A stretch of DNA of 64,000 bases, from NCBI GenBank assembly GCA_021791195.1, contig JAJYXB010000013.1, forward strand, positions 1 through 64,000, given 5' to 3'. The notes under the pieces were generated by a model. That model had not been told where the DNA came from. It worked only from the letters and a program-made list of their open reading frames with translations, and made no database searches. Shown here piece by piece: positions 1 to 64,000 of this stretch. A program made the position numbers and the translations under genes. Origin of the DNA: Actinomycetes bacterium (lineage in GTDB: Bacteria > Actinomycetota > Thermoleophilia > BMS3ABIN01). The stretch's first letter is position 1, and every line of letters begins with the position of its first letter.

Positions 1-81
1 CGCTACCTGAACATGGAAGAGCTATTTGATAACGAGGCGGAGAATGGTATTCCTGCCCGTGGACTGATCGCCGTAAACTGA
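1..81 (+). CDS. 3' end of an unidentified gene (truncated by window edge)
   Basis: Frame 1 is open from the first base and ends at TGA (79-81). The last 26 residues include MEELFDNE and end GIPARGLIAVN. No start is in the window, so only the C-terminus is visible and I do not recognise the family. The sequence after the stop is AT-richer and holds no clear continuation of an operon. It could be a real gene end or a chance open frame. Confidence 0.3.
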   Translation, partial: RYLNMEELFDNEAENGIPARGLIAVN

Positions 82-165
82 GATTCTTGGAGATGAGAGG
101 AATTTACAGAAGATTTTGGACTTGACCCGTTATTTGCATAGTCGCTGCCTCCAAGGAGTATTAGT

Positions 166-258
166 ATGCATACTTTGAGACAATTGAACTGGCTGAAGGC
201 AAAAATAAACAACCGTAGACATACAAATGGAAGAATTGCGCTCCAAATCCTTCCGTGA
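166..258 (+). CDS. Possible 30-residue basic peptide
   Basis: A short frame starts MHTLRQLNWLKAK and ends LQILP. It is preceded by AAGGAG at 7-nt spacing, a good ribosome binding site. The peptide is rich in Arg and Lys and has no recognised family. The ribosome site is the only support. It overlaps another short frame at 227-394 in a different reading frame, and at most one is likely to be translated. Confidence 0.15.
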   Translation: MHTLRQLNWLKAKINNRRHTNGRIALQILP

Positions 259-394
259 ATATAAGGGGAAAAGGCGCGCGGTGCAGTTTGATTTTAGGAT
301 GAATCTTCTGACTATTTCGGTAGGTTCCAACCAGCATCTCCTCAAAAAGAGAAATTATTTCAGTTTCCTACCAACAGCCAACAATTCCAGGTGA
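227..394 (+). CDS. Possible 55-residue protein
   Basis: The frame begins MEELRSKSFREYKGK and ends PTANNSR. It has no clear ribosome binding site and no recognised family. It is basic at the start (REYKGKRR), which could suggest nucleic-acid binding. It may equally be a remnant or a chance frame in AT-rich DNA. Confidence 0.15.
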   Translation: MEELRSKSFREYKGKRRAVQFDFRMNLLTISVGSNQHLLKKRNYFSFLPTANNSR

Positions 395-492
395 TTCTTG
401 GATATTGGAATAATATTAATCATAGGCACCCTATTTAGTCAATAAGACTCTTTTAACTTATGTTAAGGGAGCCTCTGATTAACCCTCCGCCA

Positions 493-513
493 GCTATTCT
501 ATGATAGAATAGC
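493..513. repeat. Perfect 9-bp palindrome with 3-nt spacer
   Basis: GCTATTCTA and TAGAATAGC flank TGA. There is no T tract, so it is not an obvious terminator. The symmetry suits a dimeric regulator operator, but no adjacent gene supports that. Confidence 0.4.
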
Positions 514-631
514 GAAAAGTCAACCAGCAGGATTTCCTTGAAACAGCCCAGTTTCGCCAGCCTGGCTTATGAGAACAAGAAGAAGCAGACTAGGAAAGAA
601 AAACTCTTAAACGAAACTGCTCATCCTACTA

Positions 632-657
632 TTGATTCCTGCATAACTAATGTCCTA
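632..657 (+). repeat. Left terminal inverted repeat of the IS630 element
   Basis: TTGATTCCTGCATAA followed by CTAATGTCCTA. It differs from the reverse complement of the right end at two positions only. Confidence 0.92.
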
Positions 658-701
658 TAATATCCGGGCAGAAGGCTACCCAACTTTAAGGGAGGTGGCC
701 C

Positions 702-1727
702 ATGAGGCCATTTGGAAGCCCGGAGCAACTTCAGCGCCGCCGCTTAAGAGCTATCCAGCTGCTGGACTCGGGCGTGCGGCCAGTGGAAGTGGCCCGCAAC
801 GTGGGGGCCGACCGCCGCAGCGTGAGGCGATGGCAGGCGGCCTACCGCAGGGAAGGGGAGGAGGCGCTTTTGGCAAAGCCAGCCTCCGGCAGACCGCCCA
901 AGCTCACCGGGGCCGAGCTTGACACTCTCAGAGAGATGTTGCTAGAAGGGGCACAGGAGCAGGGATACCCCACGGATCTTTGGACCTGCCGGCGTGTGGC
1001 TCATCTGATAAAAAAGCGTTTCGGTGTCACCTACCATCCCGACCACATCGGCCGGCTGCTTCGCTCCCTCGGTTTTAGCCCTCAGAAGCCTCAGCGTCGC
1101 GCGGTTGAAAGAAACGAAGAAGAGATCCAGCGCTGGGTGGCCGAGGACTGGCCCCGCATTAAAAAAACGGCGCGGCGTAAAGCCTGGCTGGTGTTTATCG
1201 ACGAAAGCGGTCTATTGATGGCGCCGCTGGTTAGGCGTACCTGGAGCCTTAAGGGACAGACGCCGGTGTTTTTGCAGCGCGCCCACTTTCACAAAAAGGT
1301 CTCGGCCATCGCCGCTCTTTGTGTTTCGCCGGACAAGCAAAACGTGCGGCTTTACTTTCGTCTTCAACCCGGAGAAAGCATCGGTGCCGATCTGGTCTTG
1401 TGCTTCATTAAGGAGCTTGACCGGCAGCTGGACGATCCGGCGGTTCTGGTCTGGGATCGCCTCACCGCTCACCGGGCCAAAGTCGTCAAAGAGTTTATGG
1501 GCGCCAGTCTCCGCCTTGATAACTTCTTCCTGCCGCCCTACACTTCGGAACTTAATCCCGTTGAATATCTCTGGTCGTATCTGAAAACCAACAGCCTGGC
1601 GAACTTTGCCGCCTTCGAACTTAACGTGCTGGCTGACGCCACCAGAAAAAGCGGCCGCTCATTACAACGAAAAGAATATCTGCTTCGCTCCCTTTATAAA
1701 TCACAGTCCTCTTTCTTTACGCCTTAA
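702..1727 (+). CDS. IS630-family DDE transposase
   Basis: This 341-residue protein would cut and join the IS ends at TA targets. Residues about 10-65 form a helix-turn-helix domain (HTH_29 type), followed by a second winged-helix region to about 125. The DDE catalytic domain starts at about 160. D167 lies in VFIDESG, D252 in LVWDRLTAHR and E288 in LNPVEYLW, with a D-to-E spacing of about 35 as in this family. The ATG at 702 follows GGGAGGTGG. The frame is unbroken and the length is normal, so the enzyme looks functional. It is the only gene inside the inverted repeats. Confidence 0.95.
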   Translation: MRPFGSPEQLQRRRLRAIQLLDSGVRPVEVARNVGADRRSVRRWQAAYRREGEEALLAKPASGRPPKLTGAELDTLREMLLEGAQEQGYPTDLWTCRRVAHLIKKRFGVTYHPDHIGRLLRSLGFSPQKPQRRAVERNEEEIQRWVAEDWPRIKKTARRKAWLVFIDESGLLMAPLVRRTWSLKGQTPVFLQRAHFHKKVSAIAALCVSPDKQNVRLYFRLQPGESIGADLVLCFIKELDRQLDDPAVLVWDRLTAHRAKVVKEFMGASLRLDNFFLPPYTSELNPVEYLWSYLKTNSLANFAAFELNVLADATRKSGRSLQRKEYLLRSLYKSQSSFFTP

Positions 1728-1728
1728 G

Positions 1729-1754
1729 TAGGACTTTACTTATGCAGGAATCAA
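1729..1754 (-). repeat. Right terminal inverted repeat of the IS630 element
   Basis: Read on the minus strand it is TTGATTCCTGCATAA then GTAAAGTCCTA. It begins two bases after the transposase stop codon and abuts TA at 1755-1756. Confidence 0.92.
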
Positions 1755-1778
1755 TAATTGAATCGAAAAACTGACCAT

Positions 1779-2921
1779 TCAACTATTATAGTTACGACGG
1801 GCCAGCCGGGCGACCCGCGTCACCGCGCCCATGCCCAGCAGCCCCGCGGCCGCGGCGACCGCGATCAGTGAGCCGCGGCTCCGGCCCTGGTTTTCCAGCC
1901 CGGCTCCTGGCGGCAGGTACGTCTGCTGCAGCTGCCCCCATTTCGTCTCCGCCATGTCGTAAACACGCGGCCGGCCGATGAACGGATACCAGAAATAATC
2001 AAGGTAGAGCCGGGAGGCGGCCTCGGGCCAGGACCGGCCCGCCTGTCCGCCCCGGAACTGGAAATCGACGCCGTTGATATCCTCGCCGGCGATCTCGATG
2101 CTGTCGACATCGGCGCATCCCAGCCCCCGCTCGTGCGCCAGCCGGAGGTATCTGATCTTCATGGGATCGAAGCCCATCATCCTGGCCGCCACGGCATCGA
2201 TCGCCACCTGGTCGGCGCTGGCCAGGATGTAATCCTTTTCATAAGGCATCATCGCCCGCGGACCGTTGCCATCGCCGCAGATGGTGCCGTCCATCACCGC
2301 GAACAGCCCGCCATGGATCTCTTTCTGCAGCGTCAGCAGATCGACGAGGATCTCGTGGATGTCGCCCTGGCTCCGGCGGCGGTCCCCTGCGGGCGGGCCG
2401 GCGGCGGCGTTCATCATCGCGCCCGCGACGCCGGCGCCCGCGTCCGTCTTCATCGTCGGCAAATGGATGATGCCGGCGCTGAGGAAAACATCAGGGACAG
2501 GGATGCCGTCATCGCCGAACATTTTGTCAAGCACAAGCATTTCGCCCCGGGGCTTGTGACTGATCCAGTTCACCGGCGGCTCGTACAGGCGCGTGAACTC
2601 AAAACCCTGGCGCTCGGCGGCGCTGGCAAGTCCGTTGTTGACCTCGCCCACGCGGTCGCGGAAGGTGCCGGAGCGGTTCTGCGCCAGCACCAGCGACTCC
2701 CGGGGATAACCGTCGGCCAGCAGCGCCTGGATGACGCCTTCCAGCTGCCAGGGCGTCGTGGAACAAGCCGGATACCAGACATCCCAGGAAAGGCCGACCT
2801 GGAGGACGACCTTCTGGTCCTGTGGCAGGACATCCTGATAACCGGCCATCCGCATCAGCCGGCCATAGTCTTCCATGACCGTTTCCGGGGATGTTTTCAG
2901 GACGGCGAGCTTCGATTTCAT
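1779..2921 (-). CDS. DUF362 family protein with C-terminal membrane anchor
   Basis: This 380-residue protein belongs to the DUF362 family. It carries IIHLPTMKTDAG, VMDGTICGDGNGPR and LASADQVAIDAVAARMMG in the family order. DUF362 proteins often occur with ferredoxin-like domains and their biochemical role is not settled. Here no 4Fe-4S cysteine motif is present. The C-terminus has a hydrophobic segment (about residues 350-368) followed by basic residues, which suggests a membrane anchor. It starts with ATG 31 nt after the recN stop and is probably the last gene of that transcript. The IS element sits just past its stop without truncating it: the end RRNYNS is followed by TGA. Confidence 0.8.
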   Translation of the reverse strand: MKSKLAVLKTSPETVMEDYGRLMRMAGYQDVLPQDQKVVLQVGLSWDVWYPACSTTPWQLEGVIQALLADGYPRESLVLAQNRSGTFRDRVGEVNNGLASAAERQGFEFTRLYEPPVNWISHKPRGEMLVLDKMFGDDGIPVPDVFLSAGIIHLPTMKTDAGAGVAGAMMNAAAGPPAGDRRRSQGDIHEILVDLLTLQKEIHGGLFAVMDGTICGDGNGPRAMMPYEKDYILASADQVAIDAVAARMMGFDPMKIRYLRLAHERGLGCADVDSIEIAGEDINGVDFQFRGGQAGRSWPEAASRLYLDYFWYPFIGRPRVYDMAETKWGQLQQTYLPPGAGLENQGRSRGSLIAVAAAAGLLGMGAVTRVARLARRNYNS

Positions 2922-2952
2922 CGGCTGGTTCCTTCCCGTGCTGAGAATTTGA

Positions 2953-4677
2953 TCAATTTCTGGCCGCCGATCTTCTGACCAGGTCGGCAGCGTGCGCGCG
3001 CGCTTTTTTGTCCTCCGGCCGGGATCCCATCATCCGGCACAGCTCGTCGATGATGCCGTCCCCTGCCAGCAGTTCGACTTCGGTGACGGTCTCATCCCCG
3101 GTGACCGCCTTGGTGACCGCGAAATGAGCGTCCGCGAAACAGGCGATCTGCGGCAGATGCGTGATGCAGATTATCTGTGAACCCGCCGCCAGTCCACGCA
3201 GCTTCGCGCCCACCGCCGCCCCGGTCTCGCCGCCGATGCCGGCGTCGATCTCGTCGAAAACAAGCGTTGCCGCCTCGGGCGCCGGAGAAGCGCTTTTGAT
3301 GGCCAGCATGATCCGTGATAGCTCCCCGCCTGAAGCCGTTTCCTTTACCGGCGAGGCAGGCATGCCCGGATTGAGGCGCACGTAGAACTCGACGGCGTCG
3401 GCACCGCGAGACCCGAGCGCCGGTTGCGGCCCGGCTGCCTGACCGCCCCGCCCGGAAGCGCCCGCATCGCCGAGCAGTGACAGCCTCGCTTCGAGGACGG
3501 CGTGCCTGAAGGAAAGATCGGCCATCTGGATGGTTGCCGCTTCCGCGAGGCTGGCGGCCGCTTCGCGGCGCATGCCGGTAAGTTTTCCGGCCAGGTCGCG
3601 CGCCTCGGCTTCAACCTGCCCGAGTTCGCCGGCCAGCGCATCCCGGTCGCCGGCGGCACTGTCAAGCAAAGCCAGCTGCGCGGAGGCGCCCGCGGCAAAA
3701 TCGATCACATCCGCCAGCGAACCGCCATACTTGCGCTTCAGCTGCTCCAGCAAATCGAGCCTCTCCTCGACGGCTGCCAGCCGCTGCGGATCCATCTCCA
3801 CGGATTCCGAGTAATCCCGCGCCGACCGTCCGGCTTCTTCCAGCTCATAAATGCATTCAAATAATTTTCCCGAGATCCCGTCAAGTTCATCGTCGATGCC
3901 CGCCGCTTGCCGCAGTTTTGACCCGCAATCTGACAGATGGTCAATCAGGCTCTCCCCGTCTCCGCTGGTGCCGAGCAAGGCCGCCAGCGCCGCTGTTGAC
4001 TCCCTCAGCTGGTCCGCCTGCAGCAGCCGCGCGCGCTCGCGCGCCAGCTCGTCATCTTCCCCCGCAACCGGCGCCGCCGCCTCGATCTCGGCGATCTGGA
4101 ACCGGAGCAGTTCCGCCTCGCGCCGGCGCGCCTCGGATTCGGCGCCCAGTTCCTCCAGGCGCGCGAGCAGCGCGACGCGGCGCTGGTAAAGCAGGCAGTA
4201 TTCATCCCGCAGCCGGAGCAGGCGATCTCCGCCGTAGCTGTCAAGGATCTCCAGCTGGTGCGAGGCCATCATCAGCCGCTGCTGCTCATGCTGGGCGGAG
4301 AACTTCAGACAGCGTCCGGCAAGGCGGCCCAGGACGGCCAGACTGACGGCATGACCGGCGACGAAAGCGCGGCTGCGGCCGTCGCGCGCGAGGCGGCGGC
4401 GGACGATCAGTTTACCTCCGTCAGGAACATCCACCTCGCCGTCCAGGTCGGCGAAGAAATCATCCGGCAGGGAGAATACCGCTTCGACGGAGGCTTCCGC
4501 GGCGCCGGGCCGGATCAGGCCGGTGCCCGCCCTGCCGCCCAGGAGCAGCAGGATCGCGCTGGCGAGGATGGTTTTGCCGGCGCCGGTCTCCCCGGAGATC
4601 ACGTTCAGTCCGGGCGCCAGCTTCAGGCGCGCGCTCTCGATCACCGCGAGGTTCTCGATGTTGAGTTCCACCAGCAT
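2953..4677 (-). CDS. recN: DNA repair ATPase RecN
   Basis: RecN is an SMC-like ATPase that acts on double-strand breaks during recombinational repair. The 574-residue length matches the family. The N-terminal half has Walker A GETGAGKT at 29-36 in the typical context GLNVISGETGAGKT. Central residues (about 150-400) are coiled-coil. The C-terminus has the ABC signature SGGELSR (449-455), Walker B FDEID (474-478) and CITHLPQIA. A Gly/Ala-rich insertion (about 403-425) sits where relatives have a short loop. It lies downstream of nadK, separated by 12 nt. In Bacillus argR lies in this position; here argR is absent and nadK directly precedes recN. Confidence 0.95.
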   Translation of the reverse strand: MLVELNIENLAVIESARLKLAPGLNVISGETGAGKTILASAILLLLGGRAGTGLIRPGAAEASVEAVFSLPDDFFADLDGEVDVPDGGKLIVRRRLARDGRSRAFVAGHAVSLAVLGRLAGRCLKFSAQHEQQRLMMASHQLEILDSYGGDRLLRLRDEYCLLYQRRVALLARLEELGAESEARRREAELLRFQIAEIEAAAPVAGEDDELARERARLLQADQLRESTAALAALLGTSGDGESLIDHLSDCGSKLRQAAGIDDELDGISGKLFECIYELEEAGRSARDYSESVEMDPQRLAAVEERLDLLEQLKRKYGGSLADVIDFAAGASAQLALLDSAAGDRDALAGELGQVEAEARDLAGKLTGMRREAAASLAEAATIQMADLSFRHAVLEARLSLLGDAGASGRGGQAAGPQPALGSRGADAVEFYVRLNPGMPASPVKETASGGELSRIMLAIKSASPAPEAATLVFDEIDAGIGGETGAAVGAKLRGLAAGSQIICITHLPQIACFADAHFAVTKAVTGDETVTEVELLAGDGIIDELCRMMGSRPEDKKARAHAADLVRRSAARN

Positions 4678-4689
4678 GAACCGGTACCC

Positions 4690-5547
4690 CTATGCGGAGG
4701 GATGGATGAACTTGTCCCGCAGGCGGCGGTGAAAATCCGAACCCGGGACCTGGACCAGCCGTGCTTTCCGGGAGGAGATGGCAACCGACAGACCTTCGCC
4801 CGCCGGAAGTTGCGAGCTGCTGCGGCCGTCGACGCAGATCTCGACGGCGGCGCTGTGCGACTCGTTGACGATCGTCAGCCGCTGCTCCGGACCCATCACC
4901 AGCGGCCGGAAGCGCAGCGTGTGCGGCGCCACGGCCGAGAGGATGAATGCCGCCAGGCCCAGCGACAGGAGCGGCCCGCCGTTGGAAAGGTTGTAGGCAG
5001 TCGATCCGGCCGGCGTAGAGACCACCATGCCATCGCAGGAGATGGTGTCCATCTGCACGCCGTCGACCGCATACCCCAGCCGCACTACCGATCCGGCTAC
5101 CGGCTTGTGTATGACCACATCGTTGACTGCCAGGTTGCAGGCGCCGTGATGCTCAAGCTCCAGCAGGCTCAGCTCCATCAGGTTGAAGCTCCCTTCCAGC
5201 ACCTGCTTCAGCCGGTCGGGAACATCAGCGGGCGACAGCGCGGAGAGAAACCCCACGCGGCCGAAATTAACGCCCAGCACAGGCGTGCTCATATCGCGGT
5301 AATGGCTGAAAGCGCGCAGGATGGTGCCGTCCCCGCCGAGCGCCAGGCAGAAGTCGACCGGCTCATCCGCGAGCGCAGGGACGATCGTGGCCAGCCCGGA
5401 TTCCCGGGAGATCGCGGATTTTTCCGCCTCCCGCTCGGGAATGACAGCTTCGATGGAGAGCTCCCGGCAGAGCCGGAGGATTTGCATAAAAGCCGCGTTT
5501 GTTGCTTCGATGCGGCGATGAGTGATGACTGCGATTTTCTTGACCAG
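4690..5547 (-). CDS. nadK: NAD kinase, probable CTG start
   Basis: NadK phosphorylates NAD to NADP. The GGDGTILR motif, GVNFGRVGFLS and STPAGSTAYNLSNGGP are diagnostic. The first ATG in frame (5487) would remove the first beta strand. The upstream frame reads LVKKIAVITHRRIEATNAAF, which matches the usual NadK start. The only plausible initiation codon there is CTG at 5547, preceded by AAGGAG at 6-nt spacing, and an in-frame TAA lies further upstream. I therefore call a 285-residue protein with a rare CTG start. It lies between tlyA and recN, as in many Gram-positive bacteria. Confidence 0.92.
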   Translation of the reverse strand: MVKKIAVITHRRIEATNAAFMQILRLCRELSIEAVIPEREAEKSAISRESGLATIVPALADEPVDFCLALGGDGTILRAFSHYRDMSTPVLGVNFGRVGFLSALSPADVPDRLKQVLEGSFNLMELSLLELEHHGACNLAVNDVVIHKPVAGSVVRLGYAVDGVQMDTISCDGMVVSTPAGSTAYNLSNGGPLLSLGLAAFILSAVAPHTLRFRPLVMGPEQRLTIVNESHSAAVEICVDGRSSSQLPAGEGLSVAISSRKARLVQVPGSDFHRRLRDKFIHPSA

Positions 5548-5637
5548 CTGTTTCTCCTTGAGATCAGCGGGCTGTTATCCGGCCTGTTTACTGTTGATGA
5601 CCTGCCGGGACCGGGCATGCGCCGCGGTACCTGCCGG

Positions 5638-6552
5638 TCAGAGCCTCTGCCGGCCGAAAAGATGGCCGCCGTGCGCCTGAAGCACCCTGTCGACGACTTC
5701 GTCGATAACCTGGTCCTTGTCGATCTCGGGGTAGGAGCCGGCTCCGGTCATGGCCTCCAGCGGACCGGCGTCGCGCAGGTGCATCAGGTACTCGACGTTG
5801 CCTTTGGGCCCCCTGACCGGAGATTCGACCAGGCCGCGCACGCTCAGGCCCAGGCGCCGGACATGGTCCCAGAGGCTTTGCAGCACTTCGCGGTGCACCG
5901 CCGGATCGCGGACGACGCCGCCCTTGCCGACCTTCTGCCGCCCCGCCTCGAACTGCGGCTTGACCAGGGCGACGATATCGTATCCCGGTGACAGACATTT
6001 TATCACAGCGGGCAGGACTTTCTTCAGGGAGATGAAGGAGAGGTCAAGCGCCGCCAGCGCCGCCGGCTCCGGCAGATCCTCGCACTTGAGAAAGCGGATG
6101 TTGTAGCGCTCGATGACGGTCACGCGCGGGTCCTGGCGCAGGCCCCAGTCCAGCTGCCCATAGCCGACATCCACGGCGATCACCCGCGCCGCGCCGTTCT
6201 GCAGCAGGCAGTCAGTGAAGCCGCCGGTGGAGGCGCCTGAGTCGAGCGCTGTCTTGCCGGCCGCGTCGAGATCGAAGGCCTCAAACGCACGCTCCAGCTT
6301 GTAGCCGCCGCGGGATACGTAAACGGGATCCTCGACCACCTCGACCTGGACGTCGGCCGCCACCTGGCGGCCGGCCTTGTGCTCCGCACTGCCCTCGACC
6401 AGCACCAGTCCGGCGAGGATGGCCGCTCCCGCCTGGGAGCGCGTCGAAAACATGCCCCGCTCGACGAGGATAGTGTCGAGCCGGTGTCTGGGCTTCTTGA
6501 GCGGGCGCCGCGGCGGCGTCACGCGGCCCGGTTTTGGCGGTTTTTTCTTCAA
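5638..6552 (-). CDS. tlyA: TlyA family rRNA 2'-O-methyltransferase
   Basis: TlyA proteins methylate ribose positions in 16S and 23S rRNA. An S4 RNA-binding domain (HRLDTILVERGMF onward) precedes an FtsJ-like Rossmann methyltransferase domain with LDSGASTGGFTD for SAM binding. Catalytic-type residues lie in SRGGYKLERAF, DLSFISL, LVKPQFEAG and PKGNVEYL. I chose the TTG at 6552, three nt after a GGGAGGGGGAGG run and just past the dxs stop. The longer open frame to 6651 would overlap dxs. The product is 304 residues, about 30 longer than usual, because of a basic Lys/Pro/Arg N-terminal extension. Confidence 0.92.
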   Translation of the reverse strand: MKKKPPKPGRVTPPRRPLKKPRHRLDTILVERGMFSTRSQAGAAILAGLVLVEGSAEHKAGRQVAADVQVEVVEDPVYVSRGGYKLERAFEAFDLDAAGKTALDSGASTGGFTDCLLQNGAARVIAVDVGYGQLDWGLRQDPRVTVIERYNIRFLKCEDLPEPAALAALDLSFISLKKVLPAVIKCLSPGYDIVALVKPQFEAGRQKVGKGGVVRDPAVHREVLQSLWDHVRRLGLSVRGLVESPVRGPKGNVEYLMHLRDAGPLEAMTGAGSYPEIDKDQVIDEVVDRVLQAHGGHLFGRQRL

Positions 6553-6580
6553 GACCCTCCCCCTCCCGGCCGGTTTGCCC

Positions 6581-8548
6581 TTATTCTTCCCCCGATGCCT
6601 TGCGCCGCTCCGCGGGTATGATCTTCTCTCCCAGCAGCTTCCCGGCCACAAAACCCGCCACCGCTTCCGGCGACAGGCCAGCTTCCTTCAGCAACTGGTT
6701 GCGGTTGCCGTGAGGGATGAACCGGTCCGGCAGCGCGAAACGGCGTACCGGGCGCGACTCCTCGGCGAACAGATCCGTCACCGCCGAACCAAAACCGCCG
6801 GTGATGGTCCCTTCTTCCACGGTCACAACCAGCTCGTGTTCCGCCGCCAGACTACGGATAAGCTCCTCATCAAGTGGCTTGACGAAGCGGGCGTTGACCA
6901 CCGTCGGCCGCAGTCCATGCCGCTCCACCAGCAAACGGGCCGCGCGCCGGCAGATGCCCACGCCGGTGCCGATGCCCAGCAGCAGCGCACCCTCGCCGCG
7001 GTCGATAATATCCGCCTTCCCCAGCGGCAGCTCCTGGAAACTCTCCGGCATGGGAACCCCGCGTCCCGGCGCTCTCGGGTAGCGGACCGCCACCGGCCGG
7101 CCGAGTCTCAGCGCCGTGTAAATCATGTGCTGCAGCTCCGCCTCATCCGCCGGCGCCATCACTGTCATGCCCGGCACCAGCCGCAGGTACGCCATGTCGA
7201 AACAGCCGTGATGCGTGGGGCCGTCGTCGCCAACCAGGCCGGCGCGGTCCAGCGCAATAACCACCGGCAGCTCCTGCAGGCCCACATCCTGCACCAGCTG
7301 GTCGAACGAGCGCTGCAGAAAAGTCGAATATATCGCCACCACGGGCTTCATGCCGCCGATAGCGAGGCCGGCCGCGAAAGTAACCGCATGCTCTTCGGCG
7401 ATGCCGACGTCGAAGAACCGTTCCGGGAACTCGCTCTCGAAATGACTCAGGCCAGTGCCGCTCGCCATGGCGGCGGTGATGGCGGCGACGCGCTCGTCTG
7501 TGCGGGCCACGCGCGCCAGGCCGCGGCCAAAAGCTTCCGTGTAGGTAATCGGACCGGGTTTCTTGATCGCCTCACCGGTGCTGACGGTGAACGGCGCGAT
7601 GCCGTGGAAAGCGTCCGGACGCGCCTCAGCCGGCTCATAGCCTTTGCCCTTGGTCGTCTTGATATGGATGAGCACCGGACGCTCGATCTCGATCGCGGCG
7701 CGGATGCTGCGCCTGAGCGCCTTGATGTCATGACCGTCGATGATGCCGACGTAAGCAAAACCCAGCTCCTCGAACAGCATCCCGGGCACGAGTAAGGCCT
7801 TCATGCTTTCCTTCAGCGACCGCATGCCGCCGCGGATGCCGGGAATGCGGTCGATGCCATGCTCCAGCTCTTCGCGCAGTTTTGAAAGGGTCGGGTCGAG
7901 CCTGAGCCGGTTCAGGTACTGCGAGATGGCGCCCACATTGGGCCGGATCGACATCTCGTTGTCGTTGAGGATGACGATCAGCGGCGTGCGCAGATGCCCG
8001 GCCTGGTTAAGCGCCTCGTAGGCGATGCCACCGGTCAGCGCGCCGTCGCCGATGACGCAGGCGACACGGCCGCTCCCGGCGTCTGCCGCCACCTTCGCCG
8101 GTTCATCCGCGCCGGCGCCCTCTTCCCCGGCGCCTTCGCCGCTGCCGGTAGCGATTCTGATCGCTTCGGTGATGCCGACCCCGTAACTGATGGAAGTGGA
8201 GCTGTGGCCCGTGCCGACAATGTCATGCTCCGACTCGGCCGGGCTGGGAAAGCCCGAGAGCCCCCCGTGCTGGCGGATGGTGTGAAAGCGGTCGCGCCGG
8301 CCGGTGATGATCTTGTGCGCGTAACACTGATGGCCTACGTCCCAGATGATCTTGTCATGAGGACTGCTGAGGACACTGTGCAGCGCGATGGTGAGCTCGA
8401 CGACGCCGAGGCTGGGCGCCAGGTGCCCGCCGACTTTGGATACGGTGTCGATCATGAAGCCGCGGATCTCTTCAGCGAGAACCTGGAGTTCGCGGTCGTT
8501 GAATCGCCTGAGGTCAGAAGGGGAATTGATTTGCTCGAGAAGTGACAA
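6581..8548 (-). CDS. dxs: 1-deoxy-D-xylulose-5-phosphate synthase
   Basis: Dxs joins pyruvate and glyceraldehyde 3-phosphate using thiamine diphosphate, the first step of the MEP isoprenoid pathway. The 655-residue protein has HGGLSGFPSPAESEHD, the TPP motif GDGALTGG (about 167-174) with NDNEMSI, and DVGIAEEHAVTFAAGLA with the catalytic Glu. The start is TTG at 8548, two nt after the ispA stop, so the genes are translationally linked. Residues about 135-160 are a Gly/Glu/Ala-rich insertion (GSGEGAGEEGAG) not usual in Dxs. Pairing with ispA downstream of nusB is a common arrangement. Confidence 0.96.
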   Translation of the reverse strand: MSLLEQINSPSDLRRFNDRELQVLAEEIRGFMIDTVSKVGGHLAPSLGVVELTIALHSVLSSPHDKIIWDVGHQCYAHKIITGRRDRFHTIRQHGGLSGFPSPAESEHDIVGTGHSSTSISYGVGITEAIRIATGSGEGAGEEGAGADEPAKVAADAGSGRVACVIGDGALTGGIAYEALNQAGHLRTPLIVILNDNEMSIRPNVGAISQYLNRLRLDPTLSKLREELEHGIDRIPGIRGGMRSLKESMKALLVPGMLFEELGFAYVGIIDGHDIKALRRSIRAAIEIERPVLIHIKTTKGKGYEPAEARPDAFHGIAPFTVSTGEAIKKPGPITYTEAFGRGLARVARTDERVAAITAAMASGTGLSHFESEFPERFFDVGIAEEHAVTFAAGLAIGGMKPVVAIYSTFLQRSFDQLVQDVGLQELPVVIALDRAGLVGDDGPTHHGCFDMAYLRLVPGMTVMAPADEAELQHMIYTALRLGRPVAVRYPRAPGRGVPMPESFQELPLGKADIIDRGEGALLLGIGTGVGICRRAARLLVERHGLRPTVVNARFVKPLDEELIRSLAAEHELVVTVEEGTITGGFGSAVTDLFAEESRPVRRFALPDRFIPHGNRNQLLKEAGLSPEAVAGFVAGKLLGEKIIPAERRKASGEE

Positions 8549-8550
8549 CG

Positions 8551-9417
8551 TTATCTCTGCCGCTCGTATATGTAATTGGTGATTCCGGCCAGCGCGGCGG
8601 TTTTGCCGCCGATGCGGTCCAGCGCCGCCAGTGCCTGCCGGTACGACCCGAGGGCCAGCTGCTGGGCTGCCTCAAGACCGTGGACGCTGACATAGGTGCT
8701 TCGCTCCAGCCGGGCGTCGGTGCCCGCCTGCTTGCCGAGAACCGCTGTCTCCCCGATGACATCCAAAATATCGTCTTTGATCTGAAATAGCAAACCCAGC
8801 TCGGCCGCGAAATCGCCAAGCAGCTCGAGGGTGCGCGGGTCCACGCCGGCAAGCAGGCCCCCGGCGCGCACGCAGGCGACGATCAGCCTGCCGGTCTTGA
8901 GCGAGTGCAGCAGCCTGAGCGACTGGTCGTTCCAGGCCTCGCCGGAAACGTCCAGATACTGGCCGCCGACCATCCCCCGGACGCCGGTAGCCTCCGAGAT
9001 CTCCCTGACGACTGCCAGCGTCACCGCGGGCGCCGCCTGCTGCTGCTCGCAGATGAGCCGGAACGCCTCCGCAAACAGGGCGTCACCGGCCAGAATGGCC
9101 ACGTTCTCTCCAAACCGGACATGGCAGGTCGGCTGGCCGCGCCTGAGATCATCGTCATCGAAAGCCGGCAGGTCGTCGTGGATGAGCGAATAGGTATGGA
9201 TCATTTCCAGCGCCGCCGCCGCCGGCAGCATCTGCTCCGGCTCCAGGTCGAAAGCGCCGCCGGTAGCCAGCAGCAGCACCGGCCGGATGCGCTTGCCGCC
9301 GGCCAGCAGCGAGTAACGCATCGCCTCGGTCAGGTGAGAGACCAGGCGGTCTTCACCGAAAACAAGCTCGTTGAGGTAGCGGTCCACGCGCGCCGCCAGA
9401 TCCTCGGGATAGGTCAA
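8551..9417 (-). CDS. ispA: Polyprenyl (farnesyl/geranylgeranyl) diphosphate synthase
   Basis: This trans-prenyltransferase condenses isopentenyl diphosphate with allylic diphosphates. The first Asp-rich motif is DDLPAFDDDDLRRG and the second is KDDILDVIGE. GGKRIRP near the N-terminus binds the diphosphate. The 288-residue length fits short-chain synthases of the IspA type. Chain length cannot be fixed from sequence alone. It lies between xseB and dxs, so isoprenoid precursor synthesis and condensation are co-transcribed. Confidence 0.93.
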   Translation of the reverse strand: MTYPEDLAARVDRYLNELVFGEDRLVSHLTEAMRYSLLAGGKRIRPVLLLATGGAFDLEPEQMLPAAAALEMIHTYSLIHDDLPAFDDDDLRRGQPTCHVRFGENVAILAGDALFAEAFRLICEQQQAAPAVTLAVVREISEATGVRGMVGGQYLDVSGEAWNDQSLRLLHSLKTGRLIVACVRAGGLLAGVDPRTLELLGDFAAELGLLFQIKDDILDVIGETAVLGKQAGTDARLERSTYVSVHGLEAAQQLALGSYRQALAALDRIGGKTAALAGITNYIYERQR

Positions 9418-9423
9418 CTGCGC

Positions 9424-9750
9424 TCAGTCCTCCCGCGGCGGGTCCTGGGGCAGCTCCAGCTGCTGGCCGCCTTCCTCGGAACCGTAAACAACATCCTGTA
9501 CCGCCTGCTCCAGCTGCTGGCTGCTGCTCAGAGCCAGCTCGTTAGCCTCGGTCAGCAGGCGCACCGACTCTTCCCAGTCGGTATTCCCCGCCTCCAGCTG
9601 CCGCACGATCGTTTCCATCCGGTCGATCGACTGGGTCAGACCGCTGAGCGTCTCTTCCAGCGCCCGCGTCAGCCCGGCGTCTGCTGCCCCGCCGGGGACG
9701 GCGGCGGCGCTGCCGCCCGCTTCCTGAAAGACTTCACCGTCTTCATTCAT
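9424..9750 (-). CDS. xseB: Exodeoxyribonuclease VII small subunit (divergent)
   Basis: XseB is the small helical subunit of exonuclease VII. I start it at ATG 9750 (MNEDGE), which overlaps the nusB stop as ATGA. The product is 108 residues. The core from EETLSGLTQSIDRMETIVRQ through EESVRLLTEANELA follows the XseB two-helix pattern. The N-terminal 25 and C-terminal 25 residues are extra. The large subunit gene xseA, normally adjacent, is not between nusB and ispA here and is not elsewhere in the window. Position strongly supports the call. Confidence 0.8.
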   Translation of the reverse strand: MNEDGEVFQEAGGSAAAVPGGAADAGLTRALEETLSGLTQSIDRMETIVRQLEAGNTDWEESVRLLTEANELALSSSQQLEQAVQDVVYGSEEGGQQLELPQDPPRED

Positions 9751-10199
9751 CTCTGGCCTGCCTCCTGGACTATTTTTGCGAGAATGCCGTTCACCAGGGA
9801 ACCGGCTTCCCGCGAGCAGAACCTTTTCGAGAGCGCCACCGCCTCGTCGATACTCACCTCGACGGGGATATCGGGCCGGTTGAGAATCTCGTACGCGGCG
9901 AGCCGCAGGATATTGCGCTCCAGCGCCGCCAAACGGTGCGCCGGCCATCCTTCCGAGGCGGCGTCGATGGTCCGGTCCAGCTCGTCGCGGGCGGCAAGCA
10001 CTCCCTCGACATCCTCGCGCGTGAAACTGTCGGCCTCGTGACCGGTCTCGGCCTTGAGGTTTTCCAGCAGCTCCTCGATCCCGCCGCCGGTCAGGTCCTG
10101 CTGGTAGAGGACAACCATGGCGTCGCGGCGCGCCTGCCGCCGGGTCACGGCCGCCCCGCCCTGCCGCCCGGCGCCTTTTTCAAACTCTGGATCATTCAT
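9747..10199 (-). CDS. nusB: Transcription antitermination factor NusB
   Basis: NusB binds boxA RNA with NusE and supports rRNA antitermination. The helical domain begins RRQARRDAMVVLYQQDLTGG. The C-terminal part has ERNILRLAAYEIL, EVSIDEAVALSKRFC and GSLVNGILAKI, all characteristic. I use the ATG at 10199 (150 residues). A TTG at 10235 would add 12 residues. The gene overlaps xseB by four bases and lies about 90 nt beyond accC, with a GC-rich hairpin between them. Confidence 0.94.
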   Translation of the reverse strand: MNDPEFEKGAGRQGGAAVTRRQARRDAMVVLYQQDLTGGGIEELLENLKAETGHEADSFTREDVEGVLAARDELDRTIDAASEGWPAHRLAALERNILRLAAYEILNRPDIPVEVSIDEAVALSKRFCSREAGSLVNGILAKIVQEAGQR

Positions 10200-10272
10200 G
10201 ACATTCCGATGGTCCGCAATTGTCTGCCGATCCAACCCTTATTCTGCACGGTTGCGCGACATTTGTAACGCC

Positions 10273-10290
10273 GCGGGCGGTCCAGCCCGC
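10273..10290 (-). other. GC-rich hairpin directly after accC
   Basis: GCGGGC and GCCCGC are separated by six bases and abut the accC stop codon at 10291. No T tract follows on the minus strand, so this is more likely an RNA-stability or pause structure than an intrinsic terminator. Confidence 0.35.
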
Positions 10291-11643
10291 TCAAGCTATG
10301 CCCAGCCTGGCGGCATTTGCCTCGATGAACGCGGTCGACGGAGCCCCGTGCGCGAAATCGTCGCATTGGAGGATCGCGGAACAGAGGGCCTTGTTGGTGA
10401 CCACCCCTTCGATGACATATTCATCGAGCGCCCTCAGCGCCCTGCTGATCGCCGCCGGCCGGTCGCTGTCCCAGACGATCAGCTTCGCCAGCAATGAATC
10501 GTAAAAAACCGGTATCTCGTAACCCTCGTAAAGATGCGAGTCGACCCGCACACCGGGGCCACCCGGCGTCACGTAGCGGCTGATGCGGCCGGTATTCGGC
10601 CGGAAATCGTTGGCCGGATCCTCGGCGTTGATGCGCAACTCGATCGTGTGGCCGCGGGGCCTGACCGCGCCGGTCCGGTCCAGCAGTTCGCCGCGAGCGA
10701 TGCGGATCTGCTCCCTGACGATGTCGACGCCGGTGGCCATCTCCGAGACCGGATGCTCCACCTGCACCCGGGTGTTCATCTCCATAAAGTAAAAATTCTG
10801 CTGGTCGTCAACCAGAAACTCGATCGTGCCCGCGTTTTCGTAGCCGCAGGCCCGGCAGGCGGCGACGGCCGACTCGGCCATCTTCTGCCGCGTGGCGTCG
10901 TCCAGCAGCGGCGAGGGTGATTCTTCCACCAGCTTCTGGTGGCGACGCTGCACCGAACAGTCACGCTCCCCCAGAGTCAGCACCGAACCGGACTTGTCCA
11001 CCAGTACCTGCACTTCGACGTGATGCGGGTTGAGCACGGCTTTCTCCAGGTAGATGGTGCCATCGCCAAAGGCCGTCTCGGCCTCACCCGCCGCCATCAG
11101 GAAGCTGTTCTCCAGCTCCGCCTCGGCGCTCACCAGCCGCATGCCCCGGCCGCCGCCGCCGGCAGCCGCCTTGAGCATCACGGGATAGCCGAACTCCGCC
11201 GCCAGCCGCGCGGCTTCGGCCGCACCGGCGACCGCGCCGTCCGAGCCCGGGATCACGGGGATGCGAGCCTGCTTCATCGTCTGCTTGGCCAGCGCCTTGT
11301 CGCCCATCCGCCGCATCAGCTCCGCGCCGGGGCCGATGAACACCAGGTCGTTGTCCAGGCAGGCCTCCACGAAACCCGGGTTCTCCGCCAGGAAGCCATA
11401 GCCGGGATGGATGGCGTCGCAGCCGCTGATCCCGGCAGCGCCGATGATCGCCGGCACCCGCAGGTAACTGGCGGATGCCGGCCCCGGGCCGATGCACACC
11501 GATTCGTCCGCCTCGCGAACGTGCAGCGACTCGCTATCGGCTTCGGAGTAGACCGCTACGCAGGGGATCTTCAGTTCGCGGCAGGCGCGGATCACCCTGA
11601 GGGCGACTTCGCCGCGGTTGGCTATCAGAATCTTGGAGAGCAT
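10291..11643 (-). CDS. accC: Biotin carboxylase subunit
   Basis: AccC carboxylates biotin on its carrier protein using ATP and bicarbonate. The 450-residue protein opens MLSKILIANRGEVALRVIRA. It has the ATP-grasp glycine loop AAAGGGGRGMR, ERDCSVQRRHQKLVEE, and EMNTRVQVEHPVSE. It lies 33 nt downstream of the carboxyltransferase/biotin-carrier fusion gene. It could therefore serve pyruvate carboxylation, acetyl-CoA carboxylation, or both. No accA, accD or other acyl-CoA carboxyltransferase is in the window. Confidence 0.95.
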   Translation of the reverse strand: MLSKILIANRGEVALRVIRACRELKIPCVAVYSEADSESLHVREADESVCIGPGPASASYLRVPAIIGAAGISGCDAIHPGYGFLAENPGFVEACLDNDLVFIGPGAELMRRMGDKALAKQTMKQARIPVIPGSDGAVAGAAEAARLAAEFGYPVMLKAAAGGGGRGMRLVSAEAELENSFLMAAGEAETAFGDGTIYLEKAVLNPHHVEVQVLVDKSGSVLTLGERDCSVQRRHQKLVEESPSPLLDDATRQKMAESAVAACRACGYENAGTIEFLVDDQQNFYFMEMNTRVQVEHPVSEMATGVDIVREQIRIARGELLDRTGAVRPRGHTIELRINAEDPANDFRPNTGRISRYVTPGGPGVRVDSHLYEGYEIPVFYDSLLAKLIVWDSDRPAAISRALRALDEYVIEGVVTNKALCSAILQCDDFAHGAPSTAFIEANAARLGIA

Positions 11644-11676
11644 GGGCGGAACGGGAGATGCGGCGAAGCGGCCGGG

Positions 11677-13527
11677 CTATCCCTCGACCTCCGCATCCTC
11701 GAACAGGTTCGCCGCAAGCGGCTCGATGTAGAACATCGGCGTACCGTATTCCACCGGCCGCGCATCCTCCACCAGCACGCTGCGGACGGTGCCATCCACC
11801 TCGGACGTGACCTCGTTCATCAGCTTCATCGCTTCCAGGATGCAGAGCGTCTGCCCCACCGCGACCTCGTCGCCTTCCTCCACGAACGGGTCGCTGGTGG
11901 GCGAGGCAGCGCGGTAGAATGTGCCGACCATCGGTGATTTGACTACAAAATAGCTATCTGGTACTGCCGGCTTGGCTGCCATGGCCGGCGCCGCCACAGC
12001 CTCCCCGGGCGCCGCCTCCCCGCCTTTGCGTACGGTGATGCGGGTGTCGCCCTCCTCGATGGTAACTTCGGCAATGGAGGACTCCTCCACCGCCGCGATC
12101 AACTCCCTGATGTGATTTATATCCATGGCTGCTCCACCTGTCTGATCCGCTTCCTGCTCCTGTGTCAGGAAGACATCGTCTTCGACGCCATGCCGCCGCC
12201 GCTCCAGAAAGACGCGCGCGGTCGCAGGAAAGAGCGCGTACGTGAGCACGTCCTCTTCGTTGCGGGCCAGATCCCCGATCTCTTCAGCGAACCTGTCAAG
12301 CGTCTCGTCTATCAGCTCCGCCGGCCGGCAGGTGATCGGCTGCTCGTCTCCCAGCACCTTGTGCATCACCTCAGCGTTAACCGGACCGGGAGCCTGGCCG
12401 TATTTTCCCCTCAGATACGATTTCATCTCATCGGGCACGACCTGCCAGCGCTTGCCGGAAAGGACGTTGAGCACCGCCTGTGTACCCACGATCTGGCTCA
12501 TCGGCGTCACCAGAGGCGGATAACCGACCTCCGCCCGCACCAGGGGGATCTCCTTGAGCACTTCCGGCAGCCGGTCAAGCGCGTTCTGCTCCTCCAGCTG
12601 ACTCTCGAGGTTGGATATCATCCCCCCGGGAACCTGGTGGGAGTATACCTGCATGTGCGTGATCGAAGTAACTCCGCGCGAAAAACCGCCCCTCTGACGC
12701 ACCCCTTCGAAATATTTGGCGATCTCAAACAGCCGGTCCAGCTCCAGCTCGGTGTCGTAGGGGGTGCCGGTGAGCGCGGTCACCACCATCTCGGTGGCCG
12801 GGTTGGAGGCGCCGAAAGCCAGCGGCACGGTGGCGGTGTCGATGATGTCGGCGCCGGCCTCGATCGCCTTCAGGTAGGTCATGGGCGCCAGGCCGCCGAT
12901 GTAGTGGCAGTGCACCTCCACCGTGAGATCGATCTCTTCCTTCAGCCGCCGGACCAGCTGCTCGCAGTGGAAAGGCGAGAGCAGCGCCGCCATGTCCTTG
13001 ATGCAGATCGAGTCGGCGCCCATCTCGGCGAACCGGTGCGCCGTCTCCAGATAATGGTCCAGCGTGTGCACCGGACTGATGGTGTAGGAGACTGCCGCCT
13101 GGAAGTGCTTGCCGGCCTCCTTGATCGCCTCGGCCGCGACCTCGATGTTGCGGGTGTCATTGAGGGCGTCGAAAACGCGGAAGATATCCACGCCGTTCTC
13201 GGCCGCGTGCAGCACGAACTTGCGCACGATCTCGTCGCCATAATGGCGGTAGCCGACCAGATTCTGCCCCCGCAGCAGCATCTGCAGCGGCGTCTTGGGG
13301 CAGTGCTGCTTGATCGTCCGCAGGCGCTCCCAGGGGTTCTCGTTCAGGAAGCGCAGGCAGCTGTCGAATGTGGCGCCTCCCCATGCCTCCAGGGAATAGA
13401 AGCCGATCTCGTCCATGCGCCCCAGGATCGGCAGCATATCGCCGGTGCGCATGCGCGTCGCCCACAGCGACTGATGCCCATCCCTGAGCGTGGTGTCGGT
13501 GATGAGGACGCGGCGTGCCTTGACCAT
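11677..13527 (-). CDS. Pyruvate/oxaloacetate carboxyltransferase fused to AccB-type biotin carrier
   Basis: The 616-residue protein has two parts. Residues 1 to about 460 are a PycB/OadA carboxyltransferase: TTLRDGHQSLWATRM, LLRGQNLVGYRHYGD, a metal-site region EVHCHYIGGLAP and the conserved domain after it. Residues 468-616 are a complete AccB-like carrier beginning MDINHIRELI, with SPMVGTFYRAASP and the biotin site EAMKLMNE (K568). PycB and OadA usually carry a different, shorter biotin domain; an acetyl-CoA-carboxylase-type BCCP here is unusual. accB normally occupies this place between efp and accC. A strong internal ribosome site ahead of M468 suggests BCCP may also be made alone. Confidence 0.9.
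   Translation of the reverse strand: MVKARRVLITDTTLRDGHQSLWATRMRTGDMLPILGRMDEIGFYSLEAWGGATFDSCLRFLNENPWERLRTIKQHCPKTPLQMLLRGQNLVGYRHYGDEIVRKFVLHAAENGVDIFRVFDALNDTRNIEVAAEAIKEAGKHFQAAVSYTISPVHTLDHYLETAHRFAEMGADSICIKDMAALLSPFHCEQLVRRLKEEIDLTVEVHCHYIGGLAPMTYLKAIEAGADIIDTATVPLAFGASNPATEMVVTALTGTPYDTELELDRLFEIAKYFEGVRQRGGFSRGVTSITHMQVYSHQVPGGMISNLESQLEEQNALDRLPEVLKEIPLVRAEVGYPPLVTPMSQIVGTQAVLNVLSGKRWQVVPDEMKSYLRGKYGQAPGPVNAEVMHKVLGDEQPITCRPAELIDETLDRFAEEIGDLARNEEDVLTYALFPATARVFLERRRHGVEDDVFLTQEQEADQTGGAAMDINHIRELIAAVEESSIAEVTIEEGDTRITVRKGGEAAPGEAVAAPAMAAKPAVPDSYFVVKSPMVGTFYRAASPTSDPFVEEGDEVAVGQTLCILEAMKLMNEVTSEVDGTVRSVLVEDARPVEYGTPMFYIEPLAANLFEDAEVEG
12124..12139 (-). promoter_or_regulatory. Internal ribosome binding site and start for free BCCP
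   Basis: On the minus strand AGGTGGAG (12139-12132) precedes ATG (12126-12124) with a 5-nt spacer. The ATG is codon 468 of the fusion and begins MDINHIREL, the normal first residues of AccB. Initiation here would give a 149-residue carrier protein (11677-12126). Confidence 0.6.
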
Positions 13528-13531
13528 CGCC

Positions 13532-14095
13532 CTAGCCGCTTACCCTTTCCACGTACTCGCCGGTGCGGGTGTCCACTTTGACCACGTCGCCTACCTTGAG
13601 GAACAACGGCACGTTGACCACCGCGCCTGTCTCCAGCGTGGCGGGCTTGGAGCCGCCGCTGACGGTATCTCCCTTGACGCCCGGCTGTGTATCGGCGATC
13701 GCCAGCTCAACGAAGGTCGGCGGCAGCAGCTCGGCGGGGTTGCCATCGACTACCAGCAGCTCCACGTCCATGTTCTCCTTGACGAATTTGAGGCTGTCGC
13801 CGACCAGCGTCACCGGCAGCGACGTCTGCTCGTAGGTGTCATTGTCCATCAGCACCACTTCGTCCGGGGTCGAATAAAGATACAGCATCTTCTTGCTCTC
13901 GGTGCGCACGCGCCGGAATTTCTCACCTGCGCGGAATGTACGGTCCAGCACCGCGCCAGTGCTAATGTTCTTGATCCTGGTGCGCACGAAAGCGCCGCCC
14001 TTGCCGGGCTTGACGTGCTGGAACTCGACGATCGTAAAGGCCTGACCGTCGACCTCGATGCTCATGCCGTTTTTAAAGTCGTTTGTAGAAACCAA
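13532..14095 (-). CDS. efp: Elongation factor P
   Basis: EF-P rescues ribosomes stalled at polyproline. The 187-residue protein has the three-domain EF-P pattern: KOW-like N-terminus with VKPGKGGAF (K32 at the tip that enters the peptidyl-transferase centre), a central OB domain, and the C-terminal OB domain ending GDVVKVDTRTGEYVERV. The start is TTG at 14095, four nt after GGAGGA. It sits directly before the carboxyltransferase gene and after pepP, as in Bacillus. EF-P would matter for this genome's unusually Pro-rich PilM. Confidence 0.96.
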   Translation of the reverse strand: MVSTNDFKNGMSIEVDGQAFTIVEFQHVKPGKGGAFVRTRIKNISTGAVLDRTFRAGEKFRRVRTESKKMLYLYSTPDEVVLMDNDTYEQTSLPVTLVGDSLKFVKENMDVELLVVDGNPAELLPPTFVELAIADTQPGVKGDTVSGGSKPATLETGAVVNVPLFLKVGDVVKVDTRTGEYVERVSG

Positions 14096-14206
14096 ATTTC
14101 CTCCGAGATGTAAACGTTAAAACAGGGGGGACGGAGAAGATTTTACACTAAAACCGCTAATCAGGGGAAGATGCAGGCAGCCCGCGCCGGATCGCGCACA
14201 ATTTTC

Positions 14207-15304
14207 TCAGCGCAGGAAGATCAGCTCCCGGGGCGCAGTCGTCAGCGGAACGGACCGGCGGGCGCCGATGAGCACCGTATCCTCGATGCGGACGCCGCCC
14301 CGGCCTTCGAGATAGACGCCAGGCTCCACGGTCACGGTCATTCCCGCCGCCAGCGCGTCCCGCGAACGCGATGCCAGCACCGGTCCCTCGTGCGCCTCCA
14401 GGCCGATACCGTGTCCCAGCGCATGACCGAACTGCGGACCATAGCCAGCGGCGGCGATATGCCCGCGCGCGAGCGCATCCACTTCGGCGCAGGCAGTTCC
14501 GGGGCGGGCGGCCGCCGTGGCCAGCGCCTGCGCTTCCTGTACCACCCGGTAGACCTCTTCCAGCTTCGGCGGCAGCGGGCCGGTGGCGAAGGTGCGCGTG
14601 ATGTCGGAGCAGTAACCTCCCACCGAGGCGCCCATATCGACCACCACCAGCTCGCCTGGGCGGATAATCCTTTCCGTGGGAACAGCGTGCGGCATCGCCG
14701 AGCGCGCTCCGGAGGCGACGATGATGGGGAACGGCAGCGGCCCGGAGCCGGCCTCGCGCATCGACCGCTCCAGCATCCAGGCGACCTGCAGCTCGCTGCT
14801 GCCAGTCACGCGCCGGCGGCGCAGCCGCGCAAGGGCCGCGTCGGCGATGCCGCAGGCCCGCCGTACGGCGGCCAGTTCACCGCGGTCCTTCACCTGGCGC
14901 AGTCGCTCCACGGCGCCGCCGCAGTCTTTCAGCTTCACACCCCTGAGCGCCTTTTTCAGCGCCCCGAACTGCGCCTGGCGCAGATGCCGCCCTTCGTAGC
15001 CGAGCGTTCCCAGCTTCAGCCTGCGGGAGCCCGCGTAGGCCGCCGCTCCCTCCAGGGCGGCTCCGCCGGTCACGACCAGGCGATAGCCCCTCACCTGCCG
15101 GGCTGCCTGGAGACGGTAACGAAAGTCAGTGAAGAAGAGTCTCTGCCTGGCGGTAATGAGCACGCACCCGGACGAGCCGGTAAAGCCGGTCAGGTACCGG
15201 ACGTTGGCCAGATGGGACACCAGCAGTGAATCGCATGGCAGCTCATTGAGCAGGTTGTGGCCACGTGCTAGCGCTGCGCGTTTGCGGTGCGTTCCGCCAG
15301 CCAC
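14207..15304 (-). CDS. pepP: Xaa-Pro aminopeptidase (M24B)
   Basis: This metallopeptidase removes N-terminal residues preceding proline. An N-terminal creatinase-like domain (VSHLANVRYLTGFTGSSG) is followed by the pita-bread catalytic domain. Metal ligands are visible in VVVDMGASVGGYCSDITRTF, GHALGHGIGLEAHE, TVEPGVY and GVRIEDTVL. The start is GTG at 15304, with GGAGG about 7 nt upstream. The gene overlaps aroQ by 37 nt. Length 365 is typical. pepP or pepQ are both reasonable names for this clade. Confidence 0.92.
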   Translation of the reverse strand: MAGGTHRKRAALARGHNLLNELPCDSLLVSHLANVRYLTGFTGSSGCVLITARQRLFFTDFRYRLQAARQVRGYRLVVTGGAALEGAAAYAGSRRLKLGTLGYEGRHLRQAQFGALKKALRGVKLKDCGGAVERLRQVKDRGELAAVRRACGIADAALARLRRRRVTGSSELQVAWMLERSMREAGSGPLPFPIIVASGARSAMPHAVPTERIIRPGELVVVDMGASVGGYCSDITRTFATGPLPPKLEEVYRVVQEAQALATAAARPGTACAEVDALARGHIAAAGYGPQFGHALGHGIGLEAHEGPVLASRSRDALAAGMTVTVEPGVYLEGRGGVRIEDTVLIGARRSVPLTTAPRELIFLR

Positions 15305-15714
15305 TCAAGCGCCTCCAGATAGCCGTCCAGTCCCTTGCCCGCGATCGTCAGGCTGCACACATCGCTGATCACGGAGTGCCGGCGCCATTCCTCGCGGCGG
15401 TGGGTATCGGATAGATGCACTTCCACCACCGGCGCCGCCACCAGCTCGAGGGCGTCATGGATCGCGTAGCTGTAGTGCGTCCACGCGCCCGGATTGATGA
15501 TCATTGCGTCCAGGATACCGCAGAGTTCATGGATCTTTTCCACCAGCTCGCCCTCGTGATTGGTCTGGAAGCAGAGGCAGTCGGAAAAACCTGCCTCCGC
15601 CGCCCGCACGCGCACGGCACTTTCCAGCTCTTCCAGGGTCAGCGTGCCGTAATGCTCCGGATCGCGGCGGCCGAGCATGTTCAGGTTGCAGCCATGTAGC
15701 AGCGCCAGTCTCAT
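15268..15714 (-). CDS. aroQ: 3-dehydroquinate dehydratase, type II
   Basis: AroQ dehydrates 3-dehydroquinate in the shikimate pathway. It shows the family order HGCNLNMLGRRDPEHYG, FQTNHEGELVEKIHE, IINPGAWTHYSYAI and VEVHLSDTHRREEWR. The usual GPNLN is GCNLN here and the catalytic Tyr of HYG is kept. I start at ATG 15714 (MRLALLHG). A GTG at 15723 that shares one base with the aroB stop is an alternative. It is downstream of aroB and overlaps pepP. Confidence 0.93.
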   Translation of the reverse strand: MRLALLHGCNLNMLGRRDPEHYGTLTLEELESAVRVRAAEAGFSDCLCFQTNHEGELVEKIHELCGILDAMIINPGAWTHYSYAIHDALELVAAPVVEVHLSDTHRREEWRRHSVISDVCSLTIAGKGLDGYLEALEWLAERTANAQR

Positions 15715-15722
15715 CGCCGACA

Positions 15723-16814
15723 CTATCCTCCCGCCACCAGACGCTCAACCTCCCGGCGAAGAGCGCCCGCATCGACATCACAGTTGATCACCGGCTCACC
15801 CAGGCGCTTGAGCAGCACCATGTTGGCGGACAGGTCATCGGCCTTCTTGTCGCTGGCCATCGCCGCCAGCACCTCGCCGGGATCGATACCCTCGATCCTT
15901 ACCGGCAGACCCAGCAATTCCAGCAGCGACAGCAGGCGGTCGCCGTATTCCTCGGGCAGCCCGAACTCCTGCTGCGAAAGCCTGACAGCGGCCAGCAGCC
16001 CCAGCGCCACCGCCTGTCCATGCGAATAGCGTTGGTAACCACCCGCCACCTCGATGCCGTGGCCGACCGAATGACCCAGATTTAGCACCGCACGCCGGCC
16101 ATAATCGCGTTCATCCTCCGATACGATCCTGAGCTTGTATTCTATGCAGCGGCGCACGACCGGCTCGACATATGCCGTGTTAAGCGCCAGGAATTCCTGG
16201 TTGCCGATCTCGAAATTGTCGAAGAATGCGTCCCCCGTGAGCAGGCAGTATTTGACCACCTCCGCCAGGCCCTCGACCAGCTGATCCCGCGGGAGCGTTT
16301 TTAACAGCGCCGGATCTGCCAGCACCATGTCCGGCTGGTAAAAAGAACCGACGTAATTTTTTGCTTCCGGGATGTTGACCCCGGTCTTGCCGCCGATGCT
16401 GCTGTCCACCTGCGAAAGCAGGCTGGTGGGCACCTGCATCAGCCCGATGCCGCGCATGTAGGTGCTGGCGACGAAGCCGGCCAGGTCGCCGACGACGCCT
16501 CCGCCCAGGGCGCAGACGGCGTCCCGCCGGCGCGTCTTCAGCACGAACAGCCGCGAGTACAGTCCGGTGACCATCTCGAGGCTCTTGGCGCCCTCGCCCG
16601 GGTCGACGACGATCGTGCTGGTCTCCAACCCGGCAGCGGCGAATGAGGCTTCGGCCGCCGCCAGATGGAAGCCGGCCACGTTGGCGTCGGTGATGATGAC
16701 GACCTTGCCCCGCTTCCCCAGCGAACTCCACAGCCGGCCGGCGTCGGCCAGACCGCCTCTGCTGAGAAATACCGGATATTCCTTGCTCCTGGTGTTGGCA
16801 AGCAGCTGGATCAT
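15723..16814 (-). CDS. aroB: 3-dehydroquinate synthase
   Basis: AroB cyclises DAHP to 3-dehydroquinate with NAD and a divalent metal. Residues include ALGGGVVGDLAGFVASTYMRG, VPTSLLSQVDSSIGGKTGVN and the zinc-site region LNLGHSVGHGIE. At 363 residues the length is normal. It overlaps aroK by ATGA, which indicates translational coupling. The pair aroK-aroB behind pil genes is also the order seen in E. coli (hofMNOPQ-aroK-aroB). Confidence 0.95.
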   Translation of the reverse strand: MIQLLANTRSKEYPVFLSRGGLADAGRLWSSLGKRGKVVIITDANVAGFHLAAAEASFAAAGLETSTIVVDPGEGAKSLEMVTGLYSRLFVLKTRRRDAVCALGGGVVGDLAGFVASTYMRGIGLMQVPTSLLSQVDSSIGGKTGVNIPEAKNYVGSFYQPDMVLADPALLKTLPRDQLVEGLAEVVKYCLLTGDAFFDNFEIGNQEFLALNTAYVEPVVRRCIEYKLRIVSEDERDYGRRAVLNLGHSVGHGIEVAGGYQRYSHGQAVALGLLAAVRLSQQEFGLPEEYGDRLLSLLELLGLPVRIEGIDPGEVLAAMASDKKADDLSANMVLLKRLGEPVINCDVDAGALRREVERLVAGG

Positions 16815-17344
16815 GCTATGCCAGCCACACCCAGGCGCCGCAGGACCATGACGATCTCGTCGGCAACGGTTTTGACATCATTTTCTTTTGTATCAACGAC
16901 ATACCGGGCCAGCTCCAGATAAAGCTTCTCCCGCTGGGCATACAACCGCCGAAATTCATCCGCGTCGCGCGCCAGCGGCCGCGAAGAGCGGCGCGCGCGC
17001 GCGTAGGCGCGGTTCACGTCCTCGTCCAGGAGGAATACCAGAGGTTCGCACCGCAGGCGCTCCGCGACCGCAGGGATGGTGACGGCGCCGCCGCCGAGCG
17101 ATACCACCGTGCCTTCCGATGAAACATCCGCTTCGTCAAGCAGCCCGAGGACAACACCCTCCTCCGCCCGCCGGAACGCGGCTTCGCCTTCCTGCTTGAA
17201 GATCTCGGCGATGGAAGCGCCTGCCTGCTCTTCGACCATCGGGTCGGCGTCAAAAAAATCCCATCCCAGACCGCGCGCCAGATAGTTGCCTACGGCGGTC
17301 TTGCCGCTCCCCATGAAGCCGATCAGAATCAGGGTTGGGGCCAA
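16811..17344 (-). CDS. aroK: Shikimate kinase
   Basis: AroK phosphorylates shikimate. The 177-residue protein starts MAPTLILIGFMGSGKTAVG with the P-loop GFMGSGKT. It has DADPMVEE for shikimate, FRRAEE, SLGGGAV and the lid RSSRPLAR. It overlaps the aroC 3' end by 16 nt and aroB by 4 nt. Confidence 0.95.
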   Translation of the reverse strand: MAPTLILIGFMGSGKTAVGNYLARGLGWDFFDADPMVEEQAGASIAEIFKQEGEAAFRRAEEGVVLGLLDEADVSSEGTVVSLGGGAVTIPAVAERLRCEPLVFLLDEDVNRAYARARRSSRPLARDADEFRRLYAQREKLYLELARYVVDTKENDVKTVADEIVMVLRRLGVAGIA

Positions 17345-18507
17345 CTATCCCTCAGCCTCCTCAGATAGGCCAGATATGACCCTTTCATGTCTTCGATGGA
17401 ATCTCCACCCAGCTTCTCCATCATGGCACGGGCCAGCTCGATGGCCACCATCGCCTCACCGACCACCGCCGCCGCCGGCACGGCGCAGACATCACTGCGC
17501 TCCTTCAGCGCCGGCGCCGTCCTGCCGCTGGCGATGTCAACGGACTTCAGCGGCCGGGTCAGTGTGGGGATGGGCTTCATCGCGGCGCGGACGATCAGTG
17601 GCGCGCCGGTGGTGATGCCCCCCTCCAGGCCGCCGGCATGGTTGGTGCGGCGATAGTAACCCTTCCCGGGCCGGAAAAAGATCTCATCATGCACCCTGGA
17701 ACCGGGCCTGGCCGCGGCGGCAAAACCATCGCCCACCTCGACGCCCTTGATCGCCGGGATGCTCATCAGCGCTCCGCCCAGCCGGCCGCCGAGCCGCTCC
17801 GGCCCCGAAGCATACGAGCCCAGACCGGGCACGAGCCCGAATACCGCCACCTCGAAGACGCCGCCCAGCGACTCGCCCTGCTTGCGCGCGGCGGCGATCA
17901 CGTCAGTCATCGCCTTTTCCCTGTCAGCGGCAAGCGTGCGTACCGGCGAGCCGTCCACTTTGCGGAAATCTTCCGGAACCAGCGATCGCCCGCGGCGGAC
18001 GGCAACCTTGCCGATGCGTGTCACATGACTGAAAATCAGGACACCAAACTCATCCAGCAGCCGTCTGGCGATTGCTCCCACCGCCACACGTGTCGCTGTT
18101 TCCCGGGCGCTGGCGCGCTCCAGCACGCTGCGGATATCGCCCAGACCGAATTTCTCCGTACCGCAAAGGTCGGCATGCCCCGGCCGCGGCACCGTCAGCG
18201 GCTCTGCCCGTTTCCCCGCAGAGGCGGCGCCGGCACGCATCACTGTTTTCCAGTTCTTCCAGTCGGCATTGAGGATGCGCAGCCCGATCGGCGTCCCCAG
18301 GGTCTGTCCGTAGCGGACTCCGCTGGTAATCGTCGCCCTGTCGGTCTCGATGCGCATGCGGCCGCCGCGGCCGTAGCCGAGCTGGCGCCGCGCCAGGTCC
18401 CCATCGATATCGGCGGTCCCGAGCGCCAAACCGGCGGGGACGCCCTCGACGATCGCCATCAGCTCGGGGCCGTGCGATTCTCCGGATGTCGTATAGCGAA
18501 GATTCAT
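17329..18507 (-). CDS. aroC: Chorismate synthase
   Basis: AroC makes chorismate from EPSP using reduced FMN. The N-terminus is MNLRYTTSGESHGPEL, then GYGRGGRMRIETD, ASARETATRVAVGAIAR and, near the C-terminus, VDIASGRTAPALKERSDVCAVPAA. I use ATG 18507; a GTG three codons earlier (18516) is possible. The gene is separated from the pilP-like gene by about 125 nt. A weak promoter-like TTGCGC-N17-TTATTT lies in that gap on the minus strand, so aroC may be transcribed both from its own start and by read-through from the pil genes. Confidence 0.96.
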   Translation of the reverse strand: MNLRYTTSGESHGPELMAIVEGVPAGLALGTADIDGDLARRQLGYGRGGRMRIETDRATITSGVRYGQTLGTPIGLRILNADWKNWKTVMRAGAASAGKRAEPLTVPRPGHADLCGTEKFGLGDIRSVLERASARETATRVAVGAIARRLLDEFGVLIFSHVTRIGKVAVRRGRSLVPEDFRKVDGSPVRTLAADREKAMTDVIAAARKQGESLGGVFEVAVFGLVPGLGSYASGPERLGGRLGGALMSIPAIKGVEVGDGFAAAARPGSRVHDEIFFRPGKGYYRRTNHAGGLEGGITTGAPLIVRAAMKPIPTLTRPLKSVDIASGRTAPALKERSDVCAVPAAAVVGEAMVAIELARAMMEKLGGDSIEDMKGSYLAYLRRLRDSWPQP

Positions 18508-18633
18508 GTCAATCACGCCAGCGCTGTAACTTGCTAAAAATAATGCAGATGATGATTATCGCGCAAGCCGGACCCCGTCATGCCCGGACAAATCAGGCAC
18601 CCGGCGCGGCCCCTGGCGACGGACGCGGCTGCG

Positions 18634-19224
18634 TTACTTGCCCAGCACCGTGCCGGTGGAGCCGGTGGAGCCCGTGGAGCCGGTCGAGCCCGTACCCGTC
18701 GGGACGCCGGTTGAACCGGTGCCCGCCGATCCCGTGCCCGTGGAAGCAGCCCCGGTCGATCCAGTGCCGGTGGAACCGGTGGCGCCAGCGCCCGCGCCGC
18801 CTGCGGAGCCTGGAACCGTACTGCCGGTGGAAGGGGATCCGGGCGATGTCGATGATCCAGTCGGCAGTGACGCCGAGCCCGGAGTCGTACTGGGGCCCGC
18901 CTGCATCTGCTGGACCCATGGATCCTTGCGGGTAAATACGTTAGCCCACATCGTCGAAGCCGTGCTGGAGTCGAGTGAGGAAGACGTCGACAGCGGCGGA
19001 GGCGCCGTGGGACGTGAGCCCGGAGTCCTCCCGGCAGGAAGAGAAGTGCTGGGCCGCGTGCCCGCCTGCGTCCCGGTGCCTGGCGACTGTTGCGGCGACG
19101 GTGACTGACTGCCGCACGATAGCGCCAGCGTCACGGAAACAACCAGCAGAACAACCGCCGCCACGCCGGCCACCAGGGGCGCGTGCTTGAAATTATCAAT
19201 TCTTCCCAAAATCTCGTCTAGCAT
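18634..19224 (-). CDS. PilP-like membrane-anchored protein with Gly/Ser/Thr-rich tail
   Basis: The 196-residue protein has an N-terminal cytoplasmic stretch, one membrane helix (about 17-35) ending in a Cys (ALSCGSQ), and a Ser/Pro/Thr-rich exposed region. ANVFTRKDPWVQQM at about 94-107 resembles the R-D/N-P-F motif of PilP-type pilus alignment proteins. Its place directly after pilM-N-O and before aro genes is the place of pilP in proteobacterial pilMNOPQ-aroKB. From about residue 120 it is almost only G, S, T and A. No PilP beta domain or secretin is visible, so this is a position- and motif-based guess. Confidence 0.55.
   Translation of the reverse strand: MLDEILGRIDNFKHAPLVAGVAAVVLLVVSVTLALSCGSQSPSPQQSPGTGTQAGTRPSTSLPAGRTPGSRPTAPPPLSTSSSLDSSTASTMWANVFTRKDPWVQQMQAGPSTTPGSASLPTGSSTSPGSPSTGSTVPGSAGGAGAGATGSTGTGSTGAASTGTGSAGTGSTGVPTGTGSTGSTGSTGSTGTVLGK
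18646..18800 (-). repeat. Imperfect GC-rich tandem repeat coding (Gly-Ser-Thr-Gly)n
   Basis: The 3' part of the pilP-like gene is built from degenerate 9-bp units such as GGCTCCACC/GGTTCAACC, encoding GSTGTGSTG and GSTGSTGSTG. Such tracts can change length by slippage. The opposite strand is also open here (VEPVEPVEP), a by-product of the repeat. Confidence 0.6.
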
Positions 19225-19296
19225 TTTCTTACCTTACCCATTCACGGAGCGAACGAGCCGCCCACATTCCTGCCGGCGCTACCAGTCTGGGCCGGC

Positions 19297-20010
19297 CTAC
19301 CTGCCACCGGACGCCCCGGCGCCGCTGGCGCTGCCCGGCGTTGTTGCCGCGCCGGCGCTGCCACTACTGCCTGGCGCAGCGGCGCCCGGCCTGGCCGTTG
19401 TCGGCGGAGTGGTCATGAAAACGTTGATGTCCATCGACAGCATGATATGTCCCGGTGTCACCTGTCCAGTCGACGAAACCGAAGGAAACTTGAAGCCGGA
19501 AACATCCGGCTGGCCGATCTTAATCGTCATGACGTTGATCAGACGGCCGCTGACGTTGACATCGCTGCCTTCCATCCTGGCATAATTCTCCACCCTGTAC
19601 AGGAAATCGTTGACGTCGAAGAAGCCGCCTTCAATCTTCAGCGTCAGCGGGATAATCGTTGCGCCTGGGGTGCCGGCCACCGGAGCGCCCGGCTTGATAT
19701 CCATGAAGCTGACGCCGGCGTCGGTGGCGGTTTGCTGCAGCTCGATCATCAGCGACGGCAGCTGGCTGTCGGTCGGAATCAGCTTGTCCAGCTTGATCAG
19801 GTCGCCCTCGGTCTGCTGGGCGGCCTTCCGCTGCTGATCGATTGTGGCCAGCTTCTTCTTGTTGTCCTGCAGCTTGGCGTTTTCGCTGGAGATGTTGCTC
19901 TGCAGAGTCGCGTTTTCATCGCGTTTCGGGCTGATGAGCAGGAAGTACCACGCCACGAGCAATACCACAACGACAAGGCCGATGAGAATGCCTATGTCGC
20001 GCTTTTTCAT
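19297..20010 (-). CDS. pilO: Type IV pilus inner-membrane platform protein PilO
   Basis: PilO pairs with PilN to link the cytoplasmic PilM to the rest of the pilus machine. It has a short basic start (MKKRDIGILIG), one membrane helix (about 7-27), a coiled coil (about 32-80) and a ferredoxin-like domain with LIPTDSQLPSLMIELQQTA and GGFFDVNDFLYRVE. The last 35 residues are a Pro/Gly/Ser/Ala-rich tail not needed for the fold. It overlaps pilN by ATGA. Confidence 0.88.
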   Translation of the reverse strand: MKKRDIGILIGLVVVVLLVAWYFLLISPKRDENATLQSNISSENAKLQDNKKKLATIDQQRKAAQQTEGDLIKLDKLIPTDSQLPSLMIELQQTATDAGVSFMDIKPGAPVAGTPGATIIPLTLKIEGGFFDVNDFLYRVENYARMEGSDVNVSGRLINVMTIKIGQPDVSGFKFPSVSSTGQVTPGHIMLSMDINVFMTTPPTTARPGAAAPGSSGSAGAATTPGSASGAGASGGR

Positions 20011-20789
20011 GGCGCTATCCCTCCGCCCGGCGAGGTTGGCGTGGTGATCGCCGGGCCGGCGGCGCCGCCAGGGTTAGCACTGGTGGTCGGCGTAGCGCCC
20101 GGTGTCGACGTGGTGCCGGCAGCCGGCGTGCTCGGCAGCGGCGTCACAGTCGCCGGCCCCGGCGCTGCCGAGGCCTGTCCGTTCTGCTTGAGAAAGGCGC
20201 CGATGCGAAAATGGATCGCCAGCGAAGCACCCAGTTTTTCCGTGTCGGCGCTGATCAGGGTGACGTTCTGCAGCGACGGCAGCAACCCCAGCCTGATCAG
20301 GAATGTCGCCACGGAAGGCATCGCCGCATTGTCGGTATAACCCTCGATGGTGATGTCCGGCGCTGACGGAGTGCTCCCGGCGGCTGCTTTGGGGGCTGTG
20401 CCGCCGGCGGTCACCGGCGTGCCGCTGACCGAGGCATTCAGCGATGTCAGCCAGATATCCGAAGGGATGACGAACGAGATGTCATCCAGGATCCGCGACC
20501 AGCGGACCCGCTGATCGTACACTGTCTTGACGCTGTTGAGCTTGGCCTGCTTCTGGTTCTGGATATCCTGATACTGCTGCAGCTCCTGCATCTGTTTGCC
20601 CAGGCTGGCGTTGGTTTTCTGCAGATTGGCATATTCCTGCCGTGAATTGTCAACCTGGCTGCTGTAATAGTAATAAGTCCCGCCCAGGGCGGCCAGCACC
20701 AGCACCGCTCCCGCGACCGGGAAGATGAATATCTGGCGCCGGAACTCACGCGCCTGCTCTTCTTGGGGGACCAGATTGACTCTAGGCAT
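20007..20789 (-). CDS. pilN: Type IV pilus assembly protein PilN
   Basis: The short cytoplasmic start MPRVNLVPQEE contains the INLLP-type motif that binds PilM. A membrane helix (about 22-42), coiled coil (about 45-85) and a ferredoxin-like fold with VIPSDIWLTSLNAS and ITIEGYTDNAAMPSVATFL follow. Residues about 205-260 are a Thr/Pro/Ala/Gly-rich tail. ATG at 20789 directly abuts the pilM stop, and pilO overlaps its end. The tail is a shared feature of pilN, pilO and the pilP-like gene here. Confidence 0.9.
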   Translation of the reverse strand: MPRVNLVPQEEQAREFRRQIFIFPVAGAVLVLAALGGTYYYYSSQVDNSRQEYANLQKTNASLGKQMQELQQYQDIQNQKQAKLNSVKTVYDQRVRWSRILDDISFVIPSDIWLTSLNASVSGTPVTAGGTAPKAAAGSTPSAPDITIEGYTDNAAMPSVATFLIRLGLLPSLQNVTLISADTEKLGASLAIHFRIGAFLKQNGQASAAPGPATVTPLPSTPAAGTTSTPGATPTTSANPGGAAGPAITTPTSPGGGIAP

Positions 20790-22838
20790 TTATTCCTCGT
20801 CCTCCAGCGACAGGCCGATGGAGATCGCGAGCCGCGGCGCCAACGCACGGAGATCCTCGTCACTCAGACCCGATTTGTTTAAAGTCACCCTCGTCAGTGG
20901 ATTGCCCATCTCCACGGTAAAGGGGAACACCTGCGACAGCTGCGCGTCCAGATTCGGCAGCATGGCGCCGCCGCCGCTCAACAGCAATTTTCCGATCGGG
21001 ATCGACTTCTCCTGCGACATATAATAATCGAGAGACCGGCGGATCTCGTCAGCCAGAGCCTCTGTCGTGATCTCCAGGGCGCGCTGCACGTTTTCCTCCC
21101 GGGTCCGCTCTTCAGGACCGCCGGGTTCGATCGTGGGCGGGAAAAGATCGGGCTCGTTCCGCTGTGGCGACGGCGGCTCACCGCCGCCCGCAGAAAGTCC
21201 GCTGGCGCCGAACGGCGACCCGCCGCCGGCGCCGCTTTCCGGCGGTCCGCCAGGCCCGGCCGGTTCACCCTCGCCCGGCATGTTCTCTCCCGAGAAAGGT
21301 GGAATGATCTGCGTGTCGGCCTCCGGCGCGCCCTCTGCGGCCGCAAGGTTCTCCCCGGAGCCCGCGCCTCTTCCCGGCGCCGGCAGCCCGATCTGCACCT
21401 TCATCACTTCAGCATCAGCGAAGTTGATATTCAGCTGTTCCTGGACGGCCTTGGTAAAGTCGTCGCCACCAAAAGAGATAATGCGTGTAAACTGCGGCTC
21501 GCCGGCAACATCGACCACGAGATTGGTTACATCCGAAGCAATGTTGGCAACCGCGACCGCGGACCCGGCGGGAGAGCCTTCATCGAGGAAGCTCCGCGTC
21601 ACCATCGACCTGAGCAGCGCGAACGCCTGCAGATCGACGCTGGCAACCTGCAGCCGCGCCTTTTTGATGGCGTTGATAAAATCCATCACCATGTTTTTCT
21701 GCGCCGCTACGACCAGGACTTTCTGCTTCTGCACGCCATCCTCATCGGTAAAGCTGCCGAGAATGTGGTAATCGAATACGGCTTCATCGATCGGGATGGG
21801 GATGTAATCCTGCGCCTGGAACTCGATGGCAGAGCGCAGCTCCTTTCCGTCAAGCATGGGAAAGTCCAGCGACCGCACCACGATCTTCTGGTTCGCCAGC
21901 CCAAGGGAAACCTTCCTCCCTTTGATCTTGTAAGTCTTCCAGAACTCGCGGATGGCGAACGCCAGCCCTTCGACGTCGCGCACCTCGCCCTCCTGGATGA
22001 GCCCTTCAGGCAGCGAGTCCAGCGCCACCTGCAGTATCATCGAACCGGAAGTCTGATGACGCAGCCGCACCGCCGTGACCGAAGAACGGCCGAGGTCGAG
22101 ACCGACAGGACTTGTCCGGGAACCGAACCCGGCTCCGCCCTTTTTGGGATGCGCGGCCTTCTGCTTCGGGGGGGTTGGTTCTTTGGCTGCGGGTTCTTTC
22201 GTCTTTCTGGTAAACAGCGGTTTCCTCTCACGCCTGGGCTTGGCGGGTGGAACGGTATACGCTGCCGGCGCCCCTGCGGGCGCGGGCGGCCCGCTTGATG
22301 CCTTCTTTTTGGCGCCAAAAAGCGGCTTGCGCGGTTTCTTCTCACGCGGCGGTTTCTTCTCACGCGGCGGTTTTGCTTCACGCGGCATCTTCTGCCGCTG
22401 TTTTTTCTCCTGCGGCGGCTTGTCCTGCGCCGGCCGGGCGCCCTGTGCCGGAGCCGAGCCCTGAGGCTCCTTCGCCACACGCGGCCCCTTCCGGCCGAAA
22501 AGGCTCTTCTTCTCAGGCGGCGGCGTTGCCGTTGACGGGTTCTCGCTGCCTTCCTTTGCCTCGGCGGACGCCTGGTCTGCGGTCGGCGGCGGTGGCACAA
22601 GCCGTTCAGGCTTGGCCTGCTTCGGCCGCTTTTCTCCCGGGAAAGGAGCCGATTTCAGCCGCTTCCCCTTCTTCCCCGATTTTTTATGCGTGGGCATGGA
22701 GATGCCCTTGCCGCCGAAAAGTTTTTTTCGGGGCTTGGGAGGAAGCGGCGGCCGGACGTCACCACGCCCGGCGCCCGCATCGAGCGGTCCGCCAGGCGTT
22801 GCGTCTTTGCCTGATTTCTTCTTGAAGAAGCTTGCCAT
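20790..22838 (-). CDS. pilM: PilM-like pilus ATPase with long Lys/Pro-rich N-terminal extension
   Basis: The actin-like PilM core starts at about residue 244 (VGLDLGRSSVTAVRL) and ends at 682, with FPMLDGKELRSAIEFQAQDYIPIPIDEAV and GKLLLSGGGAMLPNLD typical of the family. PilM proteins are usually about 350 residues; this one is 682. The first 243 residues are Lys/Pro/Arg-rich and of low complexity, with four LFG-type motifs at 40-42, 113-115, 173-175 and 208-210, each flanked by Lys. Residues about 486-578 are a second Gly/Pro-rich insertion inside the core. The start ATG is 22838. The basic tail could bind nucleic acid, lipid or a partner. Confidence 0.88.
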   Translation of the reverse strand: MASFFKKKSGKDATPGGPLDAGAGRGDVRPPLPPKPRKKLFGGKGISMPTHKKSGKKGKRLKSAPFPGEKRPKQAKPERLVPPPPTADQASAEAKEGSENPSTATPPPEKKSLFGRKGPRVAKEPQGSAPAQGARPAQDKPPQEKKQRQKMPREAKPPREKKPPREKKPRKPLFGAKKKASSGPPAPAGAPAAYTVPPAKPRRERKPLFTRKTKEPAAKEPTPPKQKAAHPKKGGAGFGSRTSPVGLDLGRSSVTAVRLRHQTSGSMILQVALDSLPEGLIQEGEVRDVEGLAFAIREFWKTYKIKGRKVSLGLANQKIVVRSLDFPMLDGKELRSAIEFQAQDYIPIPIDEAVFDYHILGSFTDEDGVQKQKVLVVAAQKNMVMDFINAIKKARLQVASVDLQAFALLRSMVTRSFLDEGSPAGSAVAVANIASDVTNLVVDVAGEPQFTRIISFGGDDFTKAVQEQLNINFADAEVMKVQIGLPAPGRGAGSGENLAAAEGAPEADTQIIPPFSGENMPGEGEPAGPGGPPESGAGGGSPFGASGLSAGGGEPPSPQRNEPDLFPPTIEPGGPEERTREENVQRALEITTEALADEIRRSLDYYMSQEKSIPIGKLLLSGGGAMLPNLDAQLSQVFPFTVEMGNPLTRVTLNKSGLSDEDLRALAPRLAISIGLSLEDEE

Positions 22839-22845
22839 ATTCAGT

Positions 22846-23097
22846 TCATCGCGCGGCCAGCCGCACGCAAAGCCAGCCCCGTAAGGAGCTGTGGATTAGT
22901 TTCGAGATTGGCATGACATATCCTTTTAACCTGGCTTCGAACGCCTGCGCCGTCTTCTTGCGCTGGGTCTTCTTGCGCTGGGGATCGCCGCTGACGGCCG
23001 GAACGGAAAAACCTGGAAAATCGTTCCCCTTAACGGCAACAGCCGCCAAATACTTGAGCTCAGACTTGAGCTCGGATCCAAGCCTAGACCTGGTCAT
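22846..23097 (-). CDS. Possible 83-residue basic protein between trpC and pilM
   Basis: The frame starts at an ATG (MTRSRLGSEL) that overlaps the trpC end by 14 nt and stops 7 nt before the pilM ATG, which would suit an operon. It holds two exact small repeats, SELKSELK and RKKTQRKKT, caused by 10-bp and 15-bp direct DNA repeats. No homologue is recognised and there is no clear ribosome site. The alternative is a noncoding spacer of about 245 bp with duplications. Confidence 0.25.
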   Translation of the reverse strand: MTRSRLGSELKSELKYLAAVAVKGNDFPGFSVPAVSGDPQRKKTQRKKTAQAFEARLKGYVMPISKLIHSSLRGWLCVRLAAR

Positions 23098-23872
23098 GCA
23101 ACAGCCTCCCGAGCGATTCAGCGGGATCGCTGCTGCGCATGAGCGACTCGCCAACCAGCACCGCCGCAACCCCGGCGGCGGCCAGACGCTTGACGTCCGC
23201 GGCATCCCTGATGCCGCTTTCGCTGACCACGGGCATCCCACTGGGGACAAACTCTATCAGATTTATGGTCGTATCCAAATCAACACTGAAAGTTTTCAGA
23301 TCGCGGTTGTTGATGCCGATGAGGGCTACGCCGGCGTCGAGCGCGATGTCAAGCTCGGCGCGGTTATGAACTTCCACCAGGCATTCCAGCCCCGCCAGCG
23401 ACGCCACGCTGAAGAGCTCGTTCAGCTCACGAAGACCAAGGGCGGCCACGATCAGAAGGATGGCGTCCGCGCCGGCAGCGGCGGCCTCCCAGACCTGGTA
23501 GGGGTCGATGATGAAATCCTTCCTCAAAACGGGCAGGCCGCAAGCTGCCCGCACCGCCACCAGGTCGGCAAGGCTGCCCTTGAAATGACGCTCCTCGGTA
23601 AGGACCGAGACCGCAGCGGCGCCGGCGCCCTCATAGGCGGCCGCCGTGGCGGCCACATCCACATCGGGATGGATGTCGCCCCGTGAAGGCGAGGCGCGTT
23701 TGATCTCGGCGATGACCGAGGTGCCAGGTTCGCGGACCGCGCCGATCAGCGAACGGCCATGCCGCGGTGCCGGGCGGACGCTGTCGCGCAGCGCATCGAG
23801 GGGCCGTTCCAGTTTTCTCTTCGAGAGATCCTGCCTGGTAGTATTCAAAATCCTGCTTAGGAATTCGGGCAA
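23084..23872 (-). CDS. trpC: Indole-3-glycerol phosphate synthase
   Basis: TrpC closes the indole ring in tryptophan synthesis. The TIM-barrel motifs are VIAEIKRASPSRGDI (catalytic Lys), VLTEERHFKGS, VLRKDFIIDPYQV, LVEVHN, IGINNRDLKTF and VSESGI. At 262 residues it is a stand-alone TrpC. It lies 9 nt after trpD. trpF, trpB and trpA do not follow; pilM does. Confidence 0.95.
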   Translation of the reverse strand: MPEFLSRILNTTRQDLSKRKLERPLDALRDSVRPAPRHGRSLIGAVREPGTSVIAEIKRASPSRGDIHPDVDVAATAAAYEGAGAAAVSVLTEERHFKGSLADLVAVRAACGLPVLRKDFIIDPYQVWEAAAAGADAILLIVAALGLRELNELFSVASLAGLECLVEVHNRAELDIALDAGVALIGINNRDLKTFSVDLDTTINLIEFVPSGMPVVSESGIRDAADVKRLAAAGVAAVLVGESLMRSSDPAESLGRLLHDQV

Positions 23873-23881
23873 GAAACTTCC

Positions 23882-24919
23882 TTAGGGGGATGAGCTGGTG
23901 CGTGAGGCCTGGATGTAAGTATCGAGCTTGTTGCGGGCAGAGCCATTGTCAATACTATCGGCCGCCAACCGGACTCCTTCACTGATATTTTCAGCGGCCC
24001 CGGCGGCGTAAAGCGCCGCGCCCGCATTCAGCAGTACGATATCGCGCCGGACACCGGTCTCCCCGTCGAGGATGCTGGTCAGGATGCGGGCATTGTCTTC
24101 AGCGCTGCCGCCCCGGAGCATATCGCTCCCGGTGGCGGGCTCGAGTCCGAAATCGCGGGGCTCGATCGTGAATTTTTTGACGCCCGCGGGGCTGACCTCG
24201 GCAACATCGGTAGGCCCGGTGATGGTGATCTCGTCCAGGCCGTCGCTGCCGTGCACCACCAGTCCGTGACTGCAGCCCAGGCGCATGAGCGCCTCGGCGA
24301 TCACATCGACGTAGCGGACGTCGGAGACTCCGATCAGTTGAAAAGCGGCGCCTGCCGGATTGGTCAGCGGCCCGAGAAAGTTGAAGATGGTGCGCACTCC
24401 CAGTTCGCGGCGTACCGGTATCACATGCTTCATCGCCTGATGGTGCAGTGGCGCGTACATGAAGCCGATGCCGGTCTCGCCGATCAGCCGGCCGACGTCA
24501 GCGGGCGATATCTCCAGATCGGCCCCCAGCGCTTCCAGCACGTCGGCGCTGCCGCACTGGCTGGTGGCGCTGCGGTTGCCGTGCTTGGCCACGCTGGCAT
24601 CGGCGCCGGCCACCACGAACGCGGCGGTGGTGGAGATGTTGAAGGTGTGCGACTTGTCGCCGCCGGTGCCGCAGGTGTCGATCACATCCTGGCTGCCGGC
24701 GTCGACCTTGAGCGAGAAGCGCCGCATCGTTTTAGCCAGGCCGACGATCTCCTGCACCTTCTCCCCCTTGGTGCGCAGGGCAACGAGAAAGCCGGCCGTC
24801 TGCACCTCGCTGGAGTTGCCGGACATGATCTGCTCCAGCACCGACGCGGCCTCGGCCTCGGTAAGGTCGATGCCCTCCGCGAGGCGGTCGATGGCGTATG
24901 TCAGAATCTCGTTTGGCAT
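23882..24919 (-). CDS. trpD: Anthranilate phosphoribosyltransferase
   Basis: TrpD joins anthranilate to PRPP. Motifs are DTCGTGGDKSHTFNIST for PRPP, KHGNRSATSQCGSADVLEALG for anthranilate, and RRELGVRTIFNFLGPLTNPA. The 345-residue length is normal for the unfused enzyme. It lies 18 nt downstream of trpG. Confidence 0.96.
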   Translation of the reverse strand: MPNEILTYAIDRLAEGIDLTEAEAASVLEQIMSGNSSEVQTAGFLVALRTKGEKVQEIVGLAKTMRRFSLKVDAGSQDVIDTCGTGGDKSHTFNISTTAAFVVAGADASVAKHGNRSATSQCGSADVLEALGADLEISPADVGRLIGETGIGFMYAPLHHQAMKHVIPVRRELGVRTIFNFLGPLTNPAGAAFQLIGVSDVRYVDVIAEALMRLGCSHGLVVHGSDGLDEITITGPTDVAEVSPAGVKKFTIEPRDFGLEPATGSDMLRGGSAEDNARILTSILDGETGVRRDIVLLNAGAALYAAGAAENISEGVRLAADSIDNGSARNKLDTYIQASRTSSSP

Positions 24920-24937
24920 GGCGTCTTTCTGCAGCTG

Positions 24938-25567
24938 CTAGCCTTCCTCTCCGATCTGCATATCGAGGAAATTCCTGAGGATCTCCCGGCCGGGCGCGGT
25001 CAGAATGCTCTCCGGATGAAACTGCACACCTTCCAGCGCCGCCAGCCGCCGGTGGCGGCAGCCCATGACGACATTATCTTCGGTCCAGGCGGTCACTTCC
25101 AGTTCATCGGGAACCGGGGTGGCCAGCACCAGCGAGTGGTACCGCGTCGCCGTGAACGGGCTCTCGATGCCGGCGAATATCGTCTTGCCATCATGAAAGA
25201 TCCCTGATGTCTTGCCGTGCACCGGCGCCTCGCCCCGGACGATGCTACCGCCGAAGACCTGGCCGATGGACTGGTGCCCCAGGCAGACGCCCAGCAGCGG
25301 GATCCGCCCGCCGAACTCCCGCACTACCGCCATCGAGACGCCGGCCTCGTTGGGCGTACACGGTCCCGGCGAGATAACGATGTGATCCGGAGCGCGTCCG
25401 GCGACGCCGGCCACGTCGATGCGATCGTTGCGAAACACCTCTACCTGGGCGCCGATCTCGCCCAGGAACTGCACCAGGTTATACGTAAAAGAATCGTAGT
25501 TGTCAATCACCAGGACGCGGCTCGCCCGCGCATTCCCCGGCTCCGGTTTCCTGGCAGCCGCCGTCAT
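24938..25567 (-). CDS. trpG: Anthranilate synthase glutamine amidotransferase subunit
   Basis: The class I amidotransferase supplies ammonia to TrpE. Motifs include LVIDNYDSFTYNLVQFLG, ISPGPCTPNEAG, the nucleophile loop GVCLGHQSIGQ and EGVQFHPESI. I choose ATG 25567, which overlaps the trpE stop as ATGA and follows GGAG at 5 nt. A GTG two codons earlier is possible. In many bacteria this subunit is shared with folate synthesis (PabA). Confidence 0.95.
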   Translation of the reverse strand: MTAAARKPEPGNARASRVLVIDNYDSFTYNLVQFLGEIGAQVEVFRNDRIDVAGVAGRAPDHIVISPGPCTPNEAGVSMAVVREFGGRIPLLGVCLGHQSIGQVFGGSIVRGEAPVHGKTSGIFHDGKTIFAGIESPFTATRYHSLVLATPVPDELEVTAWTEDNVVMGCRHRRLAALEGVQFHPESILTAPGREILRNFLDMQIGEEG

Positions 25568-27081
25568 TCCCACTCCACCTGTTCCTGCGCCAGTTCGATG
25601 GCGGCAAACAGCGCCCGCGCCTTGTTGGCGGATTCCTCATATTCACGGGCCGGCACGGAATCAGCGACGACGCCGCCGCCAGCCTGCACGTAAGCGTTGC
25701 CGTCCTTGAGGACGATAGTGCGGATGCAGATGCAGGTGTCGAGCTCGCCGTTGAAGCTGAGATAACCGATAGCGCCGGCATACGAGCCGCGTTTGACCGG
25801 CTCCAGCTCGTCGATGATCTGCATGGCGCGGATCTTGGGAGCACCGGAAACGGTGCCGGCGGGAAAGGCCGATTTCAGCGCGTCGGTGGCCTTAAGCCCC
25901 TCCTTCAGCCTGCCCACCACCACCGAGACGATATGCATCACATGCGAGTAATACTCGATCCGCATCAGGTCGACCACCTCGACCGTGCCGGGCTCGCACA
26001 CGCGGCCCAGATCGTTGCGGCCCAGGTCCACCAGCATGATGTGCTCCGCCAGCTCCTTCTCGTCCGCCAGCAGGTCGTCGGCCAGGCGGCGGTCCTCCTC
26101 CGGCGTGGCTCCCCGCGGGCGCGTGCCGGCGATCGGCCGCGTCTCCACCCAGCCGCGGTTGACCTTGATCAGCGGCTCGGGCGAAGAGCCGACCAGAGCG
26201 AAATCAGTGAAATTTATGTAATACATGTATGGCGACGGATTAACCGTGCGCAGGCCGCGGTAGATACCGAACGGCGACACCTGCGTCTCGACCCGGAAGC
26301 GCTGCGACGGCACCACCTGGAAGGCGTCGCCCGCCTTGATGTATTCCCTGATCTTCTCCACCGCCGCCTCGAAACCGGCGCGCTCGAAATTGGAATCGGG
26401 CTCGGCCACGGCGCCGCGCCGGTGGCTGGCAGCCGGCTTGAGCGGCTGCGACAGCAACCGTTTCAGCTCGCGCACGCGGCCGCAGGCGGCATCGTAGGCC
26501 TGCTCCAGGCCGGCGCCATCCTCCACCAGCACGTTGGCCAGCAGCAGGATGGTGTGCTTCAGGTGGTCGAAGATGACGATCGAGTCGGTGACGAGGAAGG
26601 CCATGTCCGGCAGCCCGAGCGTGTCCGGGTTCGGCGGCGGCAGCTCCTCGACCCAGCGCACCAGATCGTAGCCGAACAGGCCGACGGCGCCGCCGATAAA
26701 GGGCGGCAACTGTTCCAGCTCGGGCGCGCGGTAGCGCGAGAGATATTCCCCGACGAAGCCGAACGGATCGTCGCTGGCCACCTCGGTGAGCGCGTCGCGC
26801 TCCTTCACCGTCATCTCGCCGCCGCTGAAACTGATGACCGCCCGTGGATCGCAGCCAAGAAAGGAATAGCGGCCGATGCGTTCGCCCTGCTCCGCGCTTT
26901 CCAGCAGGAAGGAGTTCTCCCTTGCGCCCAGCTTCAGGAACGCGGACACCGGCGTCTCCAAATCGGAGATGAAACTGTGGTACACGGGGATAAGGTTGTA
27001 CTGCTTGCCCAGCGCCCGCACTTCTTCCAGCGAAGGGTGGATATCCAGCCCGGGCCCGGCGGCGGTCCCGGTTACTTCCAT
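25564..27081 (-). CDS. trpE: Anthranilate synthase component I
   Basis: TrpE converts chorismate to anthranilate. The 505-residue protein has the N-terminal regulatory region with [16 protein letters not shown], containing the LLES tryptophan-feedback motif, and the chorismate-binding domain with [20 protein letters not shown] and [17 protein letters not shown]. It overlaps hisIE by 10 nt and trpG by 4 nt. Conservation of LLES suggests normal feedback inhibition by tryptophan. Confidence 0.95.
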
Positions 27082-27701
27082 CGGCCCAGCAACTCCTGCT
27101 CCACCTCGGTGAGAGAAACTCCCTGCCGCGCCAGCAGCACGCCGACGTGGTAAAAGAGATCGGCGGCTTCGTAAATGACCTCATCGCGGTCGCCGCCCTT
27201 GGCCGCGACGATCAGCTCCGCGGACTCCTCGCCGACTTTCTTCAGGATGGCGTCGGTGCCCTTCTCGAACAAGCTGGTAGTGTAGGAGCCCGGCGGCATC
27301 AGGCGCCGGCGCTCGTCGATCAGATCGTAGAGGCGGGCCAGCGTCTCGTAGACAGCAGGCGTCAGCGGCTCGCCGCCGAAGGAACGGTGGAAACAGGTGT
27401 GCTCGCCGGTATGGCAGGCGGGGCCGCGCTGCTCGGCCAGGATCAGCAGCGTATCGATGTCGCAGTCATAGCGGAGCGACCTGACGAACTGGAAGTGGCC
27501 GCTGGTCTCGCCCTTGTTCCACAGCTTCTGGCGCGAGCGGCTCCAGAACCAGGTGCGGCCGGTCTGAATCGTCTTCTGGAGGGATTCCTGATTCATGTAG
27601 GCCAGCATCAGCACCTCGCCCGTGAACCAGTCCTGCACGATCGCCGGAATCAACCCGCGGTCGTCAAAAGTGAGATCGGTTATGGAGATGGGATCGGACA
27701 C
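27072..27701 (-). CDS. hisIE: Bifunctional phosphoribosyl-AMP cyclohydrolase / phosphoribosyl-ATP pyrophosphatase
   Basis: This fused enzyme performs steps two and three of histidine synthesis. Residues 1 to about 115 are HisI, with [30 protein letters not shown] and the zinc motif [12 protein letters not shown]. Residues about 118-209 are HisE, with [30 protein letters not shown]. The start is GTG at 27701. It overlaps trpE, so a histidine step and tryptophan synthesis share a transcript; both draw on PRPP chemistry. Other his genes are not in the window. Confidence 0.95.
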
Positions 27702-27726
27702 GGGTTGATTCTACTAAACCCCGTGT
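27698..27726 (-). promoter_or_regulatory. Hairpin over the hisIE start codon
   Basis: On the minus strand ACACGGGGTT and AACCCGTGT flank a 10-nt loop, with one bulged G. The right arm contains the hisIE GTG start, so folding would hide it. On the plus strand the same stem is followed by TTTTT, so it could instead terminate antisense transcripts. Confidence 0.4.
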
Positions 27727-27753
27727 TTTTATGGTAGCTGGAGCGGCCCCGCC

Positions 27754-28035
27754 TCAATCATTCGCAGCCGAAGGAACCTTCACGTAGCCGTCCCTGATCG
27801 CCTGCGTCCGGCAGTGCGGACATATCACCACGGCGCTTCCTCCATCCGCGCTACGGAACAGATCGGTCCTTTCCCCGGTGAGGATGGTCCGGCCGCAACG
27901 GGCGCAGATATCCTGATAGAGCCGGGGTTTGATCTCGCGACGCTTCCCGGACAGAAGCGGCTTCTGATTGAAAGGATCGTTGTCGGCGTCGTAGTTGGAG
28001 ATGTTCTTTTTAAAAAGCGTTCCCAGTCCGATCAT
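27754..28035 (-). CDS. Small zinc-ribbon protein of unknown function
   Basis: The 93-residue protein starts MIGLGTLFKKN. It contains ICARCGRTILTG and VICPHCRTQAI, two CxxC knuckles about 30 residues apart that should bind zinc. No catalytic motif is visible. It is the first gene of the run that leads into hisIE and the trp genes, just downstream (in minus orientation) of the deoC terminator. Start is ATG 28035; GTG 28044 is an alternative. The N-terminal GTLFKK resembles the LFG-K motifs in PilM, possibly by chance. Confidence 0.7.
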   Translation of the reverse strand: MIGLGTLFKKNISNYDADNDPFNQKPLLSGKRREIKPRLYQDICARCGRTILTGERTDLFRSADGGSAVVICPHCRTQAIRDGYVKVPSAAND

Positions 28036-28125
28036 GGCGCACACCCCGCTTTACATCGGCTAACAAGTCCGCATTTCTTGTTCCCGGAAGCATAGAAATT
28101 TAACGTGACCAGGGAAACGGCTCAG

Positions 28126-28150
28126 AAAAAAGGACGCGCCGTGCGCGTCC
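28126..28150 (-). terminator. Rho-independent terminator after deoC
   Basis: On the minus strand an 8-bp perfect stem (GGACGCGC, loop ACG, GCGCGTCC) is followed by TTTTTT. It lies about 40 nt past the deoC stop codon and separates deoC from the zinc-ribbon/his/trp transcript. Confidence 0.9.
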
Positions 28151-28188
28151 CTTCAAAACATTTTCCGGCCGCGGCGGGCCGGGCGCGG

Positions 28189-28890
28189 CTACTCCTTGTG
28201 CTCAGAAAATTCATTCATGATGTCAACCGCGTGGCTGGTGCCCAGCCGGGCGGCGCCGGCGTTGATCATCGTCTCGGCGTCCTCGGAGGTGAGGATGCCC
28301 CCTGAGGCCTTCACGCCCAGGTTCTCGGAAAGCTCGTCGCGCAGCAGCTCGACATCAGCCACCGTGGCGCCCTGCGGCCCGTATCCGGTTGACGTCTTGA
28401 CGAAATCGGCGCCGCCTTCCTCGATCATGCGGCAGGCCAGCTTCTTCAGCTTCTTGTCCAGATAGGCCGTCTCCATGATCACCTTGACAAGCACCAGGCC
28501 CTTGCCGACGTTGACGCTCTTCATCCGCACGGCGCGCACCACCGAGGTGATCTCGTCGCGCACCAGCCGGAAGTTGCCGGAGAGCATGGCGCCGATATTG
28601 ATGACGAACTCCACCTCGTCGGCGCCGGAGCCTACCGCGTTCTCCGCCGCCCGCACCTTGGTGATGGTGGTGTCGCCGCCAAAGGGGAAGGAAACCACCG
28701 TGCACACCTTGACGTCGTGGCTCTTAAGCAGCGTCGCCGCCAGCGGCACATAGCACGGGAAAACTACCACGGCCGCAAAATGGAATTTGCGCGCCTGTTC
28801 GCACAGGCGTTCGATGTCGGTGCGCGTCGCATCCGCCTTCAGCAGCGTATGATCTATGGTCTTTGCCAGTTCCTCGACTCTCAAGGCCAT
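28189..28890 (-). CDS. deoC: Deoxyribose-phosphate aldolase
   Basis: DeoC cleaves 2-deoxyribose 5-phosphate to glyceraldehyde 3-phosphate and acetaldehyde. The 233-residue protein has DHTLLKADAT, EVEFVINIGAML, LVKVIMETAYL (Schiff-base Lys in VKVI), ADFVKTSTGYGPQGAT and VKASGGI. ATG 28890 follows GGAGG at 7 nt. With its own promoter and terminator it forms a single-gene transcript between two long operons. Confidence 0.95.
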   Translation of the reverse strand: MALRVEELAKTIDHTLLKADATRTDIERLCEQARKFHFAAVVVFPCYVPLAATLLKSHDVKVCTVVSFPFGGDTTITKVRAAENAVGSGADEVEFVINIGAMLSGNFRLVRDEITSVVRAVRMKSVNVGKGLVLVKVIMETAYLDKKLKKLACRMIEEGGADFVKTSTGYGPQGATVADVELLRDELSENLGVKASGGILTSEDAETMINAGAARLGTSHAVDIMNEFSEHKE

Positions 28891-28934
28891 CCGTAAAGCC
28901 TCCGGTATTCAGGTTTTGATTTCATGGGTGGAAC

Positions 28935-28943
28935 ATTATATCA
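28935..28943 (-). promoter_or_regulatory. Extended -10 promoter of deoC
   Basis: On the minus strand TGATATAAT gives a perfect TATAAT with the extended TGn element, about 45 nt upstream of the deoC ATG. No good -35 hexamer is visible in the GC-rich DNA above it, as is common for extended -10 promoters. Confidence 0.7.
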
Positions 28944-28991
28944 CAGGGCCCACCGGCGCCACCGCGCGACGCGGCCACATCGCCGCCGCGG

Positions 28992-29912
28992 TCACAACCC
29001 CAGCTCGTCGAGCATACGCTCGTCGTCCCGCCACCTGCGTTTCACCTTCACCTTCAGGTCCAGGAATACGTGACAGCCGAGCAGGGCCTCGATCTCGCCG
29101 CGGGCGCGCTCGCCGATCTCCCTGATCATCTTCCCGCCCTTGCCGATAATGATTCCCTTCTGCGAGTCATGCTCAACCAGGATGACCGCCTCCACATCGA
29201 ACAGGCCGCCCCGCCGGCGCGGCTCCAGGCTCCGCACCTCGACCGCGAGCGCATGCGGCACCTCTTCGCGCGTCAGCCTGACGGCCTGTTCGCGGATGAG
29301 CTCCGCCACCAGCCGCTGCTCCGGTTGATCGGTAATGACATCCTCGGGAAAAAACATCGGTCCCGGCGCCATGCGGTCCACCAGCGCCTGCTTCAGCTCC
29401 ACAAGATTGTCCCCCCGGCTGGCGGAGATGGGAAACAGCTCCGCGCTCGCTCCCAGGGCGGCGGCGGCCTCCAGCTGCGGCAGCACCCGGCTGCCGGCGG
29501 CATCGATCTTGTTGAGCGCCGTGATCACGGGAGTGCCGGCGGCGAATGCGGCGCCGGCCACGAAGCTGTCCCCCGCGCCGATCTTTTCCGCCGCATTCAG
29601 CACCAGGAGGATGAGATCGACCTCCGCCAGCGTCATGTTGACCGTAGCCTGCATCCGCTCAGTCATGCGGTCGCGCGGTTTCTGAAAGCCGGGCAGGTCC
29701 ATCAGCACCAGCTGGAAACCGTCGCCGTTGACCACGCCGGCGATGCGGTTGCGTGTCGTCTGCGGCGTGCCGGAGACAATGGCGACCTTCTGCCCCACCA
29801 GGGCGTTGACCAGCGTCGACTTGCCCACATTCGGCCTGCCGACCACCGCCACAAAGCCTGAGCGGAAGCCGGCAGCGGGAATCATGGCGCCGGTGGCCGG
29901 CGGCTGGCTCAA
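28992..29912 (-). CDS. era: GTPase Era
   Basis: Era helps assemble the 30S ribosomal subunit and binds the 3' end of 16S rRNA. G1 is GRPNVGKSTLVNALVG, G3 region DLPGFQKPRDRM, and G4 is TALNKIDAAG. The C-terminal KH domain has ILVEHDSQKGIIIGKGGKMIREIG. The 306-residue length is normal. It overlaps the GNAT gene by ATGA. It is the last gene of the hemW-to-era run. Confidence 0.96.
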   Translation of the reverse strand: MSQPPATGAMIPAAGFRSGFVAVVGRPNVGKSTLVNALVGQKVAIVSGTPQTTRNRIAGVVNGDGFQLVLMDLPGFQKPRDRMTERMQATVNMTLAEVDLILLVLNAAEKIGAGDSFVAGAAFAAGTPVITALNKIDAAGSRVLPQLEAAAALGASAELFPISASRGDNLVELKQALVDRMAPGPMFFPEDVITDQPEQRLVAELIREQAVRLTREEVPHALAVEVRSLEPRRRGGLFDVEAVILVEHDSQKGIIIGKGGKMIREIGERARGEIEALLGCHVFLDLKVKVKRRWRDDERMLDELGL

Positions 29913-30430
29913 GCCGGGCCGTCCTTCAGCGCGGCGGCCAGCAGCAGCCGGTCGGCGCCCAGGCCATAGAAGTGCGGCATTTCGTCAACCACCCGAAAAC
30001 CCCGGGCGCGGTAGAGCGCCAGCGCCGCGGCGTTGCCGGGATCGACTGTGACCAGGAGCCGCCGGAAACTTCCCTGACCGGCCAGCTGGCCGAGGACGCC
30101 CTGCAGCAGCGCGCCGCCAAGACCGCGGCCGCGAAAACGCTCACGGACGTAGAGGCCGTCCATGTAAAGATCACCCTCCCGGCGGCAGCGGATCACCTGC
30201 GCCGAGGCGACGGTCTCCCCTGCCAGCCTCCCCACAAACAGAAACCCGAAGGCGGCCACCACCGGCAGCTGCCAGCGATCCAGCGCCGCCTCGCCCAGCG
30301 ACTCCCTGCCGTAACGCTCCAGTTCCTCCAGCTCCGCAGGCTCCAGCCGTTCAAGCAGGCTCACTGCCAGACTGCCTGGCTGCGCCGCGTCGATGGCGGC
30401 GCGCCCGAATAAGCGATGTGAGATCCGCAT
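29909..30430 (-). CDS. GNAT family N-acetyltransferase
   Basis: The C-terminal half carries the acetyl-CoA motif RFRGRGLGGALLQG, then VDPGNAAALALYRARGFRVVD, the normal GNAT pattern. The first 60 residues (ERYGRESLGEAALDRWQLP) fit a RimI-like substrate side but do not name the substrate. I start at ATG 30430, 18 nt beyond the dgkA-PAP2 stop; a GTG at 30457 is possible. It is inserted between dgkA and era, where Bacillus has cdd. Confidence 0.8.
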   Translation of the reverse strand: MRISHRLFGRAAIDAAQPGSLAVSLLERLEPAELEELERYGRESLGEAALDRWQLPVVAAFGFLFVGRLAGETVASAQVIRCRREGDLYMDGLYVRERFRGRGLGGALLQGVLGQLAGQGSFRRLLVTVDPGNAAALALYRARGFRVVDEMPHFYGLGADRLLLAAALKDGPA

Positions 30431-30447
30431 AACTCGCGCCCTGAAAG

Positions 30448-31164
30448 TCAATACCACAACTGGAACAGGAATGTCGTCACCAGTATCCCCAGAACAGCCC
30501 CGGCGAAAGCTTCCGCCACCGTATGGATGCCCGACTCCACGCGGCTCTGCGCCACCAGAAAAGCCATCAAGAACGCGAGCATCGAGAGCAGCAGGCCGTG
30601 TTCCAGCTCCAGAGAGGCGGAAACGTAGGTTATGGCGGTCCAGCAGGCAAAGGCGGCGGCGCTGTGGCCCGACGGCATGCCGCCGGAGAACGGCGTGCCG
30701 CGGCGCAGAACCGCCTTGCCCAGCACTGTCAGGAGGATGACCAGCACCAGCGCGATCACCGTCAGATGCGCCGGCGACTGCCGCACGTGGTTGAACAGTT
30801 TCTCTGACGGCTGTTCCAATTTGTCAAAAAATATCAGGTAGGCGACCACCAGCGCGTTCAGCGCCGAGATCAGCACGGCGCCGGCGGCGACATCCTTGGC
30901 GATCTTCGCCGCCGGATCGAAGGAGGTGCCGAAGGTGTCGATTGCCGCCTCAACCGCGGTATTTATCATCTCCGCCACCAGCACGAAGCTGATGGTCACC
31001 AGCAGCACCGCCAGCTCCAGCCGCGAAAGATTGAAGAAGAGGCTGGCGATGATGACGGAAAACGCCACCGCGAAATGGATCTTCATGTTGCGCTGCGTCC
31101 TGAGCGTGTGGACGATGCCCTCAAAGGCCCAGGTGAAGCTTTTCAGCGTGCTGCGTCTATACAT
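30448..31164 (-). CDS. Diacylglycerol/undecaprenol kinase fused to PAP2 phosphatase
   Basis: Residues 1 to about 118 are a DgkA-type membrane kinase (three helices, with EMINTAVEAAID and AKDVAAGAVL). Residues about 135-238 are a PAP2 lipid phosphatase with GMPSGHSAAAF and SRVESGIHTVAEAFAGA, both catalytic motifs. One protein could thus add and remove phosphate on undecaprenol-type lipids used in wall and polysaccharide synthesis. It overlaps ybeY by 8 nt. Such fusions are known in several Gram-positive lineages. Confidence 0.88.
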   Translation of the reverse strand: MYRRSTLKSFTWAFEGIVHTLRTQRNMKIHFAVAFSVIIASLFFNLSRLELAVLLVTISFVLVAEMINTAVEAAIDTFGTSFDPAAKIAKDVAAGAVLISALNALVVAYLIFFDKLEQPSEKLFNHVRQSPAHLTVIALVLVILLTVLGKAVLRRGTPFSGGMPSGHSAAAFACWTAITYVSASLELEHGLLLSMLAFLMAFLVAQSRVESGIHTVAEAFAGAVLGILVTTFLFQLWY

Positions 31165-31633
31165 CTGAAGGTTTCCTCCGCAAACAAAGGTCCCTCACCA
31201 GTTCGGCCTGGCGCGCCTCCATCTCCCCCTGGTCAACCTCGTGGTCCAGCCCCGCCAGATGGAGCATGCCATGCACCAGCAGCAGGCACAATTCATCGTC
31301 CAGGCCGTGGCCGGCGGCGCCTGCCTGACGCTCCGCCACCTGCGGGCAGATGATGATGTCTCCCAGAAGGAGTGGCACATCCGCTGCCGCGGCTGGCGCC
31401 GCATTGCCTCCCTTGCCGGCATCCAGGGGAAAGGTCAGGACATCAGTGGGGCCGGAGTGTCCCATGTGGCCGCGGTTGAGTTCTTCCATCTCTGCCGGCC
31501 CGACATAAGTCACGCCCAGCTCGCCGCTGGCAAAGCCCAGCCGCGCCAGCAGCGCTTCAGCCAGCCGTTTCTGCTGCTGAAGGTCGATCGGCGCGCCGGA
31601 GCGATCCTGCACCAGGACTTCGACGCCGCTCAT
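31157..31633 (-). CDS. ybeY: Endoribonuclease YbeY
   Basis: YbeY is a zinc-dependent RNase of rRNA maturation. The metal motif is VHGMLHLAGLDHE. DVLTFPLD is conserved. An Ala/Gly-rich insertion (GKGGNAAPAAAAD) follows it, lengthening the protein to 158 residues. It overlaps the upstream HD-protein gene by four bases. Confidence 0.94.
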   Translation of the reverse strand: MSGVEVLVQDRSGAPIDLQQQKRLAEALLARLGFASGELGVTYVGPAEMEELNRGHMGHSGPTDVLTFPLDAGKGGNAAPAAAADVPLLLGDIIICPQVAERQAGAAGHGLDDELCLLLVHGMLHLAGLDHEVDQGEMEARQAELVRDLCLRRKPSDV

Positions 31634-33834
31634 TGCCCGCCGCCGGCACCATGCGCCGGCCGCTGCGGCTTGCCGGACCTGGCGCCCGTGCGGGCCCTGG
31701 CGCTGACGGGCAAAGCGCTGCCCTCGCGCGGGCTCGGGTAGGCGATGCGCGTGGCGCTGAAACCGCGCAGGCTTTTCTCGAACACCTGGCGCACCTTGTC
31801 CAGGTCGCCGAATGTCATCTTGCTCTCGCTCAGCTGCCCATCCCGCAGCCGGTGGTCGAAGATGTCCCGGATGACCGTCTTGATGCTTTTCATGGTGGGA
31901 TTCTTCAGCGAACGCACGGCAGCCTCCACCGAATCAGCCAGCATGATAATGGCCGCCTCGCGCGAAGCCGGTTTCTGCCCGGCATAACGGTAAGTCTCCT
32001 CGTCAACCGGCTGCGCCCCGGATGTCTCAATTGCCTTATGGTAAAAATATGCCAGCACAGTCGTGCCGTGATGTTCTTTAATGATGTCAAGGATCTCAGG
32101 CGGCAGGCCCTCATCCCGCGCCAGCCTGACGCCGTCGCGCACGTGCGCGGTGATCGCCAGCTTGGACAGGCCCGGCGTCAACCGGTCATGCGGGTTCTTG
32201 ATATGAAACTGGTTCTCGATGAAATAGTCAGGCCGGTTCAGCTTGCCGATGTCGTGATAATAGGCCCCCACCCGCGCCAGCAGCGGATTGGCGCCGATGG
32301 CCTCCGCCGCCGTCTCGGCGATGTTGCCCATGATGATGCTGTGGTTGTAAGTCCCCGGGGCCTTCATCATCAGTTCCTTCAGCAGCGGCCGTGTCGGATC
32401 GGCCAGCTCCAGCAGTTTCAGCGGCGTCGGCAGGTTAAATACCATCTCGTAGATGGTGATCAGGCCAAGGGTGGCAATCATCGAGAGAAAGCCGTTGCCC
32501 ACTCCCCAGGCCAGCGCCGCGCCGGCGCGCGACCAGGAGCTCTGACCGATCTGGCTGGCGCCGATCGCCGTGACCACCACAACCAGCGAGGCGTAGACGC
32601 CTGCCTTGAGCAGATCGCGCCGCTGCGTGACGTTGGTTACCAGAAATACGCCGGCTATGCCGCCCAGCAGGGCCGTGACGACAAACTGCGGGTCGGAGCC
32701 GCCCACCACGGCCAGGTCGATGCTGGTCAGCACCACCAGAAAAGCTGACAGGCGCGTCTGCAGCATCAGCGTCCCCAGCATCCCCAGCGCCGCCAGCGGC
32801 ACAATCAGGGGTGACAGCGGCGCCTCTACCGAAACCCGCGCTATCCCCGTGAACAGCACCAGCAGCGAAGCGACGATGAACATCAGCGAGCGCGAGCCGC
32901 GTACGCGCTGCTCGAAACGGTTGATGTAAAGCGCCAGGATCAGCACCTCGATCAGCGCCAGCAGGCCGATGCCGGCGAGGGTGCCGAATCTGCCGCCCTG
33001 CTGGGCCAGCCCCAGAGCCTGCAACTCGCCGGCGATGTCCTGCGTCACCACCTGCCCCGGCGTGACGATCGTCTCCCCGTTCTGCACGGTGACCTCGGCA
33101 GGCTGGACCGCCGCCGCGGCCCTGTCCTTGGCCGCCTGGGTCTTTTCCGGACTGAGAACGTTGTTCGGTTTCAAATAAGCGCCGCCGACCTCCGCCGCCG
33201 CCGCAAGCTCCGGCGCCGAGAGTGGTCGCGTGCCGAGCACGGATTTGAGCCGGTCCTTGTCATTGGCCAGCGAATCCTGGGTGACGTTGCCTTCCAGGAT
33301 CAGCTCCTCGCTGCTCAGCACCGCGCTTTTTACCGCGGCCAGGCGGTCAGGCGGCAGCGACGCCAGCGCCGTCAATGAAGCCTGGCTGATCTGTGGCAGC
33401 CCCGGCAGCGCCTGGATCCCCTTGACCGCCTGCGCCGGGTCGTATGGGGTCCCCGCCGCCTGGGCCGCCGCGCGCTCGCTGGTGACGATGCGCGAGACGT
33501 TGTCGAAAAAATCGCCTACGTCATGCGTGACGCCGCGCAGCACCGTAGCATCGAAGGTATAAACGTTGGGGACCGCAGCCGCCGCCTGCTGGCGCTGCCG
33601 GTCGGTCTCGGCCTTGTTCTCGAAGGTGAGCGTCCGCGGCGCGCTGATGTAATCCTGCGCGACATCGCCCGCTTTCAGGTCGTACCGGCCCGGCAGATAG
33701 GCGCTGCCCATCAGCACCCACAAGAGGATGAAGGTGATGCCGGCCAGGGCAATACCGTAGACCTTCAGGTCGATGGCGTTGAAGATGCGGCGCACCGCAA
33801 GGATGGCGCGTCCGAGGCGAGTTGGAGGGTTCAT
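31630..33834 (-). CDS. 7TM-HD family cyclic-dinucleotide phosphodiesterase (PgpH/YqfF-like)
   Basis: The 734-residue protein has one N-terminal helix, a large extracytoplasmic 7TMR-HDED domain (about 50-300), seven membrane helices (about 310-490) and a C-terminal HD domain with TYNHSIIMGNIAETAAE and VGAYYHDIGKLNRPDYF. Known PgpH proteins of this layout hydrolyse c-di-AMP. It is coupled to ybeY and lies 18 nt downstream of phoH, as in Bacillus. It ends in an Arg/Ser-rich tail of about 30 residues. It acts on a different second messenger from the c-di-GMP riboswitch at 46981-47063. Confidence 0.92.
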   Translation of the reverse strand: MNPPTRLGRAILAVRRIFNAIDLKVYGIALAGITFILLWVLMGSAYLPGRYDLKAGDVAQDYISAPRTLTFENKAETDRQRQQAAAAVPNVYTFDATVLRGVTHDVGDFFDNVSRIVTSERAAAQAAGTPYDPAQAVKGIQALPGLPQISQASLTALASLPPDRLAAVKSAVLSSEELILEGNVTQDSLANDKDRLKSVLGTRPLSAPELAAAAEVGGAYLKPNNVLSPEKTQAAKDRAAAAVQPAEVTVQNGETIVTPGQVVTQDIAGELQALGLAQQGGRFGTLAGIGLLALIEVLILALYINRFEQRVRGSRSLMFIVASLLVLFTGIARVSVEAPLSPLIVPLAALGMLGTLMLQTRLSAFLVVLTSIDLAVVGGSDPQFVVTALLGGIAGVFLVTNVTQRRDLLKAGVYASLVVVVTAIGASQIGQSSWSRAGAALAWGVGNGFLSMIATLGLITIYEMVFNLPTPLKLLELADPTRPLLKELMMKAPGTYNHSIIMGNIAETAAEAIGANPLLARVGAYYHDIGKLNRPDYFIENQFHIKNPHDRLTPGLSKLAITAHVRDGVRLARDEGLPPEILDIIKEHHGTTVLAYFYHKAIETSGAQPVDEETYRYAGQKPASREAAIIMLADSVEAAVRSLKNPTMKSIKTVIRDIFDHRLRDGQLSESKMTFGDLDKVRQVFEKSLRGFSATRIAYPSPREGSALPVSARARTGARSGKPQRPAHGAGGGQ

Positions 33835-33852
33835 GAATTAGCCGCCGTTCCG

Positions 33853-34806
33853 CTAGCGCTGCATTCCCGAATAGTTCTTGTAAGCCGCCACGATCTTCTG
33901 CACCAGTTTATGGCGCACGACATCCTTGCTTTCGAAGTTGATGAAAGCGATATCGGCGACTTCCCCGAGGATGTCAACCACCGTAGCCAGACCGGAGAAA
34001 CGGATGTCCGGCAGGTCAACCTGGGTAATGTCGCCGGTGACGACCATCCTGGAGGCAAACCCGAGACGGGTGAGGAACATCTTCATCTGCTCGGGACTGG
34101 TATTCTGCGCCTCGTCCAGGATGATGAAGGAATCGTTGAGCGTGCGCCCGCGCATGAACGCCAGCGGCGCCACCTCGATCGCGCCCTTCTCCATCAGCGA
34201 AGTGAGCCGGTCCGGTTCGATCATGTCGTAGAGCGCATCGAACAGCGGCCGCAGATAGGGATCGACCTTCTCCAGCATCGTCCCGGGCAGAAAGCCGATC
34301 TTCTCGCCCGCCTCCACCGCCGGCCGCGTCAGGATGATGCGGTTCACCTTCTTGCTGAGCAGCTCGCTTACCGCCATCGCCAGCGCCAGATAGGTCTTGC
34401 CGGTACCCGCCGGGCCGATGCCGAAGGTGATGCTGTGGCCCCGGATCGAGTCGATATATTTTTTCTGATTGATCGTCTTGGGTACGATGCGGCGGCCGCG
34501 GTGCTCCCAGACAACCTCGCTGTAGATCTCCGACGGCCGGCCCGCGCCGCCGTCCTCGGCCATCATCGAGCCGACCGAAGCCACGGTCTCGCCGTTGATC
34601 TCGTGCCCGGCCGCGATCAGCTCCACCAGCTCTTCGATCACGGCGCGGCCGCGCTCCACCCCGGCGTCATCGCCCTGCAGCGTGATGACGTTGCCACGGA
34701 TGCCGATATCGCAAGGCAGCCGGTCTTCCAGCTGCTTCAGGGTGGCGTCGTGTTCGCCCGCCAGCTCGGCGACGATAGTGTTTTCGTATTCCAGTGTTGT
34801 TCTCAT
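33853..34806 (-). CDS. phoH: PhoH family ATPase
   Basis: The 317-residue protein has an N-terminal KH-like region (RLPCDIGIRGNVITLQG) and an AAA-type domain with Walker A GPAGTGKTYLALAMA, Walker B FIILDEAQNTSPEQ and TGDITQVDLP. PhoH-like proteins are thought to be RNA-related ATPases or helicases, and the exact role is unsettled. It sits between yqeY and the HD protein in conserved order. Confidence 0.93.
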   Translation of the reverse strand: MRTTLEYENTIVAELAGEHDATLKQLEDRLPCDIGIRGNVITLQGDDAGVERGRAVIEELVELIAAGHEINGETVASVGSMMAEDGGAGRPSEIYSEVVWEHRGRRIVPKTINQKKYIDSIRGHSITFGIGPAGTGKTYLALAMAVSELLSKKVNRIILTRPAVEAGEKIGFLPGTMLEKVDPYLRPLFDALYDMIEPDRLTSLMEKGAIEVAPLAFMRGRTLNDSFIILDEAQNTSPEQMKMFLTRLGFASRMVVTGDITQVDLPDIRFSGLATVVDILGEVADIAFINFESKDVVRHKLVQKIVAAYKNYSGMQR

Positions 34807-34849
34807 CCAAGACGATCTCTTAAGCGCCGGCCGACCAAACGCCGGCTGA

Positions 34850-35296
34850 CTATTGCAACCGCTCCCGCACCATGCCGCTGACAGTTTTTCCGTCAGCGCG
34901 TCCGCCCGCCCTGGCCATTACGGCCGACATCACCCTGCCCGTGTCCTTCGGACCGGCGGCGCCGGTCTCGGTGATGGCCGTATCGACCAGTGCCCGCAGC
35001 TCTTCTTCGCCCATCTCCAGCGGCAGATAAGTCTCGATCAGCCCGGCCTCGGCTTCCTCCTTGAGGGCCCGGTCCTCGCGGCCACCCGCGCGGAAAGCCT
35101 CGGCGGCCTGCAGCCGGCGCTTCTTTTCTTTCCTCAGCACGGCGGTCTCCTGCTGCTCGGTGAAAGGCCCGCCGGCCTCTTTGGCGCCCATCCTGAGCTC
35201 GCTGACGAGCATGCGCAGCGCCGCCAGACGCTCGCGGTCACGCGCCTTCATCGCTGCCACCATATCATTTTGCACCTTTTCGGTGATGCCCGCCAT
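34850..35296 (-). CDS. yqeY: GatB/YqeY domain protein
   Basis: The 148-residue protein starts MAGITEKVQNDMVAAMKARD and contains LRMLVSELR, EAGLIETYLP and KDTGRVMSAVM, the YqeY pattern. This domain also forms the tail of GatB, and stand-alone YqeY is proposed to bind tRNA or amidotransferase components. Its start shares one base with the HIT gene stop. Confidence 0.9.
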   Translation of the reverse strand: MAGITEKVQNDMVAAMKARDRERLAALRMLVSELRMGAKEAGGPFTEQQETAVLRKEKKRRLQAAEAFRAGGREDRALKEEAEAGLIETYLPLEMGEEELRALVDTAITETGAAGPKDTGRVMSAVMARAGGRADGKTVSGMVRERLQ

Positions 35297-35640
35297 CAGA
35301 ACCCCAGCGACTTTCCGGCGATCAGATGCCAGTGCAGATGCATGACCTCCTGGCCGCCGCCCTTGCCGATATTGGTGATCACGCGGTAACCGGAGTCCGC
35401 CACCTCCAGCTTCACGGCGGCGGCGACGATGAACTCCAGCATCCCCAGGCAGGATTCCGGCGTCAGCTGTGAGATCTCGTTCAGCGACGGGATGTGCTGC
35501 TTCGGCATCACCAGTACGTGCACCGGCGCCTTGGGGAACGCGTCACGGATGGCGATGAACCGGTCATCCTCCATCACCTTTTCGGATGGGATCTCTCCCG
35601 CGATGATGCGGCAGAATATGCAATCGTCGTTTTCGCTCAA
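35296..35640 (-). CDS. HIT family (HinT-like) nucleotide hydrolase
   Basis: The 114-residue protein has CIFCRIIAGEIPS with a CxxC pair, HVLVMPKQHIPSL and the histidine triad VMHLHWHLIAG. HinT proteins hydrolyse purine nucleoside phosphoramidates. It overlaps mtaB by ATGA and yqeY by one base. Confidence 0.93.
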   Translation of the reverse strand: MSENDDCIFCRIIAGEIPSEKVMEDDRFIAIRDAFPKAPVHVLVMPKQHIPSLNEISQLTPESCLGMLEFIVAAAVKLEVADSGYRVITNIGKGGGQEVMHLHWHLIAGKSLGF

Positions 35641-36893
35641 CCTTTGCCTCCTGATCCGGCATCAGCCGCCGTTTCGGCGCTGACTATTTTTCCCATAATC
35701 ATCTCTCCGGAAACGGATTCGGCCAGGACAGGAGCAAGCACGGCGCCAGTTTGTCCATCGGCCACAAATCTGGTGTAATCGGAGCTGTAACCGCTCATCT
35801 GCCCCGGCCCCTTTCCGGACTCAAACAGGATTTCGCTCACCCGGCCGACTTTCCTTTGCCTGTGAGCCTGCCCCAGACGCCCGGACAGCTCGCGCAGGGC
35901 GCGGCTGCGCCGCTGCTTTTCCGCCGCGGGCACGGTGTCGTCCAGCACCGCCGCCTTCGTCCCCGGGCGCGAAGAATAGGTGAAGACATGCACTTTGGAG
36001 AACCCTGTCTCCTCCACGAACGCCAGCGTGCGCTCAAAGGCGCCCCGGTCCTCGGCGGGATAACCGGTGATGACATCCGTGGTCAGGTTTACTCCCGGCA
36101 GCGCCGCCCGCGCCGCCGCCACGGTACCGGCGAACTGCGCCGCGGTATAGCGCCGGCCCATCGCCGCCAGGACGCCGTCATCGCCGCTTTGCAGCGGCAG
36201 GTGCAGATGCCTGCCCACCGCGTCGCTGGCTGACATCGCCTCCAGCAGCGCTGGCGTGACATCCGTGACCTCGATCGAGCTCAGGCGCAGCCGCATCAGC
36301 CCCGGCGTCTTCAGCAGCTGCCGGATCAACTCCGGCAGCGCCGCTCCCCGGTCGTTCCAGGCACCGAGGTTGATGCCGCTGAGCACGAGTTCCGGAAAGC
36401 CCTCGCGCACCCGGCAGTCCGCCTCTTCGAGCAAAAAGTCAAGCGGCACGCTGCGCGGCCTGCCGCGCACCAGCGGTACTACACAGTAAGCGCACATGTT
36501 GGCGCAGCCGTCCTGGATCTTGAGAAAGAACCGCGTCCGCCCGGAAGCACCCGCGCGGCTTTCGGCGGCTGCGACGCGCCCGCCTGCCGCCGGCCCAGTA
36601 GCCTGATCGCCGCCCAGCACCTCGACCTGCCCGCCCAGGCGGCGGAAACTCTCAGGAGCCAGTCTGGCCGCGCAGCCGGTGACGAGCACCCGGCCGGCCG
36701 GCCCCACGCGGGCCAGCGCGCGCCGCACTTCCTTGCGCGACTGTTTCTCGGCCTCGGCGGTGACGCAGCAGGTGCCTACCAGTTCCACCGGCGCTTCCTT
36801 CCCCGGCCCCTGCCCCCGTTCCAGCTCGAGCCTGCCGGCGACCGCATGCGTATCGGCGAAATTGACTTTGCAACCGAGCGCGCGTACATCCAT
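35637..36893 (-). CDS. mtaB: tRNA t6A37 methylthiotransferase MtaB
   Basis: MtaB adds a methylthio group to t6A37 of tRNA. The N-terminal UPF0004 domain starts MDVRALGCKVNFADTHAV. The radical SAM triad is in DGCANMCAYCVVPLVRG. A TRAM-like C-terminal region follows. I start at ATG 36893, 10 nt after the rsmE stop; the frame is open further but would overlap rsmE with non-homologous sequence. The product is 418 residues. Confidence 0.93.
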   Translation of the reverse strand: MDVRALGCKVNFADTHAVAGRLELERGQGPGKEAPVELVGTCCVTAEAEKQSRKEVRRALARVGPAGRVLVTGCAARLAPESFRRLGGQVEVLGGDQATGPAAGGRVAAAESRAGASGRTRFFLKIQDGCANMCAYCVVPLVRGRPRSVPLDFLLEEADCRVREGFPELVLSGINLGAWNDRGAALPELIRQLLKTPGLMRLRLSSIEVTDVTPALLEAMSASDAVGRHLHLPLQSGDDGVLAAMGRRYTAAQFAGTVAAARAALPGVNLTTDVITGYPAEDRGAFERTLAFVEETGFSKVHVFTYSSRPGTKAAVLDDTVPAAEKQRRSRALRELSGRLGQAHRQRKVGRVSEILFESGKGPGQMSGYSSDYTRFVADGQTGAVLAPVLAESVSGEMIMGKIVSAETAADAGSGGKG

Positions 36894-36903
36894 CTTCACA
36901 CCA

Positions 36904-37632
36904 TCACCCCAGGCTGCCGAAGCGGTTGAGGATGATCGCCGCCCCCACCAGCGCGGCGGTCTCGGTTCGCAGCAGCTGGCTGCCCAGCGAGGCGAAGACG
37001 GCGCCGGCCGCCCGCAACGCATCGATCTCAGCGGCGGCGAAACCCGCCTCCGGCCCCACCACCAGCGCCAGCCCTGGCGACACCCGCTCCAGCGCCGCGC
37101 TCAGCGGAGCGGCAGACGTCTCGGTAGCGAGCGCTATCACGGGGCCAGCGAATCCGTTCAGCCATGCATTCATTTCTACCGGAACATCAACCTGCATCGG
37201 CAAGGCGCGCCGCGACTGCCCTGCCGCCGCCCGCGCGATCCGCCGCCAGCGCGCCAGTCTCGGCCCGGTGGCACGCGGCTCACGCCGCGCCGAAGATTCC
37301 GAGTATACCGGTGACAGCCGCGTCACACCGATCTCGCTGAGCTTTTCCACCACCAGATCGAGCTTGCGCCCCCTGGGCAGCGCCTGGACGACGGTCAGCT
37401 CGGCCGTGGCCGCCTCCGTGGCCTCTTCTTCGCCCGCAAGCGCCTCCACCTGCCCGCCCACAGCCGTGATCCGGCCTTGAAAGACGCGCCCGTCGGCGCC
37501 GGCCAGTTCGACCGCGGCCCCCGTTTTCAGCCGCAATACGCGGGCGGCGTGAAAGGCATCGTCCTCCTCCAGGACGACACTCTGGCCGCCGTTTATGGGA
37601 TGGGAGAGGAAAAAACGATGGATATGCTTCAT
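36904..37632 (-). CDS. rsmE: 16S rRNA m3U1498 methyltransferase RsmE
   Basis: RsmE has an N-terminal PUA-like domain (HAARVLRLKTGAAVELA) and a C-terminal SPOUT methyltransferase domain with VEKLSEIGVTRL, LVVGPEAGFAAAEID and SLGSQLLRTETAALVGAAI, which form the SAM knot. Length 242 is normal. The gene is between dnaJ and mtaB. prmA, often found here, is absent. Confidence 0.93.
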   Translation of the reverse strand: MKHIHRFFLSHPINGGQSVVLEEDDAFHAARVLRLKTGAAVELAGADGRVFQGRITAVGGQVEALAGEEEATEAATAELTVVQALPRGRKLDLVVEKLSEIGVTRLSPVYSESSARREPRATGPRLARWRRIARAAAGQSRRALPMQVDVPVEMNAWLNGFAGPVIALATETSAAPLSAALERVSPGLALVVGPEAGFAAAEIDALRAAGAVFASLGSQLLRTETAALVGAAIILNRFGSLG

Positions 37633-37662
37633 GTCAACCCCCAGCGCCGGGCGCTGCTGCTC

Positions 37663-38793
37663 CTAGCGGAACGCCGCCTTGATCTTCTCGAACAGACCCT
37701 CGTCGCGGGCGTAGTTCTTTTCGCTGGTAAGTTCGTCGAACTGCTTCAGCAGCTTCTTCTGCTCGCCGCTCAACTCGCGCGGGACCATCACATCCATGAT
37801 CACTTTCAGGTCTCCATGGCCGCGGCCGCGCAGAGACGGCATCCCTTTTCCCTTGAGTACCCGGAGCTCTCCCGGCTGGGTCCCGGGCCTGACCTCCACC
37901 GTTTCATCGCCGGTCAGCGCCGGCACGGCAAGCTTCGCTCCCAGCGCCGCGTCCACCATCGTCAGCGGCAGATGATAGATGAGGTCATTGCCGTCACGGA
38001 TCAGCCGCTCGTGCTCCTTCACCGTCACCTGGACATAAAGATCGCCGGCCCTGCCGCCGCGCTCGCCGGCGCTGCCCTTCCCCATCAGGCGGATGCTCTG
38101 CCCGCTGGCGATCCCGGGCGGGATCTCGACGTTCTCATGCTGGCGCATGACCACAAATCCACGGCCGCGACACTCCTGGCAGGGCGTCTCGATGACACTG
38201 CCGGCGCCGCCGCAGTCAGAACACGCGCCTCTCTGGATGAACTGGCCGAACGGGGTCCGCTGCATCCGCTGGACCTGCCCGGAGCCGCCGCAGGCGGCGC
38301 AGGTCCGGCGCTCGGTGCCGGGTGCCGCCCCCGAGCCCTCACAGGCCTTGCAGGATGCCACGGCGTCGAACTCCACCTCCCGGCTGGCGCCGGCGGCGGC
38401 CTCTTCCAGGGTGAGCTCGACAGCGACGGCGATGTCCTGTCCCTTGACCGGACCTGCCTGCCCGCCGCCGAAGAATCCCTGGCCGAAGACGTCGCCGAAA
38501 ACAGAATCGCCGAAGAATGAGCGGATGATGTCCTCGAAGGAAACCTGCGAAAAATCGGTGAAGCCGCCCCGCTTCAGGCCTTCATGCCCGTAGCGGTCGT
38601 ACGTCGCCCGCGTCTCCGGGTTGCTGAGCGCTTCATACGCCTCGGCCGCCTCCTTGAACTTGGCCTCCGCCTCAGGGTCGTTTGCGTTGACATCAGGGTG
38701 AATCTTGCGGGCCAGCGCCCGGAACGCTTTTTTGATCTCGCGCTCATTCGCGGTGCGTGGCACCCCGAGTACTTCGTAATAATCACGTTTCAT
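37663..38793 (-). CDS. dnaJ: Chaperone protein DnaJ
   Basis: The 376-residue protein has a J domain with HPD at 32-34, a Gly/Phe region (FGDVFGQGFFGG) and the full zinc region with four repeats: CKACEGSG, CAACGGSG, CSDCGGAG and CQECRGRG. It stimulates the ATPase of DnaK. It lies directly downstream of hrcA; grpE and dnaK, usually between them, are missing from this locus. Confidence 0.96.
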   Translation of the reverse strand: MKRDYYEVLGVPRTANEREIKKAFRALARKIHPDVNANDPEAEAKFKEAAEAYEALSNPETRATYDRYGHEGLKRGGFTDFSQVSFEDIIRSFFGDSVFGDVFGQGFFGGGQAGPVKGQDIAVAVELTLEEAAAGASREVEFDAVASCKACEGSGAAPGTERRTCAACGGSGQVQRMQRTPFGQFIQRGACSDCGGAGSVIETPCQECRGRGFVVMRQHENVEIPPGIASGQSIRLMGKGSAGERGGRAGDLYVQVTVKEHERLIRDGNDLIYHLPLTMVDAALGAKLAVPALTGDETVEVRPGTQPGELRVLKGKGMPSLRGRGHGDLKVIMDVMVPRELSGEQKKLLKQFDELTSEKNYARDEGLFEKIKAAFR

Positions 38794-38835
38794 CTATAAA
38801 TCCACTTCTTTCTCGATTGTCCGCCAAATACATAA

Positions 38836-38855
38836 AGACGCTGCAGGCAACGTCT
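38836..38855 (-). terminator. Possible weak terminator between hrcA and dnaJ
   Basis: On the minus strand AGACGTTG and CAGCGTCT form an 8-bp stem (one G-T pair) with a 4-nt loop, followed by TTTATGTATTT. The T run is broken, so it may only attenuate or stabilise the RNA. Confidence 0.35.
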
Positions 38856-38896
38856 CCCCGGGAATCGTCCGCCGCGCCACCGCGGCCGGCGCGATC

Positions 38897-39919
38897 TTAA
38901 TTATAGATCTCTTCCACGTAACGGCTGAGCGACCTGGCCGTTCCTTCCACATTATTGATCACATTCCCGTAATCCATCCGCGTCGGCCCCAGGACACCGA
39001 CGGTCCCGAGATTGCGGTGACCGAGCCCGTAGTTGGCCGCCACCAGGCTCAGGTCCCTGAAAGCCGCGGCCGGCATTTCCCGGCCGATGAGCAGGTATAC
39101 CCGCCGCTCCATCAACGCCGAACGCAGCAGCCGCAGAATCTCTTCCTGCCGGTCGAGCAGTCCCATCAGGTGACCGATCTGCTCGGCGTGGCCCTGCTCC
39201 AGACGGGCAAAAAATCCGGAGACGCCGTCCAGATACAGGCTGCCGAGCCCATTGTCAGGCAAAGTGGTAAACGCCGGTGCAATCGCCAGCAGGAAGGCGG
39301 ATTCAGATGCCGACAGACGCGCCCCCTCCAGGTGCAGCCGCAGCCGGCGGCTGCCAAGATCGACATTGCGCAGGCACTCGTTCAGATAGCCTCCCGCCCA
39401 GTCGACCAGGCCCGGATCCACCGGCGCGTCGAACATGAAAAGCTTTTTGGCGATGCCGCCCGAGGCGGTGATCGCTACGACCATCACCATATTCTCGTGC
39501 AGCCGGAGCACCTCGACATGCTTGATGGCCACGTAATCCTGTGACGGCGCCGACACCAGCGCCAGCAACCCGGTCGATTCCGCCAGCACGCTGGCCGAAC
39601 GCTGCAGCGCCTCCTCAATCTCGGCGCCCAGATCATCCGGCTCCGCCGGCTGCCGCCTGCGCCGGCCTTCCTGAAAAAAGTGGTCGACATAGTAGCGGTA
39701 GCCCTTGTCGGTAGGCACCCTGCCCGCCGAAGTGTGGGGATGGTCGAGATAACCCAGCGCCTCCAGCCGGGCCAGCTCCGCCCGGATGGTCGAAGCAGAG
39801 ACCCCGAAATCGCCCGAGCTGCACAAGCATTTCGAGCCTGCCGGCCGGCCGCAGGCGATGTGGTACTCGACCACGGCGATCATGATTTTTTCCAGTCTTG
39901 GTGTCAGCATACTCGACAT
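38897..39919 (-). CDS. hrcA: Heat-inducible transcription repressor HrcA
   Basis: HrcA represses heat-shock genes by binding CIRCE operators. The winged-helix N-terminus has IRAELARLEALGYLDHPHTSAGRVPTD. The GAF-like middle has RRLRLHLEGARLSAS and the C-terminus has VGVLGPTRMDYGNVINNVE. The 340-residue length is typical. Its partner genes grpE and dnaK are not adjacent. I see no CIRCE sequence upstream of hemW-hrcA or dnaJ. Confidence 0.94.
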   Translation of the reverse strand: MSSMLTPRLEKIMIAVVEYHIACGRPAGSKCLCSSGDFGVSASTIRAELARLEALGYLDHPHTSAGRVPTDKGYRYYVDHFFQEGRRRRQPAEPDDLGAEIEEALQRSASVLAESTGLLALVSAPSQDYVAIKHVEVLRLHENMVMVVAITASGGIAKKLFMFDAPVDPGLVDWAGGYLNECLRNVDLGSRRLRLHLEGARLSASESAFLLAIAPAFTTLPDNGLGSLYLDGVSGFFARLEQGHAEQIGHLMGLLDRQEEILRLLRSALMERRVYLLIGREMPAAAFRDLSLVAANYGLGHRNLGTVGVLGPTRMDYGNVINNVEGTARSLSRYVEEIYN

Positions 39920-39931
39920 CGATCCATCCTG

Positions 39932-41086
39932 TTACGTCCCCGGGCCGCCACAGCCGGCGCGCTCCGCCGGCCGCCGCGGTTCCTCGATATTCCGCAAAAG
40001 GCGCGCACAGACTTCGTTGGCGACGAAGCGTCCGGCGCGCGTCAAACATATTTTATCACTGCCGGTCATGATGAATCCATTTCGGTGCAGGCTCTTTTCC
40101 TGCTCCAGATCGACCACAGCGGCAATTTCGCCGCGATCAGCGCCATGATCGCACCGCAAACCAAGCATCGCCCGCTCCCACAGCTTCAGCTCCGCCGTCA
40201 GATCCTCCGTCCTGCGAACATCTACAAACTTGCCGGTCCGGCCGATGTACCGCTCGAGATCGGGGATGTTTTGCCACCGCTTAAGTCCCACCGTACTCCA
40301 GGCGCCGGCGCCCAGTCCGAGATAATCGGCCCCCGCCCAGTACCCGAGATTATGGCGGCACTCCCGGCCAGGCAAGGCAAAGTTGCTGGTCTCGTACCAG
40401 CGGTATCCGGCAGCCTCGAGGATATCGACGACAATCTCGTAAAAATGGTCGCTTTCCGCGCCGGCCGCCTTCAGTTTGGCCTCCCAGCGCCGGGCGTACC
40501 CGCTGCCCGGCCTGATGGACAGTTCATAGCAGGAAAGATGATCCGGCTCAAGAGACAGCGCCGCGGCCAGGTCCTTTTCCAGCCCTGCCCGCGTCTGCCC
40601 GGGGATGCCGAAGATGAGATCCAGAGAGACGTTACCGTGCCCGGCCGCGCGGAGCGTCTTCATGGCCCTGGCGGCCTGCCCGGCGTCACCGGAGCGCTCC
40701 AGGTTCCGCCGCAAGCGCTCACTGAAACTCTGCACTCCCAGCGATATCCGCGTCGCCCCCGCGGCCAGCAGGGAGCCGGCCAGCGCCGGCGTCACCGTCT
40801 CCGGATTGGCCTCCACACTGATCTCGGCCTCCGCCGCGCACCGCCGCCGGACAGCCGCCAGCAGCCTGGCGAGCGGCCGCGCTCCGATGCGGGTAGGCGT
40901 GCCGCCGCCCAGATAGACGCTTTGCAGCGGCGCCATCAAGTCCGCGGCTTCCTCCAGCTCCGCGAGCAGCGATTCCAGGTATGCGGGCGCCCGCGCTTCC
41001 TTCCCGGACGTGGAATAAAAATCACAGTAACCGCAGCGGCGCGCGCAAAAAGGCAGGTGGATATATAAGTGAGCTACTCCGGACAT
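39932..41086 (-). CDS. hemW: Radical SAM heme chaperone HemW
   Basis: The 384-residue protein opens with LPFCARRCGYCDFYS, the CxxxCxxC cluster motif (C14, C18, C21), then VYLGGGTPTRI and SVEANPETV. HemW binds heme and delivers it to respiratory proteins; it is often mis-annotated as coproporphyrinogen dehydrogenase. It is the first gene of the minus-strand run hemW-hrcA-dnaJ and is divergent from the polysaccharide island that starts at 41208. Confidence 0.93.
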   Translation of the reverse strand: MSGVAHLYIHLPFCARRCGYCDFYSTSGKEARAPAYLESLLAELEEAADLMAPLQSVYLGGGTPTRIGARPLARLLAAVRRRCAAEAEISVEANPETVTPALAGSLLAAGATRISLGVQSFSERLRRNLERSGDAGQAARAMKTLRAAGHGNVSLDLIFGIPGQTRAGLEKDLAAALSLEPDHLSCYELSIRPGSGYARRWEAKLKAAGAESDHFYEIVVDILEAAGYRWYETSNFALPGRECRHNLGYWAGADYLGLGAGAWSTVGLKRWQNIPDLERYIGRTGKFVDVRRTEDLTAELKLWERAMLGLRCDHGADRGEIAAVVDLEQEKSLHRNGFIMTGSDKICLTRAGRFVANEVCARLLRNIEEPRRPAERAGCGGPGT

Positions 41087-41207
41087 GACCCTGATGCTAT
41101 CTGTTTGAGATTCAGCTTATATGCTATCATTGCAGGAAGCTTGTAGTCAGGCGTTCCCGAGTCAGGCGAGTGGCAATCAAGTCCCGTTAAATGATATCGA
41201 TTATCAA

Positions 41208-42281
41208 ATGAGCGATACGGTATCCGCAACCGACCTGACTGAGATCGGGCGGCAGCTCTTTGCCGGCGATCTCGTAAGGAGAAGTTACGACGTCCACGGG
41301 ATCGGTACCCGCCTGCTGACTGATTCAGCCGCGGTCGCGGCGGCGATTGACAGTTTTCTGTCTCCATTCGCATCCGGGAACAACGGCACAACCGGCGCCG
41401 GCATCGAAGTCTTCCTGTTTACCACGGATGAGCTAGATGAAAGGATGGCGGCGGTGCCACCAGGCGCGTCGCCGCTGTATGACTGGGGCCCGCTGAAGTT
41501 TTTTCATGCGGGGACGAGCCGTTTTCTGGAACTGGATACGCGAGCGCGCGCCCTGGCTGATGTCGAACATCGCCGCCTCGTGGGTTTTATCCGCCGGGAT
41601 GCCCTCGACTCCGGCTGGCTGGTCTCGCATCAGATCTTCTACCCCCTTTGGGGGCAGCTGATGAAAGAGTGCGGGCTTTACCCGTTTCACGCCGCGGGGT
41701 TGACCAGGAACAATACCGGCCTGCTGCTGGCCGGCCGCAGCGGCAGCGGCAAGTCGACGCTGACGCTGCAACTGGTAAGGCGCGGCTACGGCTGTCTGGG
41801 CGATGACACTGTCTTCCTGCGGCAGACCGGCAGCCGGGTGGAAGCGCTGGCGTTTCCGGAAGAGATCAACGTGACCGAAGAGACGCGCCGGCTGTTGCCC
41901 GAGCTTGCGAAAGTGGAGAAGTTCACGGTAGATCCGCTGCGGGATAAAGCTTCGTTCGAGCTGGAGTCGCTGTTCCCGGCCAGCAGCGTCAGCCGCACCG
42001 AGCCGGAGCTGCTTGTCTTTCCGGAGATCAGCGGCAAGGATGCCTCGACGCTGATGCCAGTGACCAGGACAGAAGCCCTGGCGCTGTGCATGCGATTCGG
42101 CTTTTTTTTCGTAGACCCGTCGACGGCAGGGCGGCACTTTGAGATACTTTCGGTACTGGTCAGACAGGCCGCGTGCCACCGGCTCGAGGCTGGCCTCGAC
42201 CAGCAGGAACTGGAGCGGACCGTGGAGTCCCTGGTTTCCACGGCCGGCGGCAACCGGTCACTAGACGAGGGTATGGCATGA
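41208..42281 (+). CDS. HprK-related kinase of a PqqD/B2 cassette
   Basis: The protein has an HPr-kinase-like P-loop domain with LLLAGRSGSGKSTL (GRSGSGKST at 176-184) and GDDTVFLR. It lacks the HPr kinase N-terminal domain. HprK-related kinases of this kind occur beside PqqD-like and transglutaminase-like proteins in lasso peptide clusters (where one is known to phosphorylate the precursor) and in polysaccharide loci. I start at ATG 41208; the frame is open to ATG 41121 but those codons are AT-rich and look noncoding. It overlaps the PqqD-like gene by ATGA. The substrate is unknown. Confidence 0.8.
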   Translation: MSDTVSATDLTEIGRQLFAGDLVRRSYDVHGIGTRLLTDSAAVAAAIDSFLSPFASGNNGTTGAGIEVFLFTTDELDERMAAVPPGASPLYDWGPLKFFHAGTSRFLELDTRARALADVEHRRLVGFIRRDALDSGWLVSHQIFYPLWGQLMKECGLYPFHAAGLTRNNTGLLLAGRSGSGKSTLTLQLVRRGYGCLGDDTVFLRQTGSRVEALAFPEEINVTEETRRLLPELAKVEKFTVDPLRDKASFELESLFPASSVSRTEPELLVFPEISGKDASTLMPVTRTEALALCMRFGFFFVDPSTAGRHFEILSVLVRQAACHRLEAGLDQQELERTVESLVSTAGGNRSLDEGMA

Positions 42282-42580
42282 TGCAAAAAAACAGTTTTTT
42301 GATCAAGGACAGCGACGTGCTGTTCACGTCCATGGGGGAAGACGCAGTCCTGCTGCACATCCAGCGGGGCGATTACTACAGCCTCAACCACGTAGGGGCA
42401 CGCCTATGGGTCCTCGCCGACGGCAGCAAGAGCATAGCCGATCTTGCCGGCCTGATCACCGAAGAATTCGACATCACCCGGGAACAGGCGGAAGCCGATA
42501 TCCTGGAACTTGCCGAGCAACTGCAAAAAGAGGGCCTGGTGACCGTAAGTGAAGCTCCTCAGGACTCTCAACCGGCTTAA
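42278..42580 (+). CDS. PqqD family protein (RRE-like peptide-binding domain)
   Basis: The 100-residue protein has VLFTSMGEDAVLLHIQRG, YYSLNHVGARLWVLADG and the C-terminal helices ITREQAEADILELAEQL, which form the PqqD winged-helix fold. PqqD-like domains bind leader peptides of ribosomally made natural products and deliver them to modifying enzymes. It overlaps the kinase gene by four bases and the B2-like gene by 32. This supports a three-protein module. Confidence 0.88.
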   Translation: MMQKNSFLIKDSDVLFTSMGEDAVLLHIQRGDYYSLNHVGARLWVLADGSKSIADLAGLITEEFDITREQAEADILELAEQLQKEGLVTVSEAPQDSQPA

Positions 42581-43019
42581 AGATCCCCGCGATCTCTGGC
42601 TCTTCCTGCAAATCCTGACGACTCTGGTTATGCTGCCGCGGAGGATCCGGCGGCTGAGCCTTTTGGATCTGCTTAACCGGATGGACCCCGGTGTCGGGAC
42701 CGGGCATCAAGACAGGTCGAAACTTGAGAAAACGGTAGGATTCGTGGATTCACTGCTGAAGTACCGCGTCTTCCGGCGTTACGGCAAATGTCTGCTACGC
42801 TCGCTGCTGCTTTTCCGCTTCCTGCGCCGGCAGGGCTGGCCGGTCGAGATCCATTTCGGCGTCCGCCGGACCGCCGCGGAACCACCCGCCGACATCGACC
42901 CCATCCCCAACAGCCTCGGCATCACCGGCCATAGCTGGCTGGTGCTGAATGGGGAGCCGTTTCTTGAAGCAGAAAGTCACCAAAAAAACTTCGCCACCAC
43001 TTTTTTTTATCCTCAATGA
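42549..43019 (+). CDS. Lasso-peptide B2-like transglutaminase-fold protease
   Basis: The 156-residue protein matches the Transglut_core3/lasso B2 pattern: YGKCLLRSLLLFRFLRRQG with the likely nucleophile C81, then EIHFGVRR, and GHSWLVLNGEPFLE with the likely catalytic H128. In lasso systems this protein cuts the leader peptide held by the PqqD-like partner. The start is GTG 42549. The end overlaps the DUF2079 gene by ATGA. No lasso cyclase (asparagine-synthetase-like) or precursor gene is visible nearby, so its target here is open. Confidence 0.85.
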   Translation: MKLLRTLNRLKDPRDLWLFLQILTTLVMLPRRIRRLSLLDLLNRMDPGVGTGHQDRSKLEKTVGFVDSLLKYRVFRRYGKCLLRSLLLFRFLRRQGWPVEIHFGVRRTAAEPPADIDPIPNSLGITGHSWLVLNGEPFLEAESHQKNFATTFFYPQ

Positions 43020-44905
43020 AATTTTTCACCTTCAGCTCGCTTCGCAGGTTTTCCTATGCAATTCCTCCAGCCGCCGGTTTTTTCGCTGGCGCTGTATTTG
43101 GTTCAGCTTTTACTGAGCCAAAACCTCATCTTAGCCCCGCGTTCATGCTTGTATCAGGATTTGTGGGCGCAGCTCTGCTGACTGCCCTTTGGCTGACAGT
43201 TTCATTTCTCGTTGCCATCAAAAACGGTAAAGGTAAACTTGCTCGCCGATTAAGCGTTTGGTTTGGGGTTGGTATGTTGCCACTCATCTCCTTTTCCCCT
43301 TACCTAATCCATCGGTCGGGATTAAATGAGATATCTGAGGAATTGCCGCCGCTGGGCGCCCGCTACGCGGCTACCGCTTTGATGCTGTTATCACTTCTAC
43401 TGATTTTTGTGCTGCTACGCCTCGTTCTGACCAGAGGAAAAAACAGCAAGATCTATCTGTTTCTAACTTCGCATCCTGTTTTAACACTTACGTTTATGGC
43501 AATTGCATGGCTGGCTGTTTTTCTCCCCATGGATGTTCTCAAGAATCAATACATGCAAGTCACCACGGTCAACAGCGCGGCTTTTCACGACGGGATGACC
43601 CATGTTTTTGACAGCCGTGGCTTCATGTATAGTTCATTGATTTACGGCAGCGGCGCCTCACTGTTCGCGGTCCACATCAACGCCGTTTTATTGCTGATAT
43701 TGCCATTATTCCGCCTTTGGCCAGACCCCCGATCGTTGCTATTTATTTCAGATGTGGCGCTTGCTGCGAGCGTGTTCCCTCTTTACCTTATCGCTCGCAT
43801 GCATTTCACAAAAGGCCTGAGCCTGTTACTTGCCTTGATGCTGATATTACATCCCACGCTGACCGCGCAACCAGGCCGATCTGACTTTTCCGAACTCAGG
43901 TTCATGCCAGTCTTGTTCTTAACCGCCGTTTACTTATTTGAGAAGAAGCGATTCTGGTGGTTTATGGGTATTTGCGCGCTAATGATGACTATACGCGAAG
44001 ACATGGGAATTTTCGTCGCCTTCTTCGGGATTTATGCTTTGATACGCCATTATCCACGAAGGTGGGTCCTGTCGTCCCTGGGTGCTGGACTCGCCGCATT
44101 TTTGTTTTTGGGAGCAGCCCTGCTCCCCCATCTTAGCCCAGGTGATAGCGCAATTCGCGTATCTGTCCGTTATTCCCACCTGGGCTCCAGTGGCAGCGAT
44201 ATCGTCAAAACAATCTTTTTCAGGCCCTGGAAGGTATTTCAGGCGGCTTTTGCAGGGCCTTCACACATTGGTGTAGCTTATGGCATTTTTCTCACATTCG
44301 GGCTGGGCATTGCCTTCTTGTCAGGCGCGATAATACTTGCCATTCCTGCAGTTGCCGAACTAATGCTTCAAAATACAACTAATTTCGCAAACTTTATGGC
44401 TCTACCGACTGTGCCAATCATGATGGTAGCCTTCATCTTTGGCCTCGACCGGTTTGATCGAATTGTCACGCGGCGTTGGAAAATTGACGCTGGCCGGGTT
44501 GCATTGATCACAGCAACCGTCATGTTCTTTTTAAGCATCTCTGCTTTCCATACCTGGTTCAATCCTGACATGTACCGGCCACGATACAATTACGATGCCG
44601 CTATCAAGGCTTTTAATATGGTCCCTGACAACGCAAAATTGATGATGCCGGAATATATGCTCGCCGATGGCAAACCCAACCAGACATTAAGAGGTTTCCA
44701 CCAGATCGTTTATCAAAATGAACTGAAAGGCAAATTTAATCTAACCGAAGATTACGTTATTATCGATCGACGTATTCCAAATCGAGATGCGAGAAACCAA
44801 TACTACCGAGGTCTGGCTGAAGTAACAAATTTATTAAATAACTCGAGTAACTTCACATGTGTATTTTCTCAAAACGATATCGAGCTATGGATTAGAAACC
44901 GGTAG
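43016..44905 (+). CDS. DUF2079 family polytopic membrane protein
   Basis: The 629-residue protein has about 12 hydrophobic segments and the DUF2079 features HPTLTAQPGRSDFSELRFMP, REDMGIFVAFFGIYAL and RVSVRYSHLG. DUF2079 proteins resemble GT-C glycosyltransferases but have no proven reaction. A C-terminal soluble part (about 520-629) has VPDNAKLMMPEYMLAD. The gene is translationally coupled to the B2-like gene, yet its base composition drops clearly towards AT. That suggests a different origin or later arrival. Confidence 0.82.
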   Translation: MKFFTFSSLRRFSYAIPPAAGFFAGAVFGSAFTEPKPHLSPAFMLVSGFVGAALLTALWLTVSFLVAIKNGKGKLARRLSVWFGVGMLPLISFSPYLIHRSGLNEISEELPPLGARYAATALMLLSLLLIFVLLRLVLTRGKNSKIYLFLTSHPVLTLTFMAIAWLAVFLPMDVLKNQYMQVTTVNSAAFHDGMTHVFDSRGFMYSSLIYGSGASLFAVHINAVLLLILPLFRLWPDPRSLLFISDVALAASVFPLYLIARMHFTKGLSLLLALMLILHPTLTAQPGRSDFSELRFMPVLFLTAVYLFEKKRFWWFMGICALMMTIREDMGIFVAFFGIYALIRHYPRRWVLSSLGAGLAAFLFLGAALLPHLSPGDSAIRVSVRYSHLGSSGSDIVKTIFFRPWKVFQAAFAGPSHIGVAYGIFLTFGLGIAFLSGAIILAIPAVAELMLQNTTNFANFMALPTVPIMMVAFIFGLDRFDRIVTRRWKIDAGRVALITATVMFFLSISAFHTWFNPDMYRPRYNYDAAIKAFNMVPDNAKLMMPEYMLADGKPNQTLRGFHQIVYQNELKGKFNLTEDYVIIDRRIPNRDARNQYYRGLAEVTNLLNNSSNFTCVFSQNDIELWIRNR

Positions 44906-45097
44906 TATTTGCAAAAGAACCTCTGAATAACGTATCAATCAAACCGGATTGACGACGCGATGAACCAAATATCTTTTGCTGTATTAGCCGAAAATATTGG
45001 GCAATTCGCCCAGCAGAAAGGTCAAAGCAGAAGCTGAATATGTCGGTATAATTGGGACTTATAACCGGGTGCCCAAGTCAGCTCTGGTCGTCTGCCG

Positions 45098-46924
45098 TTA
45101 ATTATTCGGATAGTGGACGGAATTTCCGTCTGAAGTTAAGCCCTGGCCCGAGAAACTTGTGCTGAAATTACTGATACCGTTCGGTACCTTCCACTGAACC
45201 GTGAAAGCCGCATTGCCGCCTTCGGCTACGCTGCCGACCTGCAATGGCATTTTTGTGACGCCGTAGGCACCGCCGGAACCCCGCACGCCGGTGATGGTCA
45301 GGGCATTGACACTACCTGGTCCGTGGTTATCAACGCGGAGATCAACGGTAATAATCCTGCTCTGATAGTCGCTAAAATTTGCCCAATAAGTTTTTGTTTG
45401 GGACAAACTTAGACTGGGGGCCGCGGTGACTGTCGACTTGTACTGGTCGGAAAGCGTTTTTGTAATATCAAGATATGTGCTGCCGTAATTCACGCTATCC
45501 TCGATATGAGTATTTTCGTTGTACTCATTCCAGCTTGTGATCATGACCCAGTCTGGCTGGTTGTCAAGAACCGTTTGCCACATCTGCCGGTATGTATCGC
45601 CACCATTGCGTGGAACTACTACGCCCGGTGAATTTAGCCGCGTTGTATCCTCACCCGGAACGACCGTTCCCATCCAAAGTTTGCGCTGAGCGGTGGGGTC
45701 GGTCATTAACGAATATGTTTTAGTTGCAACTGAATTGGTTGACATAAACCAGGGAATGTTTGTAAAAACCGACGGATTATAGGTATCCAATCCATCAAAA
45801 GCCGTCAAATACCTGGGGTCGACGCTGTCAGCCATATAGAAAGCGTCTATTCCCTTCGCGTGCAGATCATCGAATATCTGCTTCCACTGATCCGGACTCA
45901 AGCCTCCATTGATGTTGGGATCGCGGCTTGTATTACCAGCCCAGTAAATAAATACCACCGGAACCTGCCTGACTGTGCCGTCAGGCATTTTCTTAGCCAT
46001 TTTTAAATAGCTTGGGGCAGTTCCAAAGTTCTGAACGATGTACGTAATCCATTGTTCAAGATATGCTGGATCTGGCTTGCAGCTGGAGTCAGGCAGACAC
46101 GACCAGCTATGCTTTGCGTTTGCCACCCTTGTTTCCAGGTAAACTGCCACTTTGAAATCGTGGCGCTGATTGGCGACATCCAGAAGCGTTCTGAACCGTG
46201 TGTCCGAATAGGTGCTCCCTGTACCCTGCCACGACGCGAGAAAGCCGTCGATGCCATGTGAGGTTGCTTCATTCACAATCCCATTTACGTCACTGAATGA
46301 TGCTGAATCGTAGGGCGTAACCGGCTTATCAATATGTATTGCATTCGGGTCTGTTGGCCAGGTGGTCCAGCTGTCAAGCTGGTACCAGGGATAGTACACA
46401 GCAAACACATGTTTTGGCCCCATGCTGCCTATATTCAGTGGCCCATTTTGAGATTCGGCATTGCCGCCAATTGAAATCTGTGCCTGGTTTCCATCCGGAG
46501 CGGTATCATCCCCGCTCGCCAGCAAAACTGGGTTGCTCAGATTATTGACATTATAAATGTCCACATGAGTTGTTTCCCCCCATCCTTTGTCAATCTTCCA
46601 CGTCCCGACCGTGGCAGTACCTGGGGTCACCAGTAGATCATATTGCACGCTGGCTCTGCTGCCAGCAACATTTTTACCAATAAAGACGCTGGTTGAGTCG
46701 GTCAGGGTATTTTGGGCATTGCCGGTCGTTAGAGAGCCTTTTGATGTGACAATTGTCTCACCCGCAGGCACCGTCAAACGACTCCAGTCAGATGTGGTCG
46801 TCATGACCACGCGTATTCGGTTCACCTGCTGCCCGGAATCATTCGCCGCGGCAAAAGCGCTGGTAACTCCACTGAAAACCAGCATGAAAGAGGCCAGGAA
46901 AAATATGACCAGCGTCCTTTTCAA
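45098..46924 (-). CDS. Secreted GH99/GH71-like glycoside hydrolase under c-di-GMP riboswitch
   Basis: I start at TTG 46924, six nt after GGAGGA, giving 608 residues. Residues 1-26 are a signal peptide (LVIFFLASFMLVFSG, cleavage near AFAA). The catalytic region has HVFAVYYPWYQLDSWTTWP, GIDGFLASWQGTGSTYSD and VMITSWNEYNENTHIED, as in GH99/GH71-like endo-acting mannosidase or glucanase relatives. A C-terminal beta-sandwich (about 505-608) may bind sugar or the wall. It is the last gene after a glycosyltransferase pair but has its own aptamer leader. A likely role is trimming or releasing surface polysaccharide. Confidence 0.82.
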   Translation of the reverse strand: MKRTLVIFFLASFMLVFSGVTSAFAAANDSGQQVNRIRVVMTTTSDWSRLTVPAGETIVTSKGSLTTGNAQNTLTDSTSVFIGKNVAGSRASVQYDLLVTPGTATVGTWKIDKGWGETTHVDIYNVNNLSNPVLLASGDDTAPDGNQAQISIGGNAESQNGPLNIGSMGPKHVFAVYYPWYQLDSWTTWPTDPNAIHIDKPVTPYDSASFSDVNGIVNEATSHGIDGFLASWQGTGSTYSDTRFRTLLDVANQRHDFKVAVYLETRVANAKHSWSCLPDSSCKPDPAYLEQWITYIVQNFGTAPSYLKMAKKMPDGTVRQVPVVFIYWAGNTSRDPNINGGLSPDQWKQIFDDLHAKGIDAFYMADSVDPRYLTAFDGLDTYNPSVFTNIPWFMSTNSVATKTYSLMTDPTAQRKLWMGTVVPGEDTTRLNSPGVVVPRNGGDTYRQMWQTVLDNQPDWVMITSWNEYNENTHIEDSVNYGSTYLDITKTLSDQYKSTVTAAPSLSLSQTKTYWANFSDYQSRIITVDLRVDNHGPGSVNALTITGVRGSGGAYGVTKMPLQVGSVAEGGNAAFTVQWKVPNGISNFSTSFSGQGLTSDGNSVHYPNN

Positions 46925-46934
46925 CGCCACTCCT

Positions 46935-46971
46935 CCAAGTGTTTAATTATGCCGAAAAGGAAAACGCTTGG
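46935..46971 (-). promoter_or_regulatory. Possible expression-platform hairpin of the c-di-GMP riboswitch
   Basis: On the minus strand CCAAGCGTTT can pair with AAACACTTGG with one C-A mismatch. The 3' arm covers the first two G of the GGAGGA ribosome site of the glycosidase-like gene, so folding would reduce translation. Confidence 0.4.
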
Positions 46972-46980
46972 ATAAAGCAG

Positions 46981-47063
46981 CCTCCTCCGGCAACCCGGCT
47001 AACTGCCTGGCGGCAGTCCCGTGGCTTTGCGCCCCCGCCTCGCGGCGGGTTTGCCCTGGAGCC
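46981..47063 (-). promoter_or_regulatory. Cyclic di-GMP-I (GEMM-I) riboswitch
   Basis: On the minus strand the sequence runs CTCCAGGGCAAACC, then a P2 stem CCCGCC/GGCGGG closed by a GCGA tetraloop, GGCGCAAAGCCACGGG, a P3 stem ACTGCC/GGCAGT, and AGCCGGGTTGCCGGAG. These are the conserved blocks of the GEMM-I class in the right order and spacing. CTCC and GGAG close P1. The aptamer lies 49 nt past the stop of the glycosyltransferase gene (47112) and about 57 nt before the start of the secreted glycosidase-like gene. Confidence 0.95.
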
Positions 47064-47111
47064 TCTCCCTACAAATTGATTCGGCAGGCAAAAGGAAAGC
47101 TAAAGGTGGGG

Positions 47112-48257
47112 TTACTTCAAAGTGTCCAGATAGCTGTCAAACTTCTCAACGAAGCGGTCCCAATCATACTGCTGCACTTCTCGCGCGGCCGCTTCGCCCA
47201 TTTTTCGTGTCAGGTCGGGATCACCAGCCAGCTTCGCCATAGCTTCGGCAAAAGCACCAGCCTCCGGTTCCACCAGAAAACCAGTGATCCCGTCCTTAAC
47301 GCTTTCAGCGGGCCCGCCACGATTGACTGAAATCACTGGCTTCCCGAATCCCATCGCTTCGAGCGGAACCATGCCCCAATCCTCATTCAGGCTGGGAAAG
47401 AGCAGGCAGTAGCTGGAGGCATATATCTGTCGCAATTCCTCGTCGGACGGATTTCGCAGGAATATGACATCATTACCGGTTCCCGCACGGCTAACAAGAC
47501 TTTGAAAATATTCCTCACTGCGTGGTTCGACAAGGCCCGCGATCCGAAGTTGAAAGTCGGCAAACTGTGGGCATTTTCGTTTGAATTCATGGAACGAATC
47601 GATTGCCAGCTCCACATTTTTGAACCATTTAATGCGCCCGGCGACCACGAAATATTTTTGATAATCCCATCTGGGCTTCATCAATGACGTGTCGAGGCCC
47701 GGATGCAATACTTTCACCTTCTCTGGCGGAGCAAGGCGAGCATTAATGATCCTTTTTCGCACCTCTTCGCTGTTGGCAAACGTGTAATAATAGTTCTTCC
47801 ACGCCCGGGCATCCAAAAATCTGAATACGGCGGAAAAAAACAAGAAAGCGGGAGTCAGGTTCCTGTGATTTTCCAGATATCTCTTACGGGTGAACGGATC
47901 GTGAATGACTTTCATTGGCGTGTGACAATAACAAATTACCGGAACACTGTGGTTACGGAAAGTAATAAAATCTCCAAGCCCTTCTGAACTTACAACCAAA
48001 GCCTGAAAACCGGCGAGATCGATTTTCTGTGTCAGAATTTTCAAGGCGGCACTGCTAACGGCAGAATATTTGCGACTGACCGGCACCCGGGAGAGTTCGA
48101 CTATTTTCAGTTGTCTAAATTCAGGGTAAGTCTGTTCGGCGAAATAATGACTGGTAAAAATTGTCCAGTCATGCCGGCTGCGGCACGCCAGTTCGAGAAT
48201 CGTCCGCTCCGCGCCTGACGTCAGATAAATCCATGGATAATATAGGGCGATCTTCAC
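47112..48257 (-). CDS. Glycosyltransferase family 4
   Basis: The 381-residue protein has the GT-B fold pattern: LTSGAERTILELA at the start, VVAGRIKWFKNVELAI and PSLNEDWGMVPLEAMGFGKPVIS, where E-x7-E contacts the sugar nucleotide, followed by GGPAESVKDGITG. It probably adds a hexose to a polysaccharide intermediate. The GTG start overlaps the GT2 stop by four bases. The donor and acceptor cannot be read from the sequence. Confidence 0.9.
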   Translation of the reverse strand: MKIALYYPWIYLTSGAERTILELACRSRHDWTIFTSHYFAEQTYPEFRQLKIVELSRVPVSRKYSAVSSAALKILTQKIDLAGFQALVVSSEGLGDFITFRNHSVPVICYCHTPMKVIHDPFTRKRYLENHRNLTPAFLFFSAVFRFLDARAWKNYYYTFANSEEVRKRIINARLAPPEKVKVLHPGLDTSLMKPRWDYQKYFVVAGRIKWFKNVELAIDSFHEFKRKCPQFADFQLRIAGLVEPRSEEYFQSLVSRAGTGNDVIFLRNPSDEELRQIYASSYCLLFPSLNEDWGMVPLEAMGFGKPVISVNRGGPAESVKDGITGFLVEPEAGAFAEAMAKLAGDPDLTRKMGEAAAREVQQYDWDRFVEKFDSYLDTLK

Positions 48258-49177
48258 ATTCTGGTCCCTGTCCGCCCACCGCGGGAAAACAGGCGCCTGA
48301 CCTTATCCCAACCGGAACCGTGTCCGCGCGCTGCGTCAAGCATCCAGCCGACGGACTGAACTGCGTATCCAAGCAATAGAACGGCCTGAAAGACAACAGT
48401 TGCCGGGCGGTTGTGATACTTTGAATAAAATGCGATCATGCCCTGCCTGACGGCGCCGACGGCCTTTCCTTTTTGTTTGCGCATGCTCCTGCCGGCATAA
48501 TGTTTGGCAACTGCGGCCGGCACGTAATACACCTTCCAGCCCGCCCGCTTCATCCGATAACACCAATCCACATCCTCGCAATACATGAAAACATCTGCGT
48601 CAAGAAGACCGACATCCGCCACCGCTTCTTTTCGTGCCATAAGAGCGCAGCCGCTGACCCATTCCACCAGCCGCACTTCCATATCATCCCTGTGCTCATA
48701 AAAACCCAGTGTCTTATCACCAACTTGCTGGCAAGCAGCTGGCAGGAAGAAATGAGCCAGCGCCGTTCTGATTGACTGATACCGTCCCTTGGAGCGCACC
48801 TGTAATGTTCCGTCTTCATTGATGACGCGCGGTCCGCAAATGCCCGCATCAGGATGGGCATCCATGAAATCAACCAGTCTCGGCAGCGAATGCTCGTAAA
48901 GGAGGGCGTCGTTGTTTAGTAGGAAATAATAACGGCCGCCGGCAAGCTCGATGGCCTGATTGTTTGCCCGTGAGAAACCAACGTTTTCGGTATTGCGGAT
49001 CAGCATCGCTTCCGGGAATTCCGTAGCAACCATTTCGGCGCTTTCATCGGAAGAAGCATTGTCGACGACAATGGTTTCAACGCTTAGACCGCCTTTACAA
49101 TCCTGGATGCTTTTCAGACATCCATGCAGATACTCCCGAAGATTCCAGTTGACTACAATGACAGATACGTCGTACAA
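48254..49177 (-). CDS. Glycosyltransferase family 2 (rhamnosyltransferase-like)
   Basis: The 307-residue GT-A enzyme has VSVIVVNWNLREYLHGCL, VVDNASSDESAEMV, LLNNDALLYEHSL (metal-binding region) and MYCEDVDWCYRM. This pattern is typical of rhamnosyl- or similar transferases of the WbbL type. C-terminal residues 250-270 are hydrophobic (VVFQAVLLLGYAVQ), a possible membrane contact. TTG start at 49177, six nt after AAGGA. Coupled to the GT4 gene. Confidence 0.9.
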   Translation of the reverse strand: MYDVSVIVVNWNLREYLHGCLKSIQDCKGGLSVETIVVDNASSDESAEMVATEFPEAMLIRNTENVGFSRANNQAIELAGGRYYFLLNNDALLYEHSLPRLVDFMDAHPDAGICGPRVINEDGTLQVRSKGRYQSIRTALAHFFLPAACQQVGDKTLGFYEHRDDMEVRLVEWVSGCALMARKEAVADVGLLDADVFMYCEDVDWCYRMKRAGWKVYYVPAAVAKHYAGRSMRKQKGKAVGAVRQGMIAFYSKYHNRPATVVFQAVLLLGYAVQSVGWMLDAARGHGSGWDKVRRLFSRGGRTGTRM

Positions 49178-49206
49178 ACTATTTCCTTATTCCTATTTCT
49201 TGACAT

Positions 49207-49878
49207 CTACAGGTGTAATCTATTATTTGACATTGGCTTTGAATAAACCATAAAGGACTTTGTTAAGCCTAAGAACTTCTCATTAACAATTATTGCCTCA
49301 GAAAAGAGCTCTCTCAACTCTTTGCCCGTTAGAAGCCTCACTGACTCCACAAGCTCCACAGCCGTTTGCAATTCCGGATTGTGCAATTTATAGCGCCTGC
49401 CAATATAATCAAATTTCAGAAGAGCAGTTTGTAATTTGTGTGGTAAATAATGAAACAGCGGCAGACGAAAATGAGTTTCAAACGGAAAGTAATAATTCGG
49501 TGTTTGTAGAAAATATCCGCTACCAACCCTTTTGATTTCTTGAGCCATTCTACGTTGCTGCTTGAAATCGCCTACGTGCTCGATTACCGAATTAGAAAAG
49601 ACAACGTCAAATTCGTTATCTTGGAATTCAGCCATGTCGCAAGCATCCCCGACATGGCTGGTGAACCGTGGATGAATCGTTTCAGTATCGGTTAAATTAA
49701 GAAGCACGATCTCGAGGCGGTCTAGCTCCTCGGAATCGATAGCCTCCCAAAAAAAGCGAGTGCCCCCCACATCAAGCACCCGCAGAAATTTCCCTGTTTG
49801 TAAGAAGAGGGAAATAAATAGATTGAATCTTCTTTTTCTAAAGTCTGTTGATTTAAGCCGAATTCTTTTCACGTACAC
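49207..49878 (-). CDS. SAM-dependent methyltransferase, class I
   Basis: The 223-residue protein has motif I LRVLDVGG, the Asp-containing GDACDMAEF and VVFSNSVIEHVGDF, a Methyltransf_11 pattern. The first 35 residues are basic. In this setting it could methylate a sugar or cap a polysaccharide, but a lipid or quinone substrate is not excluded. GTG start at 49878 after AAGG. It is divergent from the radical SAM gene across 156 nt. Confidence 0.82.
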   Translation of the reverse strand: MYVKRIRLKSTDFRKRRFNLFISLFLQTGKFLRVLDVGGTRFFWEAIDSEELDRLEIVLLNLTDTETIHPRFTSHVGDACDMAEFQDNEFDVVFSNSVIEHVGDFKQQRRMAQEIKRVGSGYFLQTPNYYFPFETHFRLPLFHYLPHKLQTALLKFDYIGRRYKLHNPELQTAVELVESVRLLTGKELRELFSEAIIVNEKFLGLTKSFMVYSKPMSNNRLHL

Positions 49879-50034
49879 ATGCCTTATCTCATTTAAGAGG
49901 ATGATATCAAAATCTTGAAATTTTGGTTTTTCCCGCTCCTGAGCATGGATGGATGAATAAACTACTTGCCAGTAGAGAGTTACTCTTCACAGTGCTATCA
50001 TGCTTGAAGGACTAACCTTCCGTGGAGCCCCATT

Positions 50035-51210
50035 ATGTTCCCAAAAGGAGAAATGCTGAGCAATTTCATGCAGGACGCAAAAATTCTTGCAGGCATTGTC
50101 TCGCGACGCGTTCTGACCGGCCCCCACTCCGTCCAAATTAGCATCGTCGACGCTTGCAATTACCGTTGCATCATGTGCTGGGAGCATTCCTCCGAACTCA
50201 ATGGTTTGGGCGCGGATCCCATTGCCCGCGATTATCATGAGAACAAGAAATATAAGAAGACCGTGATGGATCTTAAAGTCTTCAAGTCTCTTATTACCAG
50301 TCTTGCCAGCAGCGGTACGGGTCATATCAGCCTGGCGGGCATCGGTGAGCCTCTCATGCACAAGCACATAGTCGAAGCGATCGCCTTCGCGCGGGAGAAT
50401 GGCATCAAGGTCTGGCTCACCACGAACGGCTCACGGCTAAATCAGGATATCATGAAGGAGTTAGCCGCCTGCGGGCTTGAAGACATAAATGTCAGCATCA
50501 ACGCCGGCAATGCCGCCGAATACAGCCTTGTTCATTCCAATCAGAATAATTCGATGTATGATCAGATTATTGACCACCTGGTCTGGTTTAAGGGATATAA
50601 GCATGAACGTGGGCTGACTCAACCGCAACTCACATTGTCGAATGTAGTCTGCAATCTCAACTATCATCGCAGCGTGGAGATGATGCGGGCCGGTATCGCC
50701 ACTGGCGCCCGAAATGTCTTTTATCGTCCTATCGATGTTTACGAACAAACGCGCGACTTTGCCTTGTCTGACGCACATTTGGATGAGCTTCGAAGCTCAT
50801 TCGCTGCCTGCGAAGACCTCGCGGACAGGCATGGAATTCAAACCAATATTTCCATGTTTGAAAAACTGCTCGCATTACGCGACACACAAACGATTCCCGC
50901 ACCCTGCTTCGCCGGATGGGTGGCGCCCTTCGTGCTCGCTAACGGTGATGTAACATTTTGCTGCCTCAGCCGTGAAGTTCTGGGTAATCTTTCCGAGAGC
51001 TCTTTTGGAGATATCTGGTTTTCCTCTTCACGCCGCAGCCTGAACGAAACCGCTCTCAGGATGCATAAGACCCAGGAGGCGGTTCCGAACAGCCGCTGCC
51101 TCGGTTGCGAGCAATCCTTCCAGAACCTGAAGGTCAACCGGTTTCTCTGGCCCCTGCTTGGCAAAAGCAAGGCTTCAGGCACGGCGGCGGCCATGCGCCG
51201 GGCCGTTTAA
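50035..51210 (+). CDS. Radical SAM protein with SPASM-like C-terminal cluster region
   Basis: The 391-residue protein has the cluster motif CNYRCIMC (C41, C45, C48), GHISLAGIGEPLMHKH and a C-terminal SPASM-like set: PCFAGWVAPFVLANGDVTFCC and SRCLGCEQS. Such enzymes mature peptides or act on sugars and nucleotides. It is the only plus-strand gene in this half of the island and lies between glycosyltransferase genes. The ATG follows GGAG at 7 nt. Its stop overlaps the stop of the opposing GT4 gene (shared TTAA). A 20-residue frame just upstream is noted but unproven as a substrate. Confidence 0.88.
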   Translation: MFPKGEMLSNFMQDAKILAGIVSRRVLTGPHSVQISIVDACNYRCIMCWEHSSELNGLGADPIARDYHENKKYKKTVMDLKVFKSLITSLASSGTGHISLAGIGEPLMHKHIVEAIAFARENGIKVWLTTNGSRLNQDIMKELAACGLEDINVSINAGNAAEYSLVHSNQNNSMYDQIIDHLVWFKGYKHERGLTQPQLTLSNVVCNLNYHRSVEMMRAGIATGARNVFYRPIDVYEQTRDFALSDAHLDELRSSFAACEDLADRHGIQTNISMFEKLLALRDTQTIPAPCFAGWVAPFVLANGDVTFCCLSREVLGNLSESSFGDIWFSSSRRSLNETALRMHKTQEAVPNSRCLGCEQSFQNLKVNRFLWPLLGKSKASGTAAAMRRAV

Positions 51211-52382
51211 GGCTTTTTTCCCGCGATAGCTCCATACAGCTCTTCCATGCGGGAGACCATCAAGTCCGCCCTGTATTTGCGCTCCCATAGTTCCCGGGCA
51301 GCGACGCCCATTATCCGGCGGCGTTTTTTATCTCCCAGGAGCTGTTGGATTGCATTTGCCAGGCCTTTGGGGTCATGCGGCCGAACCAGCAAACCTGTCC
51401 GGTCCTGAATAACTATTTCCCTTACACCGCCCACTTCAGTAGCCACCATCGGCTTTCCTAGCATCGCAGCCTCCAGCAACGTCAGTGGCAACCCCTCGGA
51501 CAGCGAAGGCAAGACAACCAAGTCAGATGCGGCCATGATCCCGAGGGCATCATTGCGTCTTCCCGCGACCAGTAATCTGCCGCCAAATTTTACGTCTTGT
51601 GCTCGCCGGCGGAGCTCCGCTTCCATGGGGCCCTCGCCTACAACCAGAAAATATGTCGTCTGGTCCTGACCGGCAATAATATCAATGGCATCCAAGAGGT
51701 CTTGAGAGCCCTTGTGAAAGGCTATCCGGCCAACACATATAACTACTTTGTCCGTTTCGCTTATTCCAAAATCCATCCTGATATCTTCAATAATATTTTT
51801 ATCAAGGTCGCAATCCTCGATGCCGTTGGGCACAACGATGATTTTGTTCCCGTTTATCCTTAATGTCTTAATGAGTTCGTCACGGGTAGCATCACAAACG
51901 GCGACGATTTTTTGCGAAAGCGAGGCAGTAAGTCTGTCTATGCCCCCGTACTGAACTTTCTTCATCAGACTCACAACGGCGCCCATTTCCTCTTCATGAC
52001 CACCACTGAACTGCCTCCAAGAGCCGTGCACGCTGGCGACCATCTGGTTGCGCCTTTTCATGGAAACAGCAGCCAGCACGGTAAAGAAGTGAGCGCGCGG
52101 CCCATGGGAGTGGATGATGTCTGGCTGAAAGGAGTCGATCGTTCTCTGCACATATCTGATGGCTCGCCAGGCCAGAAAAATGTTACGCTGCGCTTTCAGC
52201 TCAAGAAAAGGAGTGGCTCTGGTCGGAATTCCCACCGCTTCAAAATCAGCCAGGACCGGCCCGTCACACAAACTCAGCAGGCAAACTTCATGCCCGCGAG
52301 CCGCCAGGCATCTGGAAAGAGTTAGCGTATGTACCGGGAGCCCACCGTACTCAGCGTTGGCAATAACTTGCAGGATTTTCAT
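51207..52382 (-). CDS. Glycosyltransferase family 4
   Basis: The 391-residue enzyme starts MKILQVIANAEYGGLPVHTL and has VICVGRIAFHKGSQDLLDAI and PSLSEGLPLTLLEAAMLGKP with the E-x7-E donor site, then GGVREIVIQDRTG. It is a second retaining GT-B enzyme of the island. It lies 13 nt after the ligase-like gene in the same direction, so it belongs to the minus-strand polysaccharide transcript. Confidence 0.9.
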   Translation of the reverse strand: MKILQVIANAEYGGLPVHTLTLSRCLAARGHEVCLLSLCDGPVLADFEAVGIPTRATPFLELKAQRNIFLAWRAIRYVQRTIDSFQPDIIHSHGPRAHFFTVLAAVSMKRRNQMVASVHGSWRQFSGGHEEEMGAVVSLMKKVQYGGIDRLTASLSQKIVAVCDATRDELIKTLRINGNKIIVVPNGIEDCDLDKNIIEDIRMDFGISETDKVVICVGRIAFHKGSQDLLDAIDIIAGQDQTTYFLVVGEGPMEAELRRRAQDVKFGGRLLVAGRRNDALGIMAASDLVVLPSLSEGLPLTLLEAAMLGKPMVATEVGGVREIVIQDRTGLLVRPHDPKGLANAIQQLLGDKKRRRIMGVAARELWERKYRADLMVSRMEELYGAIAGKKP

Positions 52383-52395
52383 CTGGGGGCAACCG

Positions 52396-53811
52396 TCAAG
52401 TCTCCACGCTCGCCAGCTTATACTGGCCGGCAGTTTCCAATTGCTCCTGTTCTTGCGTATTTGTCATGCGCGTGGCAGCTGCGACAAGCCCGGCCATCGC
52501 CCAAAAATATGTCTGTGTGGCGCCGGCGCGAAACAGATTGTCTGTAATGCTTCCAAGCAGGTATGAAATTACAACTGCGATCATGACCAGCGCCAGTATT
52601 TTCAGTTGCGTGTCCTCGAATTTAAAATAAGACCTGACCGCGCCCCTGAAAACACCGAAGATGGCGGCCAGGTAACATCCCAAACCTATGACACCGCTGT
52701 CAACAAGCAGATGCACGTAATCATTATGCGGCATATAGTAGTATCCCAAGCCCTCTTCTGCGTACACCCCGTAGCTTCCAAGACCATTACCCACTATTGG
52801 ACTCGCATAGAACTTCGGCAACAGGTACCGCCACATCTCGACACGGAAAAACATGGAGCCCTGACCCTGGGAAAAGCCCAGCGCCTCCTGGAATCGCTCA
52901 AGAATACTGGGCACCAGGAGTAACAGGATAATAATTCCCACAGGTACAAGGAGCAGCATTTTTCTGTAGCGGAAGGATCCTACAACCAATAAACCGGCAA
53001 CCAAATCGATCCAGGCCGCACGTGCATATGTGTAAATCAGCGAAAACAGCATGGCGCCGCACAGCACCACATAGACGATTCTTTGCCAGCGAACTCTGGT
53101 CTCAATCAGCAGAGGAATGCAAAGCAGCAGGATCATCATCAAATAAGTCGCATAGGCGTTAGGGTGAGGGAAGGCCGCAAAAATACGGTTGAACCCCGGC
53201 GTATCATGATTGCCTGTATCAGTCACGAATTGATAAACCCCCATCGCCAAAGGAGGAATCGTCGAAATCACAAGCGCCGCCAGCAGCATTTTTAAATATC
53301 TTCTATTGGCAAACAGCTCCGCGATGAGGATGAACAGCACGATCGTACTGGCAGTGCCTACCCAATCCTTGAAACCGCTCATTTTATCTTCTGACATCGT
53401 GAGCGTGACCGGCAGCGTGGCAAACAGGAAGATCAGCATGGGCCCAACCACTGAAACTTCCCATATCTTTACCTTATTGACAATAATGTAGATGAAGCCG
53501 CCAAAAAGAATTGCCGCACCCAAAACCCCCAGCATCTGCATGCTAAGGCCGCCCACTGAGATCCGGGTCGGGCCCAGAAAAGCCTCCATCAGCCCCCGAA
53601 CGGCGATGTAAACAAGAATGAAAATGCGGATGTCAATCACAAAAAGCCCGGCGAGAATCAGCCCGAGCATCAGCCCAAAATAGGTCGCCGGATGGAGAAG
53701 GCCCAGCGCCAGTGGTATGAGCGCGGCGAGCGCAACGAAGACGATTAACGAAACAACGGGTTTAATATATGCCATGCTGGATATTTTCGGACCGGTCACA
53801 CTCTCACCCAC
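52396..53811 (-). CDS. O-antigen ligase / polymerase (Wzy_C) family membrane protein
   Basis: The 471-residue protein has about 12 membrane helices and a large loop with VGNGLGSYGVYAEEGLGYYYMPHNDYVHLLVDSGVIG, read here in parts; the central H-N-D-Y-V-H pattern is the Wzy_C/WaaL signature. It would polymerise repeat units or transfer the finished chain to an acceptor. It begins directly at the end of the phosphodiesterase gene. In a monoderm the likely role is polymerisation or attachment to the cell wall rather than to lipid A. Confidence 0.85.
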   Translation of the reverse strand: MGESVTGPKISSMAYIKPVVSLIVFVALAALIPLALGLLHPATYFGLMLGLILAGLFVIDIRIFILVYIAVRGLMEAFLGPTRISVGGLSMQMLGVLGAAILFGGFIYIIVNKVKIWEVSVVGPMLIFLFATLPVTLTMSEDKMSGFKDWVGTASTIVLFILIAELFANRRYLKMLLAALVISTIPPLAMGVYQFVTDTGNHDTPGFNRIFAAFPHPNAYATYLMMILLLCIPLLIETRVRWQRIVYVVLCGAMLFSLIYTYARAAWIDLVAGLLVVGSFRYRKMLLLVPVGIIILLLLVPSILERFQEALGFSQGQGSMFFRVEMWRYLLPKFYASPIVGNGLGSYGVYAEEGLGYYYMPHNDYVHLLVDSGVIGLGCYLAAIFGVFRGAVRSYFKFEDTQLKILALVMIAVVISYLLGSITDNLFRAGATQTYFWAMAGLVAAATRMTNTQEQEQLETAGQYKLASVET

Positions 53812-55428
53812 TCAGCTCAGATATCCCATTCCGCGAAGTTGTTCCTCAATCGCATCAGCCTCTTCCTGACTGTAAACATCATCATCGGCGGCTGAACGCA
53901 TGGATGTATCCTCGGCGTCACCAGAAACGGGATTCTTTGAAACAAAATCGTGCCTGAAGATTCCCGCCAGTACTTTGCCGTCCATGTGCTGCGGCACCGG
54001 CAAACCCATTGAGTATAGAATAGTCGGCGCAGCATCGATTATTCGTGCATTTTCGACTCCACCAATTCCGATGTTCGGCCCGTAAGCCATGAATATGCCG
54101 TCGGCATGATGAGCGCCATGTGGGTCTTCTGAACGGTCTTCAACCAGCGTTTTTCTCAAAATACCATCGTGAACATAACACCGGTAGTCGTCAAGAACTG
54201 GCACCAGGTCCGGCGCAACCCACGCAAAGTCACCATGATAAAGTTCGTCCTTGAAACTGATTGAACTTACCAGCTCGATTCCATCGTGCGGATTGATGAA
54301 ACGTTTCAGTTTATCGGCAATCTCCCTGACAGTATTTTCATACTCGGCTCCCTGGGCTATCAGGCCATGTTTATCACGATCTACCAGGTTGATAAACAAC
54401 CCCTGCTCTCGCGAGTAGGCGGCTGACCTGCCCCAGTCAACGAGATTATTCATGCCGCGTTCCCTGAGCCGCCCGCCTAGCCCCGAGGACAGAAATTTGA
54501 CCATTCTGCCTGACCGCAACCGTTTGTATCCGGGCATCCACATCTGCTTTCCAGCACTTGCTAAATTAAAGAAGCCCTCGCTTTTAAGCCAGTTATTCAT
54601 GATAAATTCCGATCGCAGCTCCGTAAACCCGTGGTCGGAAATAATGAAAACATTCGTTTCATTGCCCAGCCCGGCAATAATATCACCGATGATTCCATCC
54701 AGCATGCCGTACAGCTGCAGTATCTCTTTTCTGAACAGTTCACCCGTCCTGGTGTCATAAAGAGAGCATTTCTCATCCAGATATTTCCAGTAGACATGCT
54801 GGAGGCGGTCAGGCGTGACAAAAACCATCATAACGAAGTCACAGGGGTGATGCTTCAGCATGTGCTGATACGCTGCCCGCCTGCCTTCCATTGATTTGCG
54901 CAGCGGCTTAAGCACATGCATATTGCCCGAATCATTCACAGGCACCACCGGCACATCGACAATATATTCAGTTTCCAGGGAACCAATCTCACCCTCCAGC
55001 GACTCAGGATATGTAAAGTTTCTTGACCGCTCGGGTGTCATCATTCCCGTGATCATGTAGCCATCGACTTTTTCGGGAGGATAAGTCAACGGCAGGTTTA
55101 TCAAACCCGTGCTTATGCCATGGTCATTCAGGATCTGCCAGATCTTCTTGGAGCCCATGACCCTGGAGTTGGAAAGCTCGCGCCGCTTCGTAACTGGATT
55201 AAAGAAGGTAAAACCGTAGATACCGTGCTTCCCGGGATTGACCCCGGTATAAAAGGAACTCCATGCCGGCGGGGTATATGGAGGCTGTGTCGACTTCAAT
55301 ATTCCACAGCAGCTTTTAGCCAGAAGCTCAGCAAAATTAGGCATTAACCCACTAGCCGCCAGCGGTTTCAGCAGGTCAAAAGTTGCGCCATCGAGGCCGA
55401 TGACGACCGTTTTCGGAACGGACTTTAT
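53812..55428 (-). CDS. Alkaline-phosphatase-superfamily phosphodiesterase (5' end unclear)
   Basis: The protein is a type I phosphodiesterase/nucleotide pyrophosphatase relative: VVIGLDGATFD (metal Asp), PPYTPPAWSSFYTG (Thr nucleophile), TPDRLQHVYW and ISDHGF. The first in-frame ATG (55344) would lose the GLDG metal site, so the true start must be upstream. No ATG, GTG or TTG exists in frame between there and a TAA near 55455; ATA 55428 is the upstream limit I use. A different frame with GTG GTG or ATG 55472 joins it if one base is skipped back at the G5 tract 55430-55434. It may add or remove phosphodiester-linked groups on the polysaccharide. Confidence 0.78.
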   Translation of the reverse strand: MKSVPKTVVIGLDGATFDLLKPLAASGLMPNFAELLAKSCCGILKSTQPPYTPPAWSSFYTGVNPGKHGIYGFTFFNPVTKRRELSNSRVMGSKKIWQILNDHGISTGLINLPLTYPPEKVDGYMITGMMTPERSRNFTYPESLEGEIGSLETEYIVDVPVVPVNDSGNMHVLKPLRKSMEGRRAAYQHMLKHHPCDFVMMVFVTPDRLQHVYWKYLDEKCSLYDTRTGELFRKEILQLYGMLDGIIGDIIAGLGNETNVFIISDHGFTELRSEFIMNNWLKSEGFFNLASAGKQMWMPGYKRLRSGRMVKFLSSGLGGRLRERGMNNLVDWGRSAAYSREQGLFINLVDRDKHGLIAQGAEYENTVREIADKLKRFINPHDGIELVSSISFKDELYHGDFAWVAPDLVPVLDDYRCYVHDGILRKTLVEDRSEDPHGAHHADGIFMAYGPNIGIGGVENARIIDAAPTILYSMGLPVPQHMDGKVLAGIFRHDFVSKNPVSGDAEDTSMRSAADDDVYSQEEADAIEEQLRGMGYLS

Positions 55429-55558
55429 TCCCCCACCACCTTCCCAATTACTAACTTAAGTAATTCTACCATGTATTCTTTGTTTTTCCTGAAAATATTT
55501 CCACATCAGCCACGGCAGTCGGCTCTGTAGGTAGCAAAATCACAGCCGGGAATCTGAT

Positions 55559-57142
55559 CTATGCGGTCTCCTTCACATTCCGGTTCGCCAGCTTCATCCA
55601 GATCATGTTTATCAGCATCATGTCGGTACTATCAAAAACCAGTTTATATATCAACACTGCATAACACCCGGCAAAAGCAACGAAGCTCACCGCGAGATTC
55701 CACGGATGGGGGGTCAGCTCTTTGAAAACAAGCGCCAGCAAAACCGACACCGCGGCTGCTCCGATAACTTTAAAATAACCGCTGGAAAACGGCTGTAACT
55801 TGAGCAGGGACCTGACGCCTGAATAAGAGCTCAAATTGAACAAGACCAGTGTGGCGCCTAAAGCCAGAGCTGCGCCAGTTGCTCCATATCTTGGTATGAG
55901 TATCAAACACAATACAACGTCAGACAGGAAAGCCAAAATATTTATAAATAAAACTACGCGGGGTCGCCCGCACATGATCAAAGTGAAAGAAACCGGACCG
56001 GAAAGGGCATCAAACATCTTCCCCATACACAGAACTATCAGAACTGTCGCTCCAGCCTGATATTGGCTGCCCATTACACTTAATGCCTGCTGAGGGTAAA
56101 GAGCCAGCGCCAAAAAAATGGGAAGACTAAGAGCGGCAATCCATTTTGTTACCGACCTCAGCAACCGTTCGAGGCGATCACGCTCACCTCGATTGTAGAA
56201 ATCCGATACCAGTGGCGCAAACATGGTATTGAAAGATACCAGCACCATGGACCCGACAACGGCAAGACGCATAGCGATGCTATATATGCCGACTTCGTCA
56301 GCACTGCGAAAATGTCCCAGAAAAAGTGTATCGACCCAGAGCAGCATGATTCCGAGCAGCGCTGAAACAGCCAGAGGCGCCGAATAAGACACTAGCTGGC
56401 GCTGCCGGTATATACGTTTGAGATGCAGACTGAAAACCGGTTCAACCTTTTGCAGGAAATAAAAAGACATTATCAGTGCAATAACCAGAGCCGCGATATA
56501 GGCGTGAACGACTCCGAGCAAACCCAGTCCGCTACCGAGAACACCAGCGCTCAAGATGAATTTCAACATCTGTTCGGTTGTATCCCTGCTATAGACCTGG
56601 TACTTCATTTGACGCAGGCCTTGCGTGCTAGCATTAAAATACCTCGCTAGCACGTAGACAGGTATCGCAACCCCAAAACCCTTCATCACACCGGTCAGGC
56701 CCGGCTTGCTGAAGAGATCCACCGAAATCGGGGCGGCAAAAATGAATACCATTGAGCCCAGAACAATGGCAAACGGCACACCCATGGCTATCGCGCCGGC
56801 AATCGTCCCCCGCACCCGCTCCCTGTCACCCGCGCCATCATAGATAGCCACATAGCGCAAGATTCCCGTATCGAGACCCAGATAAGCAACCGTCCCCAGA
56901 ATCGAGAATATTGTAAAACCAAGATAGTAGAGCCCGACATTTCCCGGGCTCAGGAACAGCGCCAGGAATACGGCATACAGGAAATTGAAGATCGTTCTGG
57001 AGACACTCCCGATCAGATTAATGCCCGTGCCGCTAACGATCTGTTTCAGATCGTCGATGTGTGTTCCGGAGCGAGCCCCGTGCTCACATTCGCCGGATGG
57101 CGGACTGGTTTCTTCAGTGGATTCTGCAACATGTTTTTTCAT
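55559..57142 (-). CDS. Polysaccharide flippase (Wzx/MATE-like)
   Basis: The 527-residue protein has 14 predicted membrane helices after a 40-residue soluble start, with LKQIVSGTGINLIGSVSRTIFNF and GLDTGILRYVA typical of the Polysacc_synt/MurJ-like group. It would move lipid-linked repeat units across the membrane. It lies 84 nt after the Wzz-like gene. Together with the ligase/polymerase and Wzz-like proteins it indicates a Wzx/Wzy-type pathway. Confidence 0.88.
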   Translation of the reverse strand: MKKHVAESTEETSPPSGECEHGARSGTHIDDLKQIVSGTGINLIGSVSRTIFNFLYAVFLALFLSPGNVGLYYLGFTIFSILGTVAYLGLDTGILRYVAIYDGAGDRERVRGTIAGAIAMGVPFAIVLGSMVFIFAAPISVDLFSKPGLTGVMKGFGVAIPVYVLARYFNASTQGLRQMKYQVYSRDTTEQMLKFILSAGVLGSGLGLLGVVHAYIAALVIALIMSFYFLQKVEPVFSLHLKRIYRQRQLVSYSAPLAVSALLGIMLLWVDTLFLGHFRSADEVGIYSIAMRLAVVGSMVLVSFNTMFAPLVSDFYNRGERDRLERLLRSVTKWIAALSLPIFLALALYPQQALSVMGSQYQAGATVLIVLCMGKMFDALSGPVSFTLIMCGRPRVVLFINILAFLSDVVLCLILIPRYGATGAALALGATLVLFNLSSYSGVRSLLKLQPFSSGYFKVIGAAAVSVLLALVFKELTPHPWNLAVSFVAFAGCYAVLIYKLVFDSTDMMLINMIWMKLANRNVKETA

Positions 57143-57226
57143 GACCCCCGCCGCACAGCCAAAAAACGTATTTCATCGGCTCGTCCCGGAGGAGCTTCGC
57201 GATTCTGTTGCAAAAAAAGAGTCAGT

Positions 57227-58102
57227 CTAGGGAGCAGTCTTATTACTTCGGCGTCGATCCATAACGGCGGCGGCAATGATGCCGATAAGCAGACCTGCCA
57301 CGGCCGCAACGACCCCAGTCTTGAGAAACGCCGGAGCAGCTTTCGAAGTTGGCACGACTGCGGGAGACATCACACTGAGGCTGTTTGCATCCAGCGCCTC
57401 ATTAATCTGCATCCTGGCAATGATGTCTGAATATTGCTTGCGGGAATCCGTCAGGCCATTTACCTGGTCCTGCAGTTCATCGATGCGCGCATTGCGCGCG
57501 GCAACGTCCCCCCCTGTCTGCGTCTTTAGCTTCTCACTTTCATTCCTGACGGAAGCCAGCTTCTGATCGATAGGAGCGATTTGTTGTTTATTTACCTGAT
57601 CGATAAATTGATTTGCAGCGTTTAAGTTCACTTTTTGTGCTTGCTCAATCAGTACCGTCGAGAGCGAATTCGCCGCATACATGGCTACGGCAGCATTGTC
57701 GGAAGTGGCATCGATGTGAATCAAATCGTTGCCGTTGCCTGTCTCTGCCTCGCCTCTGGAGGAATAGCTGAAATTGATATCAGCCGCAGGAACCCCTAGC
57801 TGTGTCTGGACCTTGCTTTTGGCTTCATCAAAGACGCTCGCTGAGTCCAGCAATTTCAGATATGTCTGAGTCTGTGGCTGAATCGAGGAAGGCAGCGATT
57901 GCCGGCTGATTAAATTGCCCTGACCGGGATTCCCAAGCAGCGAATTCACCTGGCCCACCTCGAGCACGGCCGTCGCCTGATAATGCCGCGGCAGAACCAG
58001 AAATACGACGATATCGACCAGTGCAAACAGCACCGCGACACCGAGTATGATCCATTTCCGCCGCCAGAGCCTGCTCATGTATTCTGCGAGTTCCACTATC
58101 AT
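57227..58102 (-). CDS. Wzz-type polysaccharide chain-length regulator
   Basis: The 291-residue protein has helix 1 (about 17-37), an exposed region with coiled coil (about 160-220, with IDELQDQVNGLTDSRKQYSD), and helix 2 (about 260-280). No tyrosine-kinase domain is attached. Such proteins set the chain length of Wzx/Wzy polysaccharides. It lies between the nucleotidyltransferase and flippase genes. Confidence 0.87.
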   Translation of the reverse strand: MIVELAEYMSRLWRRKWIILGVAVLFALVDIVVFLVLPRHYQATAVLEVGQVNSLLGNPGQGNLISRQSLPSSIQPQTQTYLKLLDSASVFDEAKSKVQTQLGVPAADINFSYSSRGEAETGNGNDLIHIDATSDNAAVAMYAANSLSTVLIEQAQKVNLNAANQFIDQVNKQQIAPIDQKLASVRNESEKLKTQTGGDVAARNARIDELQDQVNGLTDSRKQYSDIIARMQINEALDANSLSVMSPAVVPTSKAAPAFLKTGVVAAVAGLLIGIIAAAVMDRRRSNKTAP

Positions 58103-58159
58103 CTCCCTCTTAAATCGATTCCAGTTATTTTGATTACGAACCCTTTCGCGCCATTCATC

Positions 58160-59413
58160 CTAGTCAAATTTTGCCGGCTGTTTCAACAATCGCAGCGCTA
58201 TCAGTACAGGGTATATGAAATAATATAGCTCAGAATGCCTTATCTTCGGCAGAACTGGATAATATTCTAAATACCAATCGACCTTCGGGAGTGCCCGTCG
58301 CAGAATTGCCACATACCGTTTTCCGGAATCATCGCGCATTATCCGCCAGAGCTCCAAAACCGGCTTCCGCTTCAGCTGCTGCATTTCCAGAATGTTATTC
58401 CGCCGCGCCAGCTGTTCGAAAAACCTTGCTGTTAAATATTTTGGCTTTAAATTTGCAAGTGTAGCATTTGGCACTTCCGATAGCCCGCAAACCTCGCTGG
58501 TCAGAATAAGCGCATAATAAACAAATGTCTTCAGATGATAGCGGCTCACCCTTCTGGCAAAATTGTCCCAGTCCATTCCCGGCCCATAACGCCTGACGAC
58601 CTGCTCCACATCCTTAAACCAGATCAGGCGATTGCTGTCGTGGTGAGCAGTCATATGAACACATTGAAAGATGAGTGTATCTTCCGGAGACAGCGTTTTA
58701 ATCGTGGTTCCGCCGACTTCTACCATCTTGGCAGACCGCCAGATTTCATCATAGTCAACCGCAATAGATGATTCGTGTGTGGGCAGATTGATAAGCTTCC
58801 AATGAAGATCGATCGGTAGCGAGCCTTCCTTTGCAAGGTGAACCTGGTTCTTGATCTTCCCTTTGCCCGTGAAGATGTCCGCCTTATCCTCAACCAGACT
58901 GTATCCGAGCGCGGTGAACGCATCAATTGCTCTGGCAATATCTTCTTTACGCACAAAATAATCCAGATCTCCAAAACTTCTCATGTTGTCCCGCTGATAG
59001 ACAACCTCATCAAGAACGGGCCCCTTGAACAAAATATTTTCAATGCCCAGCCTTGTCAGCTCTGAGGTTATAATCGCCACGTCCCTGTTAGCCATCGCTA
59101 TCCGGGCAATTTGGGCAATCCGCACCTGACGTAATGTATTCAAAACCTCGCCGGGAACGTGCTCTTCCAGCGAACTCAGAGCTTCCTGGGCGTAGCCTAT
59201 AACCCCGTGAAATGCCGCTTGGTCAACCAACCTGTGCCATTCAGCGGCTCGACAAGCGTCAATCAGCCTTACCCGGAGATCAACGTCTGTGTCGTCCGTA
59301 CGAACACACTCAACCAGCAATCGTTCGGTGGGATCGAGCAATTCCGTCCGAAATAGCCGTTCTGATCTGTTGATTTCTGGCACCATCTTTGTATGTTTCT
59401 GGATAGAAGTCAC
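58160..59413 (-). CDS. Nucleotidyltransferase family protein (NTP_transf_5-like)
   Basis: The 417-residue protein has the polymerase-beta-like motif ENILFKGPVLDEVV, MRSFGDLDYFVRKEDIARAI, and a helical C-terminal half. This family is frequently found with HprK-related kinase, PqqD-like and B2-like genes in lasso-peptide and polysaccharide loci, all of which are present at 41208-43019. Its substrate is not known; transfer of a nucleotide to a peptide, sugar or protein is possible. Starts at ATG 59413. Confidence 0.83.
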   Translation of the reverse strand: MTSIQKHTKMVPEINRSERLFRTELLDPTERLLVECVRTDDTDVDLRVRLIDACRAAEWHRLVDQAAFHGVIGYAQEALSSLEEHVPGEVLNTLRQVRIAQIARIAMANRDVAIITSELTRLGIENILFKGPVLDEVVYQRDNMRSFGDLDYFVRKEDIARAIDAFTALGYSLVEDKADIFTGKGKIKNQVHLAKEGSLPIDLHWKLINLPTHESSIAVDYDEIWRSAKMVEVGGTTIKTLSPEDTLIFQCVHMTAHHDSNRLIWFKDVEQVVRRYGPGMDWDNFARRVSRYHLKTFVYYALILTSEVCGLSEVPNATLANLKPKYLTARFFEQLARRNNILEMQQLKRKPVLELWRIMRDDSGKRYVAILRRALPKVDWYLEYYPVLPKIRHSELYYFIYPVLIALRLLKQPAKFD

Positions 59414-59452
59414 GCCTTCCGTTGCAACGATGACGGCAGAACCTGGTATTCC

Positions 59453-60811
59453 CTAGCCAGCACTCATTATCCTGCTCGCCACATTTCTGATGGATGCCAG
59501 AGTTTCCTGTTCTTCGGGACCGAAAAAGAAAGCATCATCATAAGTATGCATGCCTGTCAAATGGCCAACCGGCGCAATCAACTGCGAACTCATGGCGCCT
59601 TTGAAATCATACCCCCGGTGAGGATCGACGACAAGATCAGGAGCAAGATCAAGCTGCGGGCCATGAAATAATTCAGCCCTCTGGTAAACACGTCTGACCA
59701 TGGGCTTTCCACCGTCAGGATCTTCAAGCTCCGCAAGGGATGATTGCAGCTTAGCTACAAGTTCATCACGTTCGCGGCCCGGCGCGACTGTGCCTCCAGG
59801 CTCTCTTCCCTTCAGGTTAATGTAGACTCGACCGGGATCCATGCAGTAAGCGGAGGTCTTTCCCGGATCAATGTCCATGATCGATCGCGGTTCAGCTGCT
59901 ACAAATGAAAGGTAGCCTTCGCGCTCCAGCCAGCGGTTCAGAAAAACAAGCTTTTCGGCAGTACAGAAGCCGTGATCTGAAAGCATGTAAAATCGGGTGT
60001 CTTCAGGAAGCTCAGAAGCGAATTCGCCGATGATCGCGTCCAGGCGCCGATAGAACCTCAGGAACTCCCCGGAATAAACGGGGTCTCGCTCTTCGTAATG
60101 ACGCCATAGGAAGTGGTGCAGCCGGTCTGTCCCAGTAAATACACACATAAAAAGATCCCATTTTTCCTGACGCCAGAAATGCAGCATTGCCGCGCGACGC
60201 TTCTCCAGCGTACAGTGCAGATCTTCGATCAGCAAGTCAAGCGATTCCCGCCCCTTTGAGGCATCAACGTCAATCCGGTATCCCATGCGCCGAAGATCTT
60301 CGAAGGCCTCGCGAGGATATGTCGCGCGATCGAGGTTCGGGGCAACAAATCCGGAAACGAGCACTCCATTCAGCGGCCTGGCAGGATAAGTCGATGGCAC
60401 GTTAATCACACAGCAACGCTTTCCCTGGCGGCTCAAGCCATCCCAGAAGGGCTCAGCCTTGATATGACGGTAATTTGGGAAATACAGCTCATAAGTGCCC
60501 GGCTTCCGGTCTGTAAAACCGTAAATGCCGTGTTCGCCTGGATTTGTTCCGGTCATGAACGAGGTCCAGGCAATCGAGGAAATGGTCGGTATCTCCGTTT
60601 CCATCCTGACCAGACTGCCTTGAGCCGTAAGGGCGGCAATATTGGGAAGATTTCCGGCGGCGATTTCAGCATTGAGGAAGCTGAAAGGAGTACCGTCAAG
60701 ACCTATTATGACGACACGTTGTTCCGCGACTTCATGGTAATCAGCACTGTTCACCTCGCCCACCGAATCCAAATACTCCGAATCTATCCCTAGTTTTTTT
60801 GAATTAAGCAA
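59453..60811 (-). CDS. Second alkaline-phosphatase-superfamily phosphodiesterase
   Basis: The 452-residue protein has VVIIGLDGTPFSF, TISSIAWTSFMTGTNPGEHG (Thr/Ser nucleophile loop), FTGTDRLHHFLW and LSDHGF. It is paralogous to the protein at 53812-55428, with the same motif order but different length. The frame opens with TTG at 60811, with no ribosome site. A promoter-like TTGAAT-N17-TATTAA lies right over that start, so GTG at 60754 (residue 20) may be the true start. Substrate unknown, probably a phosphodiester or nucleotide-sugar. Confidence 0.85.
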   Translation of the reverse strand: MLNSKKLGIDSEYLDSVGEVNSADYHEVAEQRVVIIGLDGTPFSFLNAEIAAGNLPNIAALTAQGSLVRMETEIPTISSIAWTSFMTGTNPGEHGIYGFTDRKPGTYELYFPNYRHIKAEPFWDGLSRQGKRCCVINVPSTYPARPLNGVLVSGFVAPNLDRATYPREAFEDLRRMGYRIDVDASKGRESLDLLIEDLHCTLEKRRAAMLHFWRQEKWDLFMCVFTGTDRLHHFLWRHYEERDPVYSGEFLRFYRRLDAIIGEFASELPEDTRFYMLSDHGFCTAEKLVFLNRWLEREGYLSFVAAEPRSIMDIDPGKTSAYCMDPGRVYINLKGREPGGTVAPGRERDELVAKLQSSLAELEDPDGGKPMVRRVYQRAELFHGPQLDLAPDLVVDPHRGYDFKGAMSSQLIAPVGHLTGMHTYDDAFFFGPEEQETLASIRNVASRIMSAG

Positions 60812-60881
60812 TTAATACCAAAGTAGTCATAGTGATTCAAAAGGATTTCACTCCAGGCAGAACCAAGTATCGATCGTAAAC

Positions 60882-62438
60882 CTAGTACGCCCCCCGCTTG
60901 CGGACGATCGCGATCAGCGTGCGCACCATGATCTTGAAATCCCACCTGGGCGTCCAGTTGGTGACGTACAGATAGTCGAGCTGCACCATCTCTTCATAGG
61001 GTATATCACTTCTTCCCAGGATCTGCCATAAACCGGTGATGCCGGGCTGGACCATGTGGCGCATGTCCGCGGTGCCGAGGCATTTGCGCGCTTCCATGAC
61101 CGGCAGCGGCCGCGGCCCCACCAGGCTCATCTCGCCGCGAAATACGTTGATCAGCTGCGGCAGCTCGTCGATGCTGAGCCGGCGGATGATACGGCCGACC
61201 CGGGTGATGCGCGGGTCTTTTTTCATCTTGAATATCGGTCCGGTGGTCTCGTTAAGATCTGACAGTTCTTCCCGCAGGCTCTCGGCATCGACGTGCATCG
61301 AGCGGAATTTAAAAATCTTGAATGATTTATGATTTTTCCCCATCCGTTCCTGTTTGTAAAAAACGGGGCCTTTGGAATCGAGCTTGATCAGAATGATGGT
61401 CATTAAAAGGATCGGCGACAGAGCTATTGTCGCAGCGGTCGCGCCGATCAGATCCATCAGCCGTTTTGAGCCCCTGGCGATCCGGCCGTGACGGGTATAG
61501 CGCGGCAGGCTGAGGATCGGCAGTCCCTCGACATCCTCGATCTCCACCCGGTGCGACAGCACTTCGAACAGCCGCGGGATGATGCTGACATCGACTTTCA
61601 TCTCCTGGCATGCGTGGATGACACCAAGCAATAGCGGATGCGGCGTGCGCGTAAAGGCGATGATGACCCGGCTGATGCCATAATGTTCGACGATCGACCT
61701 CAGCTCCGAAGGCCGGCCGAGCAGTTTCAGCTGGTTGTCTCCACCGGTCGCTTCCAGCTCTTTCGTATCGAGAAAACCGACGACGCGCAGGCCATACTCG
61801 TGGTGCCGCTTCAGACGCCCGATCAGGCTGCGCCCCACCTCACCGGCGCCGACGACCAGGGTGCTGGTGCGGAATGGATTATGAAAGGACAAGCCAACCC
61901 GCACGGCCGCCCGGGCCAGCGGCAGCATGAACATGAGCAGCAGCCAGGCGCTGAATACGAATACCCAGGTGGCGCGGCCCGTGGGATTGCCGCGGCTGGT
62001 CAAAGTCAGGAAAAAGAACATCAGCCAGGCGCCCACGGCCAGGGCGCCGATTGTCTGTGGCATTTCATCGAACGTGGAAACAGAGAGGCGGCGGACCTCG
62101 CGCCGGTAGACACCGTAATAATGAAAGACCAGCAGCCAGATCGGTATCGTCGCCAGCCCCGTCCAGAGCATCCGGCTGGTGATCTGGCCCATCTGATTGC
62201 CCAAGATGCTACCGAGGGATCCACTATCAACCAGGCTGGATGAAATATAATATGCGGCTATGACCGCGAGCGACAGCGAAAGGATATCGGTCAGGGGAAT
62301 AATCAACGCGTGGACGGCGCGCAGCAATTGCAGCTCGCGGCGTGGAATCTCCAGCCCATCTTCATAGGGCAGAAAACTCCAGGAGCCGGAGAGTCTTTCC
62401 GGTAGCCCTTCAGTATCCGGATCCGGAGATTGGTCCAA
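60882..62438 (-). CDS. Polyprenyl-phosphate sugar-1-phosphate transferase (WbaP/WcaJ-like)
   Basis: The 518-residue protein has four to five N-terminal membrane helices, a nucleotide-binding-like middle (TLVVGAGEVGRSLIGRL) and the bacterial sugar transferase domain with GSKRLMDLIGATAA, KFRSMHVDAE, RRLSIDELPQLINVFRGEMS and GPRPLP. It starts a polysaccharide by moving a sugar-1-phosphate onto undecaprenyl phosphate. TTG start at 62438 follows GAGGG at 5 nt. It is the first gene behind the strong promoter at 62547-62575, so it heads the minus-strand island transcript. Confidence 0.93.
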   Translation of the reverse strand: MDQSPDPDTEGLPERLSGSWSFLPYEDGLEIPRRELQLLRAVHALIIPLTDILSLSLAVIAAYYISSSLVDSGSLGSILGNQMGQITSRMLWTGLATIPIWLLVFHYYGVYRREVRRLSVSTFDEMPQTIGALAVGAWLMFFFLTLTSRGNPTGRATWVFVFSAWLLLMFMLPLARAAVRVGLSFHNPFRTSTLVVGAGEVGRSLIGRLKRHHEYGLRVVGFLDTKELEATGGDNQLKLLGRPSELRSIVEHYGISRVIIAFTRTPHPLLLGVIHACQEMKVDVSIIPRLFEVLSHRVEIEDVEGLPILSLPRYTRHGRIARGSKRLMDLIGATAATIALSPILLMTIILIKLDSKGPVFYKQERMGKNHKSFKIFKFRSMHVDAESLREELSDLNETTGPIFKMKKDPRITRVGRIIRRLSIDELPQLINVFRGEMSLVGPRPLPVMEARKCLGTADMRHMVQPGITGLWQILGRSDIPYEEMVQLDYLYVTNWTPRWDFKIMVRTLIAIVRKRGAY

Positions 62439-62546
62439 GCTTCCCTCTTCCAGCTTCAGGAACTGTGTGGTGCGAAAAGGTGCTCAGCATCACTGGGGAA
62501 TATTTGGATGCTTCCAGAGAATACGCGCAACCTACCCCGCCAGTTT

Positions 62547-62575
62547 TTTATACACCAGGTTTGAAAAAATGTCAA
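62547..62575 (-). promoter_or_regulatory. Sigma-70-type promoter of the polysaccharide island
   Basis: On the minus strand TTGACA (62575-62570) and TATAAA (62552-62547) are 17 nt apart. This is close to the vegetative consensus and the best promoter in the window. Transcription would start about 100 nt upstream of the sugar transferase gene. Confidence 0.85.
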
Positions 62576-62688
62576 CATTATGACTGTTTTGGTCAAGTTT
62601 AGACTGCGGCGCAAAGTTTCGTGGGTTTCCGCATGAAGCCGCCGGATCCGGCGCTGTTTTTGGACAGCAGCCGAAGCGGGAATTTAAA

Positions 62689-62742
62689 GGGACACCACGC
62701 TACCAGCCGGCAGGAATGCCGTCAAAAAAAGCATGGTGTCCC
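62689..62742. repeat. Nested palindrome, REP/MITE-like
   Basis: GGGACACCACGC (62689-62700) and GCATGGTGTCCC (62731-62742) form a 12-bp stem with one G-T pair. Inside it CGGCA and TGCCG (62708-62721) form a second hairpin, next to an A7 run. The right arm starts five bases past the gltA stop. Arms of the GGGGACACC type occur in REP-like elements associated with IS200-like transposases; that link is from memory. No T tract follows either side as in a simple terminator. Confidence 0.6.
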
Positions 62743-62747
62743 CGGTT

Positions 62748-64000
62748 TTATACGGTGGCTTTCTCTTCCGCTGCCCTGATCTCTTCCTCTTCCTCTGCGG
62801 TCAGCAGCGGCTGTCCCTGGAGGTAGCGGTCAATCGAGCGGGCGGCGAGTTTGCCCGCGCCCATCGCCAGGATGACGGTAGCGGCGCCGGTGACGATGTC
62901 GCCGCCGGCAAAGACGCCTTCCTTGCTGGTTGCCAGGGTATGCTCGTCGGCGACGATCAGACCCCACTTGTTGAGCTCCAGGTTTTCCGTGCTCTTGGTC
63001 AGCAGCGGATTTGCCCTGGTGCCGATCGCCATGATCACGGTGTCGACCGGGATGCGGGTTTCCGATCCTTCAACCGGCACCGGCCGCCTGCGGCCGCTGG
63101 CATCCGGCTCACCCAGCTCCATCTGGATCACTTCGATCTCCTCCACCCAGCCTTCCTGGTCGGCGATGATCTGGAGCGGGTTGGTCAGCAGATGGAAGTT
63201 GATGCCTTCCTCCTGGGCGTGATGCACCTCTTCGCGGCGGGCCGGCAGCTCATCCATCGAGCGGCGATAAATCAGATGCACGCTGGCGCCCAGCCTGAGC
63301 GCCGTGCGGGCCGCGTCCATGGCCACGTTGCCGCCGCCGACGACCGCGACGCGCGCGCCCACCTTGATCGGGGTGTCGTAATCGGGAAAGCGGTATGCCT
63401 TCATCAGGTTGGCGCGGGTGAGGAACTCGTTGGCGGAATAGACGCCGTTGAAGTTCTCGCCGGGGATGTTCATGAACGCCGGCAGGCCGGCGCCGTTGGC
63501 GATGAAGACCGCATCATGTCCATTATCGAGCATCTGGTCAACGGTCATCGTGCGGCCGATGACATGGTCAAGCTTTATCTCGACGCCAAGGCTTTCGACA
63601 TATTCGCATTCGCGCTGGACAATGTCCTTCGGCAGACGGAACTCGGGGATGCCGTAGACCAGCACTCCGCCGGGTTTGTGCAGCGCCTCATAGATAGTGA
63701 CGTCGTAGCCCAGCTTCGCCAGGTCGCCGGCGCAGGTGAGGCCGGCGGGGCCGGATCCGACCACGCCCACCTTCCTGCTTTTCCTGGCAGGCACCTCCGG
63801 AGCGGCCGCCGCGCCCTGGGAGGCTTCCCAGTCAGCGGCGTAGCGCTCCAGGCGGCCGATGGCCACCGGCTCGTGCTTCTTGCCCATCAGGCAGAGCTTC
63901 TCGCACTGATCCTCCTGCGGACAGACGCGGCCGCAGACAGCGGGGAAGCTGGTCTTGCGCTTGAGGATAGCGATCGCTTCTGCCGGATCGTCTTCCTCCA
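62748..64000 (-). CDS. gltA: NADPH-dependent glutamate synthase small subunit-like oxidoreductase (5' truncated)
   Basis: The frame runs to the window edge, so the N-terminus is missing. Visible are the iron-sulfur motif CGRVCPQEDQCEKLC, the FAD motif VGVVGSGPAGLTCAGDLAKLG, the NADPH motif VAVVGGGNVAMDAARTALRLG and VFAGGDIVTGAATVILAMGAG. It could be GltD-type or the NfnL-type bifurcating transhydrogenase subunit; the missing upstream gene would decide. At least 417 residues are present. Its C-terminus is Glu-rich (AEEEEEIRAAEEK). Confidence 0.92.
   Translation of the reverse strand, partial: EEDDPAEAIAILKRKTSFPAVCGRVCPQEDQCEKLCLMGKKHEPVAIGRLERYAADWEASQGAAAAPEVPARKSRKVGVVGSGPAGLTCAGDLAKLGYDVTIYEALHKPGGVLVYGIPEFRLPKDIVQRECEYVESLGVEIKLDHVIGRTMTVDQMLDNGHDAVFIANGAGLPAFMNIPGENFNGVYSANEFLTRANLMKAYRFPDYDTPIKVGARVAVVGGGNVAMDAARTALRLGASVHLIYRRSMDELPARREEVHHAQEEGINFHLLTNPLQIIADQEGWVEEIEVIQMELGEPDASGRRRPVPVEGSETRIPVDTVIMAIGTRANPLLTKSTENLELNKWGLIVADEHTLATSKEGVFAGGDIVTGAATVILAMGAGKLAARSIDRYLQGQPLLTAEEEEEIRAAEEKATV

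Follow-up and report, generated by a model that had tools for sequence, protein, structure and literature searches.

A c-di-GMP-I aptamer precedes the gene for a secreted GH99-like glycosidase at the end of an EPS locus of uncultured Actinomycetota

The known targets of GEMM-I (c-di-GMP-I) riboswitches are mainly motility, pili and adhesins. In the 64 kb of DNA analysed here (the window, by which we mean the whole stretch), an aptamer of this class stands in front of a gene for a secreted glycosidase-like protein at the end of a polysaccharide biosynthesis locus. This raises the questions of whether c-di-GMP controls the gene, with which sign, and what the enzyme cuts. The answer that we consider fairly probable is that the riboswitch controls this secreted GH99-like glycosidase, likely as an OFF switch, and that the enzyme cuts the polymer of its own locus. 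Binding of c-di-GMP would refold the leader RNA and alter translation of the enzyme; once exported, the enzyme would most likely act on polymer made by the same locus, and a fall in c-di-GMP would lead the cell to trim or release its own matrix.

The aptamer and the gene behind it

The gene and its leader comprise the following features:

46986 to 47065, minus strand: GEMM-I (c-di-GMP-I) aptamer, from the RF01051 match and G at position 20
46922 to 46985, minus strand: expression platform, a 61-nt linker, with SD GGAGG at 46936-46932 and start codon TTG at 46924-46922
46928 to 46941, minus strand: candidate SD hairpin CACTT-GGAG-GAGTG, from folding alone
45098 to 46924, minus strand: secreted GH99-like glycosidase gene, from the signal peptide, Pfam GH99 and aligned glutamates

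Screening of the whole window against 4227 Rfam families with cmscan gave a single above-threshold match, RF01051 (c-di-GMP-I). The alignment scores 66.8 bits (E 6.7e-11) against a gathering score of 35 and covers model positions 1-87 of 87, so that the aptamer is not truncated. Position 20 discriminates c-di-GMP from cGAMP aptamers, as seen in the role of G20A (PMC6274999). In the window this nucleotide is G (AGGGCAAACC), i.e. the c-di-GMP type, and a cGAMP-I (GEMM-Ib) identity, which needs A there, was rejected. The window aptamer is an unremarkable example of a known riboswitch class, and its assignment is well supported. The preliminary description had recognized GEMM-I from conserved blocks, all of which are present, and had placed it directly before the gene; both points are borne out, the aptamer lying in the 5' leader, on the strand of the gene and 61 nt upstream of TTG 46924, the start coordinate used in that description. 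The 2.15 Mb genome of the window holds 13 GGDEF matches, which makes it very likely that c-di-GMP is produced, and three further GEMM-I aptamers, whose downstream genes encode a type IV pilin and two kinds of small secreted protein.

The open reading frame ends at 45098 and could open at GTG 46930 or TTG 46924. We consider TTG 46924 the better start: it is preceded by GGAGG at a distance of 7 nt, and a TTG that likewise follows an SD aligns with it in the G016 ortholog (see later in the text); GTG 46930 was rejected because the SD is too near. The product begins with a signal peptide that is typical as judged by eye (MKRTLVIFFLASFMLVFSGVTSAFA-A), followed by an N-terminal domain also present in distant homologs, a GH99-type catalytic domain and a C-terminal domain of ∼110 aa. 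Glyco_hydro_99 matches with 37.9 bits against a Pfam cut-off of 33 (profile positions 128-328 of 341), and GH71 falls just under its cut-off (32.6 versus 34), in keeping with the secreted GH99/GH71-like protein first described. The catalytic-site glutamates E469 and E472 (numbering from GTG 46930) are present in an NE(W/Y)xE motif, the window sequence ITSWNEYNE aligning with ITSFNEWHE of the endo-alpha-mannosidase 4acy, and both are invariant across seven homologs. The window protein shares this two-glutamate motif, three residues apart, with the GH99 endo-alpha-mannosidase/mannanase structures (4acy, 4ad1) and with Pfam GH71/WbsX; compared with 4acy and 4ad1, it is distant in sequence (about 25 bits to solved structures) and carries the additional N- and C-terminal domains. 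Structure prediction with a TIM barrel as criterion, from two sequences only, gave a poor model (mean pLDDT 44.7).

The WbsX profile also passes just over its cut-off (26.4 versus 25.1) and the overall similarity is weak, which would fit a WbsX-type transferase or a carbohydrate-binding structural protein with no hydrolase activity. However, such a protein is hard to reconcile with the secretion signal and with two GH99 glutamates that are correctly spaced, aligned to solved endo-alpha-mannosidases and invariant in the homologs, and we regard a non-hydrolase as quite improbable.

The C-terminal domain (window 45098-45430, residues 500-609; YW.SY.DY ... YP) has weak DUF11 similarity. It is matched in all 19 genomes of the window's family, with 7-36 matches per genome on many secreted proteins, and is therefore not itself a mark of riboswitch control. 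This lineage-specific domain is possibly a secretion or attachment module.

The polysaccharide locus and its exchangeable enzymes

The enzyme gene is bordered by the polysaccharide genes on one side and by a conserved flank on the other:

47112 to 48257, minus strand: GT4-type glycosyltransferase gene directly upstream of the enzyme gene (Pfam Glycos_transf_1)
48254 to 62438, minus strand: polysaccharide biosynthesis locus
39932 to 44905, mixed strands: conserved flank used as synteny anchor, with HemW (minus), HPr-kinase-like (plus), lasso-B2/transglutaminase-like (plus) and DUF2079 (plus) genes

The locus contains GT2 and GT4 genes, a Wzy/O-antigen ligase, phosphodiesterases, a Wzx-like flippase, Wzz, a nucleotidyltransferase and a polyprenyl sugar-phosphotransferase, as well as a radical SAM/SPASM gene on the plus strand. 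The surface polysaccharide island of the preliminary description is thus recovered, with its sugar phosphotransferase, Wzx-type flippase, Wzy/O-antigen ligase, Wzz and several glycosyltransferases. The same flank genes mark this edge of the locus in relatives. Apart from this, the HPr-kinase-like, lasso-B2/transglutaminase-like, radical SAM/SPASM and NTP_transf_5 genes (41121-43019, 50035-51210 and 58160-59413) form a conserved EPS-locus set that recalls peptide-modification cassettes.

The enzyme gene follows the glycosyltransferase gene at 188 bp on the same strand, and read-through from the polysaccharide operon is therefore possible. The gene had been called stand-alone, which is accordingly correct only in part. 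No promoter was identified upstream of the window gene; a sigma-28-like candidate in the window, TTTAGCTT-N11-GCCGAATC, was discarded, being not above shuffled sequence (p about 0.58), as was coupling via a short ORF that runs up to the start codon, which was seen by eye in the window and is not open in G016. Taken together, the short same-strand distance and the lack of a clear promoter would suit a relic aptamer on a gene expressed by operon read-through, to which c-di-GMP no longer matters. We hold this to be very improbable: the aptamer is full-length and high-scoring and has been kept in the ortholog despite a diverged leader, and the riboswitch would still be present on read-through transcripts.

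The window belongs to a family of uncultured Actinomycetota represented by 19 genomes. A search of 399 genomes of the class found a single close homolog of the enzyme. It is in G016, a deep-mine metagenome genome of another genus, deposited as 'Thermoleophilia bacterium isolate DeMMO3_11' (58% identity; the contig breaks at a repeat some 29 codons after the gene begins). This ortholog carries GEMM-I in its leader, the remaining leader sequence being diverged. The aptamer-gene pair sought in relatives is therefore found in the sole close ortholog, and other secreted enzymes hold a like position elsewhere. GH99-like homologs occur in 10 of 397 Actinomycetota genomes, the window's own included, and no GEMM-I was found in the flanks of those outside the window's family. 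G016 also has a second GH99-like copy in tandem (L149, G016:C38:1-5148), which is truncated and interrupted after about residue 173 by an IS21-like element.

In the window, the riboswitch and the enzyme gene are placed between DUF2079 and the GT4 glycosyltransferase gene. These two neighbours adjoin without the enzyme in G017 (same genus as G016), G011:C96 (88% identity in a neighbouring gene), G009, G007, G010 and G013, and the homologous blocks are separated by 277 bp in G011:C96 but by 2416 bp in the window. The riboswitch-enzyme unit thus looks cassette-like.

A total of 59 GEMM-I aptamers were found in 18 of the 19 family genomes and were assigned to classes by our reading of the downstream genes. 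They precede 14 type IV pilins, 12 secreted proteins of ∼130 aa, secreted proteins of ∼190 aa at 12 loci and of 109 aa at two, seven GH26 enzymes located elsewhere (two of them Pfam-checked) and 12 secreted, mostly glycosidase-like, EPS-locus proteins. The latter are of four kinds: GH99-like in the window and G016; PslG/GH39-like in G006 (E 8e-8 to PslG) and G010; a 570-aa family in G002, G003, G004, G005, G007, G013 and G015; and a relative of that family in G008. Profile comparison of the 570-aa family with Pfam and PDB detected an fn3-like domain alone and no recognised catalytic domain. All 12 proteins carry the C-terminal domain of the window protein. Not every related gene is linked to a riboswitch, as a second 570-aa-family gene in G007 has none.

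All 12 loci lie in or at the edge of a polysaccharide locus of the window type, recognised through matches with the HemW, HPr-kinase-like, lasso-B2-like, DUF2079, Wzx, phosphodiesterase and glycosyltransferase genes of the window (in G002 and G016 only the conserved flank is on the contig). Of the loci of other GEMM-I classes, nine were tested and none had such genes. The presence of the enzyme is patchy and its kind varies between genomes. The window would accordingly be one case of a family-wide layout in which the control has been kept and the enzyme swapped, presumably to match the local polymer. On our reading, the enzyme is exchanged with the polymer and riboswitch control is retained or regained; closing helices (described below) from different enzyme classes show no sequence relationship, and repeated gain would be in line with this. 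The broader proposal, that EPS loci throughout this lineage tend to carry a GEMM-I-gated depolymerase, exchanged with the polymer while the control is kept and working with no protein receptor, is plausible, though we would put it slightly short of an even chance. The comparison of loci gives better motivation to the earlier suggestion that the enzyme may trim or release polymer.

Aptamers with A at position 20, a change that shifts GEMM-I towards 3',3'-cGAMP, were observed only in G004:C3, G005:C10 and G016:C24 (G004:C3:4894, G005:C10:35102 and G016:C24:25540). The first two are leaders of 570-aa EPS-locus enzymes and belong to two genomes of the window's own genus.

Mode and direction of the switch

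In the close-coupled leaders of the family, the start codon lies 6-21 nt past the aptamer, whose flanks pair with one another across the SD or the start codon. The closing helix is GCACUU/AAGUGC in the 570-aa family, with the GUG start inside the helix, GGCACCG/CGGUGCC in G008, and CCAAC/GUUGG plus GGUAA/UUACC in G006. Over nine non-redundant EPS-locus leaders, cognate flanks pair at -20.5 kcal/mol on average against -16.3 kcal/mol for permuted ones, a value reached by 2 of 5000 permutations; within the GH26 class the same test is uninformative (3324 of 5000), the flanks being near-identical. In Vc2, a riboswitch that acts on translation, switching takes place through P1 (PMC9262584). Since ligand stabilises P1, the close-coupled EPS-locus leaders are predicted to be OFF switches, that is, c-di-GMP is predicted to repress their enzymes.

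The window leader conforms to neither of the two layouts of the lineage. Between the aptamer and the gene (46986 to 46924) there is no terminator-like hairpin with a T-run, so the transcriptional, terminator-type GEMM-I found before pilins was rejected. The close-coupled translational type was also rejected, as no cognate helix covers the SD or the start codon: for a closing helix P0 in the window and the G016 ortholog, cognate pairing was no better than non-cognate. The candidate SD hairpin is not conserved as such in G016, and folding suggests that a part of it, ACTTGG (46940-46935), may instead pair with the aptamer strand CCGGGT (46998-46993). Folding thus yields a weak alternative, with aptamer CCGGGU paired to ACUUGG beside the SD, or the GGAG-loop hairpin when the aptamer is held. 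Ribosome-site accessibility computed with ViennaRNA was almost equal with and without the aptamer fold and gave no clear switch. The hairpin overlapping the ribosome site, put forward earlier as a plausible switch, is consequently not established, and the closing helix of the close-coupled leaders is absent.

By analogy with the relatives, our preferred reading for the window gene is that c-di-GMP controls its translation and that the likelier sign is repression, i.e. lower translation at high c-di-GMP. The opposite sign would mean that high c-di-GMP raises translation and that the enzyme helps to build, size or mature the polymer during attachment. GEMM-I can indeed work as an ON or an OFF switch (PMC9262584), the window leader is without the closing helix that predicts OFF in the relatives, and the unconstrained fold pairs aptamer CCGGGU just upstream of the SD, a pairing that binding would break. 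However, the close-coupled EPS-locus relatives predict OFF, and it would be strange for the sign to differ between loci of one kind; an ON switch is in our judgement unlikely, though it deserves serious consideration.

Secreted hydrolases under GEMM-I and known systems

Across the class, GEMM-I occurs in 117 of 299 genomes. Secreted GHL15-type putative glycosidases are encoded behind four of 40 leaders from outside the family (L220, L235 and L247 over the Pfam cut-off; L227 judged by eye to be closely homologous to L220), and behind a fifth lies the gene of a protein that matches PslG weakly (E 0.01); these five genes start 8-17 nt behind the aptamer. About 10 of the 40 precede secreted subtilase-like proteins, of which one checked member passes Pfam S8. 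The subtilase-like targets recur in another family of the class, f3 (L211-L218, L224, L242, L082 and L084). GEMM-I thus has secreted hydrolases among its recurrent targets, and the EPS-locus form is the specific variant described here.

These proteases and GHL15 enzymes, the GEMM-I aptamers before chitinase genes of Aeromonas hydrophila (PMC6366702) and the sharing of the C-terminal domain with many secreted proteins of the family would all be consistent with an enzyme that digests foreign glycans, its position at the EPS locus being incidental and c-di-GMP coupling foraging to the sessile or motile state. An incidental position is difficult to reconcile with the distribution of these enzyme types (12 of 12 at an EPS locus, against 0 of 9 for other classes) and with the PslG-like nature of two of them, and we consider scavenging rather improbable. 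The cutting of the locus's own polymer remains our preferred reading. The Aeromonas chitinases resemble the window case in having GEMM-I before a secreted glycosidase; however, they target an external polymer, whereas the window gene lies in a biosynthesis locus where the enzyme is exchanged between genomes.

Compared with the reference members of RF01051, Vc2 of Vibrio cholerae and Cd1 of Clostridioides difficile, the window aptamer is likewise full-length, has G20 and lies in the leader of a gene for a cell-surface or secreted product. Vc2 acts on translation through P1 (PMC9262584). Unlike in Vc2 and Cd1, the target is a secreted EPS-locus glycosidase in an uncultured actinobacterial family, with 61 nt from aptamer to start codon. 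Pseudomonas PslG (GH39) and PelA (GH166) offer a parallel for a glycosidase within a polymer-making locus; the PslG fold family occupies the window-type position in two relatives, the window enzyme itself being GH99-type. For Psl and Pel in Pseudomonas, c-di-GMP works on promoters or on the synthase, and is not known to act via a riboswitch on the hydrolase gene. The activity of PelA, also an EPS-locus hydrolase, makes the released form of Pel (PMC9894940). In C. difficile, Zmp1/PPEP-1 with CD2831 is a c-di-GMP-controlled system in which a secreted hydrolase frees surface material (PMC4591827); the logic is similar, but Zmp1/PPEP-1 is a protease that cuts adhesins and no glycosidase in a polysaccharide locus.

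We found no paper in the open literature, to which the search was confined, on GEMM-I and EPS-locus glycosidases, and the repeated use of this riboswitch on swappable glycosidases of EPS loci appears to be undescribed. If the proposed control is true, matrix release would have its own messenger-sensing switch, through RNA control by c-di-GMP within the polymer locus, and whether low c-di-GMP turns on self-trimming of the coat becomes testable. GEMM-I aptamers at EPS-locus edges could also serve as a guide to polymer-matched depolymerases for uncharacterised polysaccharides.

Finally, several observations concern the other GEMM-I classes of the family. In six genomes, the genes of a GH26 enzyme and of a small secreted protein, each behind a separate GEMM-I, are transcribed divergently about 4.5-10 kb apart (L046, L047, L053, L057, L042 and L060). 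The aptamers of small secreted proteins have FliA/WhiG-type elements, TAAA-N15-GCCGATAA, about 6-25 nt upstream (L005, L006 and relatives, G000:C25:147238, G000:C24:167054, G006:C7:44764 and others), which are mostly above shuffled sequence, and every family genome encodes a FliA/WhiG-family sigma factor. In Streptomyces, WhiG is itself under c-di-GMP control, so that the small secreted-protein genes might be doubly controlled by c-di-GMP. The pilin leaders (L007, G000:C14:44970-45067 and others) carry a terminator with a T-run, the 5' arm of which repeats the complement of the aptamer strand GGCAAACCAC, with 10 nt perfect in most; this layout points to a transcriptional switch that is predicted to turn the pilin OFF at high c-di-GMP. 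Shortly before the L007 pilin leader lies the end of a sigma-factor-like gene (G000:C14:44249-44842).
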